In this document: positions 1 through 64,000 of the stretch, in pieces
How positions within the stretch are numbered: the stretch's first letter is position 1
Layout of the letters: each line of letters starts with the position of its first letter
From: Nitrosomonas marina
GTDB taxonomy: Bacteria > Pseudomonadota > Gammaproteobacteria > Burkholderiales > Nitrosomonadaceae
Assembly (NCBI RefSeq): GCF_900111605.1
Contig: NZ_FOIA01000002.1
Location: forward strand, 1-64,000
Length of the DNA: 64,000 nucleotides
Direction of reading: 5' to 3'
Program-made: the position numbers and the translations under genes
The notes under the pieces: generated by a model
What the model was told of the DNA's origin: nothing
Database searches by the model: none
Seen by the model: only the letters and a program-made list of their open reading frames with translations

Positions 1-134
1 TTGCCGTCAGGCAGTGGTGGAATGCGAAATGCAAAAAATTCATGCCACCAAATTGGAACAAAAATAGCGATTCTGAGTGTGAGCGGATTAAGACTGCGTA
101 ACAAAAGGAAAAAACATAGGGCGACTAGCTAAAA

Positions 135-156
135 CAGGCTAAAAAATATTAGCCTG
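135..156. terminator. Perfect 8-bp hairpin, possible terminator
   Basis: The arms CAGGCTAA (135-142) and TTAGCCTG (149-156) are exact reverse complements around a 6-base loop. There is no T-run to the right on the plus strand; on the minus strand the stem is followed by four T. It lies just after the possible gene tail at the window edge, so it may end transcription of an upstream gene. This is inferred from structure only. Confidence 0.4.
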
Positions 157-786
157 GAGGAGTAAGCTCGCTCTAAACTCTAGTAAACATGAAGTTTTGG
201 TTATTTTATCCGAAACAATACGTACAAGTGTTGTAACCTTGCTGTACCTGATATGAGTAACAATTTTATAATTAGCAGTTAAGCTGTTATTCATTGGTTT
301 TCCAACTTTGTTTCGGTGCGCTTTTCGAAGCATTTTCAGTTATCTGTGCAGGATGTTCCGTATTTCAGTTACAAAGAATTCTATTCCTGACTCCTGCTTT
401 TTTTGAATGGACTATCAAAACAGGCCCGTTCTTATCCCAATGAAAATATAACTATTAATCATTGGAAATTTTCATAATACTCATGCTAGACTAATACTAA
501 AGTATGAGTTAATTCAATAAATTGACAACATTATAAACAGGGTTATTTCGACGCAAGCACTCTAACATTAGCTCCGATTCTGCTTGTAACACGAAAGCAT
601 AAATCCCCCTGCTGATGAGTCATCGCAACTATTTCTGGTTCATTCACACGAAAATATTCACTTCGCGATCAGGCAGATTTCAATGCATGGAAGAAATTTT
701 TTTGAATTTATCGATAATGAAACGCATTAATTCTCCATAAAATTACTTTCCTGATAAAGCTGGATCATATTTAGATGATAAATTCA

Positions 787-811
787 TGTGGCCATTTACA
801 TGGTGGCCACA
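787..811. promoter_or_regulatory. Inverted repeat before the CheB-CheR-GGDEF-EAL gene
   Basis: TGTGGCCA (787-794) and TGGCCACA (804-811) form an exact 8-bp inverted repeat with a 9-base spacer. It lies 12 bases before a strong GGAGGGA ribosome-binding site at 824-830. If translation starts at GTG 835, the repeat is in the leader and could act as an operator or an RNA hairpin. If the upstream ATG at 775 is used, it is inside the coding region. The function is unknown. Confidence 0.35.
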
Positions 812-834
812 GGCCTGGCGCTTGGAGGGAACCG

Positions 835-3800
835 GTGAGAAGTAAAGATTTAAATAGAGCAAACACAAATAGTAGCAGTAACAATAATGTCAGGCTCGTT
901 GGTATTGGAGCGTCAGCCGGAGGGCTTGAAGCGCTGCGTGATCTCATGGAATCGTTGCCGGAATCAAATTGCTTGTCTTATGTGATTGCCCAGCATGTCT
1001 CACCTACACATGTGAGTATGCTGATAAACCTGTTGTCACCCTTGACGCACCTAACAGTTCAGGATTTAAAAGACCAGCAACTGCCGGAACCCAAAAATGT
1101 TTATATCACACCGCCGAATAATGACGTTATTTTGGATAAGGGACTGTTTCGTCTGGTAAAACCACAGCATTCTATTGGCCCAAAGCCATCCGTCAACCGA
1201 TTCTTTTTCTCGCTTGCCGACGAACTGAAAGAGCATGCCATTGGCATTATCCTGTCGGGAACCGGTTCCGATGGCGCATCCGGAATAAAAGCGATCAAAG
1301 AAGCCGGTGGAATTACCATAGCCCAAAATCCTGAAACAGCAAAGTATGACGGAATGCCGAAAGCGGCACTTCATACCGGAAGCGTGGATTTGACATTAAC
1401 TTCTTCGGACATTGGCAAGGTACTACCGCGCCTGCTGGATCACCCTACTGATTTCACAGAACTGCTGACGACCACGGAACACAAAACCGATGAGTACGGC
1501 CAGATCTACAATCTGGTGCGAAACTATACGGCGTTCAAATTGGACGCCTATAAGTCAGCCACAATCCAGCGACGGATAGCTAGGCGCATGAGCATTCTGG
1601 GAATCCACTCGCTGAGCGATTATGCCAAATACCTGAGAGCGAACAAGGAAGAAGCGCATCTTCTCATACGTGACACATTTATCAGTGTGACGTATTTTTT
1701 CCGGGACAAGGAGGCTTTTGCTGCACTGGAACTCATTATCGACAAAATTGTGAATTCCCAGGCTAATCACAACATCATACGCTGCTGGATACCGGGGTGC
1801 GCCTCGGGTGAAGAAGTCTACAGCATTGCAATGCTGTTTGAGGAATCGATTCTAAAACAACAGCGAGCTGACCTGCAATACATGATCTTCGCATCAGACC
1901 TGGACGATGCGGCCGTCGAACGTGCACGTGTAGCCCTTTACCCGATCAGCGAGCTTGAAACTGTGCCGAAACCGCTACTTGATGCATACACCGAAAAAGC
2001 GGGCGACCATCGCCGTATTCTGAAAAGCATCCGTAACCGGATTGTCTTTACACGTCAGAATGTCATTGAAGACCCGCCATTTGGTCGAATGGACCTGATC
2101 AGTTGCCGAAATCTTCTGATCTATTTGACGCCTGAAGCCCAAAAGAAGGTGCTGCAGGTATTTCACTATGCATTAAATAAAGACGGCTACCTGTTTCTCG
2201 GGAAATCCGAGAATCTGGACTTACACAAAGACCTGTTCCAAACGGTTAACGGTAAAGCACACATATATATGCCGAGCGGCGGAGCTGTACACTACTCCCT
2301 ACCGATTTCTCAAGAAGTGCCAACCGTATCTGTGGAGAAGAACAAATCCCTGATTAACGTCGCTACAAGTACCGATTACATCACCATGAGGACACTTGAA
2401 GAGCTGGCGCAATGTTATGCTCCTCCCTCGCTGGTCATTGACGAAAGTAACAGCATCGTGCATTTCGAAGGCAACCTGAAATCATTTCTGAATTTTCCCA
2501 AAGGCAGGGCTGAAATGTATTTGTTTGACATGATTCCATCTTCCCTGCGCACTGAGCTAAGAGCACTGGTGTACCGATGCCGCCGCAAGTCAGAACCTGC
2601 CGAAGGCTCCATCAGAACGGTTGAAATTTACGACAAGCCCTACCCTGTAAAACTGGTTGTTCGTCCATTAGAGCATGGAAAGGAATCATTGCTACTTGTC
2701 TCTTTCATTACCATCAATGAACAGCAGAATGAAAAGCCAAACCCAGGTACTGAAACGCTTGCCGAAGCAGAGCGTGACAGCCTGATAATCAACGAACTGG
2801 AAAAAGAACTTACAAATACACGCACGCACCTCAATATTGTGGTTGAGGAACTGGAAACATCCAATGAAGAGCTTCAATCGCTCAATGAAGAGATGCAGTC
2901 AGCTAACGAGGAGTTGCAGTCAACCAATGAAGAGCTTCAAACCTCGAATGAAGAGCTGCAATCAACCAATGAAGAACTGCTGACAGTCAACGAGGAACTG
3001 CAGGTAAAAACAGCCGAATTGGAAAAAACCAGTTCGGACCTCGTAAACGTGAAACAAAGCCTGGATTTTCCATTAATAGTCGTCGACAGACAGTTACGGA
3101 TTACCCAGACCAATAACGCGTGCAGCGAAGTCGCTGCACTGGACAGCGTCATGGAGAACAGCTCACTGAACAGTGTCCAGTGGTTAATTGAAATTCCCGG
3201 GCTGTACAACCAGGTACACAAGGTAATTCGGGAAAATGCCCGTTTCGAGAACAAAATCACACACCCAGAAACAGACAAAGTTTTTGAATTATACGTCATG
3301 CCATATTGCGACAGTCAGAATGAAATAGCGGGCGCTATTCTGCTGTTCAACAATATCAGTGCGCAGCATACCGCCGAGGCGGCGTTTCATGAAAGTGAAG
3401 TCAAGTTCAGCCAGGCAATGCAGCATGCTCCCATAGGCATCTGTTTGCAGTCAACCGAAGGGCAGTTTATGGATGTTAATCCTGCATTATGCGAAATTCT
3501 TGGCTATCCTCGAGAAGAATTACTGCGGCGTGATGTGTATTCTGTCACCCATTCAGACGATTTACAGGCCACATTAAGCTACGTCGATGAAATGCTTTCC
3601 GGAAAGATAGATAGCCACTATCTGGAAAAACGTTTTATTCATAAGAAGGGAAATATTATCTGGACAACCTTGCATAAGGCAACAATTAAGGACTACGCCG
3701 GCGCACCAAAATATTTTATTGCGTTGATTCAGGATATATCTGAACGTAAAAAATATGAAGAAGAATTGCGTCTTGCCGCGAATGTTTTTTCTAATGCCCT

Positions 3801-5436
3801 GGACGGCATCATCATCACCGATGATAAAGCTATCATCATAAAAGTCAATAAAGCATTCGAAAACATCCTGGGTTACAAATCCGAAGATGTTGTTGGCCAG
3901 CATACCCGAATTTTAAGATCGCACCGGCATGACGATGATTTTTACCGTGCAATGTGGCAGAAAATTCATAAAGAAGGATTCTGGCACGGTGAAATCTGGG
4001 ATCGACATAAAGACGGCCATATTGTTCCAGTATGGCTAAGTATTTCGGCACTAAAGGACCCGGCAGGTAAAACAGACCATTATATTGCTGTTATGTATGA
4101 TATCAGCGAGCAAAAGCACTATCACGAACGCATTAACCACCTTGCGCATTACGATGCATTGACGCAACTGCCTAACCGTGCCCTGTTTACTGAACGGCTG
4201 AAACATGCGCTGGCACAAGCCAAACGCAGCCAGACAAAGCTTGCTCTGTTGTTTATTGATCTGGACCACTTCAAGCAAATTAATGACACGCACGGCCATC
4301 ACATTGGCGATGAATTACTATGCAAGGTAGCTGACAAACTCACTTCAATCATGCGGGCGACAGATACCGTGTCCCGGCTTAGCGGGGATGAATTTACGGT
4401 GCTGATCGAAGATAATGTTAATGAAGACAAAGCGCGGATGGTTGCAGAGAAGATATTAAAAGCGATGGAAAGCCCTTTCGAGTTGCACAGTGGCGCAATC
4501 TACATTTCAGCCAGCATTGGGATTACGCTTTACCCTGATGACGGTGACGATATCGAGAGCCTGCTTAAACAGGCTGATCTCGCTATGTATCGCTCAAAAG
4601 AAGCCGGGCGTAACCATTTTCACTTTTATACGCACGAAATGTCCAAACGGGTCCAGGAACGCATGCGATTGTCGACTGATTTGCGGGAAACGTTGCAGAA
4701 AAACCAACTTCAGCTTTATTATCAGCCAATCATAGATTTCGGTTCCGGTGATTATGTCGGCGCCGAGGCTTTACTCAGGTGGAAACATGTCGACCTGGAT
4801 TGGATTCCTCCGGATAAATTCGTGTCCGTTGCTGAAGATAACGATCTGATTTTTACATTAGGTGAATGGGTATTACAGCAGGCATTTCAACAGATGAATG
4901 CATGGACTGAAGCAAACCTGAATCCCGGCATATTGTCTGTTAATGTATCCGGTAAGCAGCTGGTCTCTAACAATTTTCTGGCAACTATAGATAAAGCCCT
5001 GAGTACTACCAAATGCTCACCTGAAACTGTTACGCTTGAAATTACCGAGAGTGTCATCATGAAGGAAAGCGATGGCGCAAGCTCCACATTGAATCGATTA
5101 CGCGATTTGGGATTCGGGATCGCAATTGATGATTTTGGTACTGGATATTCATCGCTCAGTTATTTAAAACGTCTGCCTGTCACTAAATTAAAATTAGATA
5201 AATCGTTTGTTCAGGACCTGCCCGACGATACTAATGATGTAGCAATTGCGCGAGCTATCCTGAGTATGGGGAAATCACTTGGACTTGAAGTCATTGCAGA
5301 AGGCGTTGAATCCAGTGAGCAGCATGATTTTTTACAAATGGAGAAATGCAAATTCGGTCAGGGATATTATTATGCCAAGCCAATGCCAGCAGAAAAATTC
5401 AAGAAGCACTTGATGAAACTCTCTGCGGGAACCTAG
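835..5436 (+). CDS. CheB-CheR-PAS-GGDEF-EAL multidomain signalling protein
   Basis: A fusion of about 1533 residues. A CheB-type methylesterase domain comes first (about 20-205), with the Ser27, His54 and Asp146 triad visible (GASAGG, AQH and GSDGASG contexts). A CheR methyltransferase follows (about 220-480; SAM-binding GCASGEE at 321-327). Then come a long SNEELQS-type coiled coil (653-740), three PAS-like segments (745-1095), a GGDEF domain whose signature reads SGDEF (1183) and an EAL domain with the EAL, DDFGTGYSS and EGVE motifs intact. It probably couples adaptation-like modification chemistry or PAS sensing to c-di-GMP synthesis and breakdown in the cytoplasm. I prefer GTG 835 because GGAGGGA lies 4 bases before it; an ATG at 775 is the alternative but adds an unlikely N-terminus. 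No receiver domain or transmembrane segment was seen. Confidence 0.9.
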   Translation: MRSKDLNRANTNSSSNNNVRLVGIGASAGGLEALRDLMESLPESNCLSYVIAQHVSPTHVSMLINLLSPLTHLTVQDLKDQQLPEPKNVYITPPNNDVILDKGLFRLVKPQHSIGPKPSVNRFFFSLADELKEHAIGIILSGTGSDGASGIKAIKEAGGITIAQNPETAKYDGMPKAALHTGSVDLTLTSSDIGKVLPRLLDHPTDFTELLTTTEHKTDEYGQIYNLVRNYTAFKLDAYKSATIQRRIARRMSILGIHSLSDYAKYLRANKEEAHLLIRDTFISVTYFFRDKEAFAALELIIDKIVNSQANHNIIRCWIPGCASGEEVYSIAMLFEESILKQQRADLQYMIFASDLDDAAVERARVALYPISELETVPKPLLDAYTEKAGDHRRILKSIRNRIVFTRQNVIEDPPFGRMDLISCRNLLIYLTPEAQKKVLQVFHYALNKDGYLFLGKSENLDLHKDLFQTVNGKAHIYMPSGGAVHYSLPISQEVPTVSVEKNKSLINVATSTDYITMRTLEELAQCYAPPSLVIDESNSIVHFEGNLKSFLNFPKGRAEMYLFDMIPSSLRTELRALVYRCRRKSEPAEGSIRTVEIYDKPYPVKLVVRPLEHGKESLLLVSFITINEQQNEKPNPGTETLAEAERDSLIINELEKELTNTRTHLNIVVEELETSNEELQSLNEEMQSANEELQSTNEELQTSNEELQSTNEELLTVNEELQVKTAELEKTSSDLVNVKQSLDFPLIVVDRQLRITQTNNACSEVAALDSVMENSSLNSVQWLIEIPGLYNQVHKVIRENARFENKITHPETDKVFELYVMPYCDSQNEIAGAILLFNNISAQHTAEAAFHESEVKFSQAMQHAPIGICLQSTEGQFMDVNPALCEILGYPREELLRRDVYSVTHSDDLQATLSYVDEMLSGKIDSHYLEKRFIHKKGNIIWTTLHKATIKDYAGAPKYFIALIQDISERKKYEEELRLAANVFSNALDGIIITDDKAIIIKVNKAFENILGYKSEDVVGQHTRILRSHRHDDDFYRAMWQKIHKEGFWHGEIWDRHKDGHIVPVWLSISALKDPAGKTDHYIAVMYDISEQKHYHERINHLAHYDALTQLPNRALFTERLKHALAQAKRSQTKLALLFIDLDHFKQINDTHGHHIGDELLCKVADKLTSIMRATDTVSRLSGDEFTVLIEDNVNEDKARMVAEKILKAMESPFELHSGAIYISASIGITLYPDDGDDIESLLKQADLAMYRSKEAGRNHFHFYTHEMSKRVQERMRLSTDLRETLQKNQLQLYYQPIIDFGSGDYVGAEALLRWKHVDLDWIPPDKFVSVAEDNDLIFTLGEWVLQQAFQQMNAWTEANLNPGILSVNVSGKQLVSNNFLATIDKALSTTKCSPETVTLEITESVIMKESDGASSTLNRLRDLGFGIAIDDFGTGYSSLSYLKRLPVTKLKLDKSFVQDLPDDTNDVAIARAILSMGKSLGLEVIAEGVESSEQHDFLQMEKCKFGQGYYYAKPMPAEKFKKHLMKLSAGT

Positions 5437-5627
5437 TGCTCTTTCAATATCATAGTGATAGAGTACTAATCGAGCACGCATATCTGTTTATCTGGATTAA
5501 ATGCGATAGTTTGGATGACCCCAATCTACTAAAAAGTGGACACAAGCATGTTTTATCTGAAATATGACATTCGGCTTTTTGTTATAACATGGTTACAATA
5601 ATTAACAAACAGGCCTGATGTCCGTCT

Positions 5628-6755
5628 ATGTTTCACCATCAAGACTCACTTGAAGCACTGAATCGACACCTTCCCCTGAAACAAAAAATTGTCAGCGCTC
5701 ATCGCGTTATCAAGGACAAATTCAACTTCATCGCACGCATTGCGATTACATTATACGACCCCGAATCCCGTATAATAAAAACCTACGTCGATAGCAGCGG
5801 ATGCGATCAGCCACTCAAACATTATGAAACCTCTTTGGACAAGGCCGGGTCTCTGAAGGCAATTCTGGACAGAGAAAGGCCACGCGTTGTCAACAATCTT
5901 GTTACATTTGATAACAATGAACATGAACATACTCGGCGCATTGGCCATCAGGGATACGCCGCAAGCTACACCATGCCCATGTTTCACAGTGGCAGCTTTT
6001 TCGGTTTTTTGTTTTTCAATTCATACCAGCCTGATGTGTTCGATGAAAAAACACTCAAAGACCTGGATGTATTTGGTCACCTGATTTCACTGATTGTCAT
6101 TAACGAACTGTCCACGCTCAGCGTTATGGATGCGGCAATCAAAACCACGAGCGACATTACCCATTTACGCGACCCGGAAACCGGCAGTCATCTCGATCGC
6201 ATGTCGCGATACAGTCGTCTTATCGCACAGTCGCTGGCCGATAAATATGAACTGAACGACGAATACATCGAACATGTTTTTATGTTTTCACCTTTACACG
6301 ATATCGGCAAAATTGCCATCCCTGATACGATTCTTTTGAAACCCGGGCCGCTTGATGAAAAAGAGCGGGCAATGATGAATACCCATACCACTATTGGCCG
6401 GTCCATGATCGACAGTATTGTTGCAAACTTTAAGCTCGACGGCATCGAGCAAATCGCTGTATTGAAAAACATCGCAGAATTCCATCATGAGGCGATCAAC
6501 GGCAGCGGCTATCCCAGTGGCAAAAAAAATTCAGAAATACCGCTTGAAGCGCGGATCGTGGCTGTCGCAGACGTATTTGATGCATTAACATCCTGCCGTC
6601 CTTATAAAGATGCCTGGAGCAATGACAAGGCTTTTGATCTTCTCAAACGGCTTGCAGGCGAGAAACTTGACAGTGATTGTGTCAATGCATTGATAGAAAA
6701 CAAAGCTGAAGTAGAACAGATTCAATCACAATTTCAGGAAGATATTTTTGGTTAA
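5628..6755 (+). CDS. GAF/HD-GYP c-di-GMP phosphodiesterase-like protein
   Basis: 375 residues. The first half (about 20-165) looks like a GAF sensor. The second half is an HD-GYP domain with His224-Asp225 (LHDIGK), His286-His287 and the Gly294-Tyr295-Pro296 signature, so the metal site is intact. HD-GYP enzymes hydrolyse c-di-GMP to pGpG or GMP. It follows the GGDEF-EAL fusion by 190 bases on the same strand, so the two may act in one circuit. It is clearly paralogous to the HD-GYP protein at 32411-33562 over its whole length, including a shared ASYTMP segment in the GAF part. There is no membrane segment, so it should be cytoplasmic. Confidence 0.88.
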   Translation: MFHHQDSLEALNRHLPLKQKIVSAHRVIKDKFNFIARIAITLYDPESRIIKTYVDSSGCDQPLKHYETSLDKAGSLKAILDRERPRVVNNLVTFDNNEHEHTRRIGHQGYAASYTMPMFHSGSFFGFLFFNSYQPDVFDEKTLKDLDVFGHLISLIVINELSTLSVMDAAIKTTSDITHLRDPETGSHLDRMSRYSRLIAQSLADKYELNDEYIEHVFMFSPLHDIGKIAIPDTILLKPGPLDEKERAMMNTHTTIGRSMIDSIVANFKLDGIEQIAVLKNIAEFHHEAINGSGYPSGKKNSEIPLEARIVAVADVFDALTSCRPYKDAWSNDKAFDLLKRLAGEKLDSDCVNALIENKAEVEQIQSQFQEDIFG

Positions 6756-7008
6756 TGACTGCCGGAATCGTGCGCTTTCAAGTAGAACAATCCATTTCAT
6801 TCCTGCAGCAGGTTGGTTAAAGCACCACTGATACAGCACAATTCTACATTCTACAAATCCTGTCAAAAAAATTTGCTAAACCGGAAACGCAAATTTGCCG
6901 CTTATATCTGTCGATTTAATCCTTAACGGGGATGGCGTAAAATAACCCTATTTGGCAGATAGGAATAGACCATTCATATTTACAACAGACCTAGAACAGT
7001 ACCATTTT

Positions 7009-7410
7009 ATGACATCTGAATTGACAGCTATCACGAATGAATTTCGTGCGCGTTTGCCTGATTTGCTGGCATTGTATCTTTTTGACAATCATGCTGCAGA
7101 CAAGGCATCGTCACCGGGCAATATTGAACTGGCGGTTTTGATGAGCCGCAATATAGATACGATTGAATTATCGAAGTTGAAGCTGTGCTTAGCGAACCGT
7201 TTTAGTCATGAGATAATGCTTGTAGATTTACGTTCGCTCGGTGTTGTCTTGCAGTACCAGATTATTACAACTGGTCGCCGTATATGGACGCGCGACGCAC
7301 AGGCGGCAATTTATGAAAGTATCATCCTGAGTGAAAAAACTGAATTTAACATGCAGCGACAGTATTTATTGACCGGAATTGTATGGAAGAACAGCGTGTA
7401 TGGCAGATGA
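7009..7410 (+). CDS. MntA-like minimal nucleotidyltransferase, antitoxin-type, degenerate
   Basis: About 133 residues from ATG 7009; a TTG at 6952 would add 19 residues. It resembles the minimal nucleotidyltransferase MntA, which in the type VII HepT/MntA systems AMPylates and silences the HepT RNase. The usual GS...DxD active-site signature is not intact here. The GS position reads Asp26-Asn27, and the paired aspartates read Asn38-Ile-Glu40; only the later Asp73 (LVDL) remains. It overlaps the HepT-like gene by 11 bases, which is the normal arrangement. The altered residues suggest it may bind but not modify its partner. Confidence 0.7.
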   Translation: MTSELTAITNEFRARLPDLLALYLFDNHAADKASSPGNIELAVLMSRNIDTIELSKLKLCLANRFSHEIMLVDLRSLGVVLQYQIITTGRRIWTRDAQAAIYESIILSEKTEFNMQRQYLLTGIVWKNSVYGR

Positions 7411-7822
7411 TGTTTTGTTGAAGAAAACAGCCGCAATTCAATATTGTGTCGCACGTGCCCGGGAAACATATTTGCACGACCCAGTCGGTTTCTCGAACGA
7501 TGATATCCAGCAGGATACAGCTATCCTCAATATACAGCGCGCCAATGAGGCGGTACTGGATTTGGGGAAACACCTGGTCCGGCGCGAAAAACTGGGTTCG
7601 CCCCAAAGTGCGCATGATGTTTTTACCTTGCTGGTAAAAGCCGGCTGGATACCCGCCACAATGGCTGCAACACTCCAAAACATGGTCGGATTTCGCAGTA
7701 TTGCAGTGCATGGCTATCAATCGCCACAACTTGCAGCGACCATTGCAATTATCGAGCACCATCTGGATGCGTTCTTGCTGTATTCAAAAACAGTACTATC
7801 ACATGACATGAATCAGTATTGA
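7400..7822 (+). CDS. HepT-like RNase toxin (DUF86 family)
   Basis: 140 residues from ATG 7400, overlapping the nucleotidyltransferase gene by 11 bases. All-helical composition and the C-terminal R-X4-H-X-Y signature (Arg99, His104, Tyr106) match HepT/HEPN RNases. In that family Arg and His are catalytic and the Tyr is the residue AMPylated by MntA. The toxin motif is therefore intact while the partner's active site is altered. A TTG at 7379 is an alternative start, but ATG 7400 gives the usual HepT N-terminus. Confidence 0.78.
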   Translation: MADDVLLKKTAAIQYCVARARETYLHDPVGFSNDDIQQDTAILNIQRANEAVLDLGKHLVRREKLGSPQSAHDVFTLLVKAGWIPATMAATLQNMVGFRSIAVHGYQSPQLAATIAIIEHHLDAFLLYSKTVLSHDMNQY

Positions 7823-7919
7823 ACATATGAATACGTTTGTTTAATTGTGGTTTGTTTAATTGTTCAGGTCAAATCGATACAGTTCAAAATATTCATTTTT
7901 CAACAGGAGTTTTTTTCGT

Positions 7920-8261
7920 ATGAAATATATCGCTGCAATTCTGAGTGGTCTGATACTGATACAAGCATCAGGACATGCGGGATCTCTCGTCAATGGTCAT
8001 TGGACACCCGCACATTGCGGCGCGGAACCTGAACCACCTGTTATCAACACAACCAATATAGAAAACTTCAACCGCAGTGTTGATGCGATAAATGCCTGGC
8101 AGGATCGTGCCCTGGAATATCATACCTGCATGGTCAAAGAAGCCAATGCAGACAATGAGCTCATTACCCATACCGCCAATCAGGCACAAGCTCGATTGCA
8201 GGCTGAAATCAATCGAGTAAATGCTGAAGCTGACAAAGTGAGAAGCGAGCTGAATAAATAA
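7920..8261 (+). CDS. Small exported protein with two cysteines
   Basis: 113 residues from ATG 7920, with a ribosome-binding site (AGGAG) about ten bases upstream; an in-frame ATG at 7860 is less likely because it would bury the signal peptide. The first 20 residues form a typical Sec signal peptide ending near SGHAG. The mature part has a GHWTPAHCG segment, a second cysteine in YHTCM (the two could form a disulfide), and a charged helical tail rich in Glu, Asn and Ala that could be a short coiled coil. The family is not recognised; a periplasmic location is inferred. Confidence 0.7.
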   Translation: MKYIAAILSGLILIQASGHAGSLVNGHWTPAHCGAEPEPPVINTTNIENFNRSVDAINAWQDRALEYHTCMVKEANADNELITHTANQAQARLQAEINRVNAEADKVRSELNK

Positions 8262-8392
8262 CCGTCGCGTTAATTAATTTGTCGAATGCGGCGTTGCTAT
8301 AAACCGCTTGCCTGTAATTTTTTTCGCATCGTATGTTGCACCGGAGCTGTATTACAATATCAGCATATCCAACACTTTCCTGGTATTTCTCG

Positions 8393-8625
8393 ATGACACA
8401 TGCATATTTTGGGCATGATACAGATATAGGTATTAACGGCTGTGGTGAAACAATTGGGCAATCCTTTGAAAAGCACGCATCCTTTGCGGCACGTAGCATT
8501 TCTGCGACCCAAAATCTGCATTAAAGGTTAGCCGTATACGTTATCAAATGAAAAAAAACCGGGGAGATTTACTTGCTATCGTCAGCAGCGTGCCGCATAT
8601 TATAGCCAAATGGGCAAAACGTTAA
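8393..8625 (+). pseudogene. Decayed archease gene
   Basis: The first frame from ATG 8393 (43 codons to a TAA at 8522-8524) reads HAYFGHDTDIGI followed by a G..ETI..SFEKHASFAA pattern, which matches the N-terminus of archease (H-x-A-D-I-G-I then an F-E-x-A-A helix). Similarity then seems to continue in another frame, as CDPKSALKVSRIR and GDLLAIV, ending at 8625. Archeases normally have about 140 residues and support the RNA ligase RtcB. Here the gene is frameshifted, its C-terminal half is barely recognisable, and no rtcB is nearby. I inferred the family from motif resemblance alone. Confidence 0.5.
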
Positions 8626-8657
8626 TTTAAATAGCAAACCACACAGAACACATATAC

Positions 8658-9977
8658 TTGAAAAACAAAACACAATCACAGTATTTTACGGACGGTGTTT
8701 CGCGGCTTGAAATCTGGTCATGGGCAATGTTTGATTTTGCCAATTCAGGATATACCACTGTCATTATCACAGCGATTTTCAATGCATATTTCGTCGCGGT
8801 GATTGCAAATAATGAAGACTGGGGCACATTTGCATGGACAGCATCACTCGCGGTGTCATATATGCTCATTATTCTGACCGCACCTGCACTCGGTGCCTAT
8901 GCAGATGCATACGCCGTGAAGAAACCGTTACTGCTTGCCACAACTGCAGGCTGCATCGTGTTTACAGCCCTACTCTATTATGCCGGACCGGGTGATTTAT
9001 GGTTGGCCATCATACTGATTATTCTTACTAATTTCTTTTTTGGCAGCGGCGAAAATCTGATCGCGGCATTCCTGCCGGAGCTGGCGAAAGACCAGTCGAT
9101 CGGCAAAGTATCCGGCTGGGGCTGGGGGCTGGGTTATCTGGGTGGGCTGTTTACACTCGGTTGTTGTCTTGTTTATGTCACCTGGGCACAGACGCAAGGA
9201 CATGAAACCAGCCAATACGTGCCGGTTACGATGATAATTACAGCCGCCATTTTCGCCGTTGCCAGCCTGCCGACATTTCTTTATCTCAAAGAACGTGCAC
9301 AACCACAACCGCACCGGCATGGGCGCAGGATAGTCTACGAATCATTCTCCAGACTGAGAGACACGCTCAAACATGTGCGTCATTACCAGGACTTGATGCG
9401 TTTTCTGGTTTGCCTGGTGTTTTATCAAGCTGGTATTCAGACCGTCATTGCACTGGCTGCGATTTATGCGCAACAGGCTATGGGATTCGATACGCAGGAA
9501 ACATTACTGCTTATTTTACTGGTCAACATTACCGCAGCGCTGGGCGCATTCGCCTTTGGCCACATACAGGACAAACTCGGACATTTATTGACTATTGCGC
9601 TGACGCTCGTCGGCTGGATTATTATGATTTTAATGGCCTGGGCCGCCGAAGACCGCGCGATGTTCTGGGCAGCTGCCAATCTTGCCGGACTTTGTCTGGG
9701 CGCATCCCAGTCTGCCGGCCGCGCACTGGTCGGATTGTTCAGTCCGGTTACCCGCCGCGCCGAATTTTTCGGACTCTGGGGGCTGGCTGTCAAACTCTCA
9801 TCCATATTGGGACCACTTACCTATGGCTGGGTCAGCTGGATATCCCAGGGCGATCACCGACTCGCAATGCTGATTACCGGCAGCTATTTCATTATCGGCC
9901 TGCTGATCCTGGCCCGCATCAACGTGGTCCGCGGACAATTGGCGGCACAGCACGATCCAGCAACCACAAAACTCTGA
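8658..9977 (+). CDS. MFS transporter, UMF1/Atg22-like family
   Basis: 439 residues with about twelve hydrophobic segments. The N-terminal WAMFDFANSGYTTVI block is characteristic of the UMF1 (Atg22-like) branch of the major facilitator superfamily. The start is TTG 8658, since the first ATG lies inside the conserved WAMFD motif; no strong Shine-Dalgarno is seen. A further conserved-looking stretch is LGASQSAGRALVG near residue 355. It acts in the inner membrane; members in bacteria have no well-established substrate, so none is assigned. Confidence 0.85.
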   Translation: MKNKTQSQYFTDGVSRLEIWSWAMFDFANSGYTTVIITAIFNAYFVAVIANNEDWGTFAWTASLAVSYMLIILTAPALGAYADAYAVKKPLLLATTAGCIVFTALLYYAGPGDLWLAIILIILTNFFFGSGENLIAAFLPELAKDQSIGKVSGWGWGLGYLGGLFTLGCCLVYVTWAQTQGHETSQYVPVTMIITAAIFAVASLPTFLYLKERAQPQPHRHGRRIVYESFSRLRDTLKHVRHYQDLMRFLVCLVFYQAGIQTVIALAAIYAQQAMGFDTQETLLLILLVNITAALGAFAFGHIQDKLGHLLTIALTLVGWIIMILMAWAAEDRAMFWAAANLAGLCLGASQSAGRALVGLFSPVTRRAEFFGLWGLAVKLSSILGPLTYGWVSWISQGDHRLAMLITGSYFIIGLLILARINVVRGQLAAQHDPATTKL

Positions 9978-10070
9978 CTACCATTCACTTCTGTTATTCT
10001 AAAGAATGTATCGAATGATAGATTTATGGGAGCAGATGGCAATCAGTGAAGGAGAAAACGAAAGATATCG

Positions 10071-10147
10071 TGGTAGGCGCGACTGGATTCGAACCAACGA
10101 CCCCCACCATGTCAAGGTGGTGCTCTAACCAACTGAGCTACACGCCT
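10071..10147 (-). tRNA. tRNA-Val (anticodon GAC)
   Basis: On the minus strand the sequence folds into a complete cloverleaf. The acceptor stem is AGGCGTG with CGCGCCT, the D-arm reads TAGCTCAGTTGGTTAGAGC, and the anticodon stem CCACC/GGTGG encloses TTGACAT with anticodon GAC. The T-arm contains GGTTCGAATCC, and the 3' CCA is encoded at 10071-10073. It reads GUC and GUU valine codons. The gene stands alone between two oppositely directed neighbours. Confidence 0.96.
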
Positions 10148-10290
10148 ACTGTAATTGCGACCGCAACTGAGCCTAGGCTTCAACTGCAGGGCTACGATTC
10201 TATCTGAAACGTATTCAAGACACAAATTAATTTGGTCGGTTCATCACATTCACTTCGCCAAAACCGGTATGATTTTAGTCTGACATATTC

Positions 10291-11232
10291 ATGAACGTCC
10301 TGATCAAGCCTGCAATGACTGCGTACATTACCCATCCCGATTGCCTCTTGCACGACATGGGGCCATATCATCCCGAAAACCCGCAACGATTGAAAGCTAT
10401 CGCGCAACAACTTGAAGCAACCGGTCTGATCGAGAAGCTTCGCTGTTATGAAGCGCCGCTGGCCACGGATGCGCAATTAATGCGGGTGCATCCACTCGAC
10501 TATATTACCAGTATTCGGGATGCATCGCCGCAAAAAGGTCTGGCATATCTTGACCCGGATACCGCGATGAACCCGCACTCGCTGAACGCAGCACTGCGCG
10601 CTGCAGGTGGAGTAATATTTGCCACCGATCTGGTGGTCGGACAAAAGGCAAACCGTGCATTCTGCGCTGTGCGTCCACCCGGCCATCATGCAGAATCCTC
10701 ATGTGCGATGGGTTTCTGCATTTTCAACAATATTGCCGTTGGTGTCGCGCACGCACTGGCAACGCATGGCCTGCAGCGCATTGCCATACTGGATTTCGAC
10801 GTGCATCACGGTAACGGTACCGAAGAGATTTTTGGCGGCAATCAAAAAGTTTTGTTCTGTTCCACATTTCAGCATCCCTTTTATCCACATTCGGGCGCGA
10901 AAACCCGGTACAGCAATTGCATTAGTGTTCCATTGCCTGCAGCATCAGGTGGCGATGCTTTCCGGCAAGCAGTGACTACGCACTGGCTGCCTGCCGTGGA
11001 ATCGTTCAAACCGGAGATGATCTTTATCTCCGCAGGGTTTGACGCACATCGCGAAGACGATATGGCGAATCTGATGCTCGACGATGTGGATTACGTCTGG
11101 ATAACGCAACAAATTACGGCATGGGCTGAACAATATGCGAATGGGCGCATCGTTTCCGTACTCGAGGGCGGTTACGCACTGAATGCCCTGGGGCGCTGCG
11201 TTGTGCAGCATATTGACGTGCTCTGTGGATAA
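10291..11232 (+). CDS. Histone-deacetylase-superfamily zinc deacetylase
   Basis: 313 residues covering the whole arginase/deacetylase fold of class II-like bacterial HDAC proteins. Visible are the catalytic His132-His133 pair (RPPGHHA), the zinc ligands Asp170 and His172 (DFDVHHGNG) and Asp251 (SAGFDAH). Bacterial members remove acetyl groups from polyamines, small amines or proteins; the substrate here cannot be read from sequence. The starts at 10291 and at 10315 are both possible. Its 3' end is only 5 bases from the convergent PRPP-synthase gene. Confidence 0.9.
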   Translation: MNVLIKPAMTAYITHPDCLLHDMGPYHPENPQRLKAIAQQLEATGLIEKLRCYEAPLATDAQLMRVHPLDYITSIRDASPQKGLAYLDPDTAMNPHSLNAALRAAGGVIFATDLVVGQKANRAFCAVRPPGHHAESSCAMGFCIFNNIAVGVAHALATHGLQRIAILDFDVHHGNGTEEIFGGNQKVLFCSTFQHPFYPHSGAKTRYSNCISVPLPAASGGDAFRQAVTTHWLPAVESFKPEMIFISAGFDAHREDDMANLMLDDVDYVWITQQITAWAEQYANGRIVSVLEGGYALNALGRCVVQHIDVLCG

Positions 11233-11237
11233 TTTGA

Positions 11238-12113
11238 TCAGACAATTTGTCTGACAGCTTCGGCCAGCACATTAGCCAATTGTATGGCATTCGTCGAATG
11301 CGTAATGCTGTCCGAACTCCAGATACGTGTAACGCCGGATTGACGAATAACCTGCTCCGCATCGCTGCAAAATAGCGGATGGGTAACCACGGCATCGACC
11401 TGTCGGGCGCCATTATGTAGCAGATTTTCAGCCGCCTGCGCAAGTGTGTGGCCCGTGCTGGCCATATCATCGACCAGAACCGCATGCTGACCGGCATAAT
11501 CGCGTTCCGGCAACGTGATTGCGACCTGTTTGTCCCCGCTTCTTACCTTGCTTGCCACTGTATACGAAAAACCGATGGTAATGGCAATCTCGCTCACCCA
11601 CTGCTCGGATTCACTGTCAGGACCCACCAGCAGCGCATCAGCATACTGTTGCTGTAAAAACCGTCCGATTTCACCGCCTGCCGTCACCGCCAGCGCATGC
11701 CGTGCAGGTATTGCCTGTACCAGCCGTTGCACCCGGTGCAGATGTGGGTCGACTGTAATCACATCGTCAAAATTATCCGCCAGCAGCCTGCCGATCACCT
11801 GCTGGCTGACCGCCTCGCCTGGGTGGTTCTCCGCATCCTGACGCATATAACACAAATACGGCGCAACCAGCGTAATTCGCCTGGCACCGTGTTTCCGCAG
11901 TACGGACACGCTCAACAACAGTTCGATGAGCTTGCTGTTCGGCTGGTTCAGACTTCTGACCAGTACCACATGATCCGGCAGATTGACCGGCACCTGCACC
12001 AGACTCTCGCCGTCCGGGAAACTGTGCAGCCGGATTTCCCGATATTCTGTCTGCAGCGCGATGCTCAGTGCCAACGCCTGCGCTCGGTAATCTTCAAAAC
12101 CCATTATGTGCAT
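11238..12113 (-). CDS. Ribose-phosphate pyrophosphokinase (PRPP synthase)
   Basis: 291 residues. The N-terminal part has the SFPDGE and PYLCYMRQD motifs of PRPP synthases, and the C-terminal part has the PRPP loop VLVDDMASTGHT. It would make PRPP from ribose 5-phosphate and ATP. It is shorter than the housekeeping PrsA (about 315 residues) and lies 14 bases behind an AMP-phosphorylase-type gene in one operon. It is therefore probably a second, specialised PRPP synthase that works on the ribose phosphate released by its partner. ATG 12113 is taken; ATG 12104 is an alternative. Confidence 0.88.
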   Translation of the reverse strand: MHIMGFEDYRAQALALSIALQTEYREIRLHSFPDGESLVQVPVNLPDHVVLVRSLNQPNSKLIELLLSVSVLRKHGARRITLVAPYLCYMRQDAENHPGEAVSQQVIGRLLADNFDDVITVDPHLHRVQRLVQAIPARHALAVTAGGEIGRFLQQQYADALLVGPDSESEQWVSEIAITIGFSYTVASKVRSGDKQVAITLPERDYAGQHAVLVDDMASTGHTLAQAAENLLHNGARQVDAVVTHPLFCSDAEQVIRQSGVTRIWSSDSITHSTNAIQLANVLAEAVRQIV

Positions 12114-12127
12114 ATAAATCCCTCAAA

Positions 12128-13663
12128 CTATAAAAAGGCATCATGCTGTTGAACGGCCGCTGCTTTACTCAGCGTATAGCCGCTGTCCTGCTCTACCAGT
12201 TTCCGGGCAAATTCAAAATCGGACATAAATTCCGCATAAACACGATACAGCACATCACCTGTCTTGACGGCTTCGCCGGTTTTTCGTAACAGATCGACGC
12301 CGGCCTTTTTATCCATCGGCGCACCGGCAATACGCGCGATATTGGCCATTTGCAGATTATCGATACCCGCCACAACACCAGCGCTGCCCGCTTTGACTTC
12401 GTAACAGAATTTGCCGGGCGTGAAATCAATCGTATGCGCGCCCTGGCCTTCCATAATGGCATTCATTTTCCCCAGCGCGCGGCCCGAGTCCAGAATGTCA
12501 CGCGCAATCGCGTATCCCTGGCCGCCGCGTACATCGGGATCAAATTCAATGATGCGGCCGGCCAGTTCAAGCGATTTCTGGCGCAGATCCGGCGGTGCAC
12601 CGGGATCGTTTTCCAGCACCTGCATCACGTCGCGGGCTTCCAGTGTTGGACCGATGCCGCGGCCGACAGGCTGGCGGCCGTCGGTGATAATCACTTCAAG
12701 ATGAATATTGAGCTGGTCGCCGACAAACTCAAACAGTTTTCTGAGTGCAAGTGCTGCGCGCATGTGCCGCACCTTTGCCGTCGGCCCTACGGGTATGTCG
12801 ATCAGCAGATGCGTCGAGCCCGCAGCGAGTTTTTTCGACAGAATCGATGCCACCATTTGCCCCTGCGAATCGATACCGAGCGGACGCTCGACCGCGATCA
12901 GCATATCGTCCACCGGCGCCAGTTTCGCAGTACCGCCCCATGCAAGGCAGCCGCGGTGCCTGCGCACAATGTCGTGGAGCTTTTTCGGCGTGAGATTCAC
13001 TTCAGCGAGAATTTCCATGGTATCCGCCGTTCCGGCGGGAGAAGTAATAGCCCGGCTCGATGTTTTCGGTATCAGCATACCGTGTGCGGCGACAATCGGT
13101 ACCACCAGCATCGAAGTACGGTTACCGGGGATGCCGCCGATACAGTGCTTGTCCGCCACCAGCGCCTCACCCCAGTTCAACTGCTGCCCTGTCTCCAGCA
13201 TCGCACGCGTCAGATACAAAACCTCGTCGCGGTCCAGATTGTTTTGCCCCGTCGCTACCAGAAACGCAGCCATCTCCATTTTCGAGTAGCGACTGGCTGC
13301 GATGTCTTGCGTTATCGATTCAAAATCCGCCAGTGTCAGACGTTCGCCGTTAATCTTGCGCCGCACCGCATCCATCGACAATGCGTATTCCGCATGGTCT
13401 ACGCTGACCGCACAATCTTCGCTCGCATTCAATTGCGCGTACGCCTGTTCGGACAGTCCAAGTTCCGACGGCGTCACAATCGCCGCGTCATCGACTACAT
13501 TCAGCACAGCCAGAATCCTGCGACCGTTGGCGCAGATACGGATCTTTGTCAACGCCTGAAATCCTTCCGCACGATACACCGCACATTCACGATGCAGATA
13601 CGCCACGTTTTCATGATAAGTATCGATGGCGATGCGACGCAGCTTGAGGGTCTGGTTATTCAT
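12128..13663 (-). CDS. AMP phosphorylase / thymidine phosphorylase family protein
   Basis: 511 residues. It has an N-terminal extension of about 90 residues typical of AMP phosphorylases and long thymidine phosphorylases. The nucleoside-phosphorylase core follows with [13 protein letters not shown] (phosphate binding), [19 protein letters not shown] and GQGAHTID. Archaeal AMP phosphorylase converts AMP and phosphate to adenine and ribose 1,5-bisphosphate; DeoA acts on thymidine. The length and the adjacent PRPP-synthase gene favour the nucleotide-salvage role, but the substrate is an inference. No ribose-1,5-bisphosphate isomerase or RuBisCO is in the window. Confidence 0.85.
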
Positions 13664-14337
13664 GGATTTTATCGGATTATCTGGAAGAACTGGTTCCGGT
13701 ACCGGATCGGAACGGCTGGTTTTGCACTCAAAGGTACGCTGGATACCGTTATCGGATTCTACAGCGGCAATTGATCCTAATAACGTGCATGTGTCGTCAT
13801 TAATTCAGAGAGCCCTAAACACACTAATTCGCCCAATTGAATAATTTATCTTTGAGCGATAGCAGGCGCTGTGTAGCCGTATCTCCCGATAGCAATTTTA
13901 TGTCGATTACTAACAGCTGCAGCTGCTCATTTGTTTCTGCAAGCCAGTTCAATGTAGTAAGCATTAAAAGATTGTTAAAACCATTGGTGCATCGGCGTAC
14001 TTATGTATCTTGTCGCCAAAACCGAACAACAGGGTTTGAATGCCATTTCCATATTCCGCCTGTGCCCATATTCCCATACCTTGGGCTTCTTTCAGTATCG
14101 CAGGTTGTCCGATACACTTAAACAATCGTATATTTATAATCCAGTAAGAAATTATTTATTGCCAATTTGGTGTGCATTTTTTCCTCAATTTACAGACAGA
14201 TTGCTTAGTCAACTAACCAGTTGTCTCATCAGTAATGTTAGCCAGCGACTGATGAGCGATATTTAATATAAACATTGCAATTGGATCTTATTAATTTCGT
14301 GCCGTGCATAAAAACACTTAACACGGACGAGCGCATC
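13664..14337. other. Gene-poor stretch with decayed coding remnants
   Basis: No intact gene was found in 674 bases. A minus-strand broken reading frame is described separately. On the plus strand, the last 25 codons of a frame ending at 13774 read protein-like ([17 protein letters not shown]), but the rest of that frame is antisense to the phosphorylase gene, so at most it is a tail remnant. A perfect inverted repeat, CTCATCAGT (14225-14233) and ACTGATGAG (14248-14256) with a 14-base loop, may be a terminator; it is not followed by a T-run. Confidence 0.4.
13824..14077 (-). pseudogene. Frameshifted small gene, family unknown
   Basis: One minus-strand frame runs from ATG 14077 to a TAA at 13964-13966 (MGIWAQAEYGNGIQTLLFGF..., 37 codons). 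A second frame, open from about 14000, continues to a TAG at 13824-13826 and contains LNWLAETNEQLQLLVIDIKL and LLSLKDKLFNWAN. Both have a coding-like amino-acid composition and join smoothly near 13990 if one frameshift is assumed. No family is recognised. It could also be two unrelated chance frames, or the second could be a 46-residue gene of its own. Confidence 0.35.
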
Positions 14338-14835
14338 TTACCAGAACAGCTGTTTGAAGTAGCAGGTCGGGCAATAGTAGTAATAGTTTTCGCGGTAAGC
14401 GATCGGCCAGGGATGGATCGAAACGGCGTTGATCAGCGGCAAACCGGCGCTGCCATAGGTGGCCGCATAGTCGGATTTGCCTTCAATTGTCCCGATTGCA
14501 ACGATTTCCCGGCTCGTAAAATAAATCTTTGAATCAAGCTTCTTCTCGCTTTTTAGCAGAAAATACCCTTCGCTGGGTTTGTCAATATCGGGGCGATCGT
14601 AATAATCCAGCGGATAAAGCATGACCTGCATCAGACTACCGTCTTCCACCTCCTTGAGGTCGGTAACCACCCCGCCCCATTTTACCTGGACATCTTTATA
14701 TTTCTCGGTATCCGCTTTGACCTGGGCATATGTCAGCTCCTGTATATCCGCACTGTCAAAAGCGGGCGGCAGCGTTGTGCAGGCGCTGAACAGCAAGCTA
14801 ATTACGATCAGATAAATTTTCATGGTTTTGCTCAA
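14338..14835 (-). CDS. Slp-family outer-membrane lipoprotein
   Basis: 165 residues with a lipoprotein signal ending in the lipobox LFSAC (Cys19). The body has the VKWGGVV motif and a central block matching the Slp family of starvation-inducible or stress-related outer-membrane lipoproteins. The C-terminus is unusual in being rich in Tyr and Cys (YYYYCPTC). ATG 14823 is an alternative start. It is followed on the same strand by nothing for 500 bases and preceded by two other exported proteins, so the three may share an envelope role. Confidence 0.75.
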   Translation of the reverse strand: MSKTMKIYLIVISLLFSACTTLPPAFDSADIQELTYAQVKADTEKYKDVQVKWGGVVTDLKEVEDGSLMQVMLYPLDYYDRPDIDKPSEGYFLLKSEKKLDSKIYFTSREIVAIGTIEGKSDYAATYGSAGLPLINAVSIHPWPIAYRENYYYYCPTCYFKQLFW

Positions 14836-14892
14836 ATTTAAGTCATGCCGATATTTTCAACCTTTTACGGGAAAAAAACCAGTAGCTAAAAA

Positions 14893-15657
14893 CTAGTCCA
14901 TGCCAGCCTGCCGGCCTGCGATCTCTATTTCGGACACAAACAATCGTGTGCGATGACCGAAAATATTTCTGCTGGCAAGCCGTTCACTGTAGTGCACTTT
15001 CACCTGAACGCCTGCTTTCAGTCCTTCGATCGCGAAATAATACAGATCATGATCATCTATCACAAAATGACGAAATTTGTCGCCATTTGCACCGATTTGC
15101 ATGGTCATGAAATAATTTCGCGCAAGGTTTTTATTCTTGATGACGTTGGTTATCCGCCCAAATTCAACGCCGTAGGAAACTTCCGGTTCAAATGTGCGGA
15201 TGTCACCGATCAGATGCGTTTGCGACAGCGGCCCGTTTTTATCAACCAGATGGATGTCGACCAGCTCATTGACAGCGGAGCAGGCCAGCAGCGTGTTGCT
15301 GCGTGGCGTTTTATATTCGATTACGACATCGTAGCCGATCAGTTCCTCAAGTACATCGTAGAAGTCATCTTCGTCAAAGCAAAAACGGAAAGGATTGGTC
15401 ACAAGATTTTGCGGCAGACTGCCAAAGCTGATAAACGATGCGCTCTCATGACCCAGTAACAGTTCACCCGCATATGCGCCGCTCATGCCGCGACCGAATG
15501 TATCATCACGCCCGACCCGGCTTAACTGGCCTGATGCATAGCCTTTGGTGTCGATGATCAGTGACGATGCAAAGACCGTTGCTGCGTTCATGCTGATACC
15601 GACTAGCAGCGATAAAACAAGCATACCCGGCATGGACAGATTCCATAGTCTTATCAT
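14893..15657 (-). CDS. Exported protein of unknown family
   Basis: 254 residues. A hydrophobic stretch at about 12-27 (MLVLSLLVGISMNAA) followed by VFAS looks like a signal peptide; alternative ATGs within the first 12 residues leave the exact start open. The mature part is mixed alpha/beta in composition with two cysteines (FRFCFD, LLACSA) and no motif that I recognise. It lies 57 bases upstream of the slp-like gene on the same strand, so co-expression is possible. Confidence 0.65.
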   Translation of the reverse strand: MIRLWNLSMPGMLVLSLLVGISMNAATVFASSLIIDTKGYASGQLSRVGRDDTFGRGMSGAYAGELLLGHESASFISFGSLPQNLVTNPFRFCFDEDDFYDVLEELIGYDVVIEYKTPRSNTLLACSAVNELVDIHLVDKNGPLSQTHLIGDIRTFEPEVSYGVEFGRITNVIKNKNLARNYFMTMQIGANGDKFRHFVIDDHDLYYFAIEGLKAGVQVKVHYSERLASRNIFGHRTRLFVSEIEIAGRQAGMD

Positions 15658-15680
15658 TTTTCAGTTCACTATCTTTGGTT

Positions 15681-15792
15681 AGGGTTGTTATCAATCAGAC
15701 CAACCCTCTCCAAAAGCTGCCACAGCGGATTTTGCCAGATCTGGTCTGTTTTCTGAGTGCCAATTATTTGGCAGTCGGCTATTGTCAGCCGA
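15681..15792. repeat. Cluster of three short hairpins between exported-protein genes
   Basis: Three exact inverted repeats lie within 112 bases: AGGGTTG/CAACCCT (15681-15687 and 15701-15707), TGCCAA/TTGGCA (15758-15763 and 15768-15773, 4-base loop) and TCGGCT/AGCCGA (15775-15780 and 15787-15792, 6-base loop). They sit between the stop of the 124-residue gene and the start of the 254-residue gene, both on the minus strand. They may be terminators or a structured leader; none has a clear T-run. Confidence 0.4.
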
Positions 15793-15832
15793 TATCCATC
15801 AGTTACTGCGTTTATTTCATCAAGTGGCGCAG

Positions 15833-16207
15833 TCAGCCATCTTCAAATTTTCCGCCGCTCTGAATACAGGTTTCCTCGATGGTTGATGCATCCCAGTCAT
15901 GCTTTTTTTTCGACCCACGATAATAATGTTTGTCGAGAACCAGTCCGTCCGGATCGGTAAAACGAATGCAGCGCCCGATTCTGTTTTCATCAGGGCAACG
16001 CTCACCGACAGTACAGTGCTTGGTAATCAACTGGCGGTCTGTCGCGGACAGTGTGCTCAGACGGTATTCCTCGCAGATACTCAGCCTTTTGATGCGATCA
16101 CAGATAACAAACGCACTCGGGTCTTCACTGGCGCTGCTGTTAGCTGCACCAGCCAGTAACATGGAAAGCATAATATAAGCAATAAACAATAAAAACAGCC
16201 GTGTCAT
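15833..16207 (-). CDS. Small exported cysteine-containing protein
   Basis: 124 residues with a clear signal peptide (hydrophobic 5-20, cleavage near AGAANSSA). The mature part has six cysteines (ICDR, ICEE, HCTV, RCPD, RCIR, TCIQ), spaced so that three disulfides are possible. This suggests a stable periplasmic or secreted protein. No family is recognised. The stop is 175 bases before the next gene on the same strand. Confidence 0.68.
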   Translation of the reverse strand: MTRLFLLFIAYIMLSMLLAGAANSSASEDPSAFVICDRIKRLSICEEYRLSTLSATDRQLITKHCTVGERCPDENRIGRCIRFTDPDGLVLDKHYYRGSKKKHDWDASTIEETCIQSGGKFEDG

Positions 16208-16274
16208 AAGTTTCCTTTCTGCTCGTAGAACGACAGGTTTTTTTTTCGCCCGGTCGTGTCACGATTCCGGTCAG

Positions 16275-16850
16275 CTATCTGTCAACGCGAATGGCCTTCG
16301 GAATCGCTACTTTCAAATAATAAATCATTGACCATAATGTAAGCACCGCCGCCACATAAATCAACCAGGTTCCGATCTGATGCGCATTAAGGCCATCAGT
16401 CAGATCATCGTGGTAGAGCAGCAGCGGGATCGCTATCATTTGCGCGGTTGTCTTGATTTTACCCAGAAACGATACCGCCACACTTTTGGATTGACCGATC
16501 TGCGCCATCCATTCACGCAATGCAGAAACGGCAATCTCCCGTCCGATAATAACCAGCGCTATCGGCGCGCCGAGCCGGTCGAGATAAACGAGCACGATCA
16601 GCGCCGCAGCGACCATTAATTTGTCTGCCACCGGGTCGAGAAAAGCGCCAAAGGCGGACATTTGATTCAGTGCACGCGCCAGAAAGCCATCCAGCCAGTC
16701 TGTTATGGCAGCACCGGCAAAAATCAGGGTGGCAACCAGGTTTTTTTGTTCGACTGTCAGCCAGCCGGTTGGCAAATAAAAAATACCAACAAATATGGGT
16801 ATGGCCAGTATTCTAAGCCACGTCAGTAAATTTGGCAGGTTCAAAGGCAT
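16275..16850 (-). CDS. pgsA: CDP-diacylglycerol--glycerol-3-phosphate 3-phosphatidyltransferase
   Basis: 191 residues from ATG 16850 (an ATG at 16874 would add 8). The CDP-alcohol phosphotransferase signature DG-x2-AR-x8-G-x3-D-x3-D is complete (WLDGFLAR ... GAFLDPVADK). Four or more hydrophobic segments place it in the inner membrane, where it makes phosphatidylglycerol phosphate. The chosen start matches the usual beginning of the family (NLPNLLTWLRI). It lies downstream of uvrC on the same strand, a neighbourhood found in many proteobacteria. Confidence 0.93.
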   Translation of the reverse strand: MPLNLPNLLTWLRILAIPIFVGIFYLPTGWLTVEQKNLVATLIFAGAAITDWLDGFLARALNQMSAFGAFLDPVADKLMVAAALIVLVYLDRLGAPIALVIIGREIAVSALREWMAQIGQSKSVAVSFLGKIKTTAQMIAIPLLLYHDDLTDGLNAHQIGTWLIYVAAVLTLWSMIYYLKVAIPKAIRVDR

Positions 16851-16990
16851 AAAAGCGATTGCTTTGTCAGGCATCTATAAAAACAGGTATCAAAAAAATA
16901 TTTCATCAGATTAATCATGTAACGGCCAGGGGCCGGCAATCTGCAGATATGTCGTGCGCGACTGTATTTTCAACAGTTTCCGGCGAACGA

Positions 16991-18868
16991 TCAGTGCAGT
17001 TCCCGGTAAATTTTCTCCGCAAGCTTGCGGCTGATTCCTTCAGTCTGCGCCAGCTCTTCAATGCTGGCCGTCTGCACACCTTTTAAGCCGCCAAAACGTC
17101 CCAGCAGGCACTGACGTCGTTTGGCGCCGATCCCGCTGATACTTTCAAGGCTCGAGGTCATGCGTGATTTACCACGCCGTCCACGATGCCCCTGAATTGC
17201 AAAACGATGCGCTTCATTCCGAATCTGTTGAATCAGATGCAAAGCGGCATGGTTATTAGGCAATTGTAGCGGCTTTTGTCGCTCGGGAAAAATCAATTGC
17301 TCAAGGCCCGGCTTTCGACCCTCACCTTTAGCAACACCCATCAGATTGGCATCGCCGATACCGAGTTCATCGAGCGCTTTTTTTGCTGCATTCACCTGCC
17401 CCTTGCCGCCATCGATCATGATCAGATCAGGCATGCGTCCCTCGCCTTGAACAATCTTCTGATAACGCCTGCTTAATGCGTCGCGTATCGCGGCATAATC
17501 ATCGCCCGGTGTAACATTTTTGATATTAAAACGCCGGTATTCATGGTTGCGCATGGCAAATTGATCATACACCACGCAGGATGCCACCGTCGCTTCACCC
17601 ATGGTGTGGCTGATGTCAAAACACTCGATACGATTCAGCCCGTCCAGATTCAAAGCCTGCTGCAGTGCGACAAGCCGCTCTTCCTGGCTGGCTTTGCGGT
17701 TCATCATTTGATTGAGTGAAAGCTGTGCATTTTCCGACGCCATTTTCAACCATATTCGCCGCTCACCGATCGGGTTCTGATTAATGGTCACTTTATGGCC
17801 TGCCTGCTCGCTCAGCAAATTCTCCAGTAATTCCCGATGGATTTTGCGGTCAACAATAATCAGGCTCGGCACACTGCGATTGATGTAATGTTGCGCCAGA
17901 AAGGCCTCGATCACCGAAGACAGCTGATAGCCGTCGGCGTTCTGCGGAAAAAAACTTTTGTCGCCGAGATGGCGGCCACCCCTGACCATGGCCAGCGTCA
18001 CGCATACCCTGTCGCTGCTTTCCGCGTCACCTGCACAGGCCACAATATCCGCGTCCATCGCCTTGCCGCTGTCTACAAACTGCTTTTCCCGGATTTTTCG
18101 CAGCGCCTGCATCTGGTCGCGCAAAACGGCCGCCTGTTCGTAATCCATCCTGTCCGAGGCTTGCTGCATTTTGCCGGCAATACCGTCAATCACTTCGGAT
18201 TGCTTGCCCTGCAGAAACAACGCGGCACCGTCCACATCCTCGCGGTATTCGGCCGGTGAAATTTTTCCAACACACGGCCCACTGCAGCGTTTTATCTGGT
18301 ACAGCAGGCAGGGACGCGTACGATTATTGAATACACTGTCTTCACAGGTACGCAGGCGAAAAACTTTCTGCAACAACTGAATGCTCTCGCGCACGACACC
18401 GGCATTAGGAAACGGGCCGAAATACTGATGCGATTTATCCAGCAACCCGCGATAAAACCCCAGCCGAGGAAATTCATGTCCACTCAGAATGATATATGGA
18501 TATGATTTGTCGTCCCTGAACAGGATATTGAAGCGCGGCTTGAGGCTTTTGATTAAATTGTTTTCCAGCAGCAGCGCTTCGGCTTCCGAGCGGGTCACCG
18601 TCGTTTCAATGCCGGTGATCTGAGACACCATCAACTGCGTCCGTGGCGCCAGCCCCGTTTTCTGAAAATAGGAAGAGACACGTTTTTTTAAATCCACGGC
18701 CTTACCGACATAGATTACTTCGCCATCGGCATTGAGCATTCTATACACACCGGGCTGTGCGGGTAAATTCAGGCAATAGCCTTTCGCGTCGAATTTTACC
18801 TGCGCTCTGCTACTGGTTTCCGCCTGTTTCAACACTGCTCCCGATCTACGCCATGAAAACAATGCCAT
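16991..18868 (-). CDS. uvrC: Excinuclease ABC subunit C
   Basis: 625 residues, close to the usual UvrC length. The domains are in the expected order: GIY-YIG nuclease (about 37-115, with GVYRML and YVGKA), a cysteine-bearing linker, a UVR motif (about 215-250), the RNase-H-like C-terminal nuclease (ECFDISHTMGE and later IDGGKGQ) and tandem helix-hairpin-helix at the end. It makes both incisions in nucleotide excision repair together with UvrA and UvrB. It lies upstream of pgsA on the same strand. Confidence 0.96.
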   Translation of the reverse strand: MALFSWRRSGAVLKQAETSSRAQVKFDAKGYCLNLPAQPGVYRMLNADGEVIYVGKAVDLKKRVSSYFQKTGLAPRTQLMVSQITGIETTVTRSEAEALLLENNLIKSLKPRFNILFRDDKSYPYIILSGHEFPRLGFYRGLLDKSHQYFGPFPNAGVVRESIQLLQKVFRLRTCEDSVFNNRTRPCLLYQIKRCSGPCVGKISPAEYREDVDGAALFLQGKQSEVIDGIAGKMQQASDRMDYEQAAVLRDQMQALRKIREKQFVDSGKAMDADIVACAGDAESSDRVCVTLAMVRGGRHLGDKSFFPQNADGYQLSSVIEAFLAQHYINRSVPSLIIVDRKIHRELLENLLSEQAGHKVTINQNPIGERRIWLKMASENAQLSLNQMMNRKASQEERLVALQQALNLDGLNRIECFDISHTMGEATVASCVVYDQFAMRNHEYRRFNIKNVTPGDDYAAIRDALSRRYQKIVQGEGRMPDLIMIDGGKGQVNAAKKALDELGIGDANLMGVAKGEGRKPGLEQLIFPERQKPLQLPNNHAALHLIQQIRNEAHRFAIQGHRGRRGKSRMTSSLESISGIGAKRRQCLLGRFGGLKGVQTASIEELAQTEGISRKLAEKIYRELH

Positions 18869-18938
18869 AGCTGCATATAACTATTGATCAAATGTGTCAC
18901 CGGTCTTCGATCAGCTTTTTCTTACAGAACGGCCGATA

Positions 18939-19127
18939 TCAGTCTTTCTTGGCCAGCAGCGCACCACCAATTGCCCAGTTGTCATGCGGCACTTCTTCAA
19001 ACGTAATATACGTGTAGGATTTCGATTTATTGGCAACGCGCGAGAGGGTATCGGTAATCTCCTCGGCAATCTGCGCTTTCTGATCCTGGCTCAGCGTGCC
19101 TGCAACACGTAAATGAACATATGGCAT
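18939..19127 (-). CDS. 4-oxalocrotonate-tautomerase-family enzyme
   Basis: 62 residues beginning Met-Pro, so that Pro1 after methionine removal is the catalytic base of the tautomerase superfamily. The length and the VRVAGTL-like N-terminal strand fit the short 4-OT type subunit that assembles into hexamers. The natural substrate is unknown. A good ribosome-binding site (AGGAG on the minus strand, near 19135) precedes ATG 19127. It lies between the uracil-DNA glycosylase and uvrC genes, all on the minus strand. Confidence 0.85.
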   Translation of the reverse strand: MPYVHLRVAGTLSQDQKAQIAEEITDTLSRVANKSKSYTYITFEEVPHDNWAIGGALLAKKD

Positions 19128-19180
19128 TTTCTTCTCCTGATTTTATGGTTATTGTTTTGTACTTTGATGTTCCTGATCGC

Positions 19181-19867
19181 TTATTTTATTGACAGATCAG
19201 CTGAAATAACGGCAAATACCTGTTCGAACATTTCAGCTGTCAGACGCTTTGTCTGGGTATTGTAGCGGCTGCAATGATAACTGTCATAGAGTTTGATTGT
19301 TTTCGTTTCTGCGCATGGCAGTCTGTGTGCGGCCCCATGGGAAAACGGATAATCTTTCTGGCGCAGGTCCAGACACTGTAATACGGATCGGTGCGCGATC
19401 GCGCCCAGCGCCAGCACGACTCGTCCGCCTTGGTTGCTGAATGCGTCCAGCTCAATTTTGAGATAATGTCCGCATTGCCGAATTTCGTCCGGATTAGGCT
19501 TGTTTTGCGGTGGCAGGCATTTAACCGCGTTTGTGATCCGGCAATTGATCAATTGCAAATCGTCCTGCAGTGAAATTGATTCACTCCGGCTGGCCAGCCC
19601 GAATTTATACAATGTCTGGTACAGCAGAATGCCTGCATAGTCACCGGTAAAAGGCCGTCCTGTACGGTTGGCACCATGCATGCCGGGCGCCAGCCCGACT
19701 ATCAGTAACTGTGCCCGGGCATCACCAAATGCGCTGACCGGGCGCGCGTGATATTCGGGGTGGCGTTCCTTTACCGTTTCAAGAAATGTTGCTAGCCTTG
19801 CGCATTGTCTGCAATCGGCGGGCTCAAAAGGATATCCCGCTTTTGTAGTAGAATGTATAGTCATCAC
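19181..19867 (-). CDS. Uracil-DNA glycosylase, family 5 (UdgB-like)
   Basis: 228 residues. The motif-1 segment GLAPGMHGANRTGRPFTGD is diagnostic of family-5 uracil-DNA glycosylases, and the N-terminal CRQCARL cysteines fit the iron-sulfur cluster of families 4 and 5. A late SYHCSRYNTQT segment corresponds to the leucine-loop motif; its usual HPS is HCS here. It removes uracil and perhaps other damaged bases from DNA. ATG 19864 is an equal alternative start. Confidence 0.85.
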   Translation of the reverse strand: MMTIHSTTKAGYPFEPADCRQCARLATFLETVKERHPEYHARPVSAFGDARAQLLIVGLAPGMHGANRTGRPFTGDYAGILLYQTLYKFGLASRSESISLQDDLQLINCRITNAVKCLPPQNKPNPDEIRQCGHYLKIELDAFSNQGGRVVLALGAIAHRSVLQCLDLRQKDYPFSHGAAHRLPCAETKTIKLYDSYHCSRYNTQTKRLTAEMFEQVFAVISADLSIK

Positions 19868-19985
19868 ATTAAAAACAACGATGAATTATTAACAGCATCA
19901 GTACCCTGATTTTCCTAAATGCATATCGCTATTGCCGAATTTTTAAATGCATCCTGAATGCGGTGCTATGCAGGATACCCTATCG

Positions 19986-21761
19986 ATGCTCAGAAAACGG
20001 CTTGTAATTAATCTATTCGCGCTTTGCTTCAGCATGCTTGCAGTCTCCAGCAACCCGATTTTAGCGGAAACGGCGTTGATACCCAACATTACCGGTCCAG
20101 CCGAGTTTGCACGGATTTCCGCGCCCGACGATGTGCAGAAGTTTCTCAAGGAACACATCAAACTTCCTGAAGAGCCTTTCGCCAATAATATGGCGCAACG
20201 CACCTTTCTTCGTCGCACCAAACATGAAATCATAGAACTGCTCTCGACACAGGGATATTTTTCGCCCACCGTCACTTTTGACAAGCGGATCTCAAATAAG
20301 GTCGAAATTCCTGTGATTGTTATCGACCCGGGTCCAATGGCAAATATCCGGTCTGTCGAGATTGAATTCCAGGGCAGCATCGCTGATGATGAAACGCAGC
20401 AGGACGAAATAAAAAAATGGCGAAAAGCCTGGCCGCTTAAAGTGGGCAAACCCTTTCTCTCAGCGGATTGGGAAGAAGCCAAGGCGGTATTGCTATCACA
20501 AGTTTCCTACAAAAAATTCGCCGCCGCCAGAATTGTGAAAAGCGAAGCAGTTGTGGACAAAGAGAACGCACAGGTGGCGCTGTATATCGTTATCGATTCC
20601 GGCCCGGTTTTTTACTTTGGCGAATTGGAGATCGACGGACTGGAGCGTTACGATCCGGAGATGATTGAAAATCACCGGCCATTTCGTACAGGGGAACCCT
20701 ATAGCAAAGAACTGATGCACAGATTCCAGATTGCCCTGCAAAATATCCCGCACTTTGGCAACGTCTCGGTCAACATTGATCCAGATGTATCGAAACATAA
20801 CGCCAGCCCGATTTACGTCACTGTGACCGAAACAAAATCCCAGCGTATCGCTGTAGGCGGTGGTTACAGCTCGAACAATGGCGCCCGTGCTGAAGTCAAT
20901 TACAGTAACCACAATTTCCTTGACCGTGCATGGAATTTCAGTACATTGTTACGATTGGAGCAGAAGCGCCAGACATTTTTTTCCGGTGTAAACACACTGC
21001 CCAATGAAAACAACATTTATTATGCTCTGGGTGCCACCGTGCAAAGAACCGATATCGAGGACCTGGTAACTGTCAGGCAGCGTGTAGATGCCGCTCGCAT
21101 TTACCAGACATACAATACGCAGTGGCAATACTCACTGAACTGGCAAAGAGAGGAAAAACGTCCCGACGGCGCGATCAACCAGACTGTTGAAGCGTTAGCG
21201 TTCGATTGGCGCTACCGCTATCACATCGTGGATGATCCCGTCAATATCCGCCGAGGCAACGTTTCCGAACTTAGAATAGGCGGCGGTCTCGATTCTGTCT
21301 TTTCCGATCAGGATTTTCTGCGACTGTATGGGCGGCAGCAAAACTGGTGGCCGGTAGGTAAACGGGATGTGTTTTATTTGCGCGGCGAAGCGGGGTATAC
21401 CCTGGCTTCATCACGCTTTGGCATTCCGCAGGAATATCTGTTTCGCGCTGGTGGTATTCAGTCGGTCAGGGGTTATGATTTTCTGAGCATCGGGGTGCGT
21501 GAAGGAAATGCCATTGTCGGCGGCCGTGTTCTGGCGACCGGCACCGCTGAATACACTCACTGGTTTATGCGCAACTGGGGAGCGGCTGCTTTTGTCGATG
21601 CCGGCAGCGCGGCTGATACGATTGAAGACATGGATTTATTTCTCGGTTACGGCGCCGGCGTGCGCTGGCGCAGCCCGGCGGGGCCGCTCGCGCTCGATCT
21701 GGCCAGAGGCCACAAAACCGGCACGTTCCGGGTTCATTTCTCAATGGTTGTCAATTTCTGA
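19986..21761 (+). CDS. tamA: Translocation and assembly module outer-membrane subunit TamA
   Basis: 591 residues from ATG 19986; an ATG at 19947 would add 13 residues before the signal peptide. It has a signal peptide ending near ILAETA, N-terminal POTRA-like repeats (about 40-270), and an Omp85 beta-barrel with the VRGY-type loop motif (QSVRGYDF, about 488) and a C-terminal aromatic strand (VVNF). With TamB it helps insert outer-membrane proteins and move lipids. The stop codon overlaps the tamB start by one base, so the two are translationally coupled. Confidence 0.93.
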   Translation: MLRKRLVINLFALCFSMLAVSSNPILAETALIPNITGPAEFARISAPDDVQKFLKEHIKLPEEPFANNMAQRTFLRRTKHEIIELLSTQGYFSPTVTFDKRISNKVEIPVIVIDPGPMANIRSVEIEFQGSIADDETQQDEIKKWRKAWPLKVGKPFLSADWEEAKAVLLSQVSYKKFAAARIVKSEAVVDKENAQVALYIVIDSGPVFYFGELEIDGLERYDPEMIENHRPFRTGEPYSKELMHRFQIALQNIPHFGNVSVNIDPDVSKHNASPIYVTVTETKSQRIAVGGGYSSNNGARAEVNYSNHNFLDRAWNFSTLLRLEQKRQTFFSGVNTLPNENNIYYALGATVQRTDIEDLVTVRQRVDAARIYQTYNTQWQYSLNWQREEKRPDGAINQTVEALAFDWRYRYHIVDDPVNIRRGNVSELRIGGGLDSVFSDQDFLRLYGRQQNWWPVGKRDVFYLRGEAGYTLASSRFGIPQEYLFRAGGIQSVRGYDFLSIGVREGNAIVGGRVLATGTAEYTHWFMRNWGAAAFVDAGSAADTIEDMDLFLGYGAGVRWRSPAGPLALDLARGHKTGTFRVHFSMVVNF

Positions 21762-24700
21762 TGAAACATCATAGCAATCACTCAGCGCAACCCGGCCTCA
21801 AAGGCATCTGCGGCGGTTTGCGTCTTAATTTGCTGGTCATTGTGCTATTCGGCATGCTGGCTGCGCTGGCTGGCTCCGGTTACTGGATATTAAACACCGC
21901 CAGCGGGTTTCAATGGCTGCTGTCAACTGCCTCGCGCATGAGTAGCGGCGCGCTGGAAATCGAGGATATTGGCGGTACTTTCAGCGATATGCAGATTGGC
22001 AGGCTGCAATACCACGATGAGACTCTAAAACTCGCCATGCATCAGTTCAAACTCGACTGGTCGCCGGGCCGGTTGGTTAACGGCGAACTGTTCGTGCGCG
22101 CCATCGGCGCTCAACGAATTGATGTGCATACCGCACCGTCTTCGGAAGAAGATACGGAAGCAGCGACATTGCCCGGTGATTTGTCATCACCAATTGATAT
22201 CTCGATACAGGTTATTTCAGTAGACGAGATACACCTGTATTCACACGATGACGTTTTAACTGATCAGCAACGGCAACCCGACCTTTCAATAACCGGTCTG
22301 TCCCTGCAGCTGGATAGTAATGCTCAGCGACATCGATTGACTCATTTATCGCTTAATAATTCAGAATTTGGCGCACTCAACGCATCCGGTCACATATTGA
22401 CGACGTATCCGTTTAATCTGAAATCGAGTATTCGACTCGACAATGCAGCAAACCGGGGTGTTACACACGCCGCCCTGTCCGGTTCGCTGGAACTGCTGGA
22501 TATAAAACTCGTTCACCAGAAGGCGCCGACGCGAGGAGCTGCCGTTATTCGGCTAGAGCCGTTCGCTCAAAGCGCTACCGCCATGCTGAAATCATTGCAT
22601 GTCTCTGTCACCGGATTCAATCCTGCCGATTTTCTCTCTGACGAATCCGGGACTCCTGGAGCAAATCTGGCGCTACAGGCAGTTATAAAACAAAACGGCA
22701 GCGACCGGCTCGTCGGTCGCATGGCATTACAGAACAGTGCAACTGCCCCACTGGATGAAAACGGTCTGCCGCTCAATGGTCTTTCTGCGGCGGTATTGCT
22801 TACCGAAGACACATTCAAGCTGGGCAACCTGCAAATACTGCTTACTGGCCAGGGCCAGATTACGGGTAACATGGAATGGCATATCAATCGATCGACTGGC
22901 CAGGCCAAACTGAATATCAGCAATCTGAATCCTGCCGCAATCGATACACAGCTGCAACCAGCCACAATCGGCGGCACAGTCCAGTTTATGGGCGATACGG
23001 ATTCACAGCGTGTCGCCATCAGTTTAAACGACGATCAGCGTTTGAACCTGAATGCATCCGTCGTGCGCGCCGCCAACCGAATTGTGCTGGAGCAACTTGA
23101 TCTGCGTCACGGTCAATCCCGTCTGATCGGTAATGGCGAATTGAAGCTCGGTAATGGCGATACCGACAATGACGCACAGGAATTCCAATTTACCGGCCAG
23201 CTCAGCCAGTTCAATATTGCCGATTTTGTACAGGGTGTCGAATCCAATCTTAATACCCAACTTGATATCACGGGCAGTCTGTCCCCCGAATTGTCAGCCG
23301 TACTCGATTATCAATTTGAAAAAAGTCATTTGAATCATCAACCAGTTACCGGCACCGGAAAGATTGCATTTGAAGCACCGTTTTTGCTCGACAGCAAAAC
23401 CGATTTTCGAATCGGCTCAAACCAGGTCGGCATGCATGGAAAATTCGGCAGGCCCGGCGACGCGCTGGCACTGCGAATTACCGCGCCCGCGCTTGCACAG
23501 GTTGGATTCGGACTGTCGGGCTCTCTCGAAGCAAGGGTTGATCTGAAAGGCACGGTGGATTCGCCTGCGTTTGATTTCAATCTAGACAGCCAGGCGCTTG
23601 CGTTGTCCGAAGATTTTGCAATCGGCAGCCTTAATGCCGAAGGCTACCTTCATCCAGAAACGCTTTCACTTACGCTCAAAGCCGATGAATTGCAAACGGA
23701 TGGCGAAACGCAACTCAGGCAGCTCGATCTAAAAATCGCCGGAAAAGAATCGGCGCATACCTTGCAGACCCGTTTACGCGTCAACGATGAAACCACAGTT
23801 GTTTTACACGCCGATGGCGGCCTGACCGGACTTGACAAGCCGAATACGCCACCAGTCTGGCAGGGCCGGTTAACCGAGTTGTCCGTCACCGGGCAGATAC
23901 CTGTCGCGCTGCAGTCGCCAGCCCCACTTACACTTAGCAGCGAACGCGTTGACTTTCGCAATGCACGCATGAACATAGCAGGTGGTCAGGCCAGCATCAA
24001 CCGGATTTTATGGTCGCCACAACAGTGGCAAAGCGATGGTTATTTTTCCGGTGTAAAAATACATCCCGACAGCGATGTGATTCCCGGCGAGGATTTACTC
24101 CATCTGGGCGGCAAGTGGCATATTGAGGCGCCGGCTGCGCTGTCCCGACTTACTGGCGACATTGAAATCACACGGGAAAAAGGCGACTGGTATCTGCCCG
24201 GAGAATTGCCGCAGGCCGTCGAACTGCGAACTTTGGCAATGAAGGCCAGTGCACGCAACGGTGCACTGACCGCTCATTTTGATTTAAGCAGTGCGTTGAT
24301 CGGCAATATCAATGCGCGGCTGGAGTTGCCAGCGCTGCAGGCCGAAAATGGAGAGTTGCTGCCGCCCGATACCCAGCTGAATGGCGAGTTAAATCTGACA
24401 GTGCCCAATCTGTCCTGGCTGGATCAATTGACCGACACCGCACTTCAGGCTGGCGGCGCGATCAAACTCCAGGCCAGCATTGCTGGCACGTTCGACAAAC
24501 CAATACTACAGGGCGATATCCGCGGCGAACAGCTGATGATCGCATTACTTGATCTCGGTCTGAATTTACATCAGGGTGAACTCAAGGCACGTTTTGACGA
24601 ATCTGTGCTGCACATTGATCAATTGAGTTTCGTATCGCCCTATCAGTCACCGCCCAAGGACCGCTTACTAAAAAAACTGAAACTGGAAAACAAGCCTGGT

Positions 24701-25768
24701 TCAGTAACCGTCAATGGTTCATTGGGTTTCATCGACAATACCCACGACCTGACTGTCACACTCGATCATCTTTACCTTATAAATCCGCCGCATTACTGGA
24801 TTGCTGTTTCTGGCCAAAATACTGCTCAGTTCATCGATGACGTACTGGATTTCAAAGGCGAAATTACTGCTGATGCCGGCCTGCTGACACAACCACCTGC
24901 GTCACGGCCGCAACTGGCTGATGATATTGTCGTAGTCGAAGCTAGCGAAGTTGAACAAAATGAATCCGAAACCGAAGAACAAGAAACAATCGTCAATCTG
25001 CATGTTACGCTCGATCTCGGTAAGCAGTTTTTTTTGCGCGTCGCCGGACTCGAAGGTCGTCTCGACGGTAATCTGCAATTACACAATGACGAGAATGACA
25101 CGCTCAGTGCCGTCGGATCGATCGCCACTCGATCAGCTACCTATACCGCCTACGGCCAGGATCTCACCGTCACGCGCGGTATTGTGAATTTTCATGGCCC
25201 TTTAGACGATCCCGGCCTGAATATTCTGGCGGTTCGCAAGGGCCTGGAAGTCGAGGCCGGTGTCGAAGTCGCTGGCTCGGTACGGCATCCAAAAATCAAA
25301 CTGGTTTCGACCCCGCATGTACCCGACACTGAGAAACTTTCCTGGATCGTGCTGGGCCGTGCGCCCGATGTCAGTGGCCTGGACACCTCCCTGCTTATTA
25401 CCGCTGCCAGCGCAATCCTCGGCGGTGGATCGAACGGTATCACCAGCAAGCTTAGCGACATGTTCGGCGTCGATGAAATCTCTTTCAGACAAGGCAGTAC
25501 AACAGGCAGTACCCAGGCCGGTGCGTCCAGTACCAATAACCTGTTTTCCAACCCGACCAGTCTTGCCAACACTACCCTGGGTGGCCAGATCGGCACCGTT
25601 GGCAAACGCCTCTCTTCGCGTGCATACTTAAGCTACGAGCGCGGTATCACCGCTACCACCACGGGTATCACCAAGCTCACTTACAGCCTGACGCCAAAAA
25701 TCACCGTCGTCACGCAGGCCGGCGAAGACAGTGCTGTCGATTTGTTTTATACGTTCCGGTTTGATTAA
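21761..25768 (+). CDS. tamB: Translocation and assembly module inner-membrane subunit TamB
   Basis: 1335 residues. An N-terminal membrane anchor (about 20-45) is followed by a very long periplasmic region built of beta-strand repeats, and a C-terminal TamB (DUF490) domain of about 350 residues ending in YTFRFD. TamB forms a hydrophobic groove across the periplasm and is linked to lipid transport to the outer membrane. It is immediately downstream of tamA with a one-base overlap. Length is in the normal range (about 1260-1400). Confidence 0.94.
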   Translation: MKHHSNHSAQPGLKGICGGLRLNLLVIVLFGMLAALAGSGYWILNTASGFQWLLSTASRMSSGALEIEDIGGTFSDMQIGRLQYHDETLKLAMHQFKLDWSPGRLVNGELFVRAIGAQRIDVHTAPSSEEDTEAATLPGDLSSPIDISIQVISVDEIHLYSHDDVLTDQQRQPDLSITGLSLQLDSNAQRHRLTHLSLNNSEFGALNASGHILTTYPFNLKSSIRLDNAANRGVTHAALSGSLELLDIKLVHQKAPTRGAAVIRLEPFAQSATAMLKSLHVSVTGFNPADFLSDESGTPGANLALQAVIKQNGSDRLVGRMALQNSATAPLDENGLPLNGLSAAVLLTEDTFKLGNLQILLTGQGQITGNMEWHINRSTGQAKLNISNLNPAAIDTQLQPATIGGTVQFMGDTDSQRVAISLNDDQRLNLNASVVRAANRIVLEQLDLRHGQSRLIGNGELKLGNGDTDNDAQEFQFTGQLSQFNIADFVQGVESNLNTQLDITGSLSPELSAVLDYQFEKSHLNHQPVTGTGKIAFEAPFLLDSKTDFRIGSNQVGMHGKFGRPGDALALRITAPALAQVGFGLSGSLEARVDLKGTVDSPAFDFNLDSQALALSEDFAIGSLNAEGYLHPETLSLTLKADELQTDGETQLRQLDLKIAGKESAHTLQTRLRVNDETTVVLHADGGLTGLDKPNTPPVWQGRLTELSVTGQIPVALQSPAPLTLSSERVDFRNARMNIAGGQASINRILWSPQQWQSDGYFSGVKIHPDSDVIPGEDLLHLGGKWHIEAPAALSRLTGDIEITREKGDWYLPGELPQAVELRTLAMKASARNGALTAHFDLSSALIGNINARLELPALQAENGELLPPDTQLNGELNLTVPNLSWLDQLTDTALQAGGAIKLQASIAGTFDKPILQGDIRGEQLMIALLDLGLNLHQGELKARFDESVLHIDQLSFVSPYQSPPKDRLLKKLKLENKPGSVTVNGSLGFIDNTHDLTVTLDHLYLINPPHYWIAVSGQNTAQFIDDVLDFKGEITADAGLLTQPPASRPQLADDIVVVEASEVEQNESETEEQETIVNLHVTLDLGKQFFLRVAGLEGRLDGNLQLHNDENDTLSAVGSIATRSATYTAYGQDLTVTRGIVNFHGPLDDPGLNILAVRKGLEVEAGVEVAGSVRHPKIKLVSTPHVPDTEKLSWIVLGRAPDVSGLDTSLLITAASAILGGGSNGITSKLSDMFGVDEISFRQGSTTGSTQAGASSTNNLFSNPTSLANTTLGGQIGTVGKRLSSRAYLSYERGITATTTGITKLTYSLTPKITVVTQAGEDSAVDLFYTFRFD

Positions 25769-25856
25769 TATAGAATGCCCATCAGCAAAGCGCATTGCGC
25801 CATTGATCCTGTCTCTTCTTTTATGAGTGTTATACAGACAAATTGCCTGTTCGTAT

Positions 25857-26441
25857 CTACAAATATTTTTTTATCATTTCATCAGCCATCGCTGTCATAT
25901 TCACAGGACATTTCCCTTTGGCGACCTGGGCGATGGCGGACATGCCTTCCAGCAATACAAACAATTTGTAGGCCAGTTCCTCCGACTGTCTTGAGGTGAT
26001 ATCCCTGGTTAACATTGTCAGCATATCAATTTCCCATTGCTTAAACCGGATGCAGGAATCCTCGATAGCACGATCCTTGCCTGAAAATTCCCCCATGGCA
26101 TTGACTGCCAGGCAACCATGGAAATTGATGTCCTCAAACCATTGTTCGGCATCTTCAAAAATATTCAGGATTTTTTGACGGCTGGATTTGTCCTGCTGTG
26201 CCAGTATTTGGTTGAAGTAATCTGCGTAAGCTGCTCTGTAGTAGTTCAGCACCGATACGATCAATTCATTTTTCGTCGGAAAGTATTTATATAACGTTCT
26301 TTTCGAAACACTCGCTGTCTGCATGATCAAATCAACGCCTGTTGCGTAAAAACCCCGTGTTTTAAACAGATGATACGCGGTCTCCACTATTTTTCTTTTT
26401 TTGGGCGACTCTATCTCCGCCGCATCCATTGCTTCACTCAT
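25857..26441 (-). CDS. TetR-family transcriptional regulator
   Basis: 194 residues with an N-terminal helix-turn-helix (about 15-62, VSKRTLYKYFPTKNEL) and a ligand-binding C-terminal domain. It is divergent from the cytochrome P460 gene, with 176 bases between the start codons. That region holds a perfect palindrome over the P460 promoter start site, so it is likely an autoregulating repressor of P460. The effector is unknown; a hydroxylamine- or nitric-oxide-linked signal would fit the partner's chemistry, but that is inference. Confidence 0.88.
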   Translation of the reverse strand: MSEAMDAAEIESPKKRKIVETAYHLFKTRGFYATGVDLIMQTASVSKRTLYKYFPTKNELIVSVLNYYRAAYADYFNQILAQQDKSSRQKILNIFEDAEQWFEDINFHGCLAVNAMGEFSGKDRAIEDSCIRFKQWEIDMLTMLTRDITSRQSEELAYKLFVLLEGMSAIAQVAKGKCPVNMTAMADEMIKKYL

Positions 26442-26514
26442 GATGCTTTTTATACTGATAACTCATTAAAAAGCAATATTTTATAGAAAGTAAACAGAAA
26501 GGTGTTATTTATTC

Positions 26515-26543
26515 TTGACAGGATAAACAGATCGGTATACATT
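26515..26543 (+). promoter_or_regulatory. Sigma-70 type promoter of the cytochrome P460 gene
   Basis: A consensus -35 box TTGACA (26515-26520) is followed after exactly 17 bases by TACATT (26538-26543), which matches four of six bases of the -10 consensus. Transcription would start at about 26550, at the edge of the palindrome. The P460 ATG is 68 bases further on. Confidence 0.7.
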
Positions 26544-26550
26544 CTATCTG

Positions 26551-26572
26551 AAGTAAACAGAATTGTTTACTT
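26551..26572. promoter_or_regulatory. Perfect palindrome, likely TetR-type operator
   Basis: AAGTAAACA (26551-26559) and TGTTTACTT (26564-26572) are exact reverse complements with a 4-base spacer. It covers the expected start site of P460 transcription, so bound repressor would block the polymerase. A second half-site with the same nine bases is at 26488-26496, nearer to the regulator gene, and could serve its own promoter. Confidence 0.75.
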
Positions 26573-26617
26573 TAATGCTTTTTTTAACATTATGTTTAGA
26601 TTTTAAAGGAGACGATT

Positions 26618-27244
26618 ATGTATCAATTCAGATTTAACCTTAAATTCCTTTTTCCCGCTGTTGTGCTGTCGATGGTGTTCGTATACGCCATCACGCCGGT
26701 AACCGCAAAAGACGCAACCCCGGCCGTTAAAAATTACGCCGTATTCAATGAAAACGGCAAACTGCAAAGACCAACGGGCTATCGCGAATGGATTTATATC
26801 GGCAGTCCCTTGACACCAAACGACATGAACGATGGCAAAGCAGCATTTCCTGAATTTCACAATGTTTATATTGATCCTATAAGCTGGACACACTGGAAAG
26901 TGTCTGGCAAATTTCCGGACGACACGATCATCGTCAAAGAACTCGTTAACGTGGGTAGCAAGGAAGCGGTCAGCGGCAACGGTTATTTTCAGGGAGAATT
27001 TATCGGATTGGAGGCCATGGTCAAGAACAAACAGCTTTTTCCTGAAGCACCCGGTCATTGGGGATTTTTCCGTTTCACCATCGAGGGCAGCCGGCAATTG
27101 CACAAGCGCGCGAGTGCGCAGGATCATGAAAATTGCGCCAGTTGCCATCAAAGTCACGCAGCTACCGATCTTGTCTTTACGCAATACTATCCGGTATTGC
27201 GCGCAGGAAAAGCGGCAGGCGATACCGGAACGGGTGGTATGTGA
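26618..27244 (+). CDS. Cytochrome P460
   Basis: 208 residues. A signal peptide (about 1-30, ending VTAKD) precedes a mature domain with the P460 blocks YREWIYIGSPLTPNDMNDGK, FPEFHNVYIDP and IVKELV, and one c-type haem motif Cys173-Ala-Ser-Cys176-His177 near the C-terminus. Cytochrome P460 of Nitrosomonas oxidises hydroxylamine, with nitric oxide or nitrous oxide as product; its haem carries an unusual lysine cross-link, for which Lys94 or Lys107 are candidates. It is periplasmic. A strong AAAGGAGA site lies 5 bases before the ATG. It is controlled by the divergent TetR gene, as judged from the palindrome. Confidence 0.92.
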   Translation: MYQFRFNLKFLFPAVVLSMVFVYAITPVTAKDATPAVKNYAVFNENGKLQRPTGYREWIYIGSPLTPNDMNDGKAAFPEFHNVYIDPISWTHWKVSGKFPDDTIIVKELVNVGSKEAVSGNGYFQGEFIGLEAMVKNKQLFPEAPGHWGFFRFTIEGSRQLHKRASAQDHENCASCHQSHAATDLVFTQYYPVLRAGKAAGDTGTGGM

Positions 27245-27338
27245 CCGACTTTTCTGTTCTATTATCATGCAGATAAATAACAGACTCATAGGTTAACCGT
27301 TTAAACTGCCGCGAAACCAGGCTAACGATTCATCAGAA

Positions 27339-27391
27339 AACTGACGGACAAGTAACCAGATCTTTACTTACTGCTTGCCTGTTCGTCAGTT
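27339..27391. terminator. Convergent-gene hairpin, likely terminator
   Basis: AACTGACGGACA (27339-27350) and TGTTCGTCAGTT (27380-27391) pair at 11 of 12 positions plus one G-T. Between them a smaller stem AAGTAA/TTACTT (27350-27355 and 27363-27368) can form. The element lies between the stop of cytochrome P460 and the stop of the convergent AAA-ATPase gene, where a two-way terminator is expected. Confidence 0.5.
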
Positions 27392-27413
27392 CTTTATGCT
27401 GTACTTATTCAAA

Positions 27414-28976
27414 TCAATCGTGCAGATCGTCTGCCAGAACCGCTCTGTCATGCGCCCATGCGCGCAGCTTGCCAATCCGTTCCGCCATCACCACAGACAG
27501 CGGGCGCGTGCGTTCGAGCTCATGCAATATATCTGCAGAAGTCAGCGCACAATCACCATTGCGCGCTGCCGCTTCAAAAACGGCGGCAATCACCGCCTGC
27601 TCTATTTCAGCACCTGAAAAGCTGCTGGCATTTGCGGCCAGTTCAGCCAGGTCGAAAGTCGCCGGATCCAAGCCCCGTTTCTTTAAATGAATGGCAAAAA
27701 TCTGCTCGCGTGCCGCAGTATTTGGAAAATCGACGAAAAATATTTCGTCAAAACGCCCTTTGCGAATGAGTTCGGGCGGGAGTGTCGAAATATCGTTCGC
27801 CGTTGCCACGAGGAATACCGGTTTTGCCGCATTACTGCGTTCGGACAGCCAGGTCAGAAATGTGCCCAGTATGCGGCGCGATACACCACCGTCCTGTTCG
27901 CCCCCGTTTCCACCCAACCCTTTTTCAAGTTCATCAATCCATAGCACGCACGGCGCCATACCCTCTGCAGCCGCCAGCGCGGCGCGCATATTGCGCTCGC
28001 TTTCACCATAAAATTTGTTATATACCGCGCCGAAATCCAGGCGCATTAACGGTATGTTCCATTCGCCAGCAATCGCACGCGCGGCAAGGCTTTTGCCGCC
28101 ACCCATGACGCCGAGTAATAATATTCCCTTGGGCCGGTCAAGCGCTGCGGTTCTGGAGTCCAGAAACGGTTTCTGGCGCAGCGTCACCCAGTGCTTCATA
28201 CGTGCCAATCCGCCGATGGCGTCAAACTTGAATGATGATTCCTCGAAACCCAGCACACCCTCTCCTCCCAATGCCCTGTGTTTGATAGCAAGAATGCGGC
28301 GAATATCCTCCTGATTAATCTCGCCATCCGCGCGCAGCGCCTGGCGCACCAGACGGCGCACATCCTCAAACTCAAGCCCGAGTAGATGCATGATCAGCAA
28401 GTCAACCGTACGACGGTCACCGCGTACTTTGTCACCGTTTTGTGTGTGATACAGTTTCGCTTCGTTGAATACAATCGACCGGATATCGTCACGTGTCGGC
28501 AATTTCGGTTTGAAATGTCCGGCCAGCCGCAGCAATTCCGAAGGTACATCTTCCAGCGTCGGGCTGACAAACACCAGTGTACGCGCACATTTTGCATGAT
28601 CCATGGCGATTTCGCGTATCAGGCGCACGGCTACGGCATCCTTGAATCCGGGATGCGCGTCGCACAAGACGTAAACACCATTCTGAGACGATTTATCGAT
28701 ATGCCTCAGACAGTCAATCAATTCATTTGTCTGATAAATGGCTTTGCTGTGATCGTCGTTTGAACTGGCTGCAAACTGGCCGAGACCTCCACCGGTTCCG
28801 ACAACCCGGCCAAGTCCGTCAACGATGCTCCATCGCATCATTAATTGATTCTCCAGATTGGATGCCTGTGTCAGCAGTTTTAAAATGCGCGGCTCTTCAT
28901 GTGTCTCAATCAGGATCAGCGGCACTCTGGCACGCAGCAAGGCTGAGAGTTCGTTGATTTCTGCGGGTTCGTTCAT
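27414..28976 (-). CDS. AAA-family ATPase, Ycf46-like
   Basis: 520 residues. An N-terminal non-ATPase part (about 1-240) precedes a single AAA+ domain (250-500). It has Walker A GVMGGGKS (289-296), Walker B with Asp348-Glu349 (LWIDELEKG), and the GRFDEIFFVDFP arginine-finger region. The overall arrangement matches Ycf46-type ATPases found in cyanobacteria and many proteobacteria, whose role is linked to carbon handling or stress but is poorly known. No obvious partner gene is adjacent. Confidence 0.85.
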   Translation of the reverse strand: MNEPAEINELSALLRARVPLILIETHEEPRILKLLTQASNLENQLMMRWSIVDGLGRVVGTGGGLGQFAASSNDDHSKAIYQTNELIDCLRHIDKSSQNGVYVLCDAHPGFKDAVAVRLIREIAMDHAKCARTLVFVSPTLEDVPSELLRLAGHFKPKLPTRDDIRSIVFNEAKLYHTQNGDKVRGDRRTVDLLIMHLLGLEFEDVRRLVRQALRADGEINQEDIRRILAIKHRALGGEGVLGFEESSFKFDAIGGLARMKHWVTLRQKPFLDSRTAALDRPKGILLLGVMGGGKSLAARAIAGEWNIPLMRLDFGAVYNKFYGESERNMRAALAAAEGMAPCVLWIDELEKGLGGNGGEQDGGVSRRILGTFLTWLSERSNAAKPVFLVATANDISTLPPELIRKGRFDEIFFVDFPNTAAREQIFAIHLKKRGLDPATFDLAELAANASSFSGAEIEQAVIAAVFEAAARNGDCALTSADILHELERTRPLSVVMAERIGKLRAWAHDRAVLADDLHD

Positions 28977-29206
28977 CGTTATTTCATCGTAAAGTCAGTC
29001 ATACTCATGCAACGACCCTGACCGGCAAAATCTTGAACGATTATGCAATCAGGCAGATTTTTAATGAAACTATCATCAGCCCGGTGCAAACTTTTGTACT
29101 GCTTGCTGCTCACTGGATTAACAATATCGGATCAATAAAAATTTTTGACTGCAACAGATATTTCATTTAATCTTGATTTTTGTGTCATTAATCAAAATCG
29201 GCTATC

Positions 29207-29782
29207 ATGAAACAGTCAAACTGGGGTGGGCAACGCGCCGGCGCGGGCAGAAAACGTTCTGCGGAGCCGACAGTCACCGTTCGCGTGCCTGTCAGCAGCA
29301 AAGAAACTGTTCTGCAATGGGTACGGCAACACAAAATGTCTGCTGCATATATTCCTGCATGGATGGACATTGTCCGGCTCGAACAGCAGGCCGTACCGCG
29401 GTCATTTCCGCGCATGAGTCATTCGGTGCGCGCTGGTTTTCCCTCACCGGCAGATGATTACGTGGAAAAACGTATCGACCTGAACGAAGAATTGATTCAA
29501 CACCGCGAGGCTACTTTTTTTCTGCGTGTCAGAGGGCATTCGATGATTAATGCCGGCATTGACGACGGCGACGAACTGATTGTCGACCGTGCCATTGCTC
29601 CCGAGCATAATCGTATTGTCGTCGCTGCGGTCGATGGCGAATTAACCGTCAAGCGTTTTTACCGGCGCAACGGTATTATTAAACTGATTGCGGAAAACCC
29701 GCAATATCCGGACATCGAATTCAAAAGCGAGCAGGAAATGATGATATGGGGCGTGGTCACCCGGGTGATCAAATCCGTTTAG
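29207..29782 (+). CDS. umuD: UmuD-like S24 peptidase, long form
   Basis: 191 residues. The C-terminal 120 residues are a LexA/UmuD peptidase domain with Ser112 (RGHSM) and Lys149 (ELTVKR), spaced as in E. coli UmuD, and a cleavage site Ala76-Gly77 exactly 36 residues before the serine. The first 60 residues are an extra domain starting with a basic [11 protein letters not shown] motif, absent from the 139-residue E. coli protein. It is followed by umuC with a 2-base gap. After self-cleavage it would form part of the error-prone polymerase V used in damage bypass. Confidence 0.9.
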
Positions 29783-29784
29783 CC

Positions 29785-31056
29785 ATGTTTGCGCTGATCG
29801 ACGGCAATAATTTCTATGTGTCCTGCGAACGCGTATTCAATCCGCGCCTGATGGGAAGGCCCGTTGTTGTATTATCCAATAATGACGGCTGCGCGGTCGC
29901 ACGTTCCGAGGAGGCCAAGGCACTGGGTATCAAAATGGGCGTACCCTGGTTTCAGGTACAGTCGCTGGCGCGGAAGCATGGTGTTATTGCGCTATCGTCA
30001 AACTACACGCTATATGCCGATATGAGCAACCGCATGATGTCTCTCCTTGGACAATTTGCACCACAGGAAATCTATTCCATAGACGAATGTTTTCTGTATT
30101 TTGACGGCTTTCAAATGGATCTGACTGTCTATGGTCAAACAATTCGCCAGCGCATTAAACACTGGCTTGGCTTACCGGTCTGTATTGGCATCGGCCCGAC
30201 CAAGACCCTGGCAAAACTTGCCAACCATATCGCAAAAAAACAACCGTACTGGAAGGGCGTCTGCAATCTGGGCACTTTGCCCGAAACAGCACTCAACAAC
30301 CTGCTGGCCGGCATTGAAGTCGGCGAAGTCTGGGGAATTGGCCGCCGCCTGCGGGAAAAGCTGCACCACCTGAATATTCGTACCGCCCTGGCGCTCAAAT
30401 GTGCAGATACTGATTTGATCGGCCGCATGTTTTCAATAACGGCAAAACGTACTGTCACGGAATTACGAGGCATGCCTGCATTACGGCTTGATGAAGTCGC
30501 ACCAGCCAGGCAGCAAATTCTATGCAGTCGATCCTTCGGCATGCCTGTCACGCTATACAGCGAGCTTCAGGAGGCCGTAACCAGTTACATCACCAGGGCG
30601 GCGGAAAAACTGCGGTGCCAGTCTTTGCTGGCACATGCCGTCCATGTGTATATTCATACAAATCCACACCGGAAAAGGGATGCGCAATACCGGCAGGGCA
30701 TTACGGTCACATTAACGGAGCCCAGCTGTGATACGATCAAACTGACACGTGCAGGACTATGGGGACTGGCACGCATTTACCGGACGGGCTATCGTTATAA
30801 CAAGGCCGGGATAATGCTGATGGAACTGGTCCCTGCGGATGCTCTTCGGCAAACCGCATTGTTTGCCCATGGCACAACCATGGCAGATAAAGCGCGAACA
30901 CTCATGACAACACTTGACCTTGTCAATCGGCGCATGGGAAAAGATACGCTCGCGCTGGCGGGTGCGGGCACCGTCAAAAACTGGCATATGAAACGAAACC
31001 ATAAGTCACCCTGTTATACGACCGAATGGAAAGAGCTGGCAGAAGCACACTGTTGA
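29785..31056 (+). CDS. umuC: DNA polymerase V catalytic subunit UmuC
   Basis: 423 residues from ATG 29785, two bases after the umuD stop; the frame also reads upstream inside umuD, but the family begins with [18 protein letters not shown] as here. Y-family polymerase motifs are present: the N-terminal [10 protein letters not shown] metal-binding segment, NNDGC, and SIDECFL with the catalytic Asp-Glu. The little-finger domain and the UmuC-specific C-terminal part follow. It copies past lesions with UmuD'. It is co-transcribed with umuD. Confidence 0.95.
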
Positions 31057-31097
31057 TAAGCAGTTATCCGCTTAAAACCTGAAGTGGCAAAACAATA

Positions 31098-32333
31098 ATG
31101 AAAAAAATATCACTGAATACGCAAATCATACTGGGCAGCCTGGCGGGTATATTACTGGGTCTGTGGTTCGCCGGGCTGGGGCAGGAATCAAACATCACAC
31201 AAGGCGGTCTGTATATTGCAGGACTGATCGGCACGTTATTTATTGATTTGCTGAGAATGGTACTGATTCCGCTGGTTTTCACATCGATAATTGTGGGTGT
31301 CGCCAATTTGCGCGCTCACCGGCAGATGAACCGGGTATGGCAGGGAACGCTCGGATTCTTTGTCCTGACCATGGGGCTTGCACTGCTGCTGGGACTTACC
31401 GCTGCTAACTGGCTGCAACCTGGTGGCGGACTGCAACTGGCCATGTTCCAGGATTCCCTGCAGAATTTTCAGGCGACACAAATGTCGTTAGCCGAATTTT
31501 TTGCACATTTTCTGCATTCATTGTTTCAAAACCCCATCGCGGCACTTGCACAAGGCAATGTACTGGCTGTCGTGGTCTTTGCCCTGCTTCTCGGCATCGC
31601 ACTGGTTATCGGTGGTGAACGATACCGTAATATTCTGGTACTCATGCAGGAATTTCTGGAACTGATACTCATGCTGGTTGGCTGGATCATGCGACTTGCA
31701 CCGTTTGGAATCATGGCATTACTGCTGCAACTGGTTGCCACACAGGACACTGGCCTGCTGAATACACTGATTAAGTTCGTCGCCATCGTCATGGGAACGA
31801 CGATACTGCATGGCCTGGTGGTGCTGCCGCTGATACTTTATCTGACTACCGGCATGACACCGATCAAATTCTGGCGGGGCGCACGTGAAGCATTGATTAC
31901 CGCCCTTGCCACCAGCTCCAGCGCAGCAACGTTACCTGTTACGCTGCGCTGTGCCGAACAACACCTGCACGTCAAACGGGATATCGCCGGGTTTGTTATT
32001 CCGCTGGGTACAACAATGAATATGGACGGCACTGCGTTATATGAAGCTGTTGCTGCACTGTTCATCGCAAATCTGGTTGGTGTGGAACTGAGTTTGATGC
32101 AGCAGCTGATTGTATTCGTCACTGCCATGCTTGCCGCAATGGGCGCGCCGGGCATTCCCAGTGCCGGTATGGTTACCATGGTCGTCGTCTTGCAGGCTGT
32201 CGGGTTGCCAGCTGAAGCGATTGCCATTTTGCTGCCGGTAGACCGTTTACTGGATACGGTGCGCACCATGGTAAATGTCGAGGGCGATATGGTCGGAAGT
32301 CTGGTTGTACAAAAATGGACACACCGTGAGTAA
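31098..32333 (+). CDS. Dicarboxylate/amino-acid:cation symporter
   Basis: 411 residues with eight or so hydrophobic segments and the signature motifs of the DAACS (SLC1) family: the serine-rich hairpin TSSSAATLP (about 269), NMDGTALYE (about 310), and the DRLLDTVRTMVNVEGD segment in TM8. It takes up glutamate, aspartate or C4-dicarboxylates with sodium or protons across the inner membrane. The exact substrate is not readable. It lies alone, 41 bases after umuC, and is convergent with the HD-GYP gene that follows. Confidence 0.93.
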   Translation: MKKISLNTQIILGSLAGILLGLWFAGLGQESNITQGGLYIAGLIGTLFIDLLRMVLIPLVFTSIIVGVANLRAHRQMNRVWQGTLGFFVLTMGLALLLGLTAANWLQPGGGLQLAMFQDSLQNFQATQMSLAEFFAHFLHSLFQNPIAALAQGNVLAVVVFALLLGIALVIGGERYRNILVLMQEFLELILMLVGWIMRLAPFGIMALLLQLVATQDTGLLNTLIKFVAIVMGTTILHGLVVLPLILYLTTGMTPIKFWRGAREALITALATSSSAATLPVTLRCAEQHLHVKRDIAGFVIPLGTTMNMDGTALYEAVAALFIANLVGVELSLMQQLIVFVTAMLAAMGAPGIPSAGMVTMVVVLQAVGLPAEAIAILLPVDRLLDTVRTMVNVEGDMVGSLVVQKWTHRE

Positions 32334-32410
32334 ACATGGACTAATTCTGATTCACCTGATCGGCTTCACTTGATACAGGCCATATGATAAGCCAAATATA
32401 ATAAGCTGGA

Positions 32411-33562
32411 TCAAACAGCTTCCTCATCACGAAAGCGTTGCTGGATCTCCAGTATTTTGTCCGGATTTCTTAACAGCGCATCAACACAATCACGATCCAG
32501 TTTGGTGTTAGACAATTCCCTTAGCAGTGCAAAAGCTTTTTCATTACTCCAGGGCACTTTATAGGCACGGCGGGAGGTCAGTGCGTCAAATACATCAGCA
32601 ACAGCACTGATGCGCGCCTCAATTGGAATTTCGTTGCCCTTGAGTCCTTTGGGATAACCGCTTCCATCCACAGCTTCATGGTGATACTCAGCGATATTGC
32701 GCATAATGTTGACATAATTTAGCGCATACAAGCTGAAGTCTTCAAGAATGGCGTCGATAATTTCCCGCCCTTTTCCGGGATGAGTTTTCATAATATCGAA
32801 TTCTTCATCATTCAGCTTTCCAGGTTTACGCAAGATACTATCCGGAATACCGATTTTGCCGACATCATGGAGCGGCGAGAACAGGAAAATATGCTCAATT
32901 TGTTCATCGCTGATGTTATAGTCCGCGGCCAGTTCACGCGCAATCAAACGTGCATAATGGGCCGTTCGGTCAATATGCTTGCCCGTTTCGATATCCCGAT
33001 AATGCGTCATACTGCGCGTTGCCTGCACGGCAGCCACAAGCGTTCGAATGGCTGCCAGTTCATTAATAACCATCAGGGCGATCAAATGACCATAAATATC
33101 GATCTGGCGTAACACCGCAGATGTAAAAGGATGCGACTCAAAAGAATTGAAAAAGAGAAAACCAACAAAAGCACCGCTCTGATACAGCGGCATGGTGTAA
33201 CTGGCTTTATATCCTTTGGCGGCAATACGCTTGGTATGCACGTTTGTACCTTGGGCAAAAATATCCAGATCCTGAACCAGCCGTGGTCGGCGCTGTTCAA
33301 TAATTTCCCTCAGTGAAGGCGCGGCATCAAGCGGCGCTTCATAAGTAACAACAGGATTATCATCACCTTCGGTACTATGTGCATAGGTTTTAAGTATATC
33401 CGTCTGCTCATCATATAGCGCTATTGCCAGACGGTTGATAAAAGGGCAATCCTGGAGAATGATCTGGTGTATAAAACTGAGCTTGTCGGATAAGGGAAGG
33501 TCCTCATGTAATCGGGCAAGCGTATCCTGGTGTGTAAATAAATCTTCTTTTGGCTGCGACAT
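32411..33562 (-). CDS. GAF/HD-GYP c-di-GMP phosphodiesterase-like protein
   Basis: 383 residues; a GAF-like sensor (about 20-170) followed by an HD-GYP domain with His232-Asp233, His294-His295 and Gly302-Tyr303-Pro304 all present. It is a full-length paralogue of the protein at 5628-6755. It lies 85 bases downstream of fliE on the same strand, which suggests a role in setting c-di-GMP for flagellar function; co-transcription with fliE is possible but not shown. Confidence 0.88.
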   Translation of the reverse strand: MSQPKEDLFTHQDTLARLHEDLPLSDKLSFIHQIILQDCPFINRLAIALYDEQTDILKTYAHSTEGDDNPVVTYEAPLDAAPSLREIIEQRRPRLVQDLDIFAQGTNVHTKRIAAKGYKASYTMPLYQSGAFVGFLFFNSFESHPFTSAVLRQIDIYGHLIALMVINELAAIRTLVAAVQATRSMTHYRDIETGKHIDRTAHYARLIARELAADYNISDEQIEHIFLFSPLHDVGKIGIPDSILRKPGKLNDEEFDIMKTHPGKGREIIDAILEDFSLYALNYVNIMRNIAEYHHEAVDGSGYPKGLKGNEIPIEARISAVADVFDALTSRRAYKVPWSNEKAFALLRELSNTKLDRDCVDALLRNPDKILEIQQRFRDEEAV

Positions 33563-33647
33563 CAGAACTTCCTGTAGGAAACAGAATGGGCGGCATACCT
33601 GAATAATTGATTGATAGAAAAGGAGTCTAAAGCTAGGGCGAACAAGC

Positions 33648-33971
33648 TCAAACCTGCATGTTCATAATTTCCTGGTAGGCCGTTACAAGCTTGTTACGAA
33701 CCTGAACCATAGACTGGAATGAAACATTGGCTTTTTGTAATGAAACCATTACTTCATGCAGATCTGCATTGGATTCGCCACTGACAAAATCCCTGCTCAA
33801 TTGCCCCGCTTTTTGCTGCACATCGTTGACCTTGTCAACCGCAGCTTTTAATGTCTGACCAAAGTCAACTTCCGTTGCTGCACTATTGTCAACTGGCTTT
33901 TTTACACCCGAGGTAAGTGCTGAAGCCGCATTTAATTGCTCAAGTATATTATCAATTCCAGATCTATCCAT
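33648..33971 (-). CDS. fliE: Flagellar hook-basal body protein FliE
   Basis: 107 residues, the normal FliE size. The C-terminal half has the conserved [16 protein letters not shown] and [16 protein letters not shown] blocks. FliE joins the MS ring to the rod. It lies on the minus strand downstream of the decayed fleR/fleS genes and points away from fliF. Confidence 0.94.
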
Positions 33972-34096
33972 CTTTTAAACCCTGTCATCAGAATTCCCGG
34001 AGTCAGCAGTCAGAAAACATTAAAGTATTCAGCCTGCCGGATTTGAATCATACAACAAAATGTAAAACTGTTTTGTATAAACAGCGGTTTGATTTC

Positions 34097-34245
34097 TTAG
34101 AAACCATTCGCCCGGTACTGCTGTAACTTATATCGCAGTGTCCGTTCAGATATGCCCAGTCTTTGAACAGCCAGTTTACGAGAACCATTGACCGCTGCAA
34201 GTGTGTCCATAATATGTTTGCGTTCAAGCGCTTTTATATTTAGCA
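34097..34245 (-). pseudogene. fleR: Remnant of fleR: Fis-type DNA-binding tail only
   Basis: A minus-strand frame ending with TAA at 34097-34099 reads ALERKHIMDTLAAVNGSRKL and then AVQRLGISERTLRYKLQQYR. This is the C-terminal Fis-like helix-turn-helix of sigma-54 activators of the FleR/FlrC type. Nothing of the receiver or AAA+ domain precedes it; the frame runs straight out of the truncated fleS. It has no start codon or ribosome-binding site of its own, so it is almost surely not expressed as a functional protein. Confidence 0.85.
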
Positions 34246-34898
34246 GCAAATCTTTGCCGCTCCTCCGATGTCAATGCTTCATTACCCAAATGAGCGGCAT
34301 ATAACAGAGCTGTTGAAAGCGGCGTACGCAGCTGATGGACCAGATTTGAAGCCATCTCTCCCATTGTGGCCAGGCGTTGATTGCGTCTGACCTGTTCCTG
34401 TAAGGCATATGCATCGGTTATATCATGGATCAACAGAATGCGTCTGCCAACAGAGTCCTCAGGACTGCTTTCGATACAAATACGGCGCTGTGAAGAATCA
34501 GCCGCATTGTGGGTAACAAGCCATTCATTGGCAATGATGGTAGGCAGTAACCGTTCATGGACGATTTTATGCCAGGACAAGCCCTCTAAAGGACCGCCCA
34601 GCAGTAATAAAGCAGCAGGATTCACCTGGTCTATACAATCATCAGGATCCAGCGCAATCACGCCACCGGGTAATGCATTCAGCAATAAAGACAGTTTTCG
34701 GGACAGAGCGTCTTTTGCTGCCGATTGCCGATGTAATTCCCCATTGGCCAGTGACAATTCATATGTCAGACGTTCTACCTGTAATTGCAAACCCTGATAT
34801 ACGTCTGATAACTGTTCAGACGCCGTATTAAACGCGGCAAATGCCAGTTTCAGCTGTTCCCGATCCGCAACTGTTCGAGATGATTTGGTCGATCTCAT
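34224..34898 (-). pseudogene. fleS: Truncated flagellar sensor kinase FleS
   Basis: 224 residues. The N-terminal coiled coil (about 15-65), PAS-like domain (65-165) and histidine-phosphotransfer helix with His188 in HQLRTP are intact and match FleS/FlrB kinases. The gene then stops at 34224, shortly after TSEERQRFAAK, where the family continues to a HATPase domain. The remaining sequence passes directly into the fleR tail in another frame. It cannot phosphorylate itself. Whether the stub still binds a signal or another kinase is unknown. Confidence 0.85.
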
Positions 34899-35215
34899 TT
34901 TTTTGTTTGGTTGGTATCTATATTCAAGAATTTAATAACAATTATTGATATTGAAGCGCAGCATAGCATTAAGGGTGTGCACTGTGATGGTTGAAATAAG
35001 GCAAGCAAATTTACTTTATTTGATCATTCAATCTGGTTGAGAATTTCTGATAATACATTTGCCAGATTGGTATGCGTTTTGTCCATCATTGAAAGAAATC
35101 GGACCAACCATTGGGAAATCTAAAAGCCTTACATATTAAATGAGCCAGTCAAATCATTAGTAGTGCTTAAAACGAAGTCCAAAACAACGAACTGAAAACA
35201 GGCAGGAGTAAACTT
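34899..35215. other. Divergent region between fleS remnant and fliF
   Basis: 317 bases without a gene. It should contain the promoters of the fliFGHIJK operon and of the old fleSR genes. A weak sigma-54-like site is listed separately. A good GGCAGGAG ribosome-binding site at 35201-35208 precedes the fliF GTG. Nothing else was recognised. Confidence 0.6.
35068..35083 (+). promoter_or_regulatory. Possible sigma-54 promoter of the fliF operon
   Basis: TGGTATGCGTTTTGTC keeps the GG at -24 and a TTG at -12, ten bases apart, but has GT in place of the key GC at -12. It lies about 130 bases before the fliF start. In related bacteria FleR-type activators work at sigma-54 promoters, so a decayed site would fit the lost regulator. 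The match is too weak for a firm call. Confidence 0.25.
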
Positions 35216-36943
35216 GTGGCCACAGTACCGAACGAAGTCAATGCAACCAAGATACCGCAATCGCAATCAGGTATAACTTCTGTATTAGACAAATTCAATC
35301 AACTACCCAGTCAGAAAAAGCTGGGGTTCATGCTAGCAGCAGCAGCCAGCGTCGCAATCCTCGCAGGTGCATGGATGTGGAGCCAGTCACCTGATTATCG
35401 GGTGCTTTATTCAAATATCTCTGATCAGGATGGCGCCGACATTATCAGTGCGCTGCAACAGGGAAATGTTTCGTATAAATTCTCACATAATGGTGGCGCA
35501 ATTCTGGTTCCTGCGGATCAGGTACACGAAGCACGCATCCGCCTGGCAGGTCAGGGATTGCCAAAAGGCGGTCTGGTTGGTTTCGAATTGATGGAAAACC
35601 AAAAATTTGGTATCAGCCAGTTTCTTGAGCAGGTCAATTATCAACGAGCTCTGGAAGGCGAACTGTCCCGATCCGTTCAATCTCTCTCAGCAGTGCAAAG
35701 TGCACGCATCCATTTGGCTATTTCAAAACCATCAGTATTTGCAAGAGAGAGGCAGAAGCCAAGTGTTTCAGTATTGCTGAACTTGCATCCGGGAAGAATG
35801 CTCAGTGAAGAACAGGTCAGTGCCATAGTCCACCTTGTCTCCAGCAGCATACCCAATCTGCCCGTAAAAAACGTCACTGTTGTTGATCAAAACGGAAATT
35901 TGCTTAGCGGCCAGGAACACTCTAAAAACGAATCAAAATTTGATGCCAAACAGCTGGAGTACATACACGAGCTGGAAAAAAGCTATACACGACGCATCGA
36001 GGCTATCCTGTCACCGATCACCGGCACAGCGAACGTGCGCGCCCAGGTTACTGCAGATCTCGATTTTTCCAGAATCGAACGCGCTGAAGAGATCTACCGG
36101 CCCAACAATCCCGACACTGAAAAAGCATCGGTACGCAGCAAACAGACCATGGAATCCGTTTCAACCGGTAACAAGATAGACGGAGGTATTCCAGGCGCGC
36201 TCACCAATCGCCCGCCAGAACCGGCAGCAGCTCCAATTGAAATAAACGGTGATGAAAATGTCGAGGACAAAAAACCTGATCCGTTACCCACTGATCAGCG
36301 CAAGGAATCAACTATCAATTATGAGGTGGATAAAACCGTTCAGCACACGCATCTGCCTACCGGTAATATTAAGCGGTTGTCAGCGGCCGTCGTTGTCAAC
36401 TATCGCAAACTAATCGATGAAGAAGGAAACATCAAGCACGCACCGCTATCCACCGAAGAAATTCAGGAAATTACCAGACTGGTAAGAGATGCGATGGGTT
36501 TTAATGAAGAACGTGGCGATACGTTAACGGTAACCAATAATTTATTTACCGATTCCGATCATGCGTTACAGGGCGCAGTATGGAATGATCCTGAAATCAT
36601 TTCACTGGCCCAGGAAATCGGAAAACAACTATTAATTGCCGCTATAGTTCTATTCTTTTTACTTAAGATTCTTCGGCCTTTCCTCAAATCACTGACGCAC
36701 GATCCAGAACAGGAAAATAAAAAAATCAGCGAGTTGCCAAACAATACTGCAGCCAGTCCATCAGGAAAGCCGGTACAACTTGCAGAGGATGGAACGCCGA
36801 TGCTGAAAAAAGATACGCTTTCAGAAGAATCTGCCAGAAAAGAACTATTCGACAAAAATCTTAAGAAAGCCAAACAGCTGGCGATTGACGAGCCGGCGAT
36901 TGTCGCCAATGTTGTAAAAGAATGGGTCAATGGCAATGGATGA
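35216..36943 (+). CDS. fliF: Flagellar MS-ring protein FliF
   Basis: 575 residues from GTG 35216, supported by GGCAGGAG 7 bases upstream. Two transmembrane segments (about 40-58 and 468-488) flank a large periplasmic part with the ring-building motifs (DYRVLYSNISDQDGADI, NYQRALEGELSRS). The C-terminal cytoplasmic tail binds FliG. It overlaps fliG by 14 bases. The protein forms the MS ring, the base on which the motor and export apparatus assemble. Confidence 0.96.
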   Translation: MATVPNEVNATKIPQSQSGITSVLDKFNQLPSQKKLGFMLAAAASVAILAGAWMWSQSPDYRVLYSNISDQDGADIISALQQGNVSYKFSHNGGAILVPADQVHEARIRLAGQGLPKGGLVGFELMENQKFGISQFLEQVNYQRALEGELSRSVQSLSAVQSARIHLAISKPSVFARERQKPSVSVLLNLHPGRMLSEEQVSAIVHLVSSSIPNLPVKNVTVVDQNGNLLSGQEHSKNESKFDAKQLEYIHELEKSYTRRIEAILSPITGTANVRAQVTADLDFSRIERAEEIYRPNNPDTEKASVRSKQTMESVSTGNKIDGGIPGALTNRPPEPAAAPIEINGDENVEDKKPDPLPTDQRKESTINYEVDKTVQHTHLPTGNIKRLSAAVVVNYRKLIDEEGNIKHAPLSTEEIQEITRLVRDAMGFNEERGDTLTVTNNLFTDSDHALQGAVWNDPEIISLAQEIGKQLLIAAIVLFFLLKILRPFLKSLTHDPEQENKKISELPNNTAASPSGKPVQLAEDGTPMLKKDTLSEESARKELFDKNLKKAKQLAIDEPAIVANVVKEWVNGNG

Positions 36944-37931
36944 ATCAGGTTTAAAAAAGAGCGCGATATTGCTGATGTCGCTTGGAGAAAACGAGGCAGC
37001 TTCGGTCTTCAAATTTTTATCTCCCAAAGAAGTACAAAAACTCGGTAGCGCCATGTCCAGCTTGAATAATATTACTCAAAACGAGATTGAGAGCGTAATT
37101 GAAGAATTTAATAGACAAGCCAATGGCAAGACTGCATTAGGTCAGGGTGCAAGTGATTACATTCGCAAGGTACTGACAAATGCCTTGGGTGACGAAAAAG
37201 CAGCCAATCTTATCGATCGGATTTTGCATGGCGGGGACACCAGCGGCATTGAAGGGTTGAAGTGGATGGATGCGCCTTCCGTCGTAGAGCTTATCAAAAA
37301 TGAGCATCCACAGATTATCGCGACAATTCTTGTTCATCTTGAGCGCGATCATGCCAGCGAGATACTCAGTCTTTTTTCAGAACGACTGCGCAATGATACA
37401 TTGCTGCGGATTGCAACACTGGACAGTATTCAACCCGATGCGTTGCGGGAACTCAACGATGTGCTGACAAAATTACTGTCTGGCAGTAACAACATTAGGA
37501 AAGCACCCATGGGTGGTGTCCGTGCCGCTGCTGAGATACTTAACTTCGTTCCAACAGTACAGGAATCCAGTGTAATCGATAATATCAGGCAATATGATGA
37601 GGAATTGGCGCAGCAGATTATGGATGAAATGTTCGTGTTCGATAATCTTGTAGATATTGATGATCAGGGCATTCAACTGCTGCTCAGAGAGGTTCAGTCG
37701 AATTCTCTGGTCGTTGCCCTGAAAGGTGCGCAAGAAGAAATTCGCAATAAGATTTTCAAAAACATGTCCAAACGGGCAGTAGAATCACTGAAGGAAGATA
37801 TAGAAAGCAAAGGCCCCGTCCGCGTATCCGAAGTTGAAGCGGAACAGAAAGAAATACTCAAGGTGTTGCGCCAACTGGCCGAGAGCGGTCAGATTGCTTT
37901 GGGTGGCAAAGGTGATGATAGTTATGTTTAA
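36930..37931 (+). CDS. fliG: Flagellar motor switch protein FliG
   Basis: 333 residues, normal length. The three FliG domains are visible: N-terminal FliF-binding, middle FliM-binding (EHPQIIATILVHLE), and C-terminal torque domain (DLVDIDDQGIQLLLREV-like, with the charged ridge). It sits on the cytoplasmic face of the MS ring and interacts with the stator. ATG 36936 is an alternative start. It overlaps the end of fliF. Confidence 0.96.
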   Translation: MAMDESGLKKSAILLMSLGENEAASVFKFLSPKEVQKLGSAMSSLNNITQNEIESVIEEFNRQANGKTALGQGASDYIRKVLTNALGDEKAANLIDRILHGGDTSGIEGLKWMDAPSVVELIKNEHPQIIATILVHLERDHASEILSLFSERLRNDTLLRIATLDSIQPDALRELNDVLTKLLSGSNNIRKAPMGGVRAAAEILNFVPTVQESSVIDNIRQYDEELAQQIMDEMFVFDNLVDIDDQGIQLLLREVQSNSLVVALKGAQEEIRNKIFKNMSKRAVESLKEDIESKGPVRVSEVEAEQKEILKVLRQLAESGQIALGGKGDDSYV

Positions 37932-38038
37932 CATACGGCGCAACACAATATACCCACTGTCAAAAGCCTTACGTGGAAATATTTTTTTGTTAAAGATGAT
38001 CAAGGTCATCATCAAAAATTCAACTCAGAACCTTACAG

Positions 38039-38752
38039 ATGACTATCACTACGGTAATTCCTAAAGCGAAGCTGACATCCTGCGAACGCTGGAAGCTGAA
38101 TTCCTTTGACACGCCCAAAACAGAAATACCCGCAGACCACGCGCAATCTGATGATTCAGCCCGCAATACAGCAGCGGCTGTCAATACAAACGAATTAGAA
38201 ATTATAGTTCAAACCGCAAAAGAAGATGGCCTCAAAAAAGGCTATGATGAAGGATATAAAAATGGTATTGAAGAAGGCCGTAATAAGGGTTATCTGGAAG
38301 GAAAACAGCAAGGCGAGTCGGAAGTCAAGGCTGAGCTTAGTCAAATCAATTCAGTATTCAGCAACCTGAATCAGCAGATCCAGTCTATTGAGCAACATAT
38401 TGCACAAGATATGCTAACGCTTGCGATCAGTCTTGCCAAAAAAATGATTACACAGGCACTTACAATACATCCTGAACTGATCCTGCCGGTTGTTCAGGAA
38501 GCTGCCCGCCAGCTTTCCGGTTCCGAACATGACTTACAGATTTTTGTTCATCCCGACGATGCTGAAATCATTCGCCGGTACCAGAACGAACAGTCGGCGC
38601 AGGTTCACTGGAAAATTCATGAGGATACACAACAGGAACGAGGCGGTTGCCGTCTAGCGGCAGGCGGAAGTGAAATTGATGCCAGTATGGGAACGCGGTG
38701 GCACCGCGTGCTGGCAGCTATAGGTCAAAATGATGACTGGATCGATAAATAA
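38039..38752 (+). CDS. fliH: Flagellar export ATPase regulator FliH
   Basis: 237 residues with a central stretch of glycine-spaced repeats ([17 protein letters not shown]) typical of the FliH stalk, followed by the conserved C-terminal domain that binds FliI. The N-terminal 60 residues are poorly conserved. FliH holds and regulates the export ATPase FliI. Its end overlaps fliI by 23 bases; 107 bases separate it from fliG. Confidence 0.92.
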
Positions 38753-40169
38753 TCTTCAAATGCACAACCATCATGAAAACTGGCGTAACTATCTGGATAA
38801 TTGCAACCAGCTCATCTCGGCATCAGAGCCGGTTGTAACAAATGGTACTGTTACACGCGTTACCGGTCTGGTTATGGAAGCGGCCGGACTTAAACTGCCT
38901 ATCGGCAGCAGTTGCACTATTTTTTTGTCCAATGGAAACAATGTATCTGCAGAAGTTGTCGGCTTTTCGAATGAACGCCTTTATTTAATGCCTACCAGTG
39001 AAATTTTTGGACTGGCGCCCGGCGCAAAAGTGATGCCGGCGGAAATGCCCGTGGAAACACCAAAAATTGGAATGAAGCAGCATCCACGAAGACGTGCCTC
39101 AGATCAGGCAAAGCATGTTAGGGTCGGCGAAGGATTGCTTGGACGCGTGCTGAATGGACTCGGCGAACCGCTTGATCACTTGGGGTTAATAGCAGCAGGA
39201 AAAAGCGTTCCTCTTTACAGCAGGCCATATAATCCGTTGGAGCGAGCGCCGGTTTCTCATCCACTGGACGTGGGTGTGCGTGCGATTAATACCTTGTTGA
39301 CTGTTGGTCGGGGGCAGCGCATGGGTCTTTTTGCCGGCAGCGGTGTTGGCAAAAGCGTACTTTTGGGGATGATGGCGCGCTACACCGCTGCTGACGTCAT
39401 CGTTGTCGGTTTGATCGGGGAACGTGGACGAGAGGTGAAGGAATTCATTGAGAATATACTGGGAAACGAGGGATTATCGCGCTCAGTCGTGATTGCGGCG
39501 CCTGCTGATACATCGCCACTGATACGACTTCAGGGTGCGGCCTATGCTACTGCAATCGCGGAATTTTTCCGTGATGAAGGTAAACATGTATTGCTGATCA
39601 TGGATTCACTGACACGCTATGCTATGGCACAAAGAGAAATTTCACTGGCCATCGGAGAACCACCGGCTACAAAAGGATATCCGCCATCAGTATTTGCACG
39701 ATTGCCGCAACTTGTCGAACGTGCCGGTAATGGCAAACATGACAGCGGTTCCATTACCGCTTTTTACACTGTATTAACCGAAGGAGACGATCATAACGAT
39801 CCAATTGCCGACAGCGCACGCGCCATTTTAGACGGACATATTGTGCTATCACGCCGAATAGCGGAATCCGGTCATTACCCGGCAATCGATATTGAGGCAT
39901 CCATCAGTCGTGTCATGGCCAGCATTGTATCGCCGGAACATATCGAAGCAGCAAGAAAATTCAAAAGCATGTATTCGCATTACCAGCGTAACCATGACTT
40001 GATCAGTGTCGGTGCCTATGTATCAGGCTCCGATCCATTGTTGGATCGCGCAATTAAAATTTATCCGGCGCTTAGCCATTTTCTCCAGCAAGGCATGACG
40101 CAACAGGAAAATTATGGTAACAGCATTAACAATCTGTTTTCCCTGTTCAATCATCAGGACAGTCAATAA
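38730..40169 (+). CDS. fliI: Flagellum-specific ATP synthase FliI
   Basis: 479 residues with an N-terminal beta-barrel and a RecA-like core: Walker A GSGVGKS (203-209), Walker [12 protein letters not shown], and the [18 protein letters not shown] segment. It is the hexameric ATPase that unfolds and delivers flagellar export substrates. It starts within fliH, showing translational coupling; the first 20 residues may be shorter if a later ATG (38760) is used. Confidence 0.96.
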
Positions 40170-40184
40170 CATATCGAATCAAAC

Positions 40185-40640
40185 ATGTCGAACCTGACGC
40201 CTTTAAAAAAACTACTCGAGCTCGCACAGAAACAAAGCGACGATTCGGCCAGACAATTGGGGAGATTGAATTTTCATCATAAGGAAGCTGAAAAAAAACT
40301 AAATCTGCTATTACAGTACCGACAAAGCTATCAGGATCGTCTACAGAATGCAGCTCGAAATGGCATCGGGCATGTTGAATGGCAGAATTTCGTAACGTTT
40401 ATGAATAAACTTGACAATGCCATTTCTGAACAGAAGCTTGCAGTGAAGCACACAGAAGCCAACTGCCAGACCGGTAGCAATACTTATCAGTCCTGTCAAC
40501 GCAAACTCAATGCTTATTCTGCGCTGGCCCAGCGTCACCAGGAATCAGAAAAAGCACAACAAAAAATCACAGAACAGAAGACTCTGGATGAATTTACCGC
40601 CAACCGTGTGGCTCGCGATAATAGGAATACCACCAAATAA
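40185..40640 (+). CDS. fliJ: Flagellar export chaperone FliJ
   Basis: 151 residues, almost entirely charged coiled coil, as in FliJ, which links FliI to the export gate FlhA. Sequence conservation in this family is low, so the call rests on length, coiled-coil character and its place between fliI and fliK. It starts 15 bases after fliI. Confidence 0.9.
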   Translation: MSNLTPLKKLLELAQKQSDDSARQLGRLNFHHKEAEKKLNLLLQYRQSYQDRLQNAARNGIGHVEWQNFVTFMNKLDNAISEQKLAVKHTEANCQTGSNTYQSCQRKLNAYSALAQRHQESEKAQQKITEQKTLDEFTANRVARDNRNTTK

Positions 40641-40718
40641 AAACGAAAGATTATTCGCTACTGGCACAAACGTTGCTTTTATACATAAAAGACATTAATT
40701 ATTTAAGCGAGAACAACT

Positions 40719-42290
40719 ATGCTGAATTCACCCCTTCCCTTACCAATACAGATTCAAACAAAACAGCCCGTTATTCACAATACCAATTTAACGCATGCCG
40801 GTGAGTCAGGGAAAGCAGAAGGAACCTCATTTGATAAGGTTCTGGAGCGTGAAGTCGCACAAAAAAAACAAGCAACATCAACCGAAAGTAACACAACAAA
40901 TACAAACAACAGCGATACGGAATCAAACGGCAGCATAAAAGACAAAACCACTACACCCAGTACAAATGATGCTTCCAATACCGAGAAAAACTCAACTGAA
41001 TCTTCTTCAGTTAAAACAGGTTCAAATAACGAGCACAAATCAGGGCAAAAGGACGAAGAAGTTGAAACCGGACCAATTTCAGATAATTCCGGCATTGTTC
41101 ACGCGCAGTTACCTCAACGAGTTCCTGTGCCTGCATTCTCCACTGATCAACCCGATATACATGCAAATAACACCAGGTTAAAACAGACATCTGGCATAAC
41201 TTCAGTGCACTTGACGGTTCAATCGGAAACACAACAGCAAATTATGCAAAGCGATTTACCACATCAAAACCCATGGCAATCTTCACATGCGGACAGTTTT
41301 GCCGGTATTGACTCCACTGATCAACCCGATATACATGCAAATAACACCAGGTTAAAACAGACATCTGGCATAACTTCAGTGCACTTGACGGTTCAATCGG
41401 AAACACAACAGCAAATTATACAAAGCGATTTACCAGATCAAAACCCATGGCAATCTTCATATGCGGACAGTTTTGCCGGTATTGACAAAAGTCTGCCACT
41501 ATTAAACAGTCATACTCATGGTTTAATTGGTGGCAACAATTTAAATAAAACAGTTAACCTGACAAACACAGCTAAGAACGATAGCTTCCCGCAATTCTTT
41601 ACTGCGGACGTTAAACAAAATCTGATCGAAAATAAAGAGCTGTGGCAGTTATTGCATGCGGCAAATTTTGCCGATAACGAAAAAACCACGGAATTTTCCC
41701 TAGATACCGGTAAAGATTTTTTAGCACGGTTTAATGAATTCGGCGCAATGATACAAACAGATTCCGATACATTATTTCAGCCCGGATTAAACAATTCGTC
41801 ACAAATATTTTCTCAAACTGCTTCACAAGCAACAGTTTCGCAGCATGTCGAACTTGACGTTCAAATCGGACAGCCCAAGTGGAATGGAGAATTTGCTCAA
41901 AAAATCGTTTGGCTTGCTAATCAGCAAAACCAGTTTGCCGAACTCCGCCTGAATCCAGCTCATCTCGGTCCTGTTGAAATTATGTTAAGCCTAACAAACG
42001 ACAATGGAACCCAGGCATCGGCCCAATTTGTATCACCACATTTGGCAGTTCGCGAGGCAATAGAGGCGGCTTTGCCAAGATTACGTGAATTAATGGCCGA
42101 AAGCGGCATTCAGCTTGGTGATGTAATGGTCGGTGCCGAGTCGTTTCAGCAGCAGGAAAAAAGCGAACAGCATGCACGCCATGCGAACGATAACGCAGGC
42201 TTGATTAACGCACAAAATTTTTCTGACACAATTCCGGAAGAAGTGACTTCGTCAGGCAAACACAGCGGAATTGTCAATACATTTGCCTAG
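40719..42290 (+). CDS. fliK: Flagellar hook-length control protein FliK
   Basis: 523 residues. The first 370 are low-complexity, rich in Ser, Thr, Asn and Gln, as expected for the extended ruler part. The C-terminal domain (about 385-475) has the conserved LRLNPAHLGPVEIMLSL block and QFVSPHLAVREAIEAALPRL. FliK measures hook length and switches export specificity. Residues about 141-255 hold a nearly identical 58-residue tandem duplication, described separately. Confidence 0.94.
   Translation: MLNSPLPLPIQIQTKQPVIHNTNLTHAGESGKAEGTSFDKVLEREVAQKKQATSTESNTTNTNNSDTESNGSIKDKTTTPSTNDASNTEKNSTESSSVKTGSNNEHKSGQKDEEVETGPISDNSGIVHAQLPQRVPVPAFSTDQPDIHANNTRLKQTSGITSVHLTVQSETQQQIMQSDLPHQNPWQSSHADSFAGIDSTDQPDIHANNTRLKQTSGITSVHLTVQSETQQQIIQSDLPDQNPWQSSYADSFAGIDKSLPLLNSHTHGLIGGNNLNKTVNLTNTAKNDSFPQFFTADVKQNLIENKELWQLLHAANFADNEKTTEFSLDTGKDFLARFNEFGAMIQTDSDTLFQPGLNNSSQIFSQTASQATVSQHVELDVQIGQPKWNGEFAQKIVWLANQQNQFAELRLNPAHLGPVEIMLSLTNDNGTQASAQFVSPHLAVREAIEAALPRLRELMAESGIQLGDVMVGAESFQQQEKSEQHARHANDNAGLINAQNFSDTIPEEVTSSGKHSGIVNTFA
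41138..41485 (+). repeat. 174-bp tandem duplication inside fliK
   Basis: Two direct repeats, 41138-41311 and 41312-41485, each 174 bases (58 codons), keep the frame. I count three base differences between them (Met/Ile, His/Asp and His/Tyr changes). Such near-identity points to a recent duplication. It lengthens the ruler region of FliK. Confidence 0.93.
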
Positions 42291-42358
42291 CATGACAATC
42301 GACAATGAGATTATAGATCACAAATATACTTTCTATTTAAAAAAGAAACAGAATAATC

Positions 42359-43576
42359 TTAAAACTGTGTACTAAAGGCAAAAACGCCACCTTCTGCACT
42401 CTGCACTACAAAACCTTCAGGAATACGCTGAGGGCGTGACAAAATGGCGCTGCCGTCCGTTGCTGCTCGCGCCAGAACAACGCCATCATAATTTCTTAGA
42501 ATATTTACATAGCCTTTATCATCGCCGATGACGACATACTGACTTGTAACCAGCGGAGCGGTTAGATTCTTGCTTCCCAGTTTGACTTGCTTCCACATAC
42601 CAGCACCGCTTCTTTTATCGTAAGCAGCCAATACACCTTTTTCCTCGGAAACATAAACATAATCACTGTCCATCGCCAGCCCCTCACTGCTGGATGATTC
42701 ACGTGCCCAAATCTGTGTTCCATCAATAATTTGAAAGCAAGCCACTCGTCCCTGATAGGCAACGGCGCAAATCAAGCGATCATCAATTGCGGGTGAACTG
42801 GTGATATCAGTCATTCGTTCCAGCTCGGTCACACCTCGGGGCTGGGATACTACAGCTTCCCACCCCACATTTCCAGTAAAGAGGCTCATCCCCACCAATT
42901 TCCCACCAGCGAATCCGGCAAAAACCGCACCTTGTGTAATCGCCACACCTGCAGAACTACGGACTGTCAGGGCCGGTGTTGCGCCTTGAAAAAACCATTT
43001 GCGTTTACCATCCAGGGCATCAAGCCCGTAAACCCGTCCATCGGTTGTGCGCACAACAACCATATTCTCTTTAATCTGGGGAGGACTCAGTATTTCACTA
43101 CTAACCTGTGACTTCCACAATGTATGACCAGACTCATTGAAGGCAAAAACTTCACCTTTTGACGATCCGACCAACACCATTCCTTCACCAGCTCCAACAC
43201 CGGCTGAAAATGGGTTTTTAGTTTTGATCTCCCAAACTTTTTCACCTGTCAGCGGATCCAGCCTTGTCAACTGACCATCCTCGTCTGCCACATAAACTGC
43301 ATCATTTTCAAAAGCCACAAGAAAGCTGGCCATATCGCTGTCACCAATACGGGTTTTCCATAACAAGGGAATTTCATCAAGCGCATTTAATGCTTCGAGT
43401 TCCGCTTCGTCAATAATCTCCTTTTCTTCGCCTTCAAATAATTCAGCAATCTGATATCCCAGCGAATCAAACATGCGGGGATCAAACGGCAATGGCAGAT
43501 TACTGCAACCGCCCAGAAGGAGCGTCAGTGCTAGCCCCCATACTGATATACTTCGTTCTGGCACGTCGGTTCTCAA
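42359..43576 (-). CDS. bamB: Outer-membrane assembly lipoprotein BamB
   Basis: 405 residues. A lipoprotein signal ends at LLLGGC (Cys24). The body is an eight-bladed PQQ-like beta-propeller, with repeated W-K/E-x-x motifs (GEKVWEIK, GHTLWKSQV, GKRKWFFQ, GTQIWARE). BamB is part of the BAM complex that inserts outer-membrane beta-barrels. It lies 14 bases downstream of the yfgM-like gene in the usual hisS-yfgM-bamB order. It is convergent with fliK. Confidence 0.95.
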   Translation of the reverse strand: MRTDVPERSISVWGLALTLLLGGCSNLPLPFDPRMFDSLGYQIAELFEGEEKEIIDEAELEALNALDEIPLLWKTRIGDSDMASFLVAFENDAVYVADEDGQLTRLDPLTGEKVWEIKTKNPFSAGVGAGEGMVLVGSSKGEVFAFNESGHTLWKSQVSSEILSPPQIKENMVVVRTTDGRVYGLDALDGKRKWFFQGATPALTVRSSAGVAITQGAVFAGFAGGKLVGMSLFTGNVGWEAVVSQPRGVTELERMTDITSSPAIDDRLICAVAYQGRVACFQIIDGTQIWARESSSSEGLAMDSDYVYVSEEKGVLAAYDKRSGAGMWKQVKLGSKNLTAPLVTSQYVVIGDDKGYVNILRNYDGVVLARAATDGSAILSRPQRIPEGFVVQSAEGGVFAFSTQF

Positions 43577-43590
43577 TGATATAACAATAT

Positions 43591-44229
43591 TTATTCTGAC
43601 TCACCGAGGGCATCCAGTTTCATCTGGACGATATTGAAATAATTGTTGTTTTTGTTCAGCTTGTCGATAGCGGCTTGATAAGATAGACGCGCTTCTTCTT
43701 TATTTCCCGATGCCAACAAAACGTCGCCTTTCAAATCGGCATATAAACCTGAAAAAGAATCAAGATGTTCAGAGTTCAAGTGACGTAAAGCTTCATTGTA
43801 ATTATTTTCATCCAGCAAAATGCCTGACAGCCTCAATCGCGCCAGGTCTCTTATCTCCGGTTCTTCGGCATGGTCGAGTATCCACTGTAGTTGTTGTTTG
43901 GCGCTTTGCAAGTCACCGGCATCCACACTGGCTTTTGCAGCTATCAACGCTGCACGAGGCGCGTACCCGCTGGATGGGTAACCTTCGGTTAATAAATATG
44001 CAGCATCATTGATTTTCTCTGAATCTCCAGTTTCCTGCACCTGCTTTAGTAATGCATACAGGTCTGCCGCCTGCTGTGCCTGGAGCTGCTGGTAGTATTT
44101 CCAAACCTGAGTAGCACCAATGGTTGCAACCATTGTCGCCAAAACTATAGTAATAATAGTTCCGTATTTGATCCACCAAGCTTTTATGCCCTCAATTTTT
44201 TCTTCTTCTTCTCGATTATATGTCGCCAT
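43591..44229 (-). CDS. YfgM-like tetratricopeptide membrane protein
   Basis: 212 residues from ATG 44229, chosen because GAGGT lies 6-10 bases upstream; an ATG at 44262 is in frame but has no such site. One transmembrane helix (about 22-45) follows a basic and acidic N-terminal tail, and the periplasmic part is made of TPR-like helical repeats. YfgM associates with the Sec translocon and PpiD and takes part in periplasmic chaperone work. The position between hisS and bamB is typical. Confidence 0.9.
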   Translation of the reverse strand: MATYNREEEEKIEGIKAWWIKYGTIITIVLATMVATIGATQVWKYYQQLQAQQAADLYALLKQVQETGDSEKINDAAYLLTEGYPSSGYAPRAALIAAKASVDAGDLQSAKQQLQWILDHAEEPEIRDLARLRLSGILLDENNYNEALRHLNSEHLDSFSGLYADLKGDVLLASGNKEEARLSYQAAIDKLNKNNNYFNIVQMKLDALGESE

Positions 44230-44321
44230 CGTATTACCTCGAATATTCCCTGCTCTCAACAAAATTGAAACTAAATTTATACTGAATACATTTTTAGTGT
44301 CTTGGCTGTAACATCGTCTTA

Positions 44322-45587
44322 TCAGTTTTTCGCTTTTATCAAATCACTGAGTGTATTCAAGTCAATTCTGACTTGATCAGCTACTTCACGTAACGGCTTT
44401 AACGTGACAACCTGCATCACAGCCTCGTCATCACCGATGATGACTGCAAAACGAGCTCCACTGGCATCTGCTTTTTTCATTTGTGACTTAAAGCTGCCAC
44501 CACCGCAATGCAGGATAACCTGACAGCCTGATTCGCGCAGCAATTCCGCAGTTTTCCATGCAAAACTCGTGGCTTGCTCACCCTGATGTACAATATAGAC
44601 ATCAGGAACTGAGCGTGCGATTTCTTTGCCACATTCGTGCATCAACGCCATTAGCCGCTCCACGCCCATGGCAAATCCACATGCCGGTGCCGGTCTGCCC
44701 CCTATTTGTGCTATCAATCCGTCATAGCGCCCGCCAGCACACACTGTACCCTGTGCTCCGAGCTTATCTGTAATCCACTCAAAGACAGTACGATTGTAAT
44801 AATCCAACCCTCTGACTAAGCGCAGATTAATTTCAAACTGAACACCCTGCTCGCGCAGCAACTGCTGTAATGTTTCAAAGTGAATACGCGAAGATTCATC
44901 CAAATCATCAATTAACCTGGGTGCCTGCTCAATAACTGGCTGCATCTCTGGATTCTTGCTGTCCAGTATTCTCAATGGATTTGCATGCAGACGTCTATTG
45001 GCATCCTCATCCAGGTGTTTGACGTGCTGCTCAAAATATTTAATTAACCGCGCCCGGTGTATCGCCCTGGATTCTGCACTGCCCAGCGTACCAATCTCCA
45101 AACGCAGACCTGTGATACCAAGCATTTGCCATAAACGCGTGCACATGACAATTAATTCTGCATCTATATCAGGACCAGAAAAACCCAGCGCTTCAACACC
45201 AACCTGATTAAACTGACGATAACGCCCTTTTTGTGGTCGCTCGTGTCGAAACATCGGACCGGAATATGCAAGGCGTTGCGGACCACCGTATAACAGATTA
45301 TGTTCGATAGCAGCGCGTACACATGAAGCAGTACCTTCAGGACGCAATGCCAGTCTGTCGTTATTGAGGTGATCGACAAAACTGTACATCTCTTTTTCAA
45401 CAATATCTGTCACTTCACCGATAGAACGAACAAATAAATCTGTATGTTCCACAACAGGCGTTCTAATATTGCTATAGCCATATAATGCAAGCCAATTGTG
45501 CACTGTCTGCTCAAAAAAATGCCATAAATGAGCTTCTTCGGGAAGAATATCATTCATCCCGCGCACTGCTTTTACAACTTTAGCCAT
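44322..45587 (-). CDS. hisS: Histidyl-tRNA synthetase
   Basis: 421 residues, the usual bacterial length. Class II motifs are present: RTPVVEHT in motif 1, [15 protein letters not shown] and [16 protein letters not shown] in motif 2, the histidine-specific [14 protein letters not shown], and AGGRYDGL plus GFAMGVERL in motif 3. It charges tRNA-His in the cytoplasm. Its ATG overlaps the ispG stop by one base, so the genes are coupled. Confidence 0.97.
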
Positions 45588-46828
45588 TATCCTGCTTTTC
45601 TGGGATATTTTTCCCGAACATAGTTCTCGACGATCTGACGAAACTCTGCTGCAATATTATCACCCTTTAAAGTGATTGTTTTTTCACCATCTACATAGAC
45701 TGGCGCCACCGGACTTTCACCAGAGCCCGGCAAGCTGATACCAATATTGGCATGCTTGCTCTCTCCGGGACCATTTACCACACATCCCATAACAGCAAGT
45801 GACATGTTTTCAACACCTTCATACTGATCACGCCAGACAATCATTTCGTCGCGCACATAACTCTGAATATTTTCAGCCAATTCCTGAAAATACGTGCTGG
45901 TCGTGCGCCCGCACCCAGGGCATGCAGCAACCAGTGGAACGAACGCACGCAACCCCATTGTCTGCAGTATCTCTTGCGCAACAATTACCTCGCGTGAACG
46001 GGAACCGCCCGGATCGGGTGTTAATGAAATGCGAATTGTATCGCCAATACCCTCCTGCAAAAGTACAGCAAGCGCAGCAGTCGACGCAACAATCCCCTTG
46101 GAACCCATTCCTGCCTCCGTCAAACCGAGGTGTAGTGCATAATCACACCGGGCAGCGAGTTCGCGATAAACCGAGATCAAATCCTGTACACCACTGACCT
46201 TGCACGATAAAACAATTTTGCTACGAGGCAAACCAATCTCTTCCGCTTTTGCTGCACTCTCAAGCGCGGAGGTAATTAACGCCTCACGCATCACATATGC
46301 CGAATCTTTCGGATCGCTTGAGCGGGCATTTTCGTCCATGATACGTGTCAGCATTTCCTGGTCGAGGCTACCCCAGTTCACGCCGATGCGAACAGGTTTA
46401 TCATATCGACAGGCTGTTTCGATTAAAGTAGCAAATTGTTCGTCACGCTTTTTACCTTTACCAACGTTTCCAGGATTAATTCGAAATTTTGCCAGAGATT
46501 GCGCACATTCCGGATAAGTAGTCAACAACTTGTGCCCGTTAAAATGAAAATCACCGACTAGAGGAACATGGCAACCCATATCATCCAGTCGCTGCCGTAT
46601 ACCGGGAACTGCTTTTGCCGCTTCGGCTGTATTCACTGTGATACGCACCAGTTCAGAACCGGCGCGTGCGAGTTGCGATACCTGTTCAGCTGTGGCAATT
46701 TCATCGGCGGTATCGGTATTGGTCATCGATTGTACGACGACCGGTGCACCACCACCGATTTGAACAGTTCCAATGTTGACACCAACGCTGGAGCGACGTT
46801 GTAAAGTGAAACGATCTGGAGACATCAT
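45587..46828 (-). CDS. ispG: 4-hydroxy-3-methylbut-2-enyl diphosphate synthase (IspG/GcpE)
   Basis: 413 residues. The N-terminal TIM-barrel part begins with [16 protein letters not shown] and contains NPGNVG. The C-terminal iron-sulfur part has the CPGCGRTT cysteines and [10 protein letters not shown]. It carries out the next-to-last step of the MEP isoprenoid pathway. Length is close to the two-domain form (about 370-420). It is cotranscribed with hisS; rodZ lies 57 bases upstream. Confidence 0.97.
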
Positions 46829-46885
46829 AGGTGTTTTTTCATTATGGAAGAATTTCAGAAACAGCGCTAACCAAATATAAAATGT

Positions 46886-47998
46886 CTATTCAAATATTAG
46901 CTGGGCACTGCCGTTTTGCGTATTGGTATATGGTTTTATATCAATGAGCCGGTCATTATAGGTAACTTCAACCGCCGATGCATCGCTGATGATAATCGAC
47001 AAGGGTTTTTTGCCGCTAATCCTCTGTTGGGTACCGCTGGTATTATCTTGTTCAAATATAATATCATCGTTACCATCGGTAACTTTTACATGCGCATCGG
47101 CTGAAAAATTCAAAGTAAGGGTACCAAATGTATTCATTGTTGAAACACTACCCATACCAGATACAGAGTCCTTATTGAATTTGGCAATATCAACCTTCTT
47201 GGTATCTGATGATTTAAGTGAAGATAACGGCAACTGCAATTCCACAGATGCCTGGCCATTCTGGTTTTGAATCGCCATATCGGAACTCTGGACTGCCTGG
47301 CGCCAGAACGGAAATTTTTCAAATAAGAAAAAACCGGTCGCTGCCAGAAACACTAAAATAACAATGATCGGAACTGTACTGCCTATCCCTTTGCCATTCC
47401 TTGAAGACGGTTTCATCTCCTGGACCTTGAAAGGCGTATGCTCAATGTGCGAAACAGTCGTCGTGGGACCGGGCAGCAATTGTACAATAGCGGCAGAATC
47501 AAGCTGCATCAAATTGGCATAATTACGAACAAAACCACGAACAAATGTTCGTCCTGGCAGTTCATCGAAATTTTCTTTCTCGATTGCTTCTACCTGCTGG
47601 ACAGAAATTCTGAGCTGACGTGATACTTCCTCAACACTCATATTTCTTGATACCCGCGCATTTTGGAGCATATGACCTATACCATGAACAATACTTGCGG
47701 AATCCAATACCCGATGATCGGATGTGTCTGAGTGAATCTCCGATTTTAGAAAACGGCTGATTTCCGGCCCCTGTTCTACGGTTGATGTATTTGCCAATAC
47801 ATCTCCTGTTAAACCGGGTGTGCTATCAGGCTTTGATGACTGCTCCAATTTATCATGAACATGCTGATCAGTTTCAGCGTCATCGTCACTCTGAGTTCGC
47901 GCATTATTCTGGAGATTCTCCATTAAAGCATCATTCAAATGACCGGACTCATTATGTTGCTGTTTTTTGTCGTTACTATCATCCATTTCAAAGGCCAC
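46886..47998 (-). CDS. rodZ: RodZ-like helix-turn-helix membrane protein
   Basis: 370 residues. A poorly conserved charged N-terminus (1-105) precedes a helix-turn-helix (about 110-180: SVEEVSRQLRISVQQVEAIE), a single transmembrane segment (about 210-230) and a periplasmic DUF4115 domain. RodZ links MreB to the envelope and affects cell shape. The acidic N-terminal tail is longer than in E. coli. It overlaps pilW by 11 bases. Confidence 0.93.
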   Translation of the reverse strand: MAFEMDDSNDKKQQHNESGHLNDALMENLQNNARTQSDDDAETDQHVHDKLEQSSKPDSTPGLTGDVLANTSTVEQGPEISRFLKSEIHSDTSDHRVLDSASIVHGIGHMLQNARVSRNMSVEEVSRQLRISVQQVEAIEKENFDELPGRTFVRGFVRNYANLMQLDSAAIVQLLPGPTTTVSHIEHTPFKVQEMKPSSRNGKGIGSTVPIIVILVFLAATGFFLFEKFPFWRQAVQSSDMAIQNQNGQASVELQLPLSSLKSSDTKKVDIAKFNKDSVSGMGSVSTMNTFGTLTLNFSADAHVKVTDGNDDIIFEQDNTSGTQQRISGKKPLSIIISDASAVEVTYNDRLIDIKPYTNTQNGSAQLIFE

Positions 47999-48809
47999 CC
48001 TCTCTCAAAGCTCTGGTTTCACTGGAGTTTGGGAAGTTTTTTTGTAACTGAAATAGATAGCTGTTTGCAGCGCGGGTATTTCCAGCTCTCCGTTCTATTT
48101 GAACCCCCAGCCACAGACTTCTAGCAGTTGGTTGGTATTTTTGCATGAAATCTGATAATTTTGATTGAGCCACCGCATTTTTTCCCGAATTAAAATCCAT
48201 TTCGATCAGACCAACCAAAGCCGGGCGATAATTTGGCTGTAACGACAAAGATTCATTAAAGTATAAAGATGCTTCGGAAAAATTATTACGTTTCAGCTCG
48301 CAAATACCGGCATTGGCATAAGCAACATGGCGCGTCTCATACAGTGGGTCTCGTAGCGCGGTCATGAAATGATTTATTGCTCTGTCAATCTGATCCGGAA
48401 AACGCTCACATAAGAACCAGCCATAATTATTGTGCAACTCGGAATTCTTAGGATCGATTTTCAATGCACGATTAAAATTGGACTGCGCCTTATCGTCTTC
48501 ACCTAAAGCCATATTAATTAACCCAAGCACGCTAAAAGCAGGTGCATAATTTGGATTTGACTCAAGGGCTGCATCAATTTCCTCCATAGCTACTTTATAT
48601 TGTCCCCGATAATAATACTCTGCAGCCAGTTCGGTATGTATACGCGCACTTTTCTCTAGGCGCGCCGCGGTTTGTTCCGGTGTCAACCGTCCTTCTACAG
48701 GTTCATGGACACATCCACTCAGAAAAATGTTCAGTACCACAACGAATACTGACAGCTTTGTATTACTTACAAGCTTGATTTTCCGCAGGATTGCGTTCAT
48801 AAAATTCAA
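47988..48809 (-). CDS. pilW: Type IV pilus assembly TPR lipoprotein PilW/PilF
   Basis: 273 residues. A lipoprotein signal ends at FLSGC (Cys33), followed by six or so TPR repeats ([33 protein letters not shown] and others). This is the pilotin-type protein (PilW/PilF) that helps the secretin PilQ assemble. No other pilus gene is in the window, but in proteobacteria this gene often sits here between rlmN and rodZ. It overlaps rlmN by 4 bases. Confidence 0.92.
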
Positions 48810-49942
48810 TTGACCTCCACGTTTGCTCTGGTAGTTCGACGGGTTTTGTCATACACGCGTCCCGCCAACTGGCCACATGCAGCAGCAATATCATCACCAC
48901 GTGTTTTACGAACCGTTGTCACCAAACCAGCCTGCATTAGCATATCACGAAATATACGAATCGATTCGGACGAAGAACGTTTAAATTCGGTATTTGGAAA
49001 AGCGTTAAATGGAATCAAATTAAATTTGCAAGGTACATCCTTGACAAGCTTGATTAACTCGCGTGCATGCGATGCGCTATCGTTGATACCGTCAAGCATC
49101 ACGTATTCAAATGTAATAAAATCTCGTGGCGCGTCCTGCAGATAACGCTGACATGCCGCCAGCAGATCCCTGATGGGATACTTCTGGTTTATCGGCACCA
49201 GACGATCACGCAGTGTGTCATTTGGCGCATGCAAAGACACAGCCAGGGCCACCGGACATCTTTGTCGCAACCGGTCCATCGCGGGGATAATTCCTGAAGT
49301 ACTGACCGTTACGCGCCGTCGCGACAATCCGTACGCATGATCATCGATCATGATATTTAGCGCAGTCACGACATTCTCAAAATTGGCAAGTGGTTCACCC
49401 ATTCCCATCATGACAATATTGGTAACTTTTCGGACTGATTGCTCGATTTGTACAAGAGAAATCCCAGACCGTGTCTTTAACACTGGTTGACTGTCAGCAA
49501 CTTCCATCAGCAGCTTGTTGGCCAGCCAAAGTTGTCCAATAATTTCAGCAACCGATAGATTACGGTTAAAACCCTGTTTACCCGTCGCGCAAAATGCACA
49601 GGCCAAGGCGCAGCCAACCTGACTGGAAACACACAGCGTACCGCGATTTTCTTCGGGAATGAAAACACTTTCTATGCCGTTTTCGGCACCAACAGATAAC
49701 AGCCACTTACGCGTTCCATCTGCAGCAGTATGATCACGGAGCACCTGAGGTACTGTAATGACAGAGGACTCTGAAAGCTTGGTTCTAAGGCTCTTTGCCA
49801 GATCACTCATCTGATTAAAATCCGGCTGATTCGATTGGTGAATCCACTTCAGTAACTGTCTGGCACGAAACGGCTTCTCATCCATTTCCGCGAGGAAATG
49901 GATGAGACCTTCTCTGTCGTAGTCAAGTAAATTTACTGTCAC
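48806..49942 (-). CDS. rlmN: Dual-specificity 23S rRNA/tRNA adenine C2-methyltransferase RlmN
   Basis: 378 residues. The radical-SAM CxxxCxxC motif is present (CALACAFC near residue 112), with the [12 protein letters not shown] and VSTSGIIP blocks and the catalytic cysteine in AAACGQLAG near the C-terminus. It methylates A2503 of 23S rRNA and A37 of some tRNAs. Its end overlaps pilW by 4 bases; ndk is 31 bases upstream. Confidence 0.96.
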
Positions 49943-49973
49943 AGTTTGATTGAATGCAACAAAAAGACTGTAA

Positions 49974-50399
49974 TCAACGGGAATAAATCGCTAATGCAGG
50001 GAAGAAACTGGCAATTTCAACAGCAGCCGTTTCAGGCCCATCCGAACCATGCACAGCGTTGGCATCAATACTGTCGGCGAAATCAGCACGTATGGTTCCT
50101 TTTTCCGCCTTTTGTGGATCAGTTGCGCCCATAAGTTCCCTATTTTTACGAATCGCATCATCTCCTTCAAGCACTTGTACCATAACTGGACCGGATATCA
50201 TAAAGTCGACCAGATCCTTAAAGAAAGGACGTTCGCGGTGTACGGCATAAAACTGCTCGGCCTCGGCTCTGGAAAGCTGTGTCATACGTGCGGCAATTAT
50301 TTTTAATCCATTTGATTCAAAGCGTGAATAAATCTGGCCAATTACATTTTTAGCAACTGCATCAGGCTTAATAATGGAAAAAGTTCTTTCAATTGCCAT
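49974..50399 (-). CDS. ndk: Nucleoside diphosphate kinase
   Basis: 141 residues from ATG 50399, chosen because GGAG lies about 6 bases upstream and the family starts MAIERT. The active-site histidine is in [12 protein letters not shown]. Segments [11 protein letters not shown] and [15 protein letters not shown] are characteristic. It balances nucleoside triphosphate pools. It is the first gene of the ndk-rlmN-pilW-rodZ-ispG-hisS-yfgM-bamB series; the promoter would lie in 50400-50480. Confidence 0.96.
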
Positions 50400-50936
50400 C
50401 AAATACTCCAATAATATGTTTTAAATAAGCGCATATTTTACCAAAAAAGACACAGGATCTGAAAAAACCAATATTTTTATTTTGTTTGATAGTCAGAATG
50501 CGTCAGATTAAACAAACGGATGTTTGAAACTGTTTCGAAAGCATCAGTAATCAACTTCAAAACAGCCTGCATATCCTTCCCGACACGATAGCAACTCTCG
50601 TATTCCACATTCTGTTCAACAGTTTTAGCACTACCCAGGTATGCCACACCATTGCAAAGAAATCACCGCTTGATCCATACTTGAAATTTTATTGCGGTAA
50701 AAACACTGCTGTTGGCAGACAAATGATAAGAGTCAGGTAAAAATTCGTTGCCGCAACCTGCTTTGTAAAGCATATCGACAAAGGAATGCACGCACTCCAG
50801 GAACAACATGACGGTTCCCACCGAAATCATTCATGCGCCGCTATGTTATTATGAGCAATCATTTCGTCATTGACAGAAACAATCGGAGAAACTGCTCATA
50901 TCAGCGACAGCCCAATCAAAATGTGATGATGTATTT
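50400..50936. other. 537-base region between ndk and the hydrolase genes
   Basis: This stretch holds the promoter region of ndk and a minus-strand broken gene (listed separately). No transposon end, tRNA or clear terminator was seen here. The last 100 bases before the hydrolase stop (50837-50936) contain nothing recognisable. Confidence 0.5.
50477..50830 (-). pseudogene. Interrupted gene with an in-frame TGA, family unknown
   Basis: A minus-strand frame of 117 codons runs from ATG 50830 to TAA 50477-50479 with a single stop, TGA at 50663-50665 (codon 56). Both halves look coding: FVDMLYKAGCGNEFLPDSYH before it and AYLGSAKTVEQNVEYESCYR plus DMQAVLKLITDAFETVSNIR after it. It starts 106 bases downstream of the last hydrolase gene on the same strand and so may once have been part of that operon. 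I recognise no family. Mutation to a stop is the simplest reading; selenocysteine insertion is not supported. Confidence 0.45.
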
Positions 50937-51836
50937 TTATTGCTTTGAATCTTGTTGAAACGATTTAACGTGTTTTAACCAGTTAATCGTATAGTCAAAC
51001 AACTCATGACGCCACTCCGGCCTTGAAAATGTATGATCCGCCTCGAGAATATTCTTCAACGTCACACGCTTGCAAGCAACCAATTCCTGCCAGATCGAGG
51101 AGGCTTTGACGTAATCATTAAATTCCCTTGCAATATAGTCCTGTCCACTCGTTAAAATGAACATCTCACCTGTAAACTGCTGACAGCTTTTCGCCAGACG
51201 TTCTGGTAAAGGTAATGTCTCAAATGCATCATTGTCAACAGAATCGATATTTCTTTTCGAACTCGACAGCGTCGATTTAATCATGTCTATGCATGAACGC
51301 AACGAAGCTGTTAATGAAAAATCACCGGATATAACCTTCGTCCAGAACGATTTCTCAAACAGACGATGCCAGTAATAATACCTGATCATGGTCTTGGCTA
51401 AGCCCGCTTCGGTCCGAATCCAAGGGTTTACCATAAAAATACCTAGAATACGTGGATCTGAATAACTATAAAACGCACTGGCGGTTGCGGATTCGCACTC
51501 CCCCCATAAAACAATTTTCTCGATTTCAGGTACATGGCTGAGCAAAGTATTCACCGCACTTTGTATATCAGCACCCATATCGATAAAACCACGCAATTCA
51601 CCAGCACTATCGCCCGTACCACGATGATCAAAACGAATAGATGCAATGGCATGACTGGCAAGCAATCTGGAAAGTGTCACAAACTGCCTGTGTGCACCTA
51701 CACGGTACTGCGGTCCGCCAGCAACCACGATCACCACGCCAACTTTGCCTGCACTCTCCGGTTTATTGATAATGCCGACCAGCGGATCGTTTTCACACGG
51801 AAAAACAACGGGAATTTCAGTATGGATGGGTGACAT
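50937..51836 (-). CDS. Alpha/beta hydrolase, exosortase A system-associated type 1
   Basis: 299 residues from ATG 51836, which overlaps the end of the preceding hydrolase by 20 bases; a longer frame to 51953 lies inside that gene. It has the alpha/beta-hydrolase core with AGGPQYRVGAHRQF and RFDHRGTGDSAG. The nucleophile elbow reads Gly112-Glu-Cys114-Glu-Ser116, so cysteine replaces the usual serine. It resembles hydrolase 1 of exosortase A loci, where it is always paired with hydrolase 2. The function is unknown; release or transfer of a carrier-bound acyl group is plausible. Confidence 0.78.
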   Translation of the reverse strand: MSPIHTEIPVVFPCENDPLVGIINKPESAGKVGVVIVVAGGPQYRVGAHRQFVTLSRLLASHAIASIRFDHRGTGDSAGELRGFIDMGADIQSAVNTLLSHVPEIEKIVLWGECESATASAFYSYSDPRILGIFMVNPWIRTEAGLAKTMIRYYYWHRLFEKSFWTKVISGDFSLTASLRSCIDMIKSTLSSSKRNIDSVDNDAFETLPLPERLAKSCQQFTGEMFILTSGQDYIAREFNDYVKASSIWQELVACKRVTLKNILEADHTFSRPEWRHELFDYTINWLKHVKSFQQDSKQ

Positions 51837-52650
51837 AGCGTACTGTGGCTTCAACGAGTTCTGGTACAAGCGTGCGCTCATGCGCAAGCCAGAACGGTGG
51901 TCCAATAATCTCCTGATGATCGACTCGTATGTCATGTTGCCGCAACTTCTCAATCATCATCATATCGCCTTTTGGTGTTTTCCTGTCTGAACTGGCAATC
52001 ACGGTAAACCAGCCGACAGGTACTGCAAGTGAATTGATAAATGAATCAAATTTTGCAGCTTTTATACCTTTAAAAAGATCAGGTCCAACATCGTATCCTG
52101 ATACATTAATATGCCGACCGTTGTTGATCAGGTTCTCCAGTTCCTGGATTGTTTCCTGTTGCTCTCCACGTTGCATGGATGCAGCAATTCTGATGCGCAG
52201 AAATTGTGTTAAAGCGGCCTGGCCGTTTATAACCGGCTGCCAGAAAATCAAACGCTGCAAGCACTCGGTTGTACCAGCGGCCTGCATGGCTTGTAGTGCA
52301 CCTAGCCTCACTCCCAGAATAGATACTTTCTGATAACCCAACGTTCCGGCATATGATATTGCTGTCTGTAAATCCTGACAGCTTTGATTCCAACTTGAAT
52401 CTTTATAATCACCTTCACTGTCGCCTGTACCGTAAGCATCCACCGACAAAAAACCGAAATCAAACTGCGATATCTGCTGGGCGAACATTGTACTCATATA
52501 GCGGCAGCGATTCATTTCTTCTGCAAAAGATGCTGCTACAACTATGCACTCCGATTTATCAGTGATATTGGGTGGTGCATAGTGTAAAGCAAATAACTTC
52601 CCTGCTCCACCACGAATATAATCAGCCTCGACTTTGAATTGCGAACGCAT
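51817..52650 (-). CDS. Alpha/beta hydrolase, exosortase A system-associated type 2
   Basis: 277 residues. The alpha/beta-hydrolase fold is visible: an N-terminal ALHYAPP strand region, FAEEMNRCRYM, and SVDAYGTGDSEG. The nucleophile elbow reads Gly113-Val-Arg115-Leu-Gly117, so the nucleophile position is arginine and the protein may not be a classical hydrolase. It resembles hydrolase 2 of exosortase A/EPS clusters. It starts 3 bases after the second carrier-protein gene and overlaps hydrolase 1. Confidence 0.78.
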   Translation of the reverse strand: MRSQFKVEADYIRGGAGKLFALHYAPPNITDKSECIVVAASFAEEMNRCRYMSTMFAQQISQFDFGFLSVDAYGTGDSEGDYKDSSWNQSCQDLQTAISYAGTLGYQKVSILGVRLGALQAMQAAGTTECLQRLIFWQPVINGQAALTQFLRIRIAASMQRGEQQETIQELENLINNGRHINVSGYDVGPDLFKGIKAAKFDSFINSLAVPVGWFTVIASSDRKTPKGDMMMIEKLRQHDIRVDHQEIIGPPFWLAHERTLVPELVEATVRYVTHPY

Positions 52651-52653
52651 AAT

Positions 52654-52899
52654 TCAGAGTTTGGATTCGACCAGTTGCGTTAAACTGCCAATTGTTTTGA
52701 ACACCTCCGCAGTGATTTCATCATCTTCAAAAACACAACCGTATTCATCTTCCAGTGCAGTAATAATGGCAACCACTGACATGGAGTCAAATTCAGGGAT
52801 ATCACCCATTAGACCAGTCGAGGCATTAAAATCATCTGCGCGATCACCAAGTACCAGTACATCACGCACAATATTGATTATTTCATTTTCCAGTTTCAT
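52654..52899 (-). CDS. Acyl carrier protein (second of the operon)
   Basis: 81 residues, acidic, with the phosphopantetheine serine Ser39 in PEFDSMSV. The stretch ADDFNASTGLMGDIPEFDSM is like the carrier protein that accompanies the exosortase-associated hydrolases. It would carry an acyl group handled by the neighbouring enzymes. It is 27 bases after the GNAT-like gene and 3 bases before hydrolase 2. Confidence 0.88.
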   Translation of the reverse strand: MKLENEIINIVRDVLVLGDRADDFNASTGLMGDIPEFDSMSVVAIITALEDEYGCVFEDDEITAEVFKTIGSLTQLVESKL

Positions 52900-52926
52900 T
52901 CACACATTCCAGTAAAAACGATAAAT

Positions 52927-53814
52927 TTACAAATCCAAAGCGACCAGTTCACTATATAAATTCTGAATATTGTCAGCTGATATTTCATCACTTAAGTAAA
53001 ACTTCTGAGTTCCTTGCTCCGGTTTAAACCATGATTTAATCGGTTGGTCCAGCAATCGGGCTTCTATTTTACTCGTAAACAGTCCGTGTTTAAGGAGCAG
53101 ATGCGCACGTATGGCCGGCCAACACTGGCGAAATAGAGCTGCGTCGCTAATGTACATTATCCATGCGCTACCCAGCCTTTTATAAAGCCGTCGTTTGTAA
53201 ATCAAAAAACCATACCTGTTTCCTTCTTTAAAAAACAAGTAATTCAGCCATGAGAAATGAGCATGATCCTGATATTGTTTAGCGACTGGCTCCGGCAAGT
53301 GCTGTAATAACTGTTGATTATCCCGAAATTCAGGGATTTGGCCGGCACCAAACGCAGACGGCCAGTTCAAAAAAATTAACACATGATTATCCAACGGTTT
53401 GAATTTCAAATACCTGAATATTTCAAGTCCATCCTTGTTGGGTGAAAACATAGTGAATATATAGGCTTTCTGTTGTATCAACGCCAGAACAAGCTCAATA
53501 CTACGCTTGCGAAACTCGGCAAGTACACACCAGCTGTGCGGGTTGCAAAATCGTTTCAGCTCTCCGGCAATAGACTGTTCGGAGTAAATAGCACATAGAA
53601 CACCCACAATCTGCGCATCATTTTTGAGCATAAAGCCATAATTCGGCACTTCTGGCATCCAGGATTGACTGATACCCTGCTTCCATTCAGATTGTGTAAA
53701 TCGGTTATTCATATGATGATGCAGGAATAGCGCCACGTCATCCAGATCCTCTTCAAGGATTGGCGTCAAATTTGTTGCATCGACTGCAGAATGCTTTTTT
53801 GGATTGTTTGACAT
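52927..53814 (-). CDS. GNAT-like protein of the carrier-protein operon
   Basis: 295 residues. The N-terminal part has the layout of a GNAT acyltransferase: EEDLDDVALFLHHHMN, a central VGVLCAIYSEQ beta-strand pair, and a helix with RKRSIELVLALI after a short loop. The canonical Q/RxxGxG/A acetyl-CoA loop is not clear. The C-terminal half contains several aromatic clusters and no known motif. It may move an acyl group from a carrier protein to an unknown acceptor. It is 4 bases upstream of nothing but the MaoC/SDR fusion gene. Confidence 0.5.
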   Translation of the reverse strand: MSNNPKKHSAVDATNLTPILEEDLDDVALFLHHHMNNRFTQSEWKQGISQSWMPEVPNYGFMLKNDAQIVGVLCAIYSEQSIAGELKRFCNPHSWCVLAEFRKRSIELVLALIQQKAYIFTMFSPNKDGLEIFRYLKFKPLDNHVLIFLNWPSAFGAGQIPEFRDNQQLLQHLPEPVAKQYQDHAHFSWLNYLFFKEGNRYGFLIYKRRLYKRLGSAWIMYISDAALFRQCWPAIRAHLLLKHGLFTSKIEARLLDQPIKSWFKPEQGTQKFYLSDEISADNIQNLYSELVALDL

Positions 53815-53817
53815 TTT

Positions 53818-55275
53818 CTACCGTGTTGATGTGTTTATCGATAAAAGTACATCCAGCATTGTCGCAGCTGTAGTCTGCGCCCACTTTACATTTAAACCGC
53901 TGGTCTGATCAGTCAGCATTCTTGGCAATCTGGGCACATGAAATATCCAGTTTGGATATTTTGCTGATAATTGTTGAACAAAAGCCTCTACAGCAGCTTT
54001 GGCTGCAATATATTCAGTGAACCCATTCTGGGGTTGTTCAAGAAATATTGTTGATGGAACAAAAACTGTTATCGGCTGCTTGCCATATGCGGCATCGCAT
54101 AAAAATTTTTCAATCAGCGCTGCAAAACCCGTCAGGTAAAAATTACAGTATTTATGAAAGACTGTATTATCCCATAGCAAGCGATCTCCTTTTTCGATTA
54201 AAGGAGACGCAAAATAATAAATATGCGAAATACGCTCATTTGAAATACAGTTTGTAATATTAACTTCCTGTCCGGACAAAACGTTATATGAAAGAACATC
54301 ACAGCGTCCGCCGTGCGAGCGAATATCGTCGGCTATCTTTTGCGCATCCTGCTTTCCCTGGTTGTATGTGATCACAGAATAACCGCCGCCGGCGGCTATC
54401 AATTTGGCGGTCACCTCGCCAATACCACGCGAGCCACCTATTATCAGTGCCTTCTGTTCAACAAACTGGTTTTTCGGTACAAATGTCTGTAATTCAGTGT
54501 AAGTTTCCTGCGATACCGGTTCAGGCCGAAATAGTGCGTGAATTTCTCCATTTGCAGTATTATGCGTAACTCCAATAGTCACCAGCGAAAAACGATTGTC
54601 ACGATGCAGAACTGTAAACTTCAGATTCCTGTCACAGGCCGTAGCCTTCTGTTTAAAATGTACTGACAATCCGGTAAAAACTGAGTGAAGTCCGGGACAA
54701 TGCATGCCAACAATCTGAGTTAAACCCAGTATTACTGCAATCTGGTTATCCGGTAAAAATTTCATAACGTAAGGGAACAATCCCTGAACAGTATCAGGTA
54801 TCCAGACCAAATCCAGCATGCCTTCCAGATCTCTGGTGTTCTCAAAATGCAGGTCTACAGGCTGTGGCGTTTCTTTCGACACGGGGTGATACGTAACCAT
54901 TTCCGGCTCTATACCAGATTGATCTCCAAATTTCAGATCGATATCCTGAACCCGGCGCTCTTGTACTGACAATCGCAACTTGAAATCCTGTTCTGTAATT
55001 TGCTGGCTGAACACATCGACACGGTCGCCATGCAGTACCGGGCGAACAAACTGCACCTTTAGGGTGTCGATCGACACCGTACAGCCATGCATCTTCAACA
55101 TACAATCCAGCGCTTTAAGAACACCATTCACGCCATGCATCACTGTGCTTCCGAATTGATACCGTCGTGCAAGTACAGGGTCAACATGCAAGGGATTGTA
55201 ATCACCCGATACTTGCGCAAACCGACAACTTGTCTCCTGATCAACCTGAAACGCGCCTATTTTATGCCAGTTCAT
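53818..55275 (-). CDS. MaoC-like hydratase / short-chain reductase fusion
   Basis: 485 residues. The N-terminal MaoC hot-dog (about 1-120) has the catalytic Asp25 and His30 (GDYNPLH). A middle region (135-255) looks like a second hot-dog half. The C-terminal short-chain dehydrogenase (273-485) has the nucleotide-binding GGSRGIG (280-286) and the Ser408-Tyr422-Lys426 triad. Together they suit hydration and reduction of a beta-oxo or enoyl acyl group on a carrier protein. Both active sites look intact. It is 18 bases after FkbH. Confidence 0.85.
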   Translation of the reverse strand: MNWHKIGAFQVDQETSCRFAQVSGDYNPLHVDPVLARRYQFGSTVMHGVNGVLKALDCMLKMHGCTVSIDTLKVQFVRPVLHGDRVDVFSQQITEQDFKLRLSVQERRVQDIDLKFGDQSGIEPEMVTYHPVSKETPQPVDLHFENTRDLEGMLDLVWIPDTVQGLFPYVMKFLPDNQIAVILGLTQIVGMHCPGLHSVFTGLSVHFKQKATACDRNLKFTVLHRDNRFSLVTIGVTHNTANGEIHALFRPEPVSQETYTELQTFVPKNQFVEQKALIIGGSRGIGEVTAKLIAAGGGYSVITYNQGKQDAQKIADDIRSHGGRCDVLSYNVLSGQEVNITNCISNERISHIYYFASPLIEKGDRLLWDNTVFHKYCNFYLTGFAALIEKFLCDAAYGKQPITVFVPSTIFLEQPQNGFTEYIAAKAAVEAFVQQLSAKYPNWIFHVPRLPRMLTDQTSGLNVKWAQTTAATMLDVLLSINTSTR

Positions 55276-55292
55276 CTTCGTATTTTTGAATG

Positions 55293-57188
55293 TTATTGAA
55301 TCACCGATGATTTTCTGACTGTGATGGGTGGATTTTTCATTTGGTAATGCTCAACTGCCAGATCCCAGATATCTTCAGATTCATCTGAACAAATACAGTC
55401 AAATCCGAGCTGACGATAATGCTCTTTGACAAGGCCGTTTTTCTCAGTTGGACGATAAAATCCGCGCAGCTTGCTTATTCCGCTTTTTCTTGCAAGTGCA
55501 ACCAGTTGGTCACAAACCGCCTCTTCAACCCTGCGCTTTATAACGCGACAGCTCATGAGCCAGGTATCGATATCCCAGCGGTCCTGGTGAACTTTACAAA
55601 TAACAACACTGATCATGCCGTTATCACCGAATTTATCCTGCAATTCTATCTGAAGTGTTACATACTGCTGATCATTCTCGAACTGCAACACGTCCGTTTC
55701 GGTATAACGCCGTGTTGTCAAATTGAACTGATTGGTTTTATTGATGAGCTGTACGATGCGTTTACGACCCAGTTCGTTGAACGGTGAAAAGCTAATGTAC
55801 ATTTCAAGCGAAGCCAGATAGTCTTCCAGGGTTGCGGCAGTTTTTTGAATTTCCTGGCGTCGAGCGTTGCTCAAATATTGCGCGTTTCGCTGTGCATCAT
55901 CTTCGGTGAAATCGATTTTCTCGAAAAAACGTCCAGCACACAATATCCGCAAGAACTGCGATGAATCTTTGGGCAGTTCAGGCACAGTTAATTCGGGCAG
56001 CATTGTACGGACAATTTCACGCTCAGCGGGATTATCGTCAACGAACACCATTGCATCCAGGCCAATATTCAATGTTTCTGCTATAAATCTGATATTCGTC
56101 GCCTTGTCTTCCCAGTTAGCCACAAAAACAGCAAAATCATTCTCTTTCAACAGCATGCCGGAATGCTTTCGAAACACTTCCAACGCAATATTTTCATCAT
56201 TTTTTGAACATACCGTCAAAATGACACCCAGATCTTTTAATGTCTTCGCCCACTGTTGAATTGCAAGAAACGATTCACCAACCGGATTTCCTTGTCCTAT
56301 CTGTATTCCTTCCAATCCATCATCACCGACCACGCCGCCCCACAGTGTATTATCCAGATCCAGTACCAAACATTTTTTACTTTTTCCGCGTAATGCGGCG
56401 ACCAGCTTAGTTAAATACTCGGCATACAGCGGGACAAAGACATTTGCCATTGGTACCCTGGATAAATACCATTGCCGTTCATCAAACCACTGACAGGCGC
56501 CAACCATATTGACCAACGCTGCAACATCGAACAGCACATCCACACTGCTTCTGATATCGTCTACCAGCGCACGATTAAATTCAGTCAGCGATTTACGCAA
56601 TAAACCATCAAGCTGAGCATCAAAATTCCCCCCAAATTCGTAAGGTGGTTCTGCTAGTGTTTGCGCTATGCAAATCATGCCGCCACTCTGTTTGAAGGAA
56701 TCTCTGATTTGCTTCAGATAATCAAAAGCTTTATCACTAGGCAACACCTCCCCAGACGTGCTTAATTGATCAGCAAGAAATGGATAGGCGTGATAATCCA
56801 GTGCTATCAGTACAGCATCCAGTCTTGCCGTATTAAGTTTCGAACCTGCATCAAACGCCTCCTGTGCTACCTGACCGAAATCTGTTGAAACCACCTCAAT
56901 ATCTATGCCATTGCGAATTGCCGAAATTACGATAGACGGGATCATCAAATCCATGGTCGCATTACTGACTATGCCCAATCTGAAAGGCGTCAGTGAACGG
57001 CTCAGCAATGAACGGGTTTCAGCAGTTAACTTTCCAATGGCCTGATACAAGCGATTGGCCTGATTAATGGACAATGCATATTTCGCTAGTGCATGTACTT
57101 CGGCGACAGGAGTCTGGTGACGCCCCAACTGGATGCAGCGTTCATTAAAATCATCGGAAGGAGCGAGTAACCAGGGTAGATCGTGCAT
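55293..57188 (-). CDS. FkbH-like HAD enzyme (glyceryl-carrier-protein synthase type)
   Basis: 631 residues. An N-terminal domain with an SGNH-like fold (about 65-250, SNATMD region) is followed by a HAD-IIIC domain with Asp277 and Asp279 in DLDNTLWGGVVGDDG, CSKNDE (327-332) and VDDNPAE (383-389). A C-terminal acyltransferase-like domain (450-610, KTNQFNLTTRRY) follows. FkbH enzymes dephosphorylate 1,3-bisphosphoglycerate and load glyceryl onto a carrier protein in polyketide and surface-glycan pathways; the same fusion also occurs in other acyl-transfer pathways. It is 20 bases after the first carrier-protein gene. Confidence 0.9.
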   Translation of the reverse strand: MHDLPWLLAPSDDFNERCIQLGRHQTPVAEVHALAKYALSINQANRLYQAIGKLTAETRSLLSRSLTPFRLGIVSNATMDLMIPSIVISAIRNGIDIEVVSTDFGQVAQEAFDAGSKLNTARLDAVLIALDYHAYPFLADQLSTSGEVLPSDKAFDYLKQIRDSFKQSGGMICIAQTLAEPPYEFGGNFDAQLDGLLRKSLTEFNRALVDDIRSSVDVLFDVAALVNMVGACQWFDERQWYLSRVPMANVFVPLYAEYLTKLVAALRGKSKKCLVLDLDNTLWGGVVGDDGLEGIQIGQGNPVGESFLAIQQWAKTLKDLGVILTVCSKNDENIALEVFRKHSGMLLKENDFAVFVANWEDKATNIRFIAETLNIGLDAMVFVDDNPAEREIVRTMLPELTVPELPKDSSQFLRILCAGRFFEKIDFTEDDAQRNAQYLSNARRQEIQKTAATLEDYLASLEMYISFSPFNELGRKRIVQLINKTNQFNLTTRRYTETDVLQFENDQQYVTLQIELQDKFGDNGMISVVICKVHQDRWDIDTWLMSCRVIKRRVEEAVCDQLVALARKSGISKLRGFYRPTEKNGLVKEHYRQLGFDCICSDESEDIWDLAVEHYQMKNPPITVRKSSVIQ

Positions 57189-57208
57189 GAATACTTTATG
57201 AGCTGTTT

Positions 57209-57457
57209 TTATGCGAGCTTTGCATGTAAGAGATCGACTATGGTGGATACGTCGATCATATTACCTATTTCATCCAGGTCAAATTGAACGCCAAAATTTG
57301 CTTCAATAGCAGTCAACAATCTGATATGACTCAAACTGTCCCATTCTTCAATATCATCGCGTGTGGTATTAATTGAGAAAGAATAATTATCCTCGGTGAA
57401 CGTATCTTGAAAAATAGAGTTCAACTGATCGAGTATTGCTTCCTTGTCTTGGCTCAT
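57209..57457 (-). CDS. Acyl carrier protein (first of the operon)
   Basis: 82 residues with Ser41 in EEWDSLSHI as phosphopantetheine site and the usual four-helix pattern. It differs clearly from the second carrier protein of the operon, so the two probably carry different groups or meet different enzymes. It is the first gene; 146 bases separate it from the flgA stop, room for a promoter. Being directly before FkbH it is the likely acceptor of the FkbH product. Confidence 0.9.
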   Translation of the reverse strand: MSQDKEAILDQLNSIFQDTFTEDNYSFSINTTRDDIEEWDSLSHIRLLTAIEANFGVQFDLDEIGNMIDVSTIVDLLHAKLA

Positions 57458-57603
57458 ATTGAATTTCCCAGAATTTTAACTATTCAGTCACACAACACTT
57501 TGTAACAAAATACACCTGCTCATGAAAACATTCCCTGCTTATTATTTTATCCTGATACTAAATAATTTTGTGATACTTACTTTCTACAACATCATTTTTT
57601 ATG

Positions 57604-58320
57604 TTAAGGGTTCACTTCGACAATTGCATTTTGCCTAGCCAGACCACTGATAATACGTCCGGAGGGATTGCGTACTTGAACAACCTGACCCTCAGCCGCA
57701 TCTGCCAACGCGTGTCCTTCAGAACTGACACTAAACCCACGCCCGTTAACCATTAATTTCACGTTTTGTCCCCTCAATATCACATTAGGAGCGCGCAGCA
57801 TATTCTTCCGCAGGGGCTGTCCCATGGTCAGATTTGAAACCACTATTTTACCAACGGCTTGCGAATAATCTGTCAAAACACCCTCAGGCATTTGCGTCAG
57901 ATTAACAGTCTGAGGCGCCACATCGCCATGGGTAATCGTGTGATCGCGTGATACCGGCTGTGTAACATGCAGCACATTTGCAAAGATCTTGACTTCAACC
58001 TGCACATAAATTGTCCAGGACACCTGATCGTCACAACGTACACCTATTGATGTTTTTCCCCACAAACGGCTGCCCGATGGCATAAACGGTATCAATTTTT
58101 CACATTTTGGCAGCGTAATTCGCTGATCAATCTGGCCGACTTCAACCTGAACATCGCCGGCAGGATTGACTGCATGATTGGAAACATAATCTTCAACTGC
58201 CTTTTGTATCAACGAAATTTCCTGATACCTCGATTGCGTGTGAGGACTTTCTGCAAACAGGCAAATTGGACTAGCCATTACTAAAAAAAAACCTAACACT
58301 GTAATTTTACGCATACACAT
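57604..58320 (-). CDS. flgA: Flagellar P-ring assembly chaperone FlgA
   Basis: 238 residues. A signal peptide (about 3-24, ending FAES) precedes the SAF/FlgA region with VSRDHTITHGDVAPQTVNLTQ-like, QPLRKNMLRAPNVILRG and GQVVQVRNPSGRIISG. It helps P-ring (FlgI) assembly in the periplasm. It is divergent from flgB, the common arrangement. ATG 58314 is an alternative start. Confidence 0.93.
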   Translation of the reverse strand: MCMRKITVLGFFLVMASPICLFAESPHTQSRYQEISLIQKAVEDYVSNHAVNPAGDVQVEVGQIDQRITLPKCEKLIPFMPSGSRLWGKTSIGVRCDDQVSWTIYVQVEVKIFANVLHVTQPVSRDHTITHGDVAPQTVNLTQMPEGVLTDYSQAVGKIVVSNLTMGQPLRKNMLRAPNVILRGQNVKLMVNGRGFSVSSEGHALADAAEGQVVQVRNPSGRIISGLARQNAIVEVNP

Positions 58321-58354
58321 TGCCTCAATAATATTGCCGCTTGTTCGCCATAAA

Positions 58355-58371
58355 CCGGCAGTTTTTGCCGG
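58355..58371. promoter_or_regulatory. CCGGCA palindrome between flgA and flgB
   Basis: CCGGCA (58355-58360) and TGCCGG (58366-58371) form an exact 6-bp inverted repeat with a 5-base spacer of T-rich sequence. It lies 35 bases before the flgA start codon on the minus strand and about 170 bases before flgB. It could be an operator for the divergent promoters. The protein that would bind is not known. Confidence 0.35.
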
Positions 58372-58542
58372 CAGGACAATATATTAATGCGAATTAACAA
58401 CCCAGGTGTTTAGAGTTAGCGGCTATTTTACGTTCTTTTTGAGCCATTGCTGATACATGAAATGAAATAGCATAGTCGACATGGAAAAAATGGCATGAAA
58501 AATGCATTCAATGATATCAACTCATTTTTATCAGGAAGTCAT

Positions 58543-58947
58543 ATGATCAGCAAGTTAGATAAAACAGTAAACTTTCATCAGCAAGCGCTAGGCCTCAGAG
58601 CTGCGCGGCAGGAACTGCTTGCAAGCAATATTGCAAATGCCGACACCCCAAATTTTAAGGCAAAAGATATTGATTTCTCGAACGTATTAAAGGAAAAACT
58701 TGCGACAACTGCGCCTGCGACAGCGCTTTCGACAACTTCACCTATGCATATCAGTAACAACAAAGGTAGCGGCATCAGCAACAGCGTTCTTTACCGCGTT
58801 CCATTGCAGCCCAGCGCTGACGGCAATACGGTAGATATGGATTCAGAGCGTACACGGTTTGCTGATAATTCAATCAAATATGATGCCAGTTTAACCTTTA
58901 TCAGCGGGCAATTCAGAAACCTGCTGTCAGCTATCCAGGAGCGATAA
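58543..58947 (+). CDS. flgB: Flagellar basal-body rod protein FlgB
   Basis: 134 residues from ATG 58543, supported by AGGAAG 5 bases upstream; an in-frame ATG at 58495 would add 16 residues not seen in the family. The rod-protein signature [21 protein letters not shown] is visible near residue 30. FlgB forms the proximal rod. It is the first gene of flgBCDEFGHI. Confidence 0.95.
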
Positions 58948-58949
58948 TC

Positions 58950-59354
58950 ATGTCACTGTTTAAAGTATTCAACATTGCAAGTTCTGCAATGACCGCGCAG
59001 TCTCAACGCCTAAACGTAGTGGCGAGTAATCTGGCGAACGCCGATAGTGTCACAGATTCATCGGGGGAACCCTATCGTGGACGACAGGTTGTTTTTAGCA
59101 CACTTTTGGCGGATGAAAGCGGTGCCAGCGGTGTTAAGGTTGCCGGTGTGGTTCATGATGCTTCACCAATGAAAAAAACCTTCGAACCGAATCACCCGCT
59201 CGCCGATGAAGACGGTTACATCATCAAACCAAATGTCAATGTTGTTGACGAAATGGTCAACATGATGTCTGCATCGCGTTCGTATCAAAACAATGTAGAT
59301 ATCCTGAACACGACTAAATCTTTACTGCAAAAAACGCTCACAATCGGTCAATAG
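58950..59354 (+). CDS. flgC: Flagellar basal-body rod protein FlgC
   Basis: 134 residues, normal length. The N-terminal ASNLANADS signature and the C-terminal [19 protein letters not shown] block are those of the rod protein family. It starts 3 bases after flgB. Confidence 0.96.
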
Positions 59355-59368
59355 GGAGTTAGATAAAC

Positions 59369-60040
59369 ATGAATACCGTCCAAGAAGTCAATAAGCAACC
59401 GTATTCGACGACAAACATCTCTACCTCTGCAGATAAAAATAAAAACAGTGTAGATAACCCGCAAGATCGCTTTTTAAAGCTGCTGGTTACTCAGATGCAG
59501 AATCAAGATCCCCTTAATCCACTTGACAACGCCGAAGTAACAAGCCAGTTGGCTCAAATCAGCACTGTAACCGGTATAGACAAACTCAATGATACGTTAC
59601 AACTGCTGCTTGATGGCATTGAAGACAGCCGGACGCTGGAAGCAACCAATCTCATCGGCCACAAAGCGCTGGTACCCGGCACAACTTTGTCGCTCGACAA
59701 TAATGCGGCTATTGGCGGATTCGAGTTGCCGCAATCCGTAGACAAACTCAGCGTCACTATTCTCGACAGCTCTGGTATCGCAGTACGCACACTTGAACTA
59801 GGCGCACAACCTTCTGGTGTCAATACTTTTATTTGGGATGGTATTGCTGATAGCGGTGCAAATGCAGCAAACGGCCAATACAGTTTCGCCATTAAAGCGG
59901 TACAAGGAGATCAGGAAATGACGGCCAGTCCGCTTGCTTTAGGTCAGGTCGAAAGCGTATCGGCGGGTGAACATGATGCCATACTCGACATGGGCAGGCT
60001 TGGCCTGATTAATATGGCGGACATCAAACAGATATTCTAG
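59369..60040 (+). CDS. flgD: Flagellar hook assembly scaffold protein FlgD
   Basis: 223 residues. The N-terminal export and capping segment DRFLKLLVTQMQNQDPLNPL is highly typical, followed by the Ig-like FlgD domains. It forms the cap on which hook subunits assemble and is lost afterwards. It lies between flgC and flgE, 14 bases from each. Confidence 0.96.
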   Translation: MNTVQEVNKQPYSTTNISTSADKNKNSVDNPQDRFLKLLVTQMQNQDPLNPLDNAEVTSQLAQISTVTGIDKLNDTLQLLLDGIEDSRTLEATNLIGHKALVPGTTLSLDNNAAIGGFELPQSVDKLSVTILDSSGIAVRTLELGAQPSGVNTFIWDGIADSGANAANGQYSFAIKAVQGDQEMTASPLALGQVESVSAGEHDAILDMGRLGLINMADIKQIF

Positions 60041-60053
60041 GAAGGAGTTAAAA

Positions 60054-61316
60054 ATGGGATTCCAGCATGGATTAAGCGGATTAAACGTAGCATCAAAAAG
60101 CCTTGATGTTATTGGTAACAACATAGCAAATGCAAACACTATCGGATTTAAACAGGGGCAGGCCCAGTTTAGCGATGTATATGCCAACGCATTATCTGGT
60201 GCACTCAAGGATAAAACCGGTATAGGCGCTAAAGTGGCTGATATAGCCCAGGAATTTACACAAGGGAATATCACTGTAACAGACAATCCACTAGATATCG
60301 CAATTAACGGTAATGGGTTCTTTCGCATGAACGATAACGGCGCCACTACATACAGCCGAAATGGTCAGTTCCATGTTGATGCCAACGGGTATATTGTCAA
60401 CAACAGTAATTTAAATCTGACTGGATACGCAACCGATGCCAACGGTCAGGTTTTGACAGCTGACCCGACAAATTTAAGAATATCGACTGCTGCTCTGACC
60501 CCCAATACAACGACAAGCTTCAATACAGAATTAAATCTTGATTCGAGAGTAGCAGTACCAGCACCGGTGCCTACTTTTGATGCAACTGATCCTTCAACAT
60601 ACAATGGCACCACATCGGGAACGATATATGACAGTCTGGGCAATTCGCATATTTTTTCTATGTACTTTCAGAAGAATGCCGCCAATTCCTGGGACATGTA
60701 CGCAACTGTTGATGGCCAGACAACAGCTGCCGGCGTGCCGGTTGGTGTAACGCTCGGAGGCGGTGCATCTCAAGCGTTGACTTTTGATACCAACGGCAAT
60801 TTAACCGCTCCAGCCGTACCAATTAACGTATCGGTTGATCTTGCAACAATTAATCCCGCATTAGGCGCAACATCTCCACTTGATTTCTCTTTGGATCTAA
60901 CCGGTACTACACAGTTTGGCACTGCGTTTGGTGTCAATGCAATCAGTCAGGATGGATTTTCATCAGGTACCATTGCCGGTTTTTCCATTGATGAAGAAGG
61001 TTTTATTAACGGTAACTATACAAACGGCGAATCCCGGAAACTAGGTCAGGTTGTATTGGCCAACTTTACCAATCCGCAAGGTTTAATACCGATCGGAGAC
61101 AATCAGTGGGTGGAGTCGAAAGCATCTGGCCAACCGCTTGTGGGTGCACCAGGGTCCGGCACTATGGGTGTACTGCAATCTTCAGCTATTGAAGAGTCTA
61201 ATGTAGACCTTACCGCCGAGCTGGTTAATATGATAACCACACAACGCATCTACCAGGCAAACGCAAAAACCATCGAAACACAGGATGCTGTTTTACAAAC
61301 ACTGGTAAACCTGTAA
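60054..61316 (+). CDS. flgE: Flagellar hook protein FlgE
   Basis: 420 residues. The N-terminal SLDVIGNNIANANTIGFKQG and C-terminal TQRIYQANAKTIETQDAVLQ blocks are the conserved axial-protein ends. The middle has the variable D1/D2 hook domains. It makes the universal joint; its length is in the normal range (about 400-420). Confidence 0.96.
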   Translation: MGFQHGLSGLNVASKSLDVIGNNIANANTIGFKQGQAQFSDVYANALSGALKDKTGIGAKVADIAQEFTQGNITVTDNPLDIAINGNGFFRMNDNGATTYSRNGQFHVDANGYIVNNSNLNLTGYATDANGQVLTADPTNLRISTAALTPNTTTSFNTELNLDSRVAVPAPVPTFDATDPSTYNGTTSGTIYDSLGNSHIFSMYFQKNAANSWDMYATVDGQTTAAGVPVGVTLGGGASQALTFDTNGNLTAPAVPINVSVDLATINPALGATSPLDFSLDLTGTTQFGTAFGVNAISQDGFSSGTIAGFSIDEEGFINGNYTNGESRKLGQVVLANFTNPQGLIPIGDNQWVESKASGQPLVGAPGSGTMGVLQSSAIEESNVDLTAELVNMITTQRIYQANAKTIETQDAVLQTLVNL

Positions 61317-61329
61317 TAGGTAAACAATT

Positions 61330-62073
61330 ATGGACCGCCTGATTTACACAGCAATGTCTGGGGCAGCACATACGCTGAACCAAAAAGCAACAGTTTCACA
61401 TAACCTGGCCAACGCATCCACGACGGGTTACCGTTCAGAAAATAATGCGTTTCGTGCTGTACCAGTTTATGGTGACGGTTTGCCGACTCGCGCGTTTGTA
61501 GTCGATTCAACGACCGGGGCAGATTTCACACCCGGCCCAATTCAACAGACTGATCGTAATCTTGATGTGGCGATTCGCGGGTCAGGGTGGATCACAGTCG
61601 AATTACCGGATGGTAAAGAGGCATATACTCGCAACGGCAGCCTGCAGATCAGTCCGAACGGGATATTGCAGACTCATAATGGTTTTAATGTCAAAGGAGA
61701 CACCGGGATCATTACCGTCCCTCAGGATAATCGCATCACCATTGCGAAAGATGGAACAGTATCGGCCGTACCAATCACACCACTGCCGAATACTGTCGCA
61801 ATTGTAGGTCGGATCAAGCTGGTTGATCCGCCAGAAAACCAGCTGATCAAAGGTGCAGACGGGTTATTCCGCATGAAAGATGAAATAGTTCCGCAGGCTA
61901 ACGCCAATGTAACACTTGTCGAAGGCGCACTGGAAGGAAGCAATGTCAATCTGGTGCACGAAATGGTCAGTATGATTGCACTGGCGCGCCAGTTTGATAT
62001 GCACATCAAGATTCTTGAAAGCGCAGAGCGTAATGCACAGCAAGCCAGCGAAATTATGGTTGTTCGAACATAA
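61330..62073 (+). CDS. flgF: Flagellar basal-body rod protein FlgF
   Basis: 247 residues. It starts with MDRLIYTAMSGAAHTLNQ, and LANASTTGYRSE and RQFDMHIKILESAE identify FlgF, a rod component between FlgC and FlgG. It starts 13 bases after flgE. Confidence 0.95.
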   Translation: MDRLIYTAMSGAAHTLNQKATVSHNLANASTTGYRSENNAFRAVPVYGDGLPTRAFVVDSTTGADFTPGPIQQTDRNLDVAIRGSGWITVELPDGKEAYTRNGSLQISPNGILQTHNGFNVKGDTGIITVPQDNRITIAKDGTVSAVPITPLPNTVAIVGRIKLVDPPENQLIKGADGLFRMKDEIVPQANANVTLVEGALEGSNVNLVHEMVSMIALARQFDMHIKILESAERNAQQASEIMVVRT

Positions 62074-62115
62074 ACATCAATTTCACCCGTTTAATCAACT
62101 TGTATGGAGTAAATC

Positions 62116-62898
62116 ATGATACGTTCTCTATGGATTTCAAAAACAGGACTTGATGCACAGCAAACCAAGATGGACGTCATTTCCAATAACCTTGCGAACG
62201 TCAGCACAAATGGATTTAAGCGAGCTCGAGCAGTCTTTGAAGACCTGCTTTACCAAACCGTTCGTCAGCCCGGCGCACAGTCTTCCCAACAAACGCAATT
62301 ACCATCAGGATTACAACTTGGAGTTGGTGTTCGTCCTGTTGCGACCGAAAGTATTTTCACACAGGGCAACCTTCAGCAAACAGGCAATCCACGTGATATT
62401 GCGATACAAGGTGAAGGTTTCTTTCAAGTATTAATGCCAGACGGCACAACGGCCTATACCAGAGATGGAGCATTTCAATCCGACATAAACGGCCAGTTTG
62501 TTACCTCAAGCGGCTATGTTATACAACCTTCCATTACAATTCCACCCAACACATTAAGCATTACCGTTGGGCGTGATGGAACAGTTTCGGCGCTGGTTCC
62601 CGGTTCGGCAACCCCAATACAGGTTGGCAATATTCAAATTGCAAGTTTCATTAATCCGGCCGGTCTGCAAAAAATTGGCGAGAATCTGTATTTACCCACA
62701 GCATCCAGCGGCGTGGCCAATCCCAACGCACCAGGAACAAATGGGCTTGGATTATTAAACCAGGGCTTTGTCGAAACCTCAAATGTCAATGTCGTAGAAG
62801 AGCTAGTAGGCATGATTCAAACGCAGCGCGCTTATGAAATCAATTCCAAGTCCATAGAAACATCCGACCAGATGCTGCAAAGACTTGCACAATTGTGA
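62116..62898 (+). CDS. flgG: Flagellar basal-body distal rod protein FlgG
   Basis: 260 residues, the standard length. The [20 protein letters not shown] and [20 protein letters not shown] blocks and the C-terminal [19 protein letters not shown] are diagnostic. It forms the distal rod that crosses the peptidoglycan and LPS rings. Confidence 0.97.
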
Positions 62899-62910
62899 TC
62901 TGACTGACCA

Positions 62911-63633
62911 TTGGACCGAACAGTGACACAACTCTTTTTGCAAAGCAAATCCTCGGTACTATTGCTGATGCTGATTGCCTGCGTGATGCTGGCTTCAGGA
63001 TGTGCATTAACACCGTCTACAACAATTCACCAGCCGATTACATCAAGGCCACTGCAAACTGAGGTGACTACGGATATCAGTGGTGGGATTTTTCAGGGTG
63101 TCAGCCATGCAGCCGGCACGCGCTACACACCACTTTTCGAAGACCGACGTGCACGGGGAATAGGCGACACGATCATCGTCACTTTGAATGAAAAAACAAA
63201 CGCTAGAAAACAATCAGGTAGCAACGTCGATCGTTCCGGCAGTTTTGATTTCTCAATTCCCACTGCTGTCCTTGGTATACCGTTAGACTTTTTAGGCGGC
63301 ACTGAAGTTGAAACGGCCACCAACAACACTTTTGATGGCAAAGGTGCCAGTTCCAGCAATAATGATTTCACCGGCACGATTGCAGTTACTGTCATAGAAG
63401 TAATGCCTAACGGTAATTTACTAGTCAGTGGAGAAAAACAGATCGGCATTAATCAAGGTCACGAATTCATCCGTCTTTCCGGTATGGTAAATCCGATTAA
63501 TATTATCAACAACACTGTCTCGTCGGTCCAGGTTGCTGACGCTCGCATCGAATATCGTGCTAATGGCTATATCGATGAAGCACAAACCATGGGTTGGCTG
63601 TCACGATTTTTTCTTAACGTGTCTCCGTTCTAG
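62911..63633 (+). CDS. flgH: Flagellar L-ring lipoprotein FlgH
   Basis: 240 residues from TTG 62911; a GTG at 62923 gives a shorter start and is equally possible, as no strong ribosome-binding site is visible for either. A lipoprotein signal ends in LASGC (Cys31 from the TTG). The L-ring domain ([19 protein letters not shown] and [20 protein letters not shown]) is complete. It forms the outer-membrane ring around the rod. Confidence 0.94.
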
Positions 63634-63674
63634 GGCCAGCTGACTGAACAATCAATTTAAATGATATTTGCGCC

Positions 63675-64000
63675 ATGATGATACGCTGCACACTTATTTA
63701 TCTTAGCTTATTAGCAACGCTATTTTCGCCCTTGTACAGTCAGGCCGAGCGCATCAAAGATCTGGCGAGTATACAGGGTGTTCGCAGCAACCAGTTAATT
63801 GGATACGGACTGGTCGTCGGTCTTGATGGCAGTGGTGATCAGACAACACAGACGCCATTTACCGTCCAAAGCATAATCAATATGCTTGGACAACTGGGCA
63901 TCAATCTGCCACCTGGAACCAATCTTCAATTACGCAATGTCGCCGCCGTGATGGTAACAGCAACCCTGCCGGCCTTTGCCAAACCTGGCCAGGCTATCGA
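63675..64000 (+). CDS. flgI: Flagellar P-ring protein FlgI, 5' part
   Basis: About 108 codons from ATG 63675 to the window end, so the gene is cut. A signal peptide (about 1-23, ending SQAERIKD) is followed by the typical [20 protein letters not shown] and [12 protein letters not shown] segments. ATG 63678 is an equal alternative. The protein is exported to the periplasm and forms the ring in the peptidoglycan layer. FlgA should be its assembly partner. Confidence 0.95.

Follow-up and report, generated by a model that had tools for sequence, protein, structure and literature searches.

The loading module of BryA in bryostatin biosynthesis combines FkbH, DH and KR and provides a lactyl starter, and the butirosin side-chain system consists of BtrI, BtrJ, BtrK and BtrH, with off-loading by BtrH. 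The FkbH and BtrK families are both known from secondary metabolism. FkbH-like proteins have been reported as glyceryl-ACP makers in tetronate pathways, according to the accessible parts of two articles (PMC7489565 and PMC4979870). In NCBIfam, the exosortase-A accessory families (ligase, decarboxylase and paired hydrolases) carry the label 'hypothetical equivalog', and no described product was found for them in the openly licensed literature, where the ranking of matches could hide one; the accessible main text of PMC1569441 uses none of the terms hydrolase, ligase, acyl carrier and decarboxylase. When the openly licensed literature was searched for FkbH together with exosortase, or for FkbH with acyl carrier protein, flagellin and glycosylation, nothing was found. 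Here we describe an operon of Nitrosomonas marina with an FkbH-type enzyme and exosortase-A-type hydrolases, located in the 64,000 nucleotides that were analysed (hereafter, the window).

Gene content and boundaries of the operon

As the earlier note had described, the operon is formed by seven intact genes, all on the minus strand at the coordinates first assigned, with small gaps of 3 to 27 bases (20, 17, 3, 27 and 3) and then a single overlap between hydrolase 2 and hydrolase 1. The genes and the neighbouring flgA are as follows.

57209..57457, minus strand: ACP1, stand-alone carrier protein paired with FkbH (82 aa, EEWDSLSH site)
55293..57188, minus strand: FkbH-type enzyme (631 aa; TIGR01686, FkbH_N)
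53818..55275, minus strand: MaoC-SDR fusion (485 aa; two hotdog-like domains and a Rossmann SDR; Pfam, AlphaFold2, Foldseek)
52927..53814, minus strand: GNAT-like protein (295 aa; proposed acyl transfer or condensing step; no curated family match)
52654..52899, minus strand: ACP2, exosortase-A-associated carrier type (PP-binding domain)
51817..52650, minus strand: hydrolase 2 (TIGR03101; Arg115 at the nucleophile position)
50937..51836, minus strand: hydrolase 1 (TIGR03100; Cys153-Asp272-His307, numbered on a 338-aa ORF)
57604..58320, minus strand: flgA, neighbouring gene not assigned to the pathway; lies upstream of ACP1, 146 bases away, in the same orientation

ACP1, FkbH, the double-hotdog MaoC/SDR fusion and the GNAT-like protein form module A, and ACP2 with hydrolases 2 and 1 forms module B. 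The start of hydrolase 1 is probably ATG 51836 rather than TTG 51953, since the first residues of the longer ORF are missing in 37 of the 41 aligned rows; the overlap with hydrolase 2 is then 20 bases, versus 137 with the TTG start. The operon is indeed placed, as had been pointed out, between two flagellar loci: genes for FliF, FliG, FliH, a T3SS/flagellar-type ATPase and a FliK-type protein lie at 35216-42290, and on the other side flgA is followed by genes of the flagellar rod, hook and L-ring at 58495-63633. The neighbours in the window are flagellar and housekeeping genes, and the operon is not sited in an exosortase or EPS locus. Profile searches found no ketosynthase or condensation domain in the operon and no glycosyltransferase or nucleotide-sugar genes with the cluster. 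The counts of promoters and terminators were near the shuffled background (20 versus 18.9 and 9 versus 6.9, respectively).

FkbH matches TIGR01686 at 315 bits (cut-off 147) and contains an FkbH_N domain, and its residues D277, D279 and C547 are invariant in all 15 aligned proteins, with C327 present in 12 of them. ACP1 adjoins FkbH in 6/6 type-1 loci (window included) and carries a DSL site with the phosphopantetheine Ser (EEWDSLSH), as in relatives; it has no Pfam match and only a weak NCBIfam ACP match (E 1.6e-5, 25 bits versus a cut-off of 66). In the MaoC-SDR fusion, the MaoC and adh_short domains exceed the Pfam cut-offs. The AlphaFold2 model of the fusion has a pLDDT of 88, and Foldseek returned only SDR-type entries among the top 50; the secondary structure of the model together with the MaoC profile matches suggests a double hotdog-like region. 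Asp25, His30, Ser408 and Lys426 are found in all 13 proteins of alignment A3 and Tyr422 in 11. When we examined the surroundings of the fusion gene, FkbH was within about 2 kb in 19 loci and absent in two (L037 and L042), five more being cut by contig ends, and these two loci are the same two of the 13 in which the SDR catalytic Tyr is replaced by Phe.

The GNAT assignment of the 295-aa protein rests on weak data. Searches with the window protein gave no match in Pfam, even at E 1, or in NCBIfam at 0.001, a profile search gave no solved relative at E 1, and the model of the protein is of low confidence (pLDDT 43, folded from three sequences only). Its Ideonella homologue (41% identical, with RRHGIG versus RKRSIE in the window protein) is the only one to match GNAT models, and does so below the cut-off (E 0.07 and 0.12). 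Of the 85 genus genomes, 13 have a GNAT-like gene, and all 13 belong to the 17 with an FkbH match; the four GNAT-like genes found outside the genus have none of the other operon genes beside them.

In module B, ACP2 has a PP-binding domain over the Pfam cut-off, and both hydrolases exceed the curated cut-offs of the exosortase-A families, which confirms the pair recognized earlier: hydrolase 2 matches TIGR03101 at 209 bits (cut-off 203) and hydrolase 1 matches TIGR03100 at 298 bits (cut-off 168). Hydrolase 2 lacks a nucleophile, Arg115 occupying this position in 35/35 aligned rows (34 distinct genes). In hydrolase 1, Cys153 is present in 41/41 rows (about 36 distinct genes), and Asp272 and His307 in at least 95% of the 27 longer rows. 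It is the single hydrolase 1 over the cut-off in the window's genome, and the plasmid collection gave no match at E 1e-20. Likewise, the only ACP2-type carrier of this genome at E 1e-6 is the one in the window, and the type was found in 81/85 genus genomes. The absence of a CoA ligase and an exosortase, as noted before, holds for the operon and fails for the genome, which contains two EpsH-type exosortases on contigs C90 and C62 and a TIGR03098 ligase and a TIGR03099 decarboxylase on contig C65, together with PrsK, PrsR, asnB-like and exosort_acyl genes; no carrier or hydrolase match was found within the 19.9 kb read there. The best solved relatives of the C65 decarboxylase are two BtrK entries at 285 bits, one named L-glutamyl-[BtrI acyl-carrier protein] decarboxylase, followed by a diaminopimelate decarboxylase at 188.

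Gene order in relatives

The scan of the genome collection gave at least 80 loci; in 68 of the 80 the match covered the MaoC domain incompletely, and these were left out of the study. The earlier note had called for a search for the same gene order in related genomes. Module A lies beside flgA in five other genus genomes and all seven genes do so in four, while G074 lacks module B there; the seven-gene grouping beside flgA is more than chance, and the gene grouping of the operon is well supported. In Ideonella sp. A 288 (L038), genes for the decarboxylase, ligase, ACP1, FkbH, MaoC-SDR, GNAT-like protein, hydrolase 1, hydrolase 2 and ACP2 occur within about 16 kb, which also contain a PEP-CTERM protein, a polysaccharide flippase-type gene and an asnB-like gene, and these homologues are 34-47% identical to the operon genes. 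In the Nitrosomonas group, G059 (L262) has ACP2-hydrolase 2-hydrolase 1-ligase-GNAT together with relic pieces of FkbH, away from flgA, and G056 (L237) has GNAT-ligase-hydrolase 1-hydrolase 2-ACP2. Both modules are thus linked with the ligase or decarboxylase in other genomes.

The same comparison shows that the modules also separate. G070 (L201) contains ACP1-FkbH-GNAT without MaoC-SDR, away from flgA, and a lactyl product therefore cannot be universal. Elsewhere in its genome, G074 has a hydrolase 2-hydrolase 1-decarboxylase-ACP locus that scores nearer to the ordinary exosortase-A type. Type-2 loci contain the FkbH-MaoC-SDR cassette without module B, and module B is absent in nine of ten distant MaoC-SDR loci among the matches listed. 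Several of these cassettes stand beside Antibiotic_NAT, WcbI or polysaccharide deacetylase genes, and the FkbH/MaoC-SDR core with interchangeable acyltransferases was seen, among the matches listed, in loci titled Pseudomonadota, Acidobacteria, Omnitrophota and Nitrospirae. Module B exists independently as well, as the ligase/ACP2 system occurs without FkbH in most genus genomes (ligase over the cut-off in 76/85, FkbH match in 17/85). An ACP2-type carrier, its orthology judged by position and similarity, lies within 1.5 kb of flgA in 40/85 genus genomes, of which 39 lack the operon and G055 retains it in decayed form, and G020 has ACP2-hydrolase 2-hydrolase 1 beside flgA with no FkbH match. 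Because FkbH, GNAT and MaoC-SDR are found for the most part in genomes whose FlgA is also among the closest, their co-occurrence within the genus is weak evidence.

These separations would be expected if two independent modules shared an operon, the FkbH cassette passing a lactyl or glyceryl group straight to a surface glycan via the GNAT-like protein and ACP2-hydrolase 2-hydrolase 1 serving only the C65 ligase/decarboxylase system. However, the two gene sets reunite with ligase and decarboxylase in Ideonella, at the distance given above, and with the ligase in G056 and G059, and we regard independence as possible and rather unlikely. Frequent separation had been proposed earlier as a sign of chance neighbours, and on this point the result is mixed: the modules part in G070, G074, the type-2 loci and most distant loci, and the genes come together again in Ideonella and G056/G059 in other arrangements.

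Proposed pathway and alternatives

Based on these observations, we suggest, with about even confidence, that the operon encodes one half of a divided pathway with two carriers, connected to the exosortase-A (PEP-CTERM/exopolysaccharide) system, with the chemistry outlined here, of which we infer every step and the acceptor. Judging from its family, FkbH would dephosphorylate 1,3-bisphosphoglycerate and load the glyceryl group on ACP1 as glycerate. The MaoC domain may then take off the 3-hydroxyl and the SDR may reduce the resulting pyruvyl group, giving lactyl-S-ACP1. The C65 TIGR03098 ligase would attach an amino acid to ACP2, and the resulting aminoacyl-ACP2 would be the substrate of the BtrK-like PLP decarboxylase encoded on the same contig. 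We propose that the GNAT-like protein takes the C3 acyl group carried by ACP1 and transfers it to an amine, most probably the one on ACP2, and that hydrolase 1, a Cys-Asp-His alpha/beta hydrolase, with the nucleophile-less hydrolase 2 delivers the completed unit to an acceptor, which may be a surface glycan, protein or small molecule. The complete scheme, a two-carrier line free of ketosynthase and NRPS in which lactyl- or glyceryl-ACP1 and decarboxylated aminoacyl-ACP2 are joined by the GNAT-like enzyme and a Cys hydrolase, its partner being catalytically dead, delivers the unit to a surface polymer or protein linked to the exosortase, is doubtful in its entirety. The findings make the accessory chemistry of exosortase-A testable, offering a BtrK-like decarboxylase with one candidate carrier and a hydrolase pair in which only hydrolase 1 keeps the nucleophile, and the FkbH/MaoC-SDR cassette would turn a glycolytic intermediate into lactyl-ACP with which the surface is decorated.

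The finished unit might instead be a soluble small molecule or a lipid head group, natural-product-like and freed by hydrolase 1, as the occurrence of the FkbH and BtrK families in secondary metabolism could suggest, together with a distant GNAT-like homologue in G221 (23% identity) directly after a 1338-aa ORF with ligase similarity. We consider this improbable, as no ketosynthase or condensation domain was found in the operon and the distant relatives have glycosyltransferase, flippase-type, deacetylase and PEP-CTERM genes around them.

Decoration of flagellin or of a flagellar glycan with a hydroxyacyl substituent, along the lines suggested in the earlier note, would agree with the position beside flgA in 6/6 type-1 genomes and in the flgA-ndk interval in 4/6 (window included), and an FkbH-domain gene, cj1302, is placed within the flagellar glycosylation locus cj1293-cj1342 of Campylobacter jejuni in the accessible part of PMC7099621. 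However, the flgA association is kept in the six type-1 genomes and not in G070, G059 or Ideonella, where the stretches read show no flgA-flgD homologues next to the cassettes or what is left of them. ACP2 accounts for the anchoring at flgA, and in the 12 genus genomes without a flgA match the ACP2-type carrier and the ligase persist in 10 and 12, respectively. Since Ideonella holds both modules in a single locus and a Nitrosomonas-group locus lies away from flgA, the flagellar position says little on function; flagellar decoration is rejected as the main reading and keeps a slim chance. What stands of the earlier interpretation is the loading of a glyceryl or hydroxyacyl group on a carrier and its transfer to a surface polymer, which is still the best reading, and the pathway probably decorates such a polymer rather than the adjoining flagellum. 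A chance neighbourhood of all seven genes is rejected in view of Ideonella and G056/G059, its milder form being the independence of the modules considered above.

Comparison with known systems

Like the FkbH/ACP glyceryl-loading module of tetronate and methoxymalonyl pathways, the operon shows the conserved motifs and provides FkbH with a stand-alone ACP of its own; unlike those pathways, it has no FabH-like protein, no FkbG, FkbI or FkbK homologues and no polyketide synthase, as searched within the operon, and contains the MaoC-SDR fusion instead. It shares with the BryA loading module the same trio of predicted activities, namely FkbH, a dehydratase-like double hotdog and a ketoreductase-like SDR, whereas here the proteins stand alone, the hotdogs are of MaoC type and a ketosynthase is absent. 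A cassette on the Niveispirillum cyanobacteriorum plasmid NZ_CP025615.1 has a HAD-IIIC protein with FkbH_N, an ACP and MaoC-SDR contiguous with an acyltransferase, although this acyltransferase is annotated as WcbI family and module B is missing among the genes listed. The C65 decarboxylase is closest to BtrK of the butirosin system among solved structures, while the ligase is of the TIGR03098 type and off-loading would fall to hydrolase 1, not BtrH. Finally, as in the exosortase-A-associated set (TIGR03098/03099/03100/03101 and a small ACP), both hydrolases and an ACP2-type carrier are present, with ligase, decarboxylase and exosortases in the same genome; the difference is that ligase and decarboxylase lie elsewhere, the carrier and hydrolases being combined with an FkbH cassette next to flgA.

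Reading frames and profile matches of the operon

The earlier note described seven tightly packed same-strand genes at 50937-57457, and this description was borne out by the window sequence. All seven genes lie on the minus strand with intact reading frames, the intergenic gaps are 20, 17, 3, 27, and 3 bases, and hydrolase 1, if its start codon is ATG 51836, shares 20 bases with hydrolase 2. We refer to ACP1, FkbH, the MaoC-SDR fusion, and the GNAT-like protein as module A, and to ACP2, hydrolase 2, and hydrolase 1 as module B. FkbH (315 bits), hydrolase 2 (209), and hydrolase 1 (298) each scored over their own NCBIfam cut-offs, and the Pfam cut-offs were exceeded by MaoC, adh_short, PP-binding (ACP2), and FkbH_N. 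Hydrolase 1 was slightly below its Pfam cut-off (25.5 vs 27), and ACP1 gave only a weak ACP profile match, yet the DSL site is present. At the nucleophile position, hydrolase 1 has Cys and not Ser in 41/41 aligned rows (about 36 distinct genes, five rows being cut copies), and its Asp and His are kept in at least 95% of the 27 longer rows; the hydrolase 2 residue there is Arg in 35/35 rows (34 genes). In the MaoC-SDR model (pLDDT 88, pTM 0.82), residues 4-117 and 151-249 each form a helix-and-sheet unit in the hotdog order, and a Rossmann domain begins at residue 275. Elsewhere in the window, 775-5436 encodes a 1553-aa fusion of CheB, CheR, PAS, GGDEF, and EAL domains.

The flgA-side position and the two modules

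Of the 125 family genomes, 13 gave a MaoC-SDR match, and every one of the 13 belongs to the genus. In six of these, window included, a cassette of the window kind adjoins flgA: the full seven-gene set is followed by ndk in G019, G078, and G072, G009 has the full set with ndk not found within the stretches read, and G074 has only module A at this locus. The remaining seven genomes carry a diverged homologue (36-39%); at the four such loci with a long enough contig, FkbH, ACP, and AAC(3)-like N-acyltransferase genes lie nearby, and most of the four also have a polysaccharide deacetylase-like gene. In G055, flgA is followed by FkbH pieces, GNAT-like gene pieces, an intact ACP2, and hydrolase 2 pieces, with no MaoC-SDR; this locus is a decayed copy of the operon.

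The ACP2-type carrier is present in 81/85 genus genomes and the TIGR03098 ligase scores over cut-off in 76/85, and hydrolase 1 (TIGR03100) occurs in 24/85 genus genomes and 29/200 order genomes. Measured between start coordinates, 21 of the 24 hydrolase 1 genomes have the carrier no more than 3 kb from that gene. In 40/85 genus genomes, G055 among them, the carrier starts at most 1.5 kb from flgA; none of those 40 has a hydrolase 1 match. Carrier, decarboxylase, and ligase are grouped beside flgA in G060, and in G020, which has no FkbH, ACP2-hyd2-hyd1 lies about 1.1 kb from flgA and is followed by a glycosyltransferase-type gene. Based on the lone carriers at flgA and on these two genomes, we take the flgA-side position to be that of the ACP2-type carrier, with the FkbH cassette probably inserted between flgA and ACP2. 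At L171 (2731-3537) and several other genus flgA loci, flgA and a lone carrier are followed by a 122-aa DUF498 protein and a 75-aa protein.

Twelve genus genomes, some of them incomplete, have no flgA match, and the carrier is kept in 10/12 and the ligase in 12/12 of these, so the ACP2-carrier/ligase system is apparently independent of flagella. Since the position at flgA is that of the carrier, and carrier and ligase are kept without a flgA match, the flagellar decoration role considered possible in the earlier note was not borne out.

Module A beyond the operon

All 13 MaoC-SDR genomes of the genus fall within the 17/85 with an FkbH match (Fisher p 3e-12, with relatedness of the genomes ignored). 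A scan of the genome collection gave, among the 80 loci listed, 12 near-full-length MaoC-SDR homologues, one being that of Nitrosomonas aestuarii Nm36. FkbH is close by in 8 of the other 11 among these matches (L033, L034, L035, L036, L038, L040, L041, and L044), and an ACP1-like carrier accompanies it in seven of the eight, not being found in L040. L039 is a 3-kb contig, and L037 and L042 have no FkbH match near MaoC-SDR. In the alignment of 13 MaoC-SDR proteins, the catalytic SDR Tyr is kept in 11, and Phe replaces it in exactly these two. Over the genus and distant loci together, FkbH lies less than about 2 kb from MaoC-SDR in 19, is absent in two, and contig ends cut five. G070 has ACP1-FkbH-GNAT without MaoC-SDR, and in G073 FkbH adjoins separate MaoC and SDR genes amid deoxysugar-type genes. 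A further FkbH protein adjoins a polysaccharide deacetylase in G066 (L202, 7876-10509), in which genome no MaoC-SDR was found.

The partner acyltransferase of the cassette differs by locus (GNAT-like, Antibiotic_NAT, WcbI, or Acetyltransf_6), and around it lie, among others, glycosyltransferase, deacetylase, and MBOAT genes and a flippase-type gene. On a Niveispirillum plasmid (L255, NZ_CP025615.1), an FkbH_N-containing HAD-IIIC protein, an ACP, a WcbI-family acyltransferase, and MaoC-SDR are consecutive; this cassette may be mobile, since it is plasmid-borne and flanked on both sides by transposase genes. The GNAT-like gene is found in 13/85 genus genomes, every one with an FkbH match (the G055 copy is broken, and those of G046 and G047 are cut by contig ends), and in 6/399 order genomes, four of them outside the genus. 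Within the stretches read, these four loci contain none of the other window genes, and two show weak ligase or decarboxylase similarity. In L254 (G221, 5417-10685), a 1338-aa ORF with ligase similarity and a small ORF precede a distant GNAT-like homologue (23%).

Grouping with exosortase-A-associated genes and proposed chemistry

Another contig of the window genome, C65, carries the ligase (802.7 bits, cut-off 592) and the decarboxylase (621, cut-off 478) together with PrsK, PrsR, an asnB-like protein, and an exosort_acyl protein, and no carrier or hydrolase match was found in the 19.9 kb read. The sole ACP2-type match of the genome is that of the window, and two exosortases are located on C90 and C62. 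The best solved relatives of the C65 decarboxylase are BtrK entries (285 bits; next best 188). G059 has ACP2-hyd2-hyd1-ligase-GNAT with FkbH pieces, an intact FkbH match being on another contig, and G056 has the same arrangement with no FkbH piece visible. In Ideonella sp. A 288, about 16 kb contains ligase, decarboxylase, ACP1, FkbH, MaoC-SDR, GNAT-like gene, hyd1, hyd2, and ACP2, as well as a PEP-CTERM protein, a flippase-type gene, and an asnB-like gene. These three arrangements (window type with C65, G056/G059, and Ideonella) support placing the window genes with the ligase/decarboxylase system of exosortase A, and plain chance neighbourhood was rejected in view of G056/G059 and Ideonella. 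One G056 contig (L237) carries two carrier/hydrolase sets (1653-5245 and 13238-15271), one resembling that of the window and the other of the ordinary exosortase-A kind.

In tetronate biosynthesis, FkbH-like proteins acting with an ACP have been proposed to form glyceryl-ACP, and a partial reconstitution has been described (PMC7489565; PMC4979870). For the operon, we infer that a glyceryl group would be dehydrated at the beta-hydroxyl and then reduced to lactyl. We also propose that the GNAT-like protein would act between the two carriers, which would explain both why there are two carriers and why the GNAT-like gene accompanies now one module and now the other. The genes found alongside in Ideonella and the remaining distant loci make a surface polysaccharide or a PEP-CTERM protein the favoured acceptor. 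Known families are joined in a new way in this operon, and its proposed product is testable. The loading module of bryostatin BryA reportedly comprises FkbH, dehydratase, and ketoreductase, with a proposed conversion of glyceryl to lactyl. The operon appears to have the same set of activities, and we take this likeness as a lead only.
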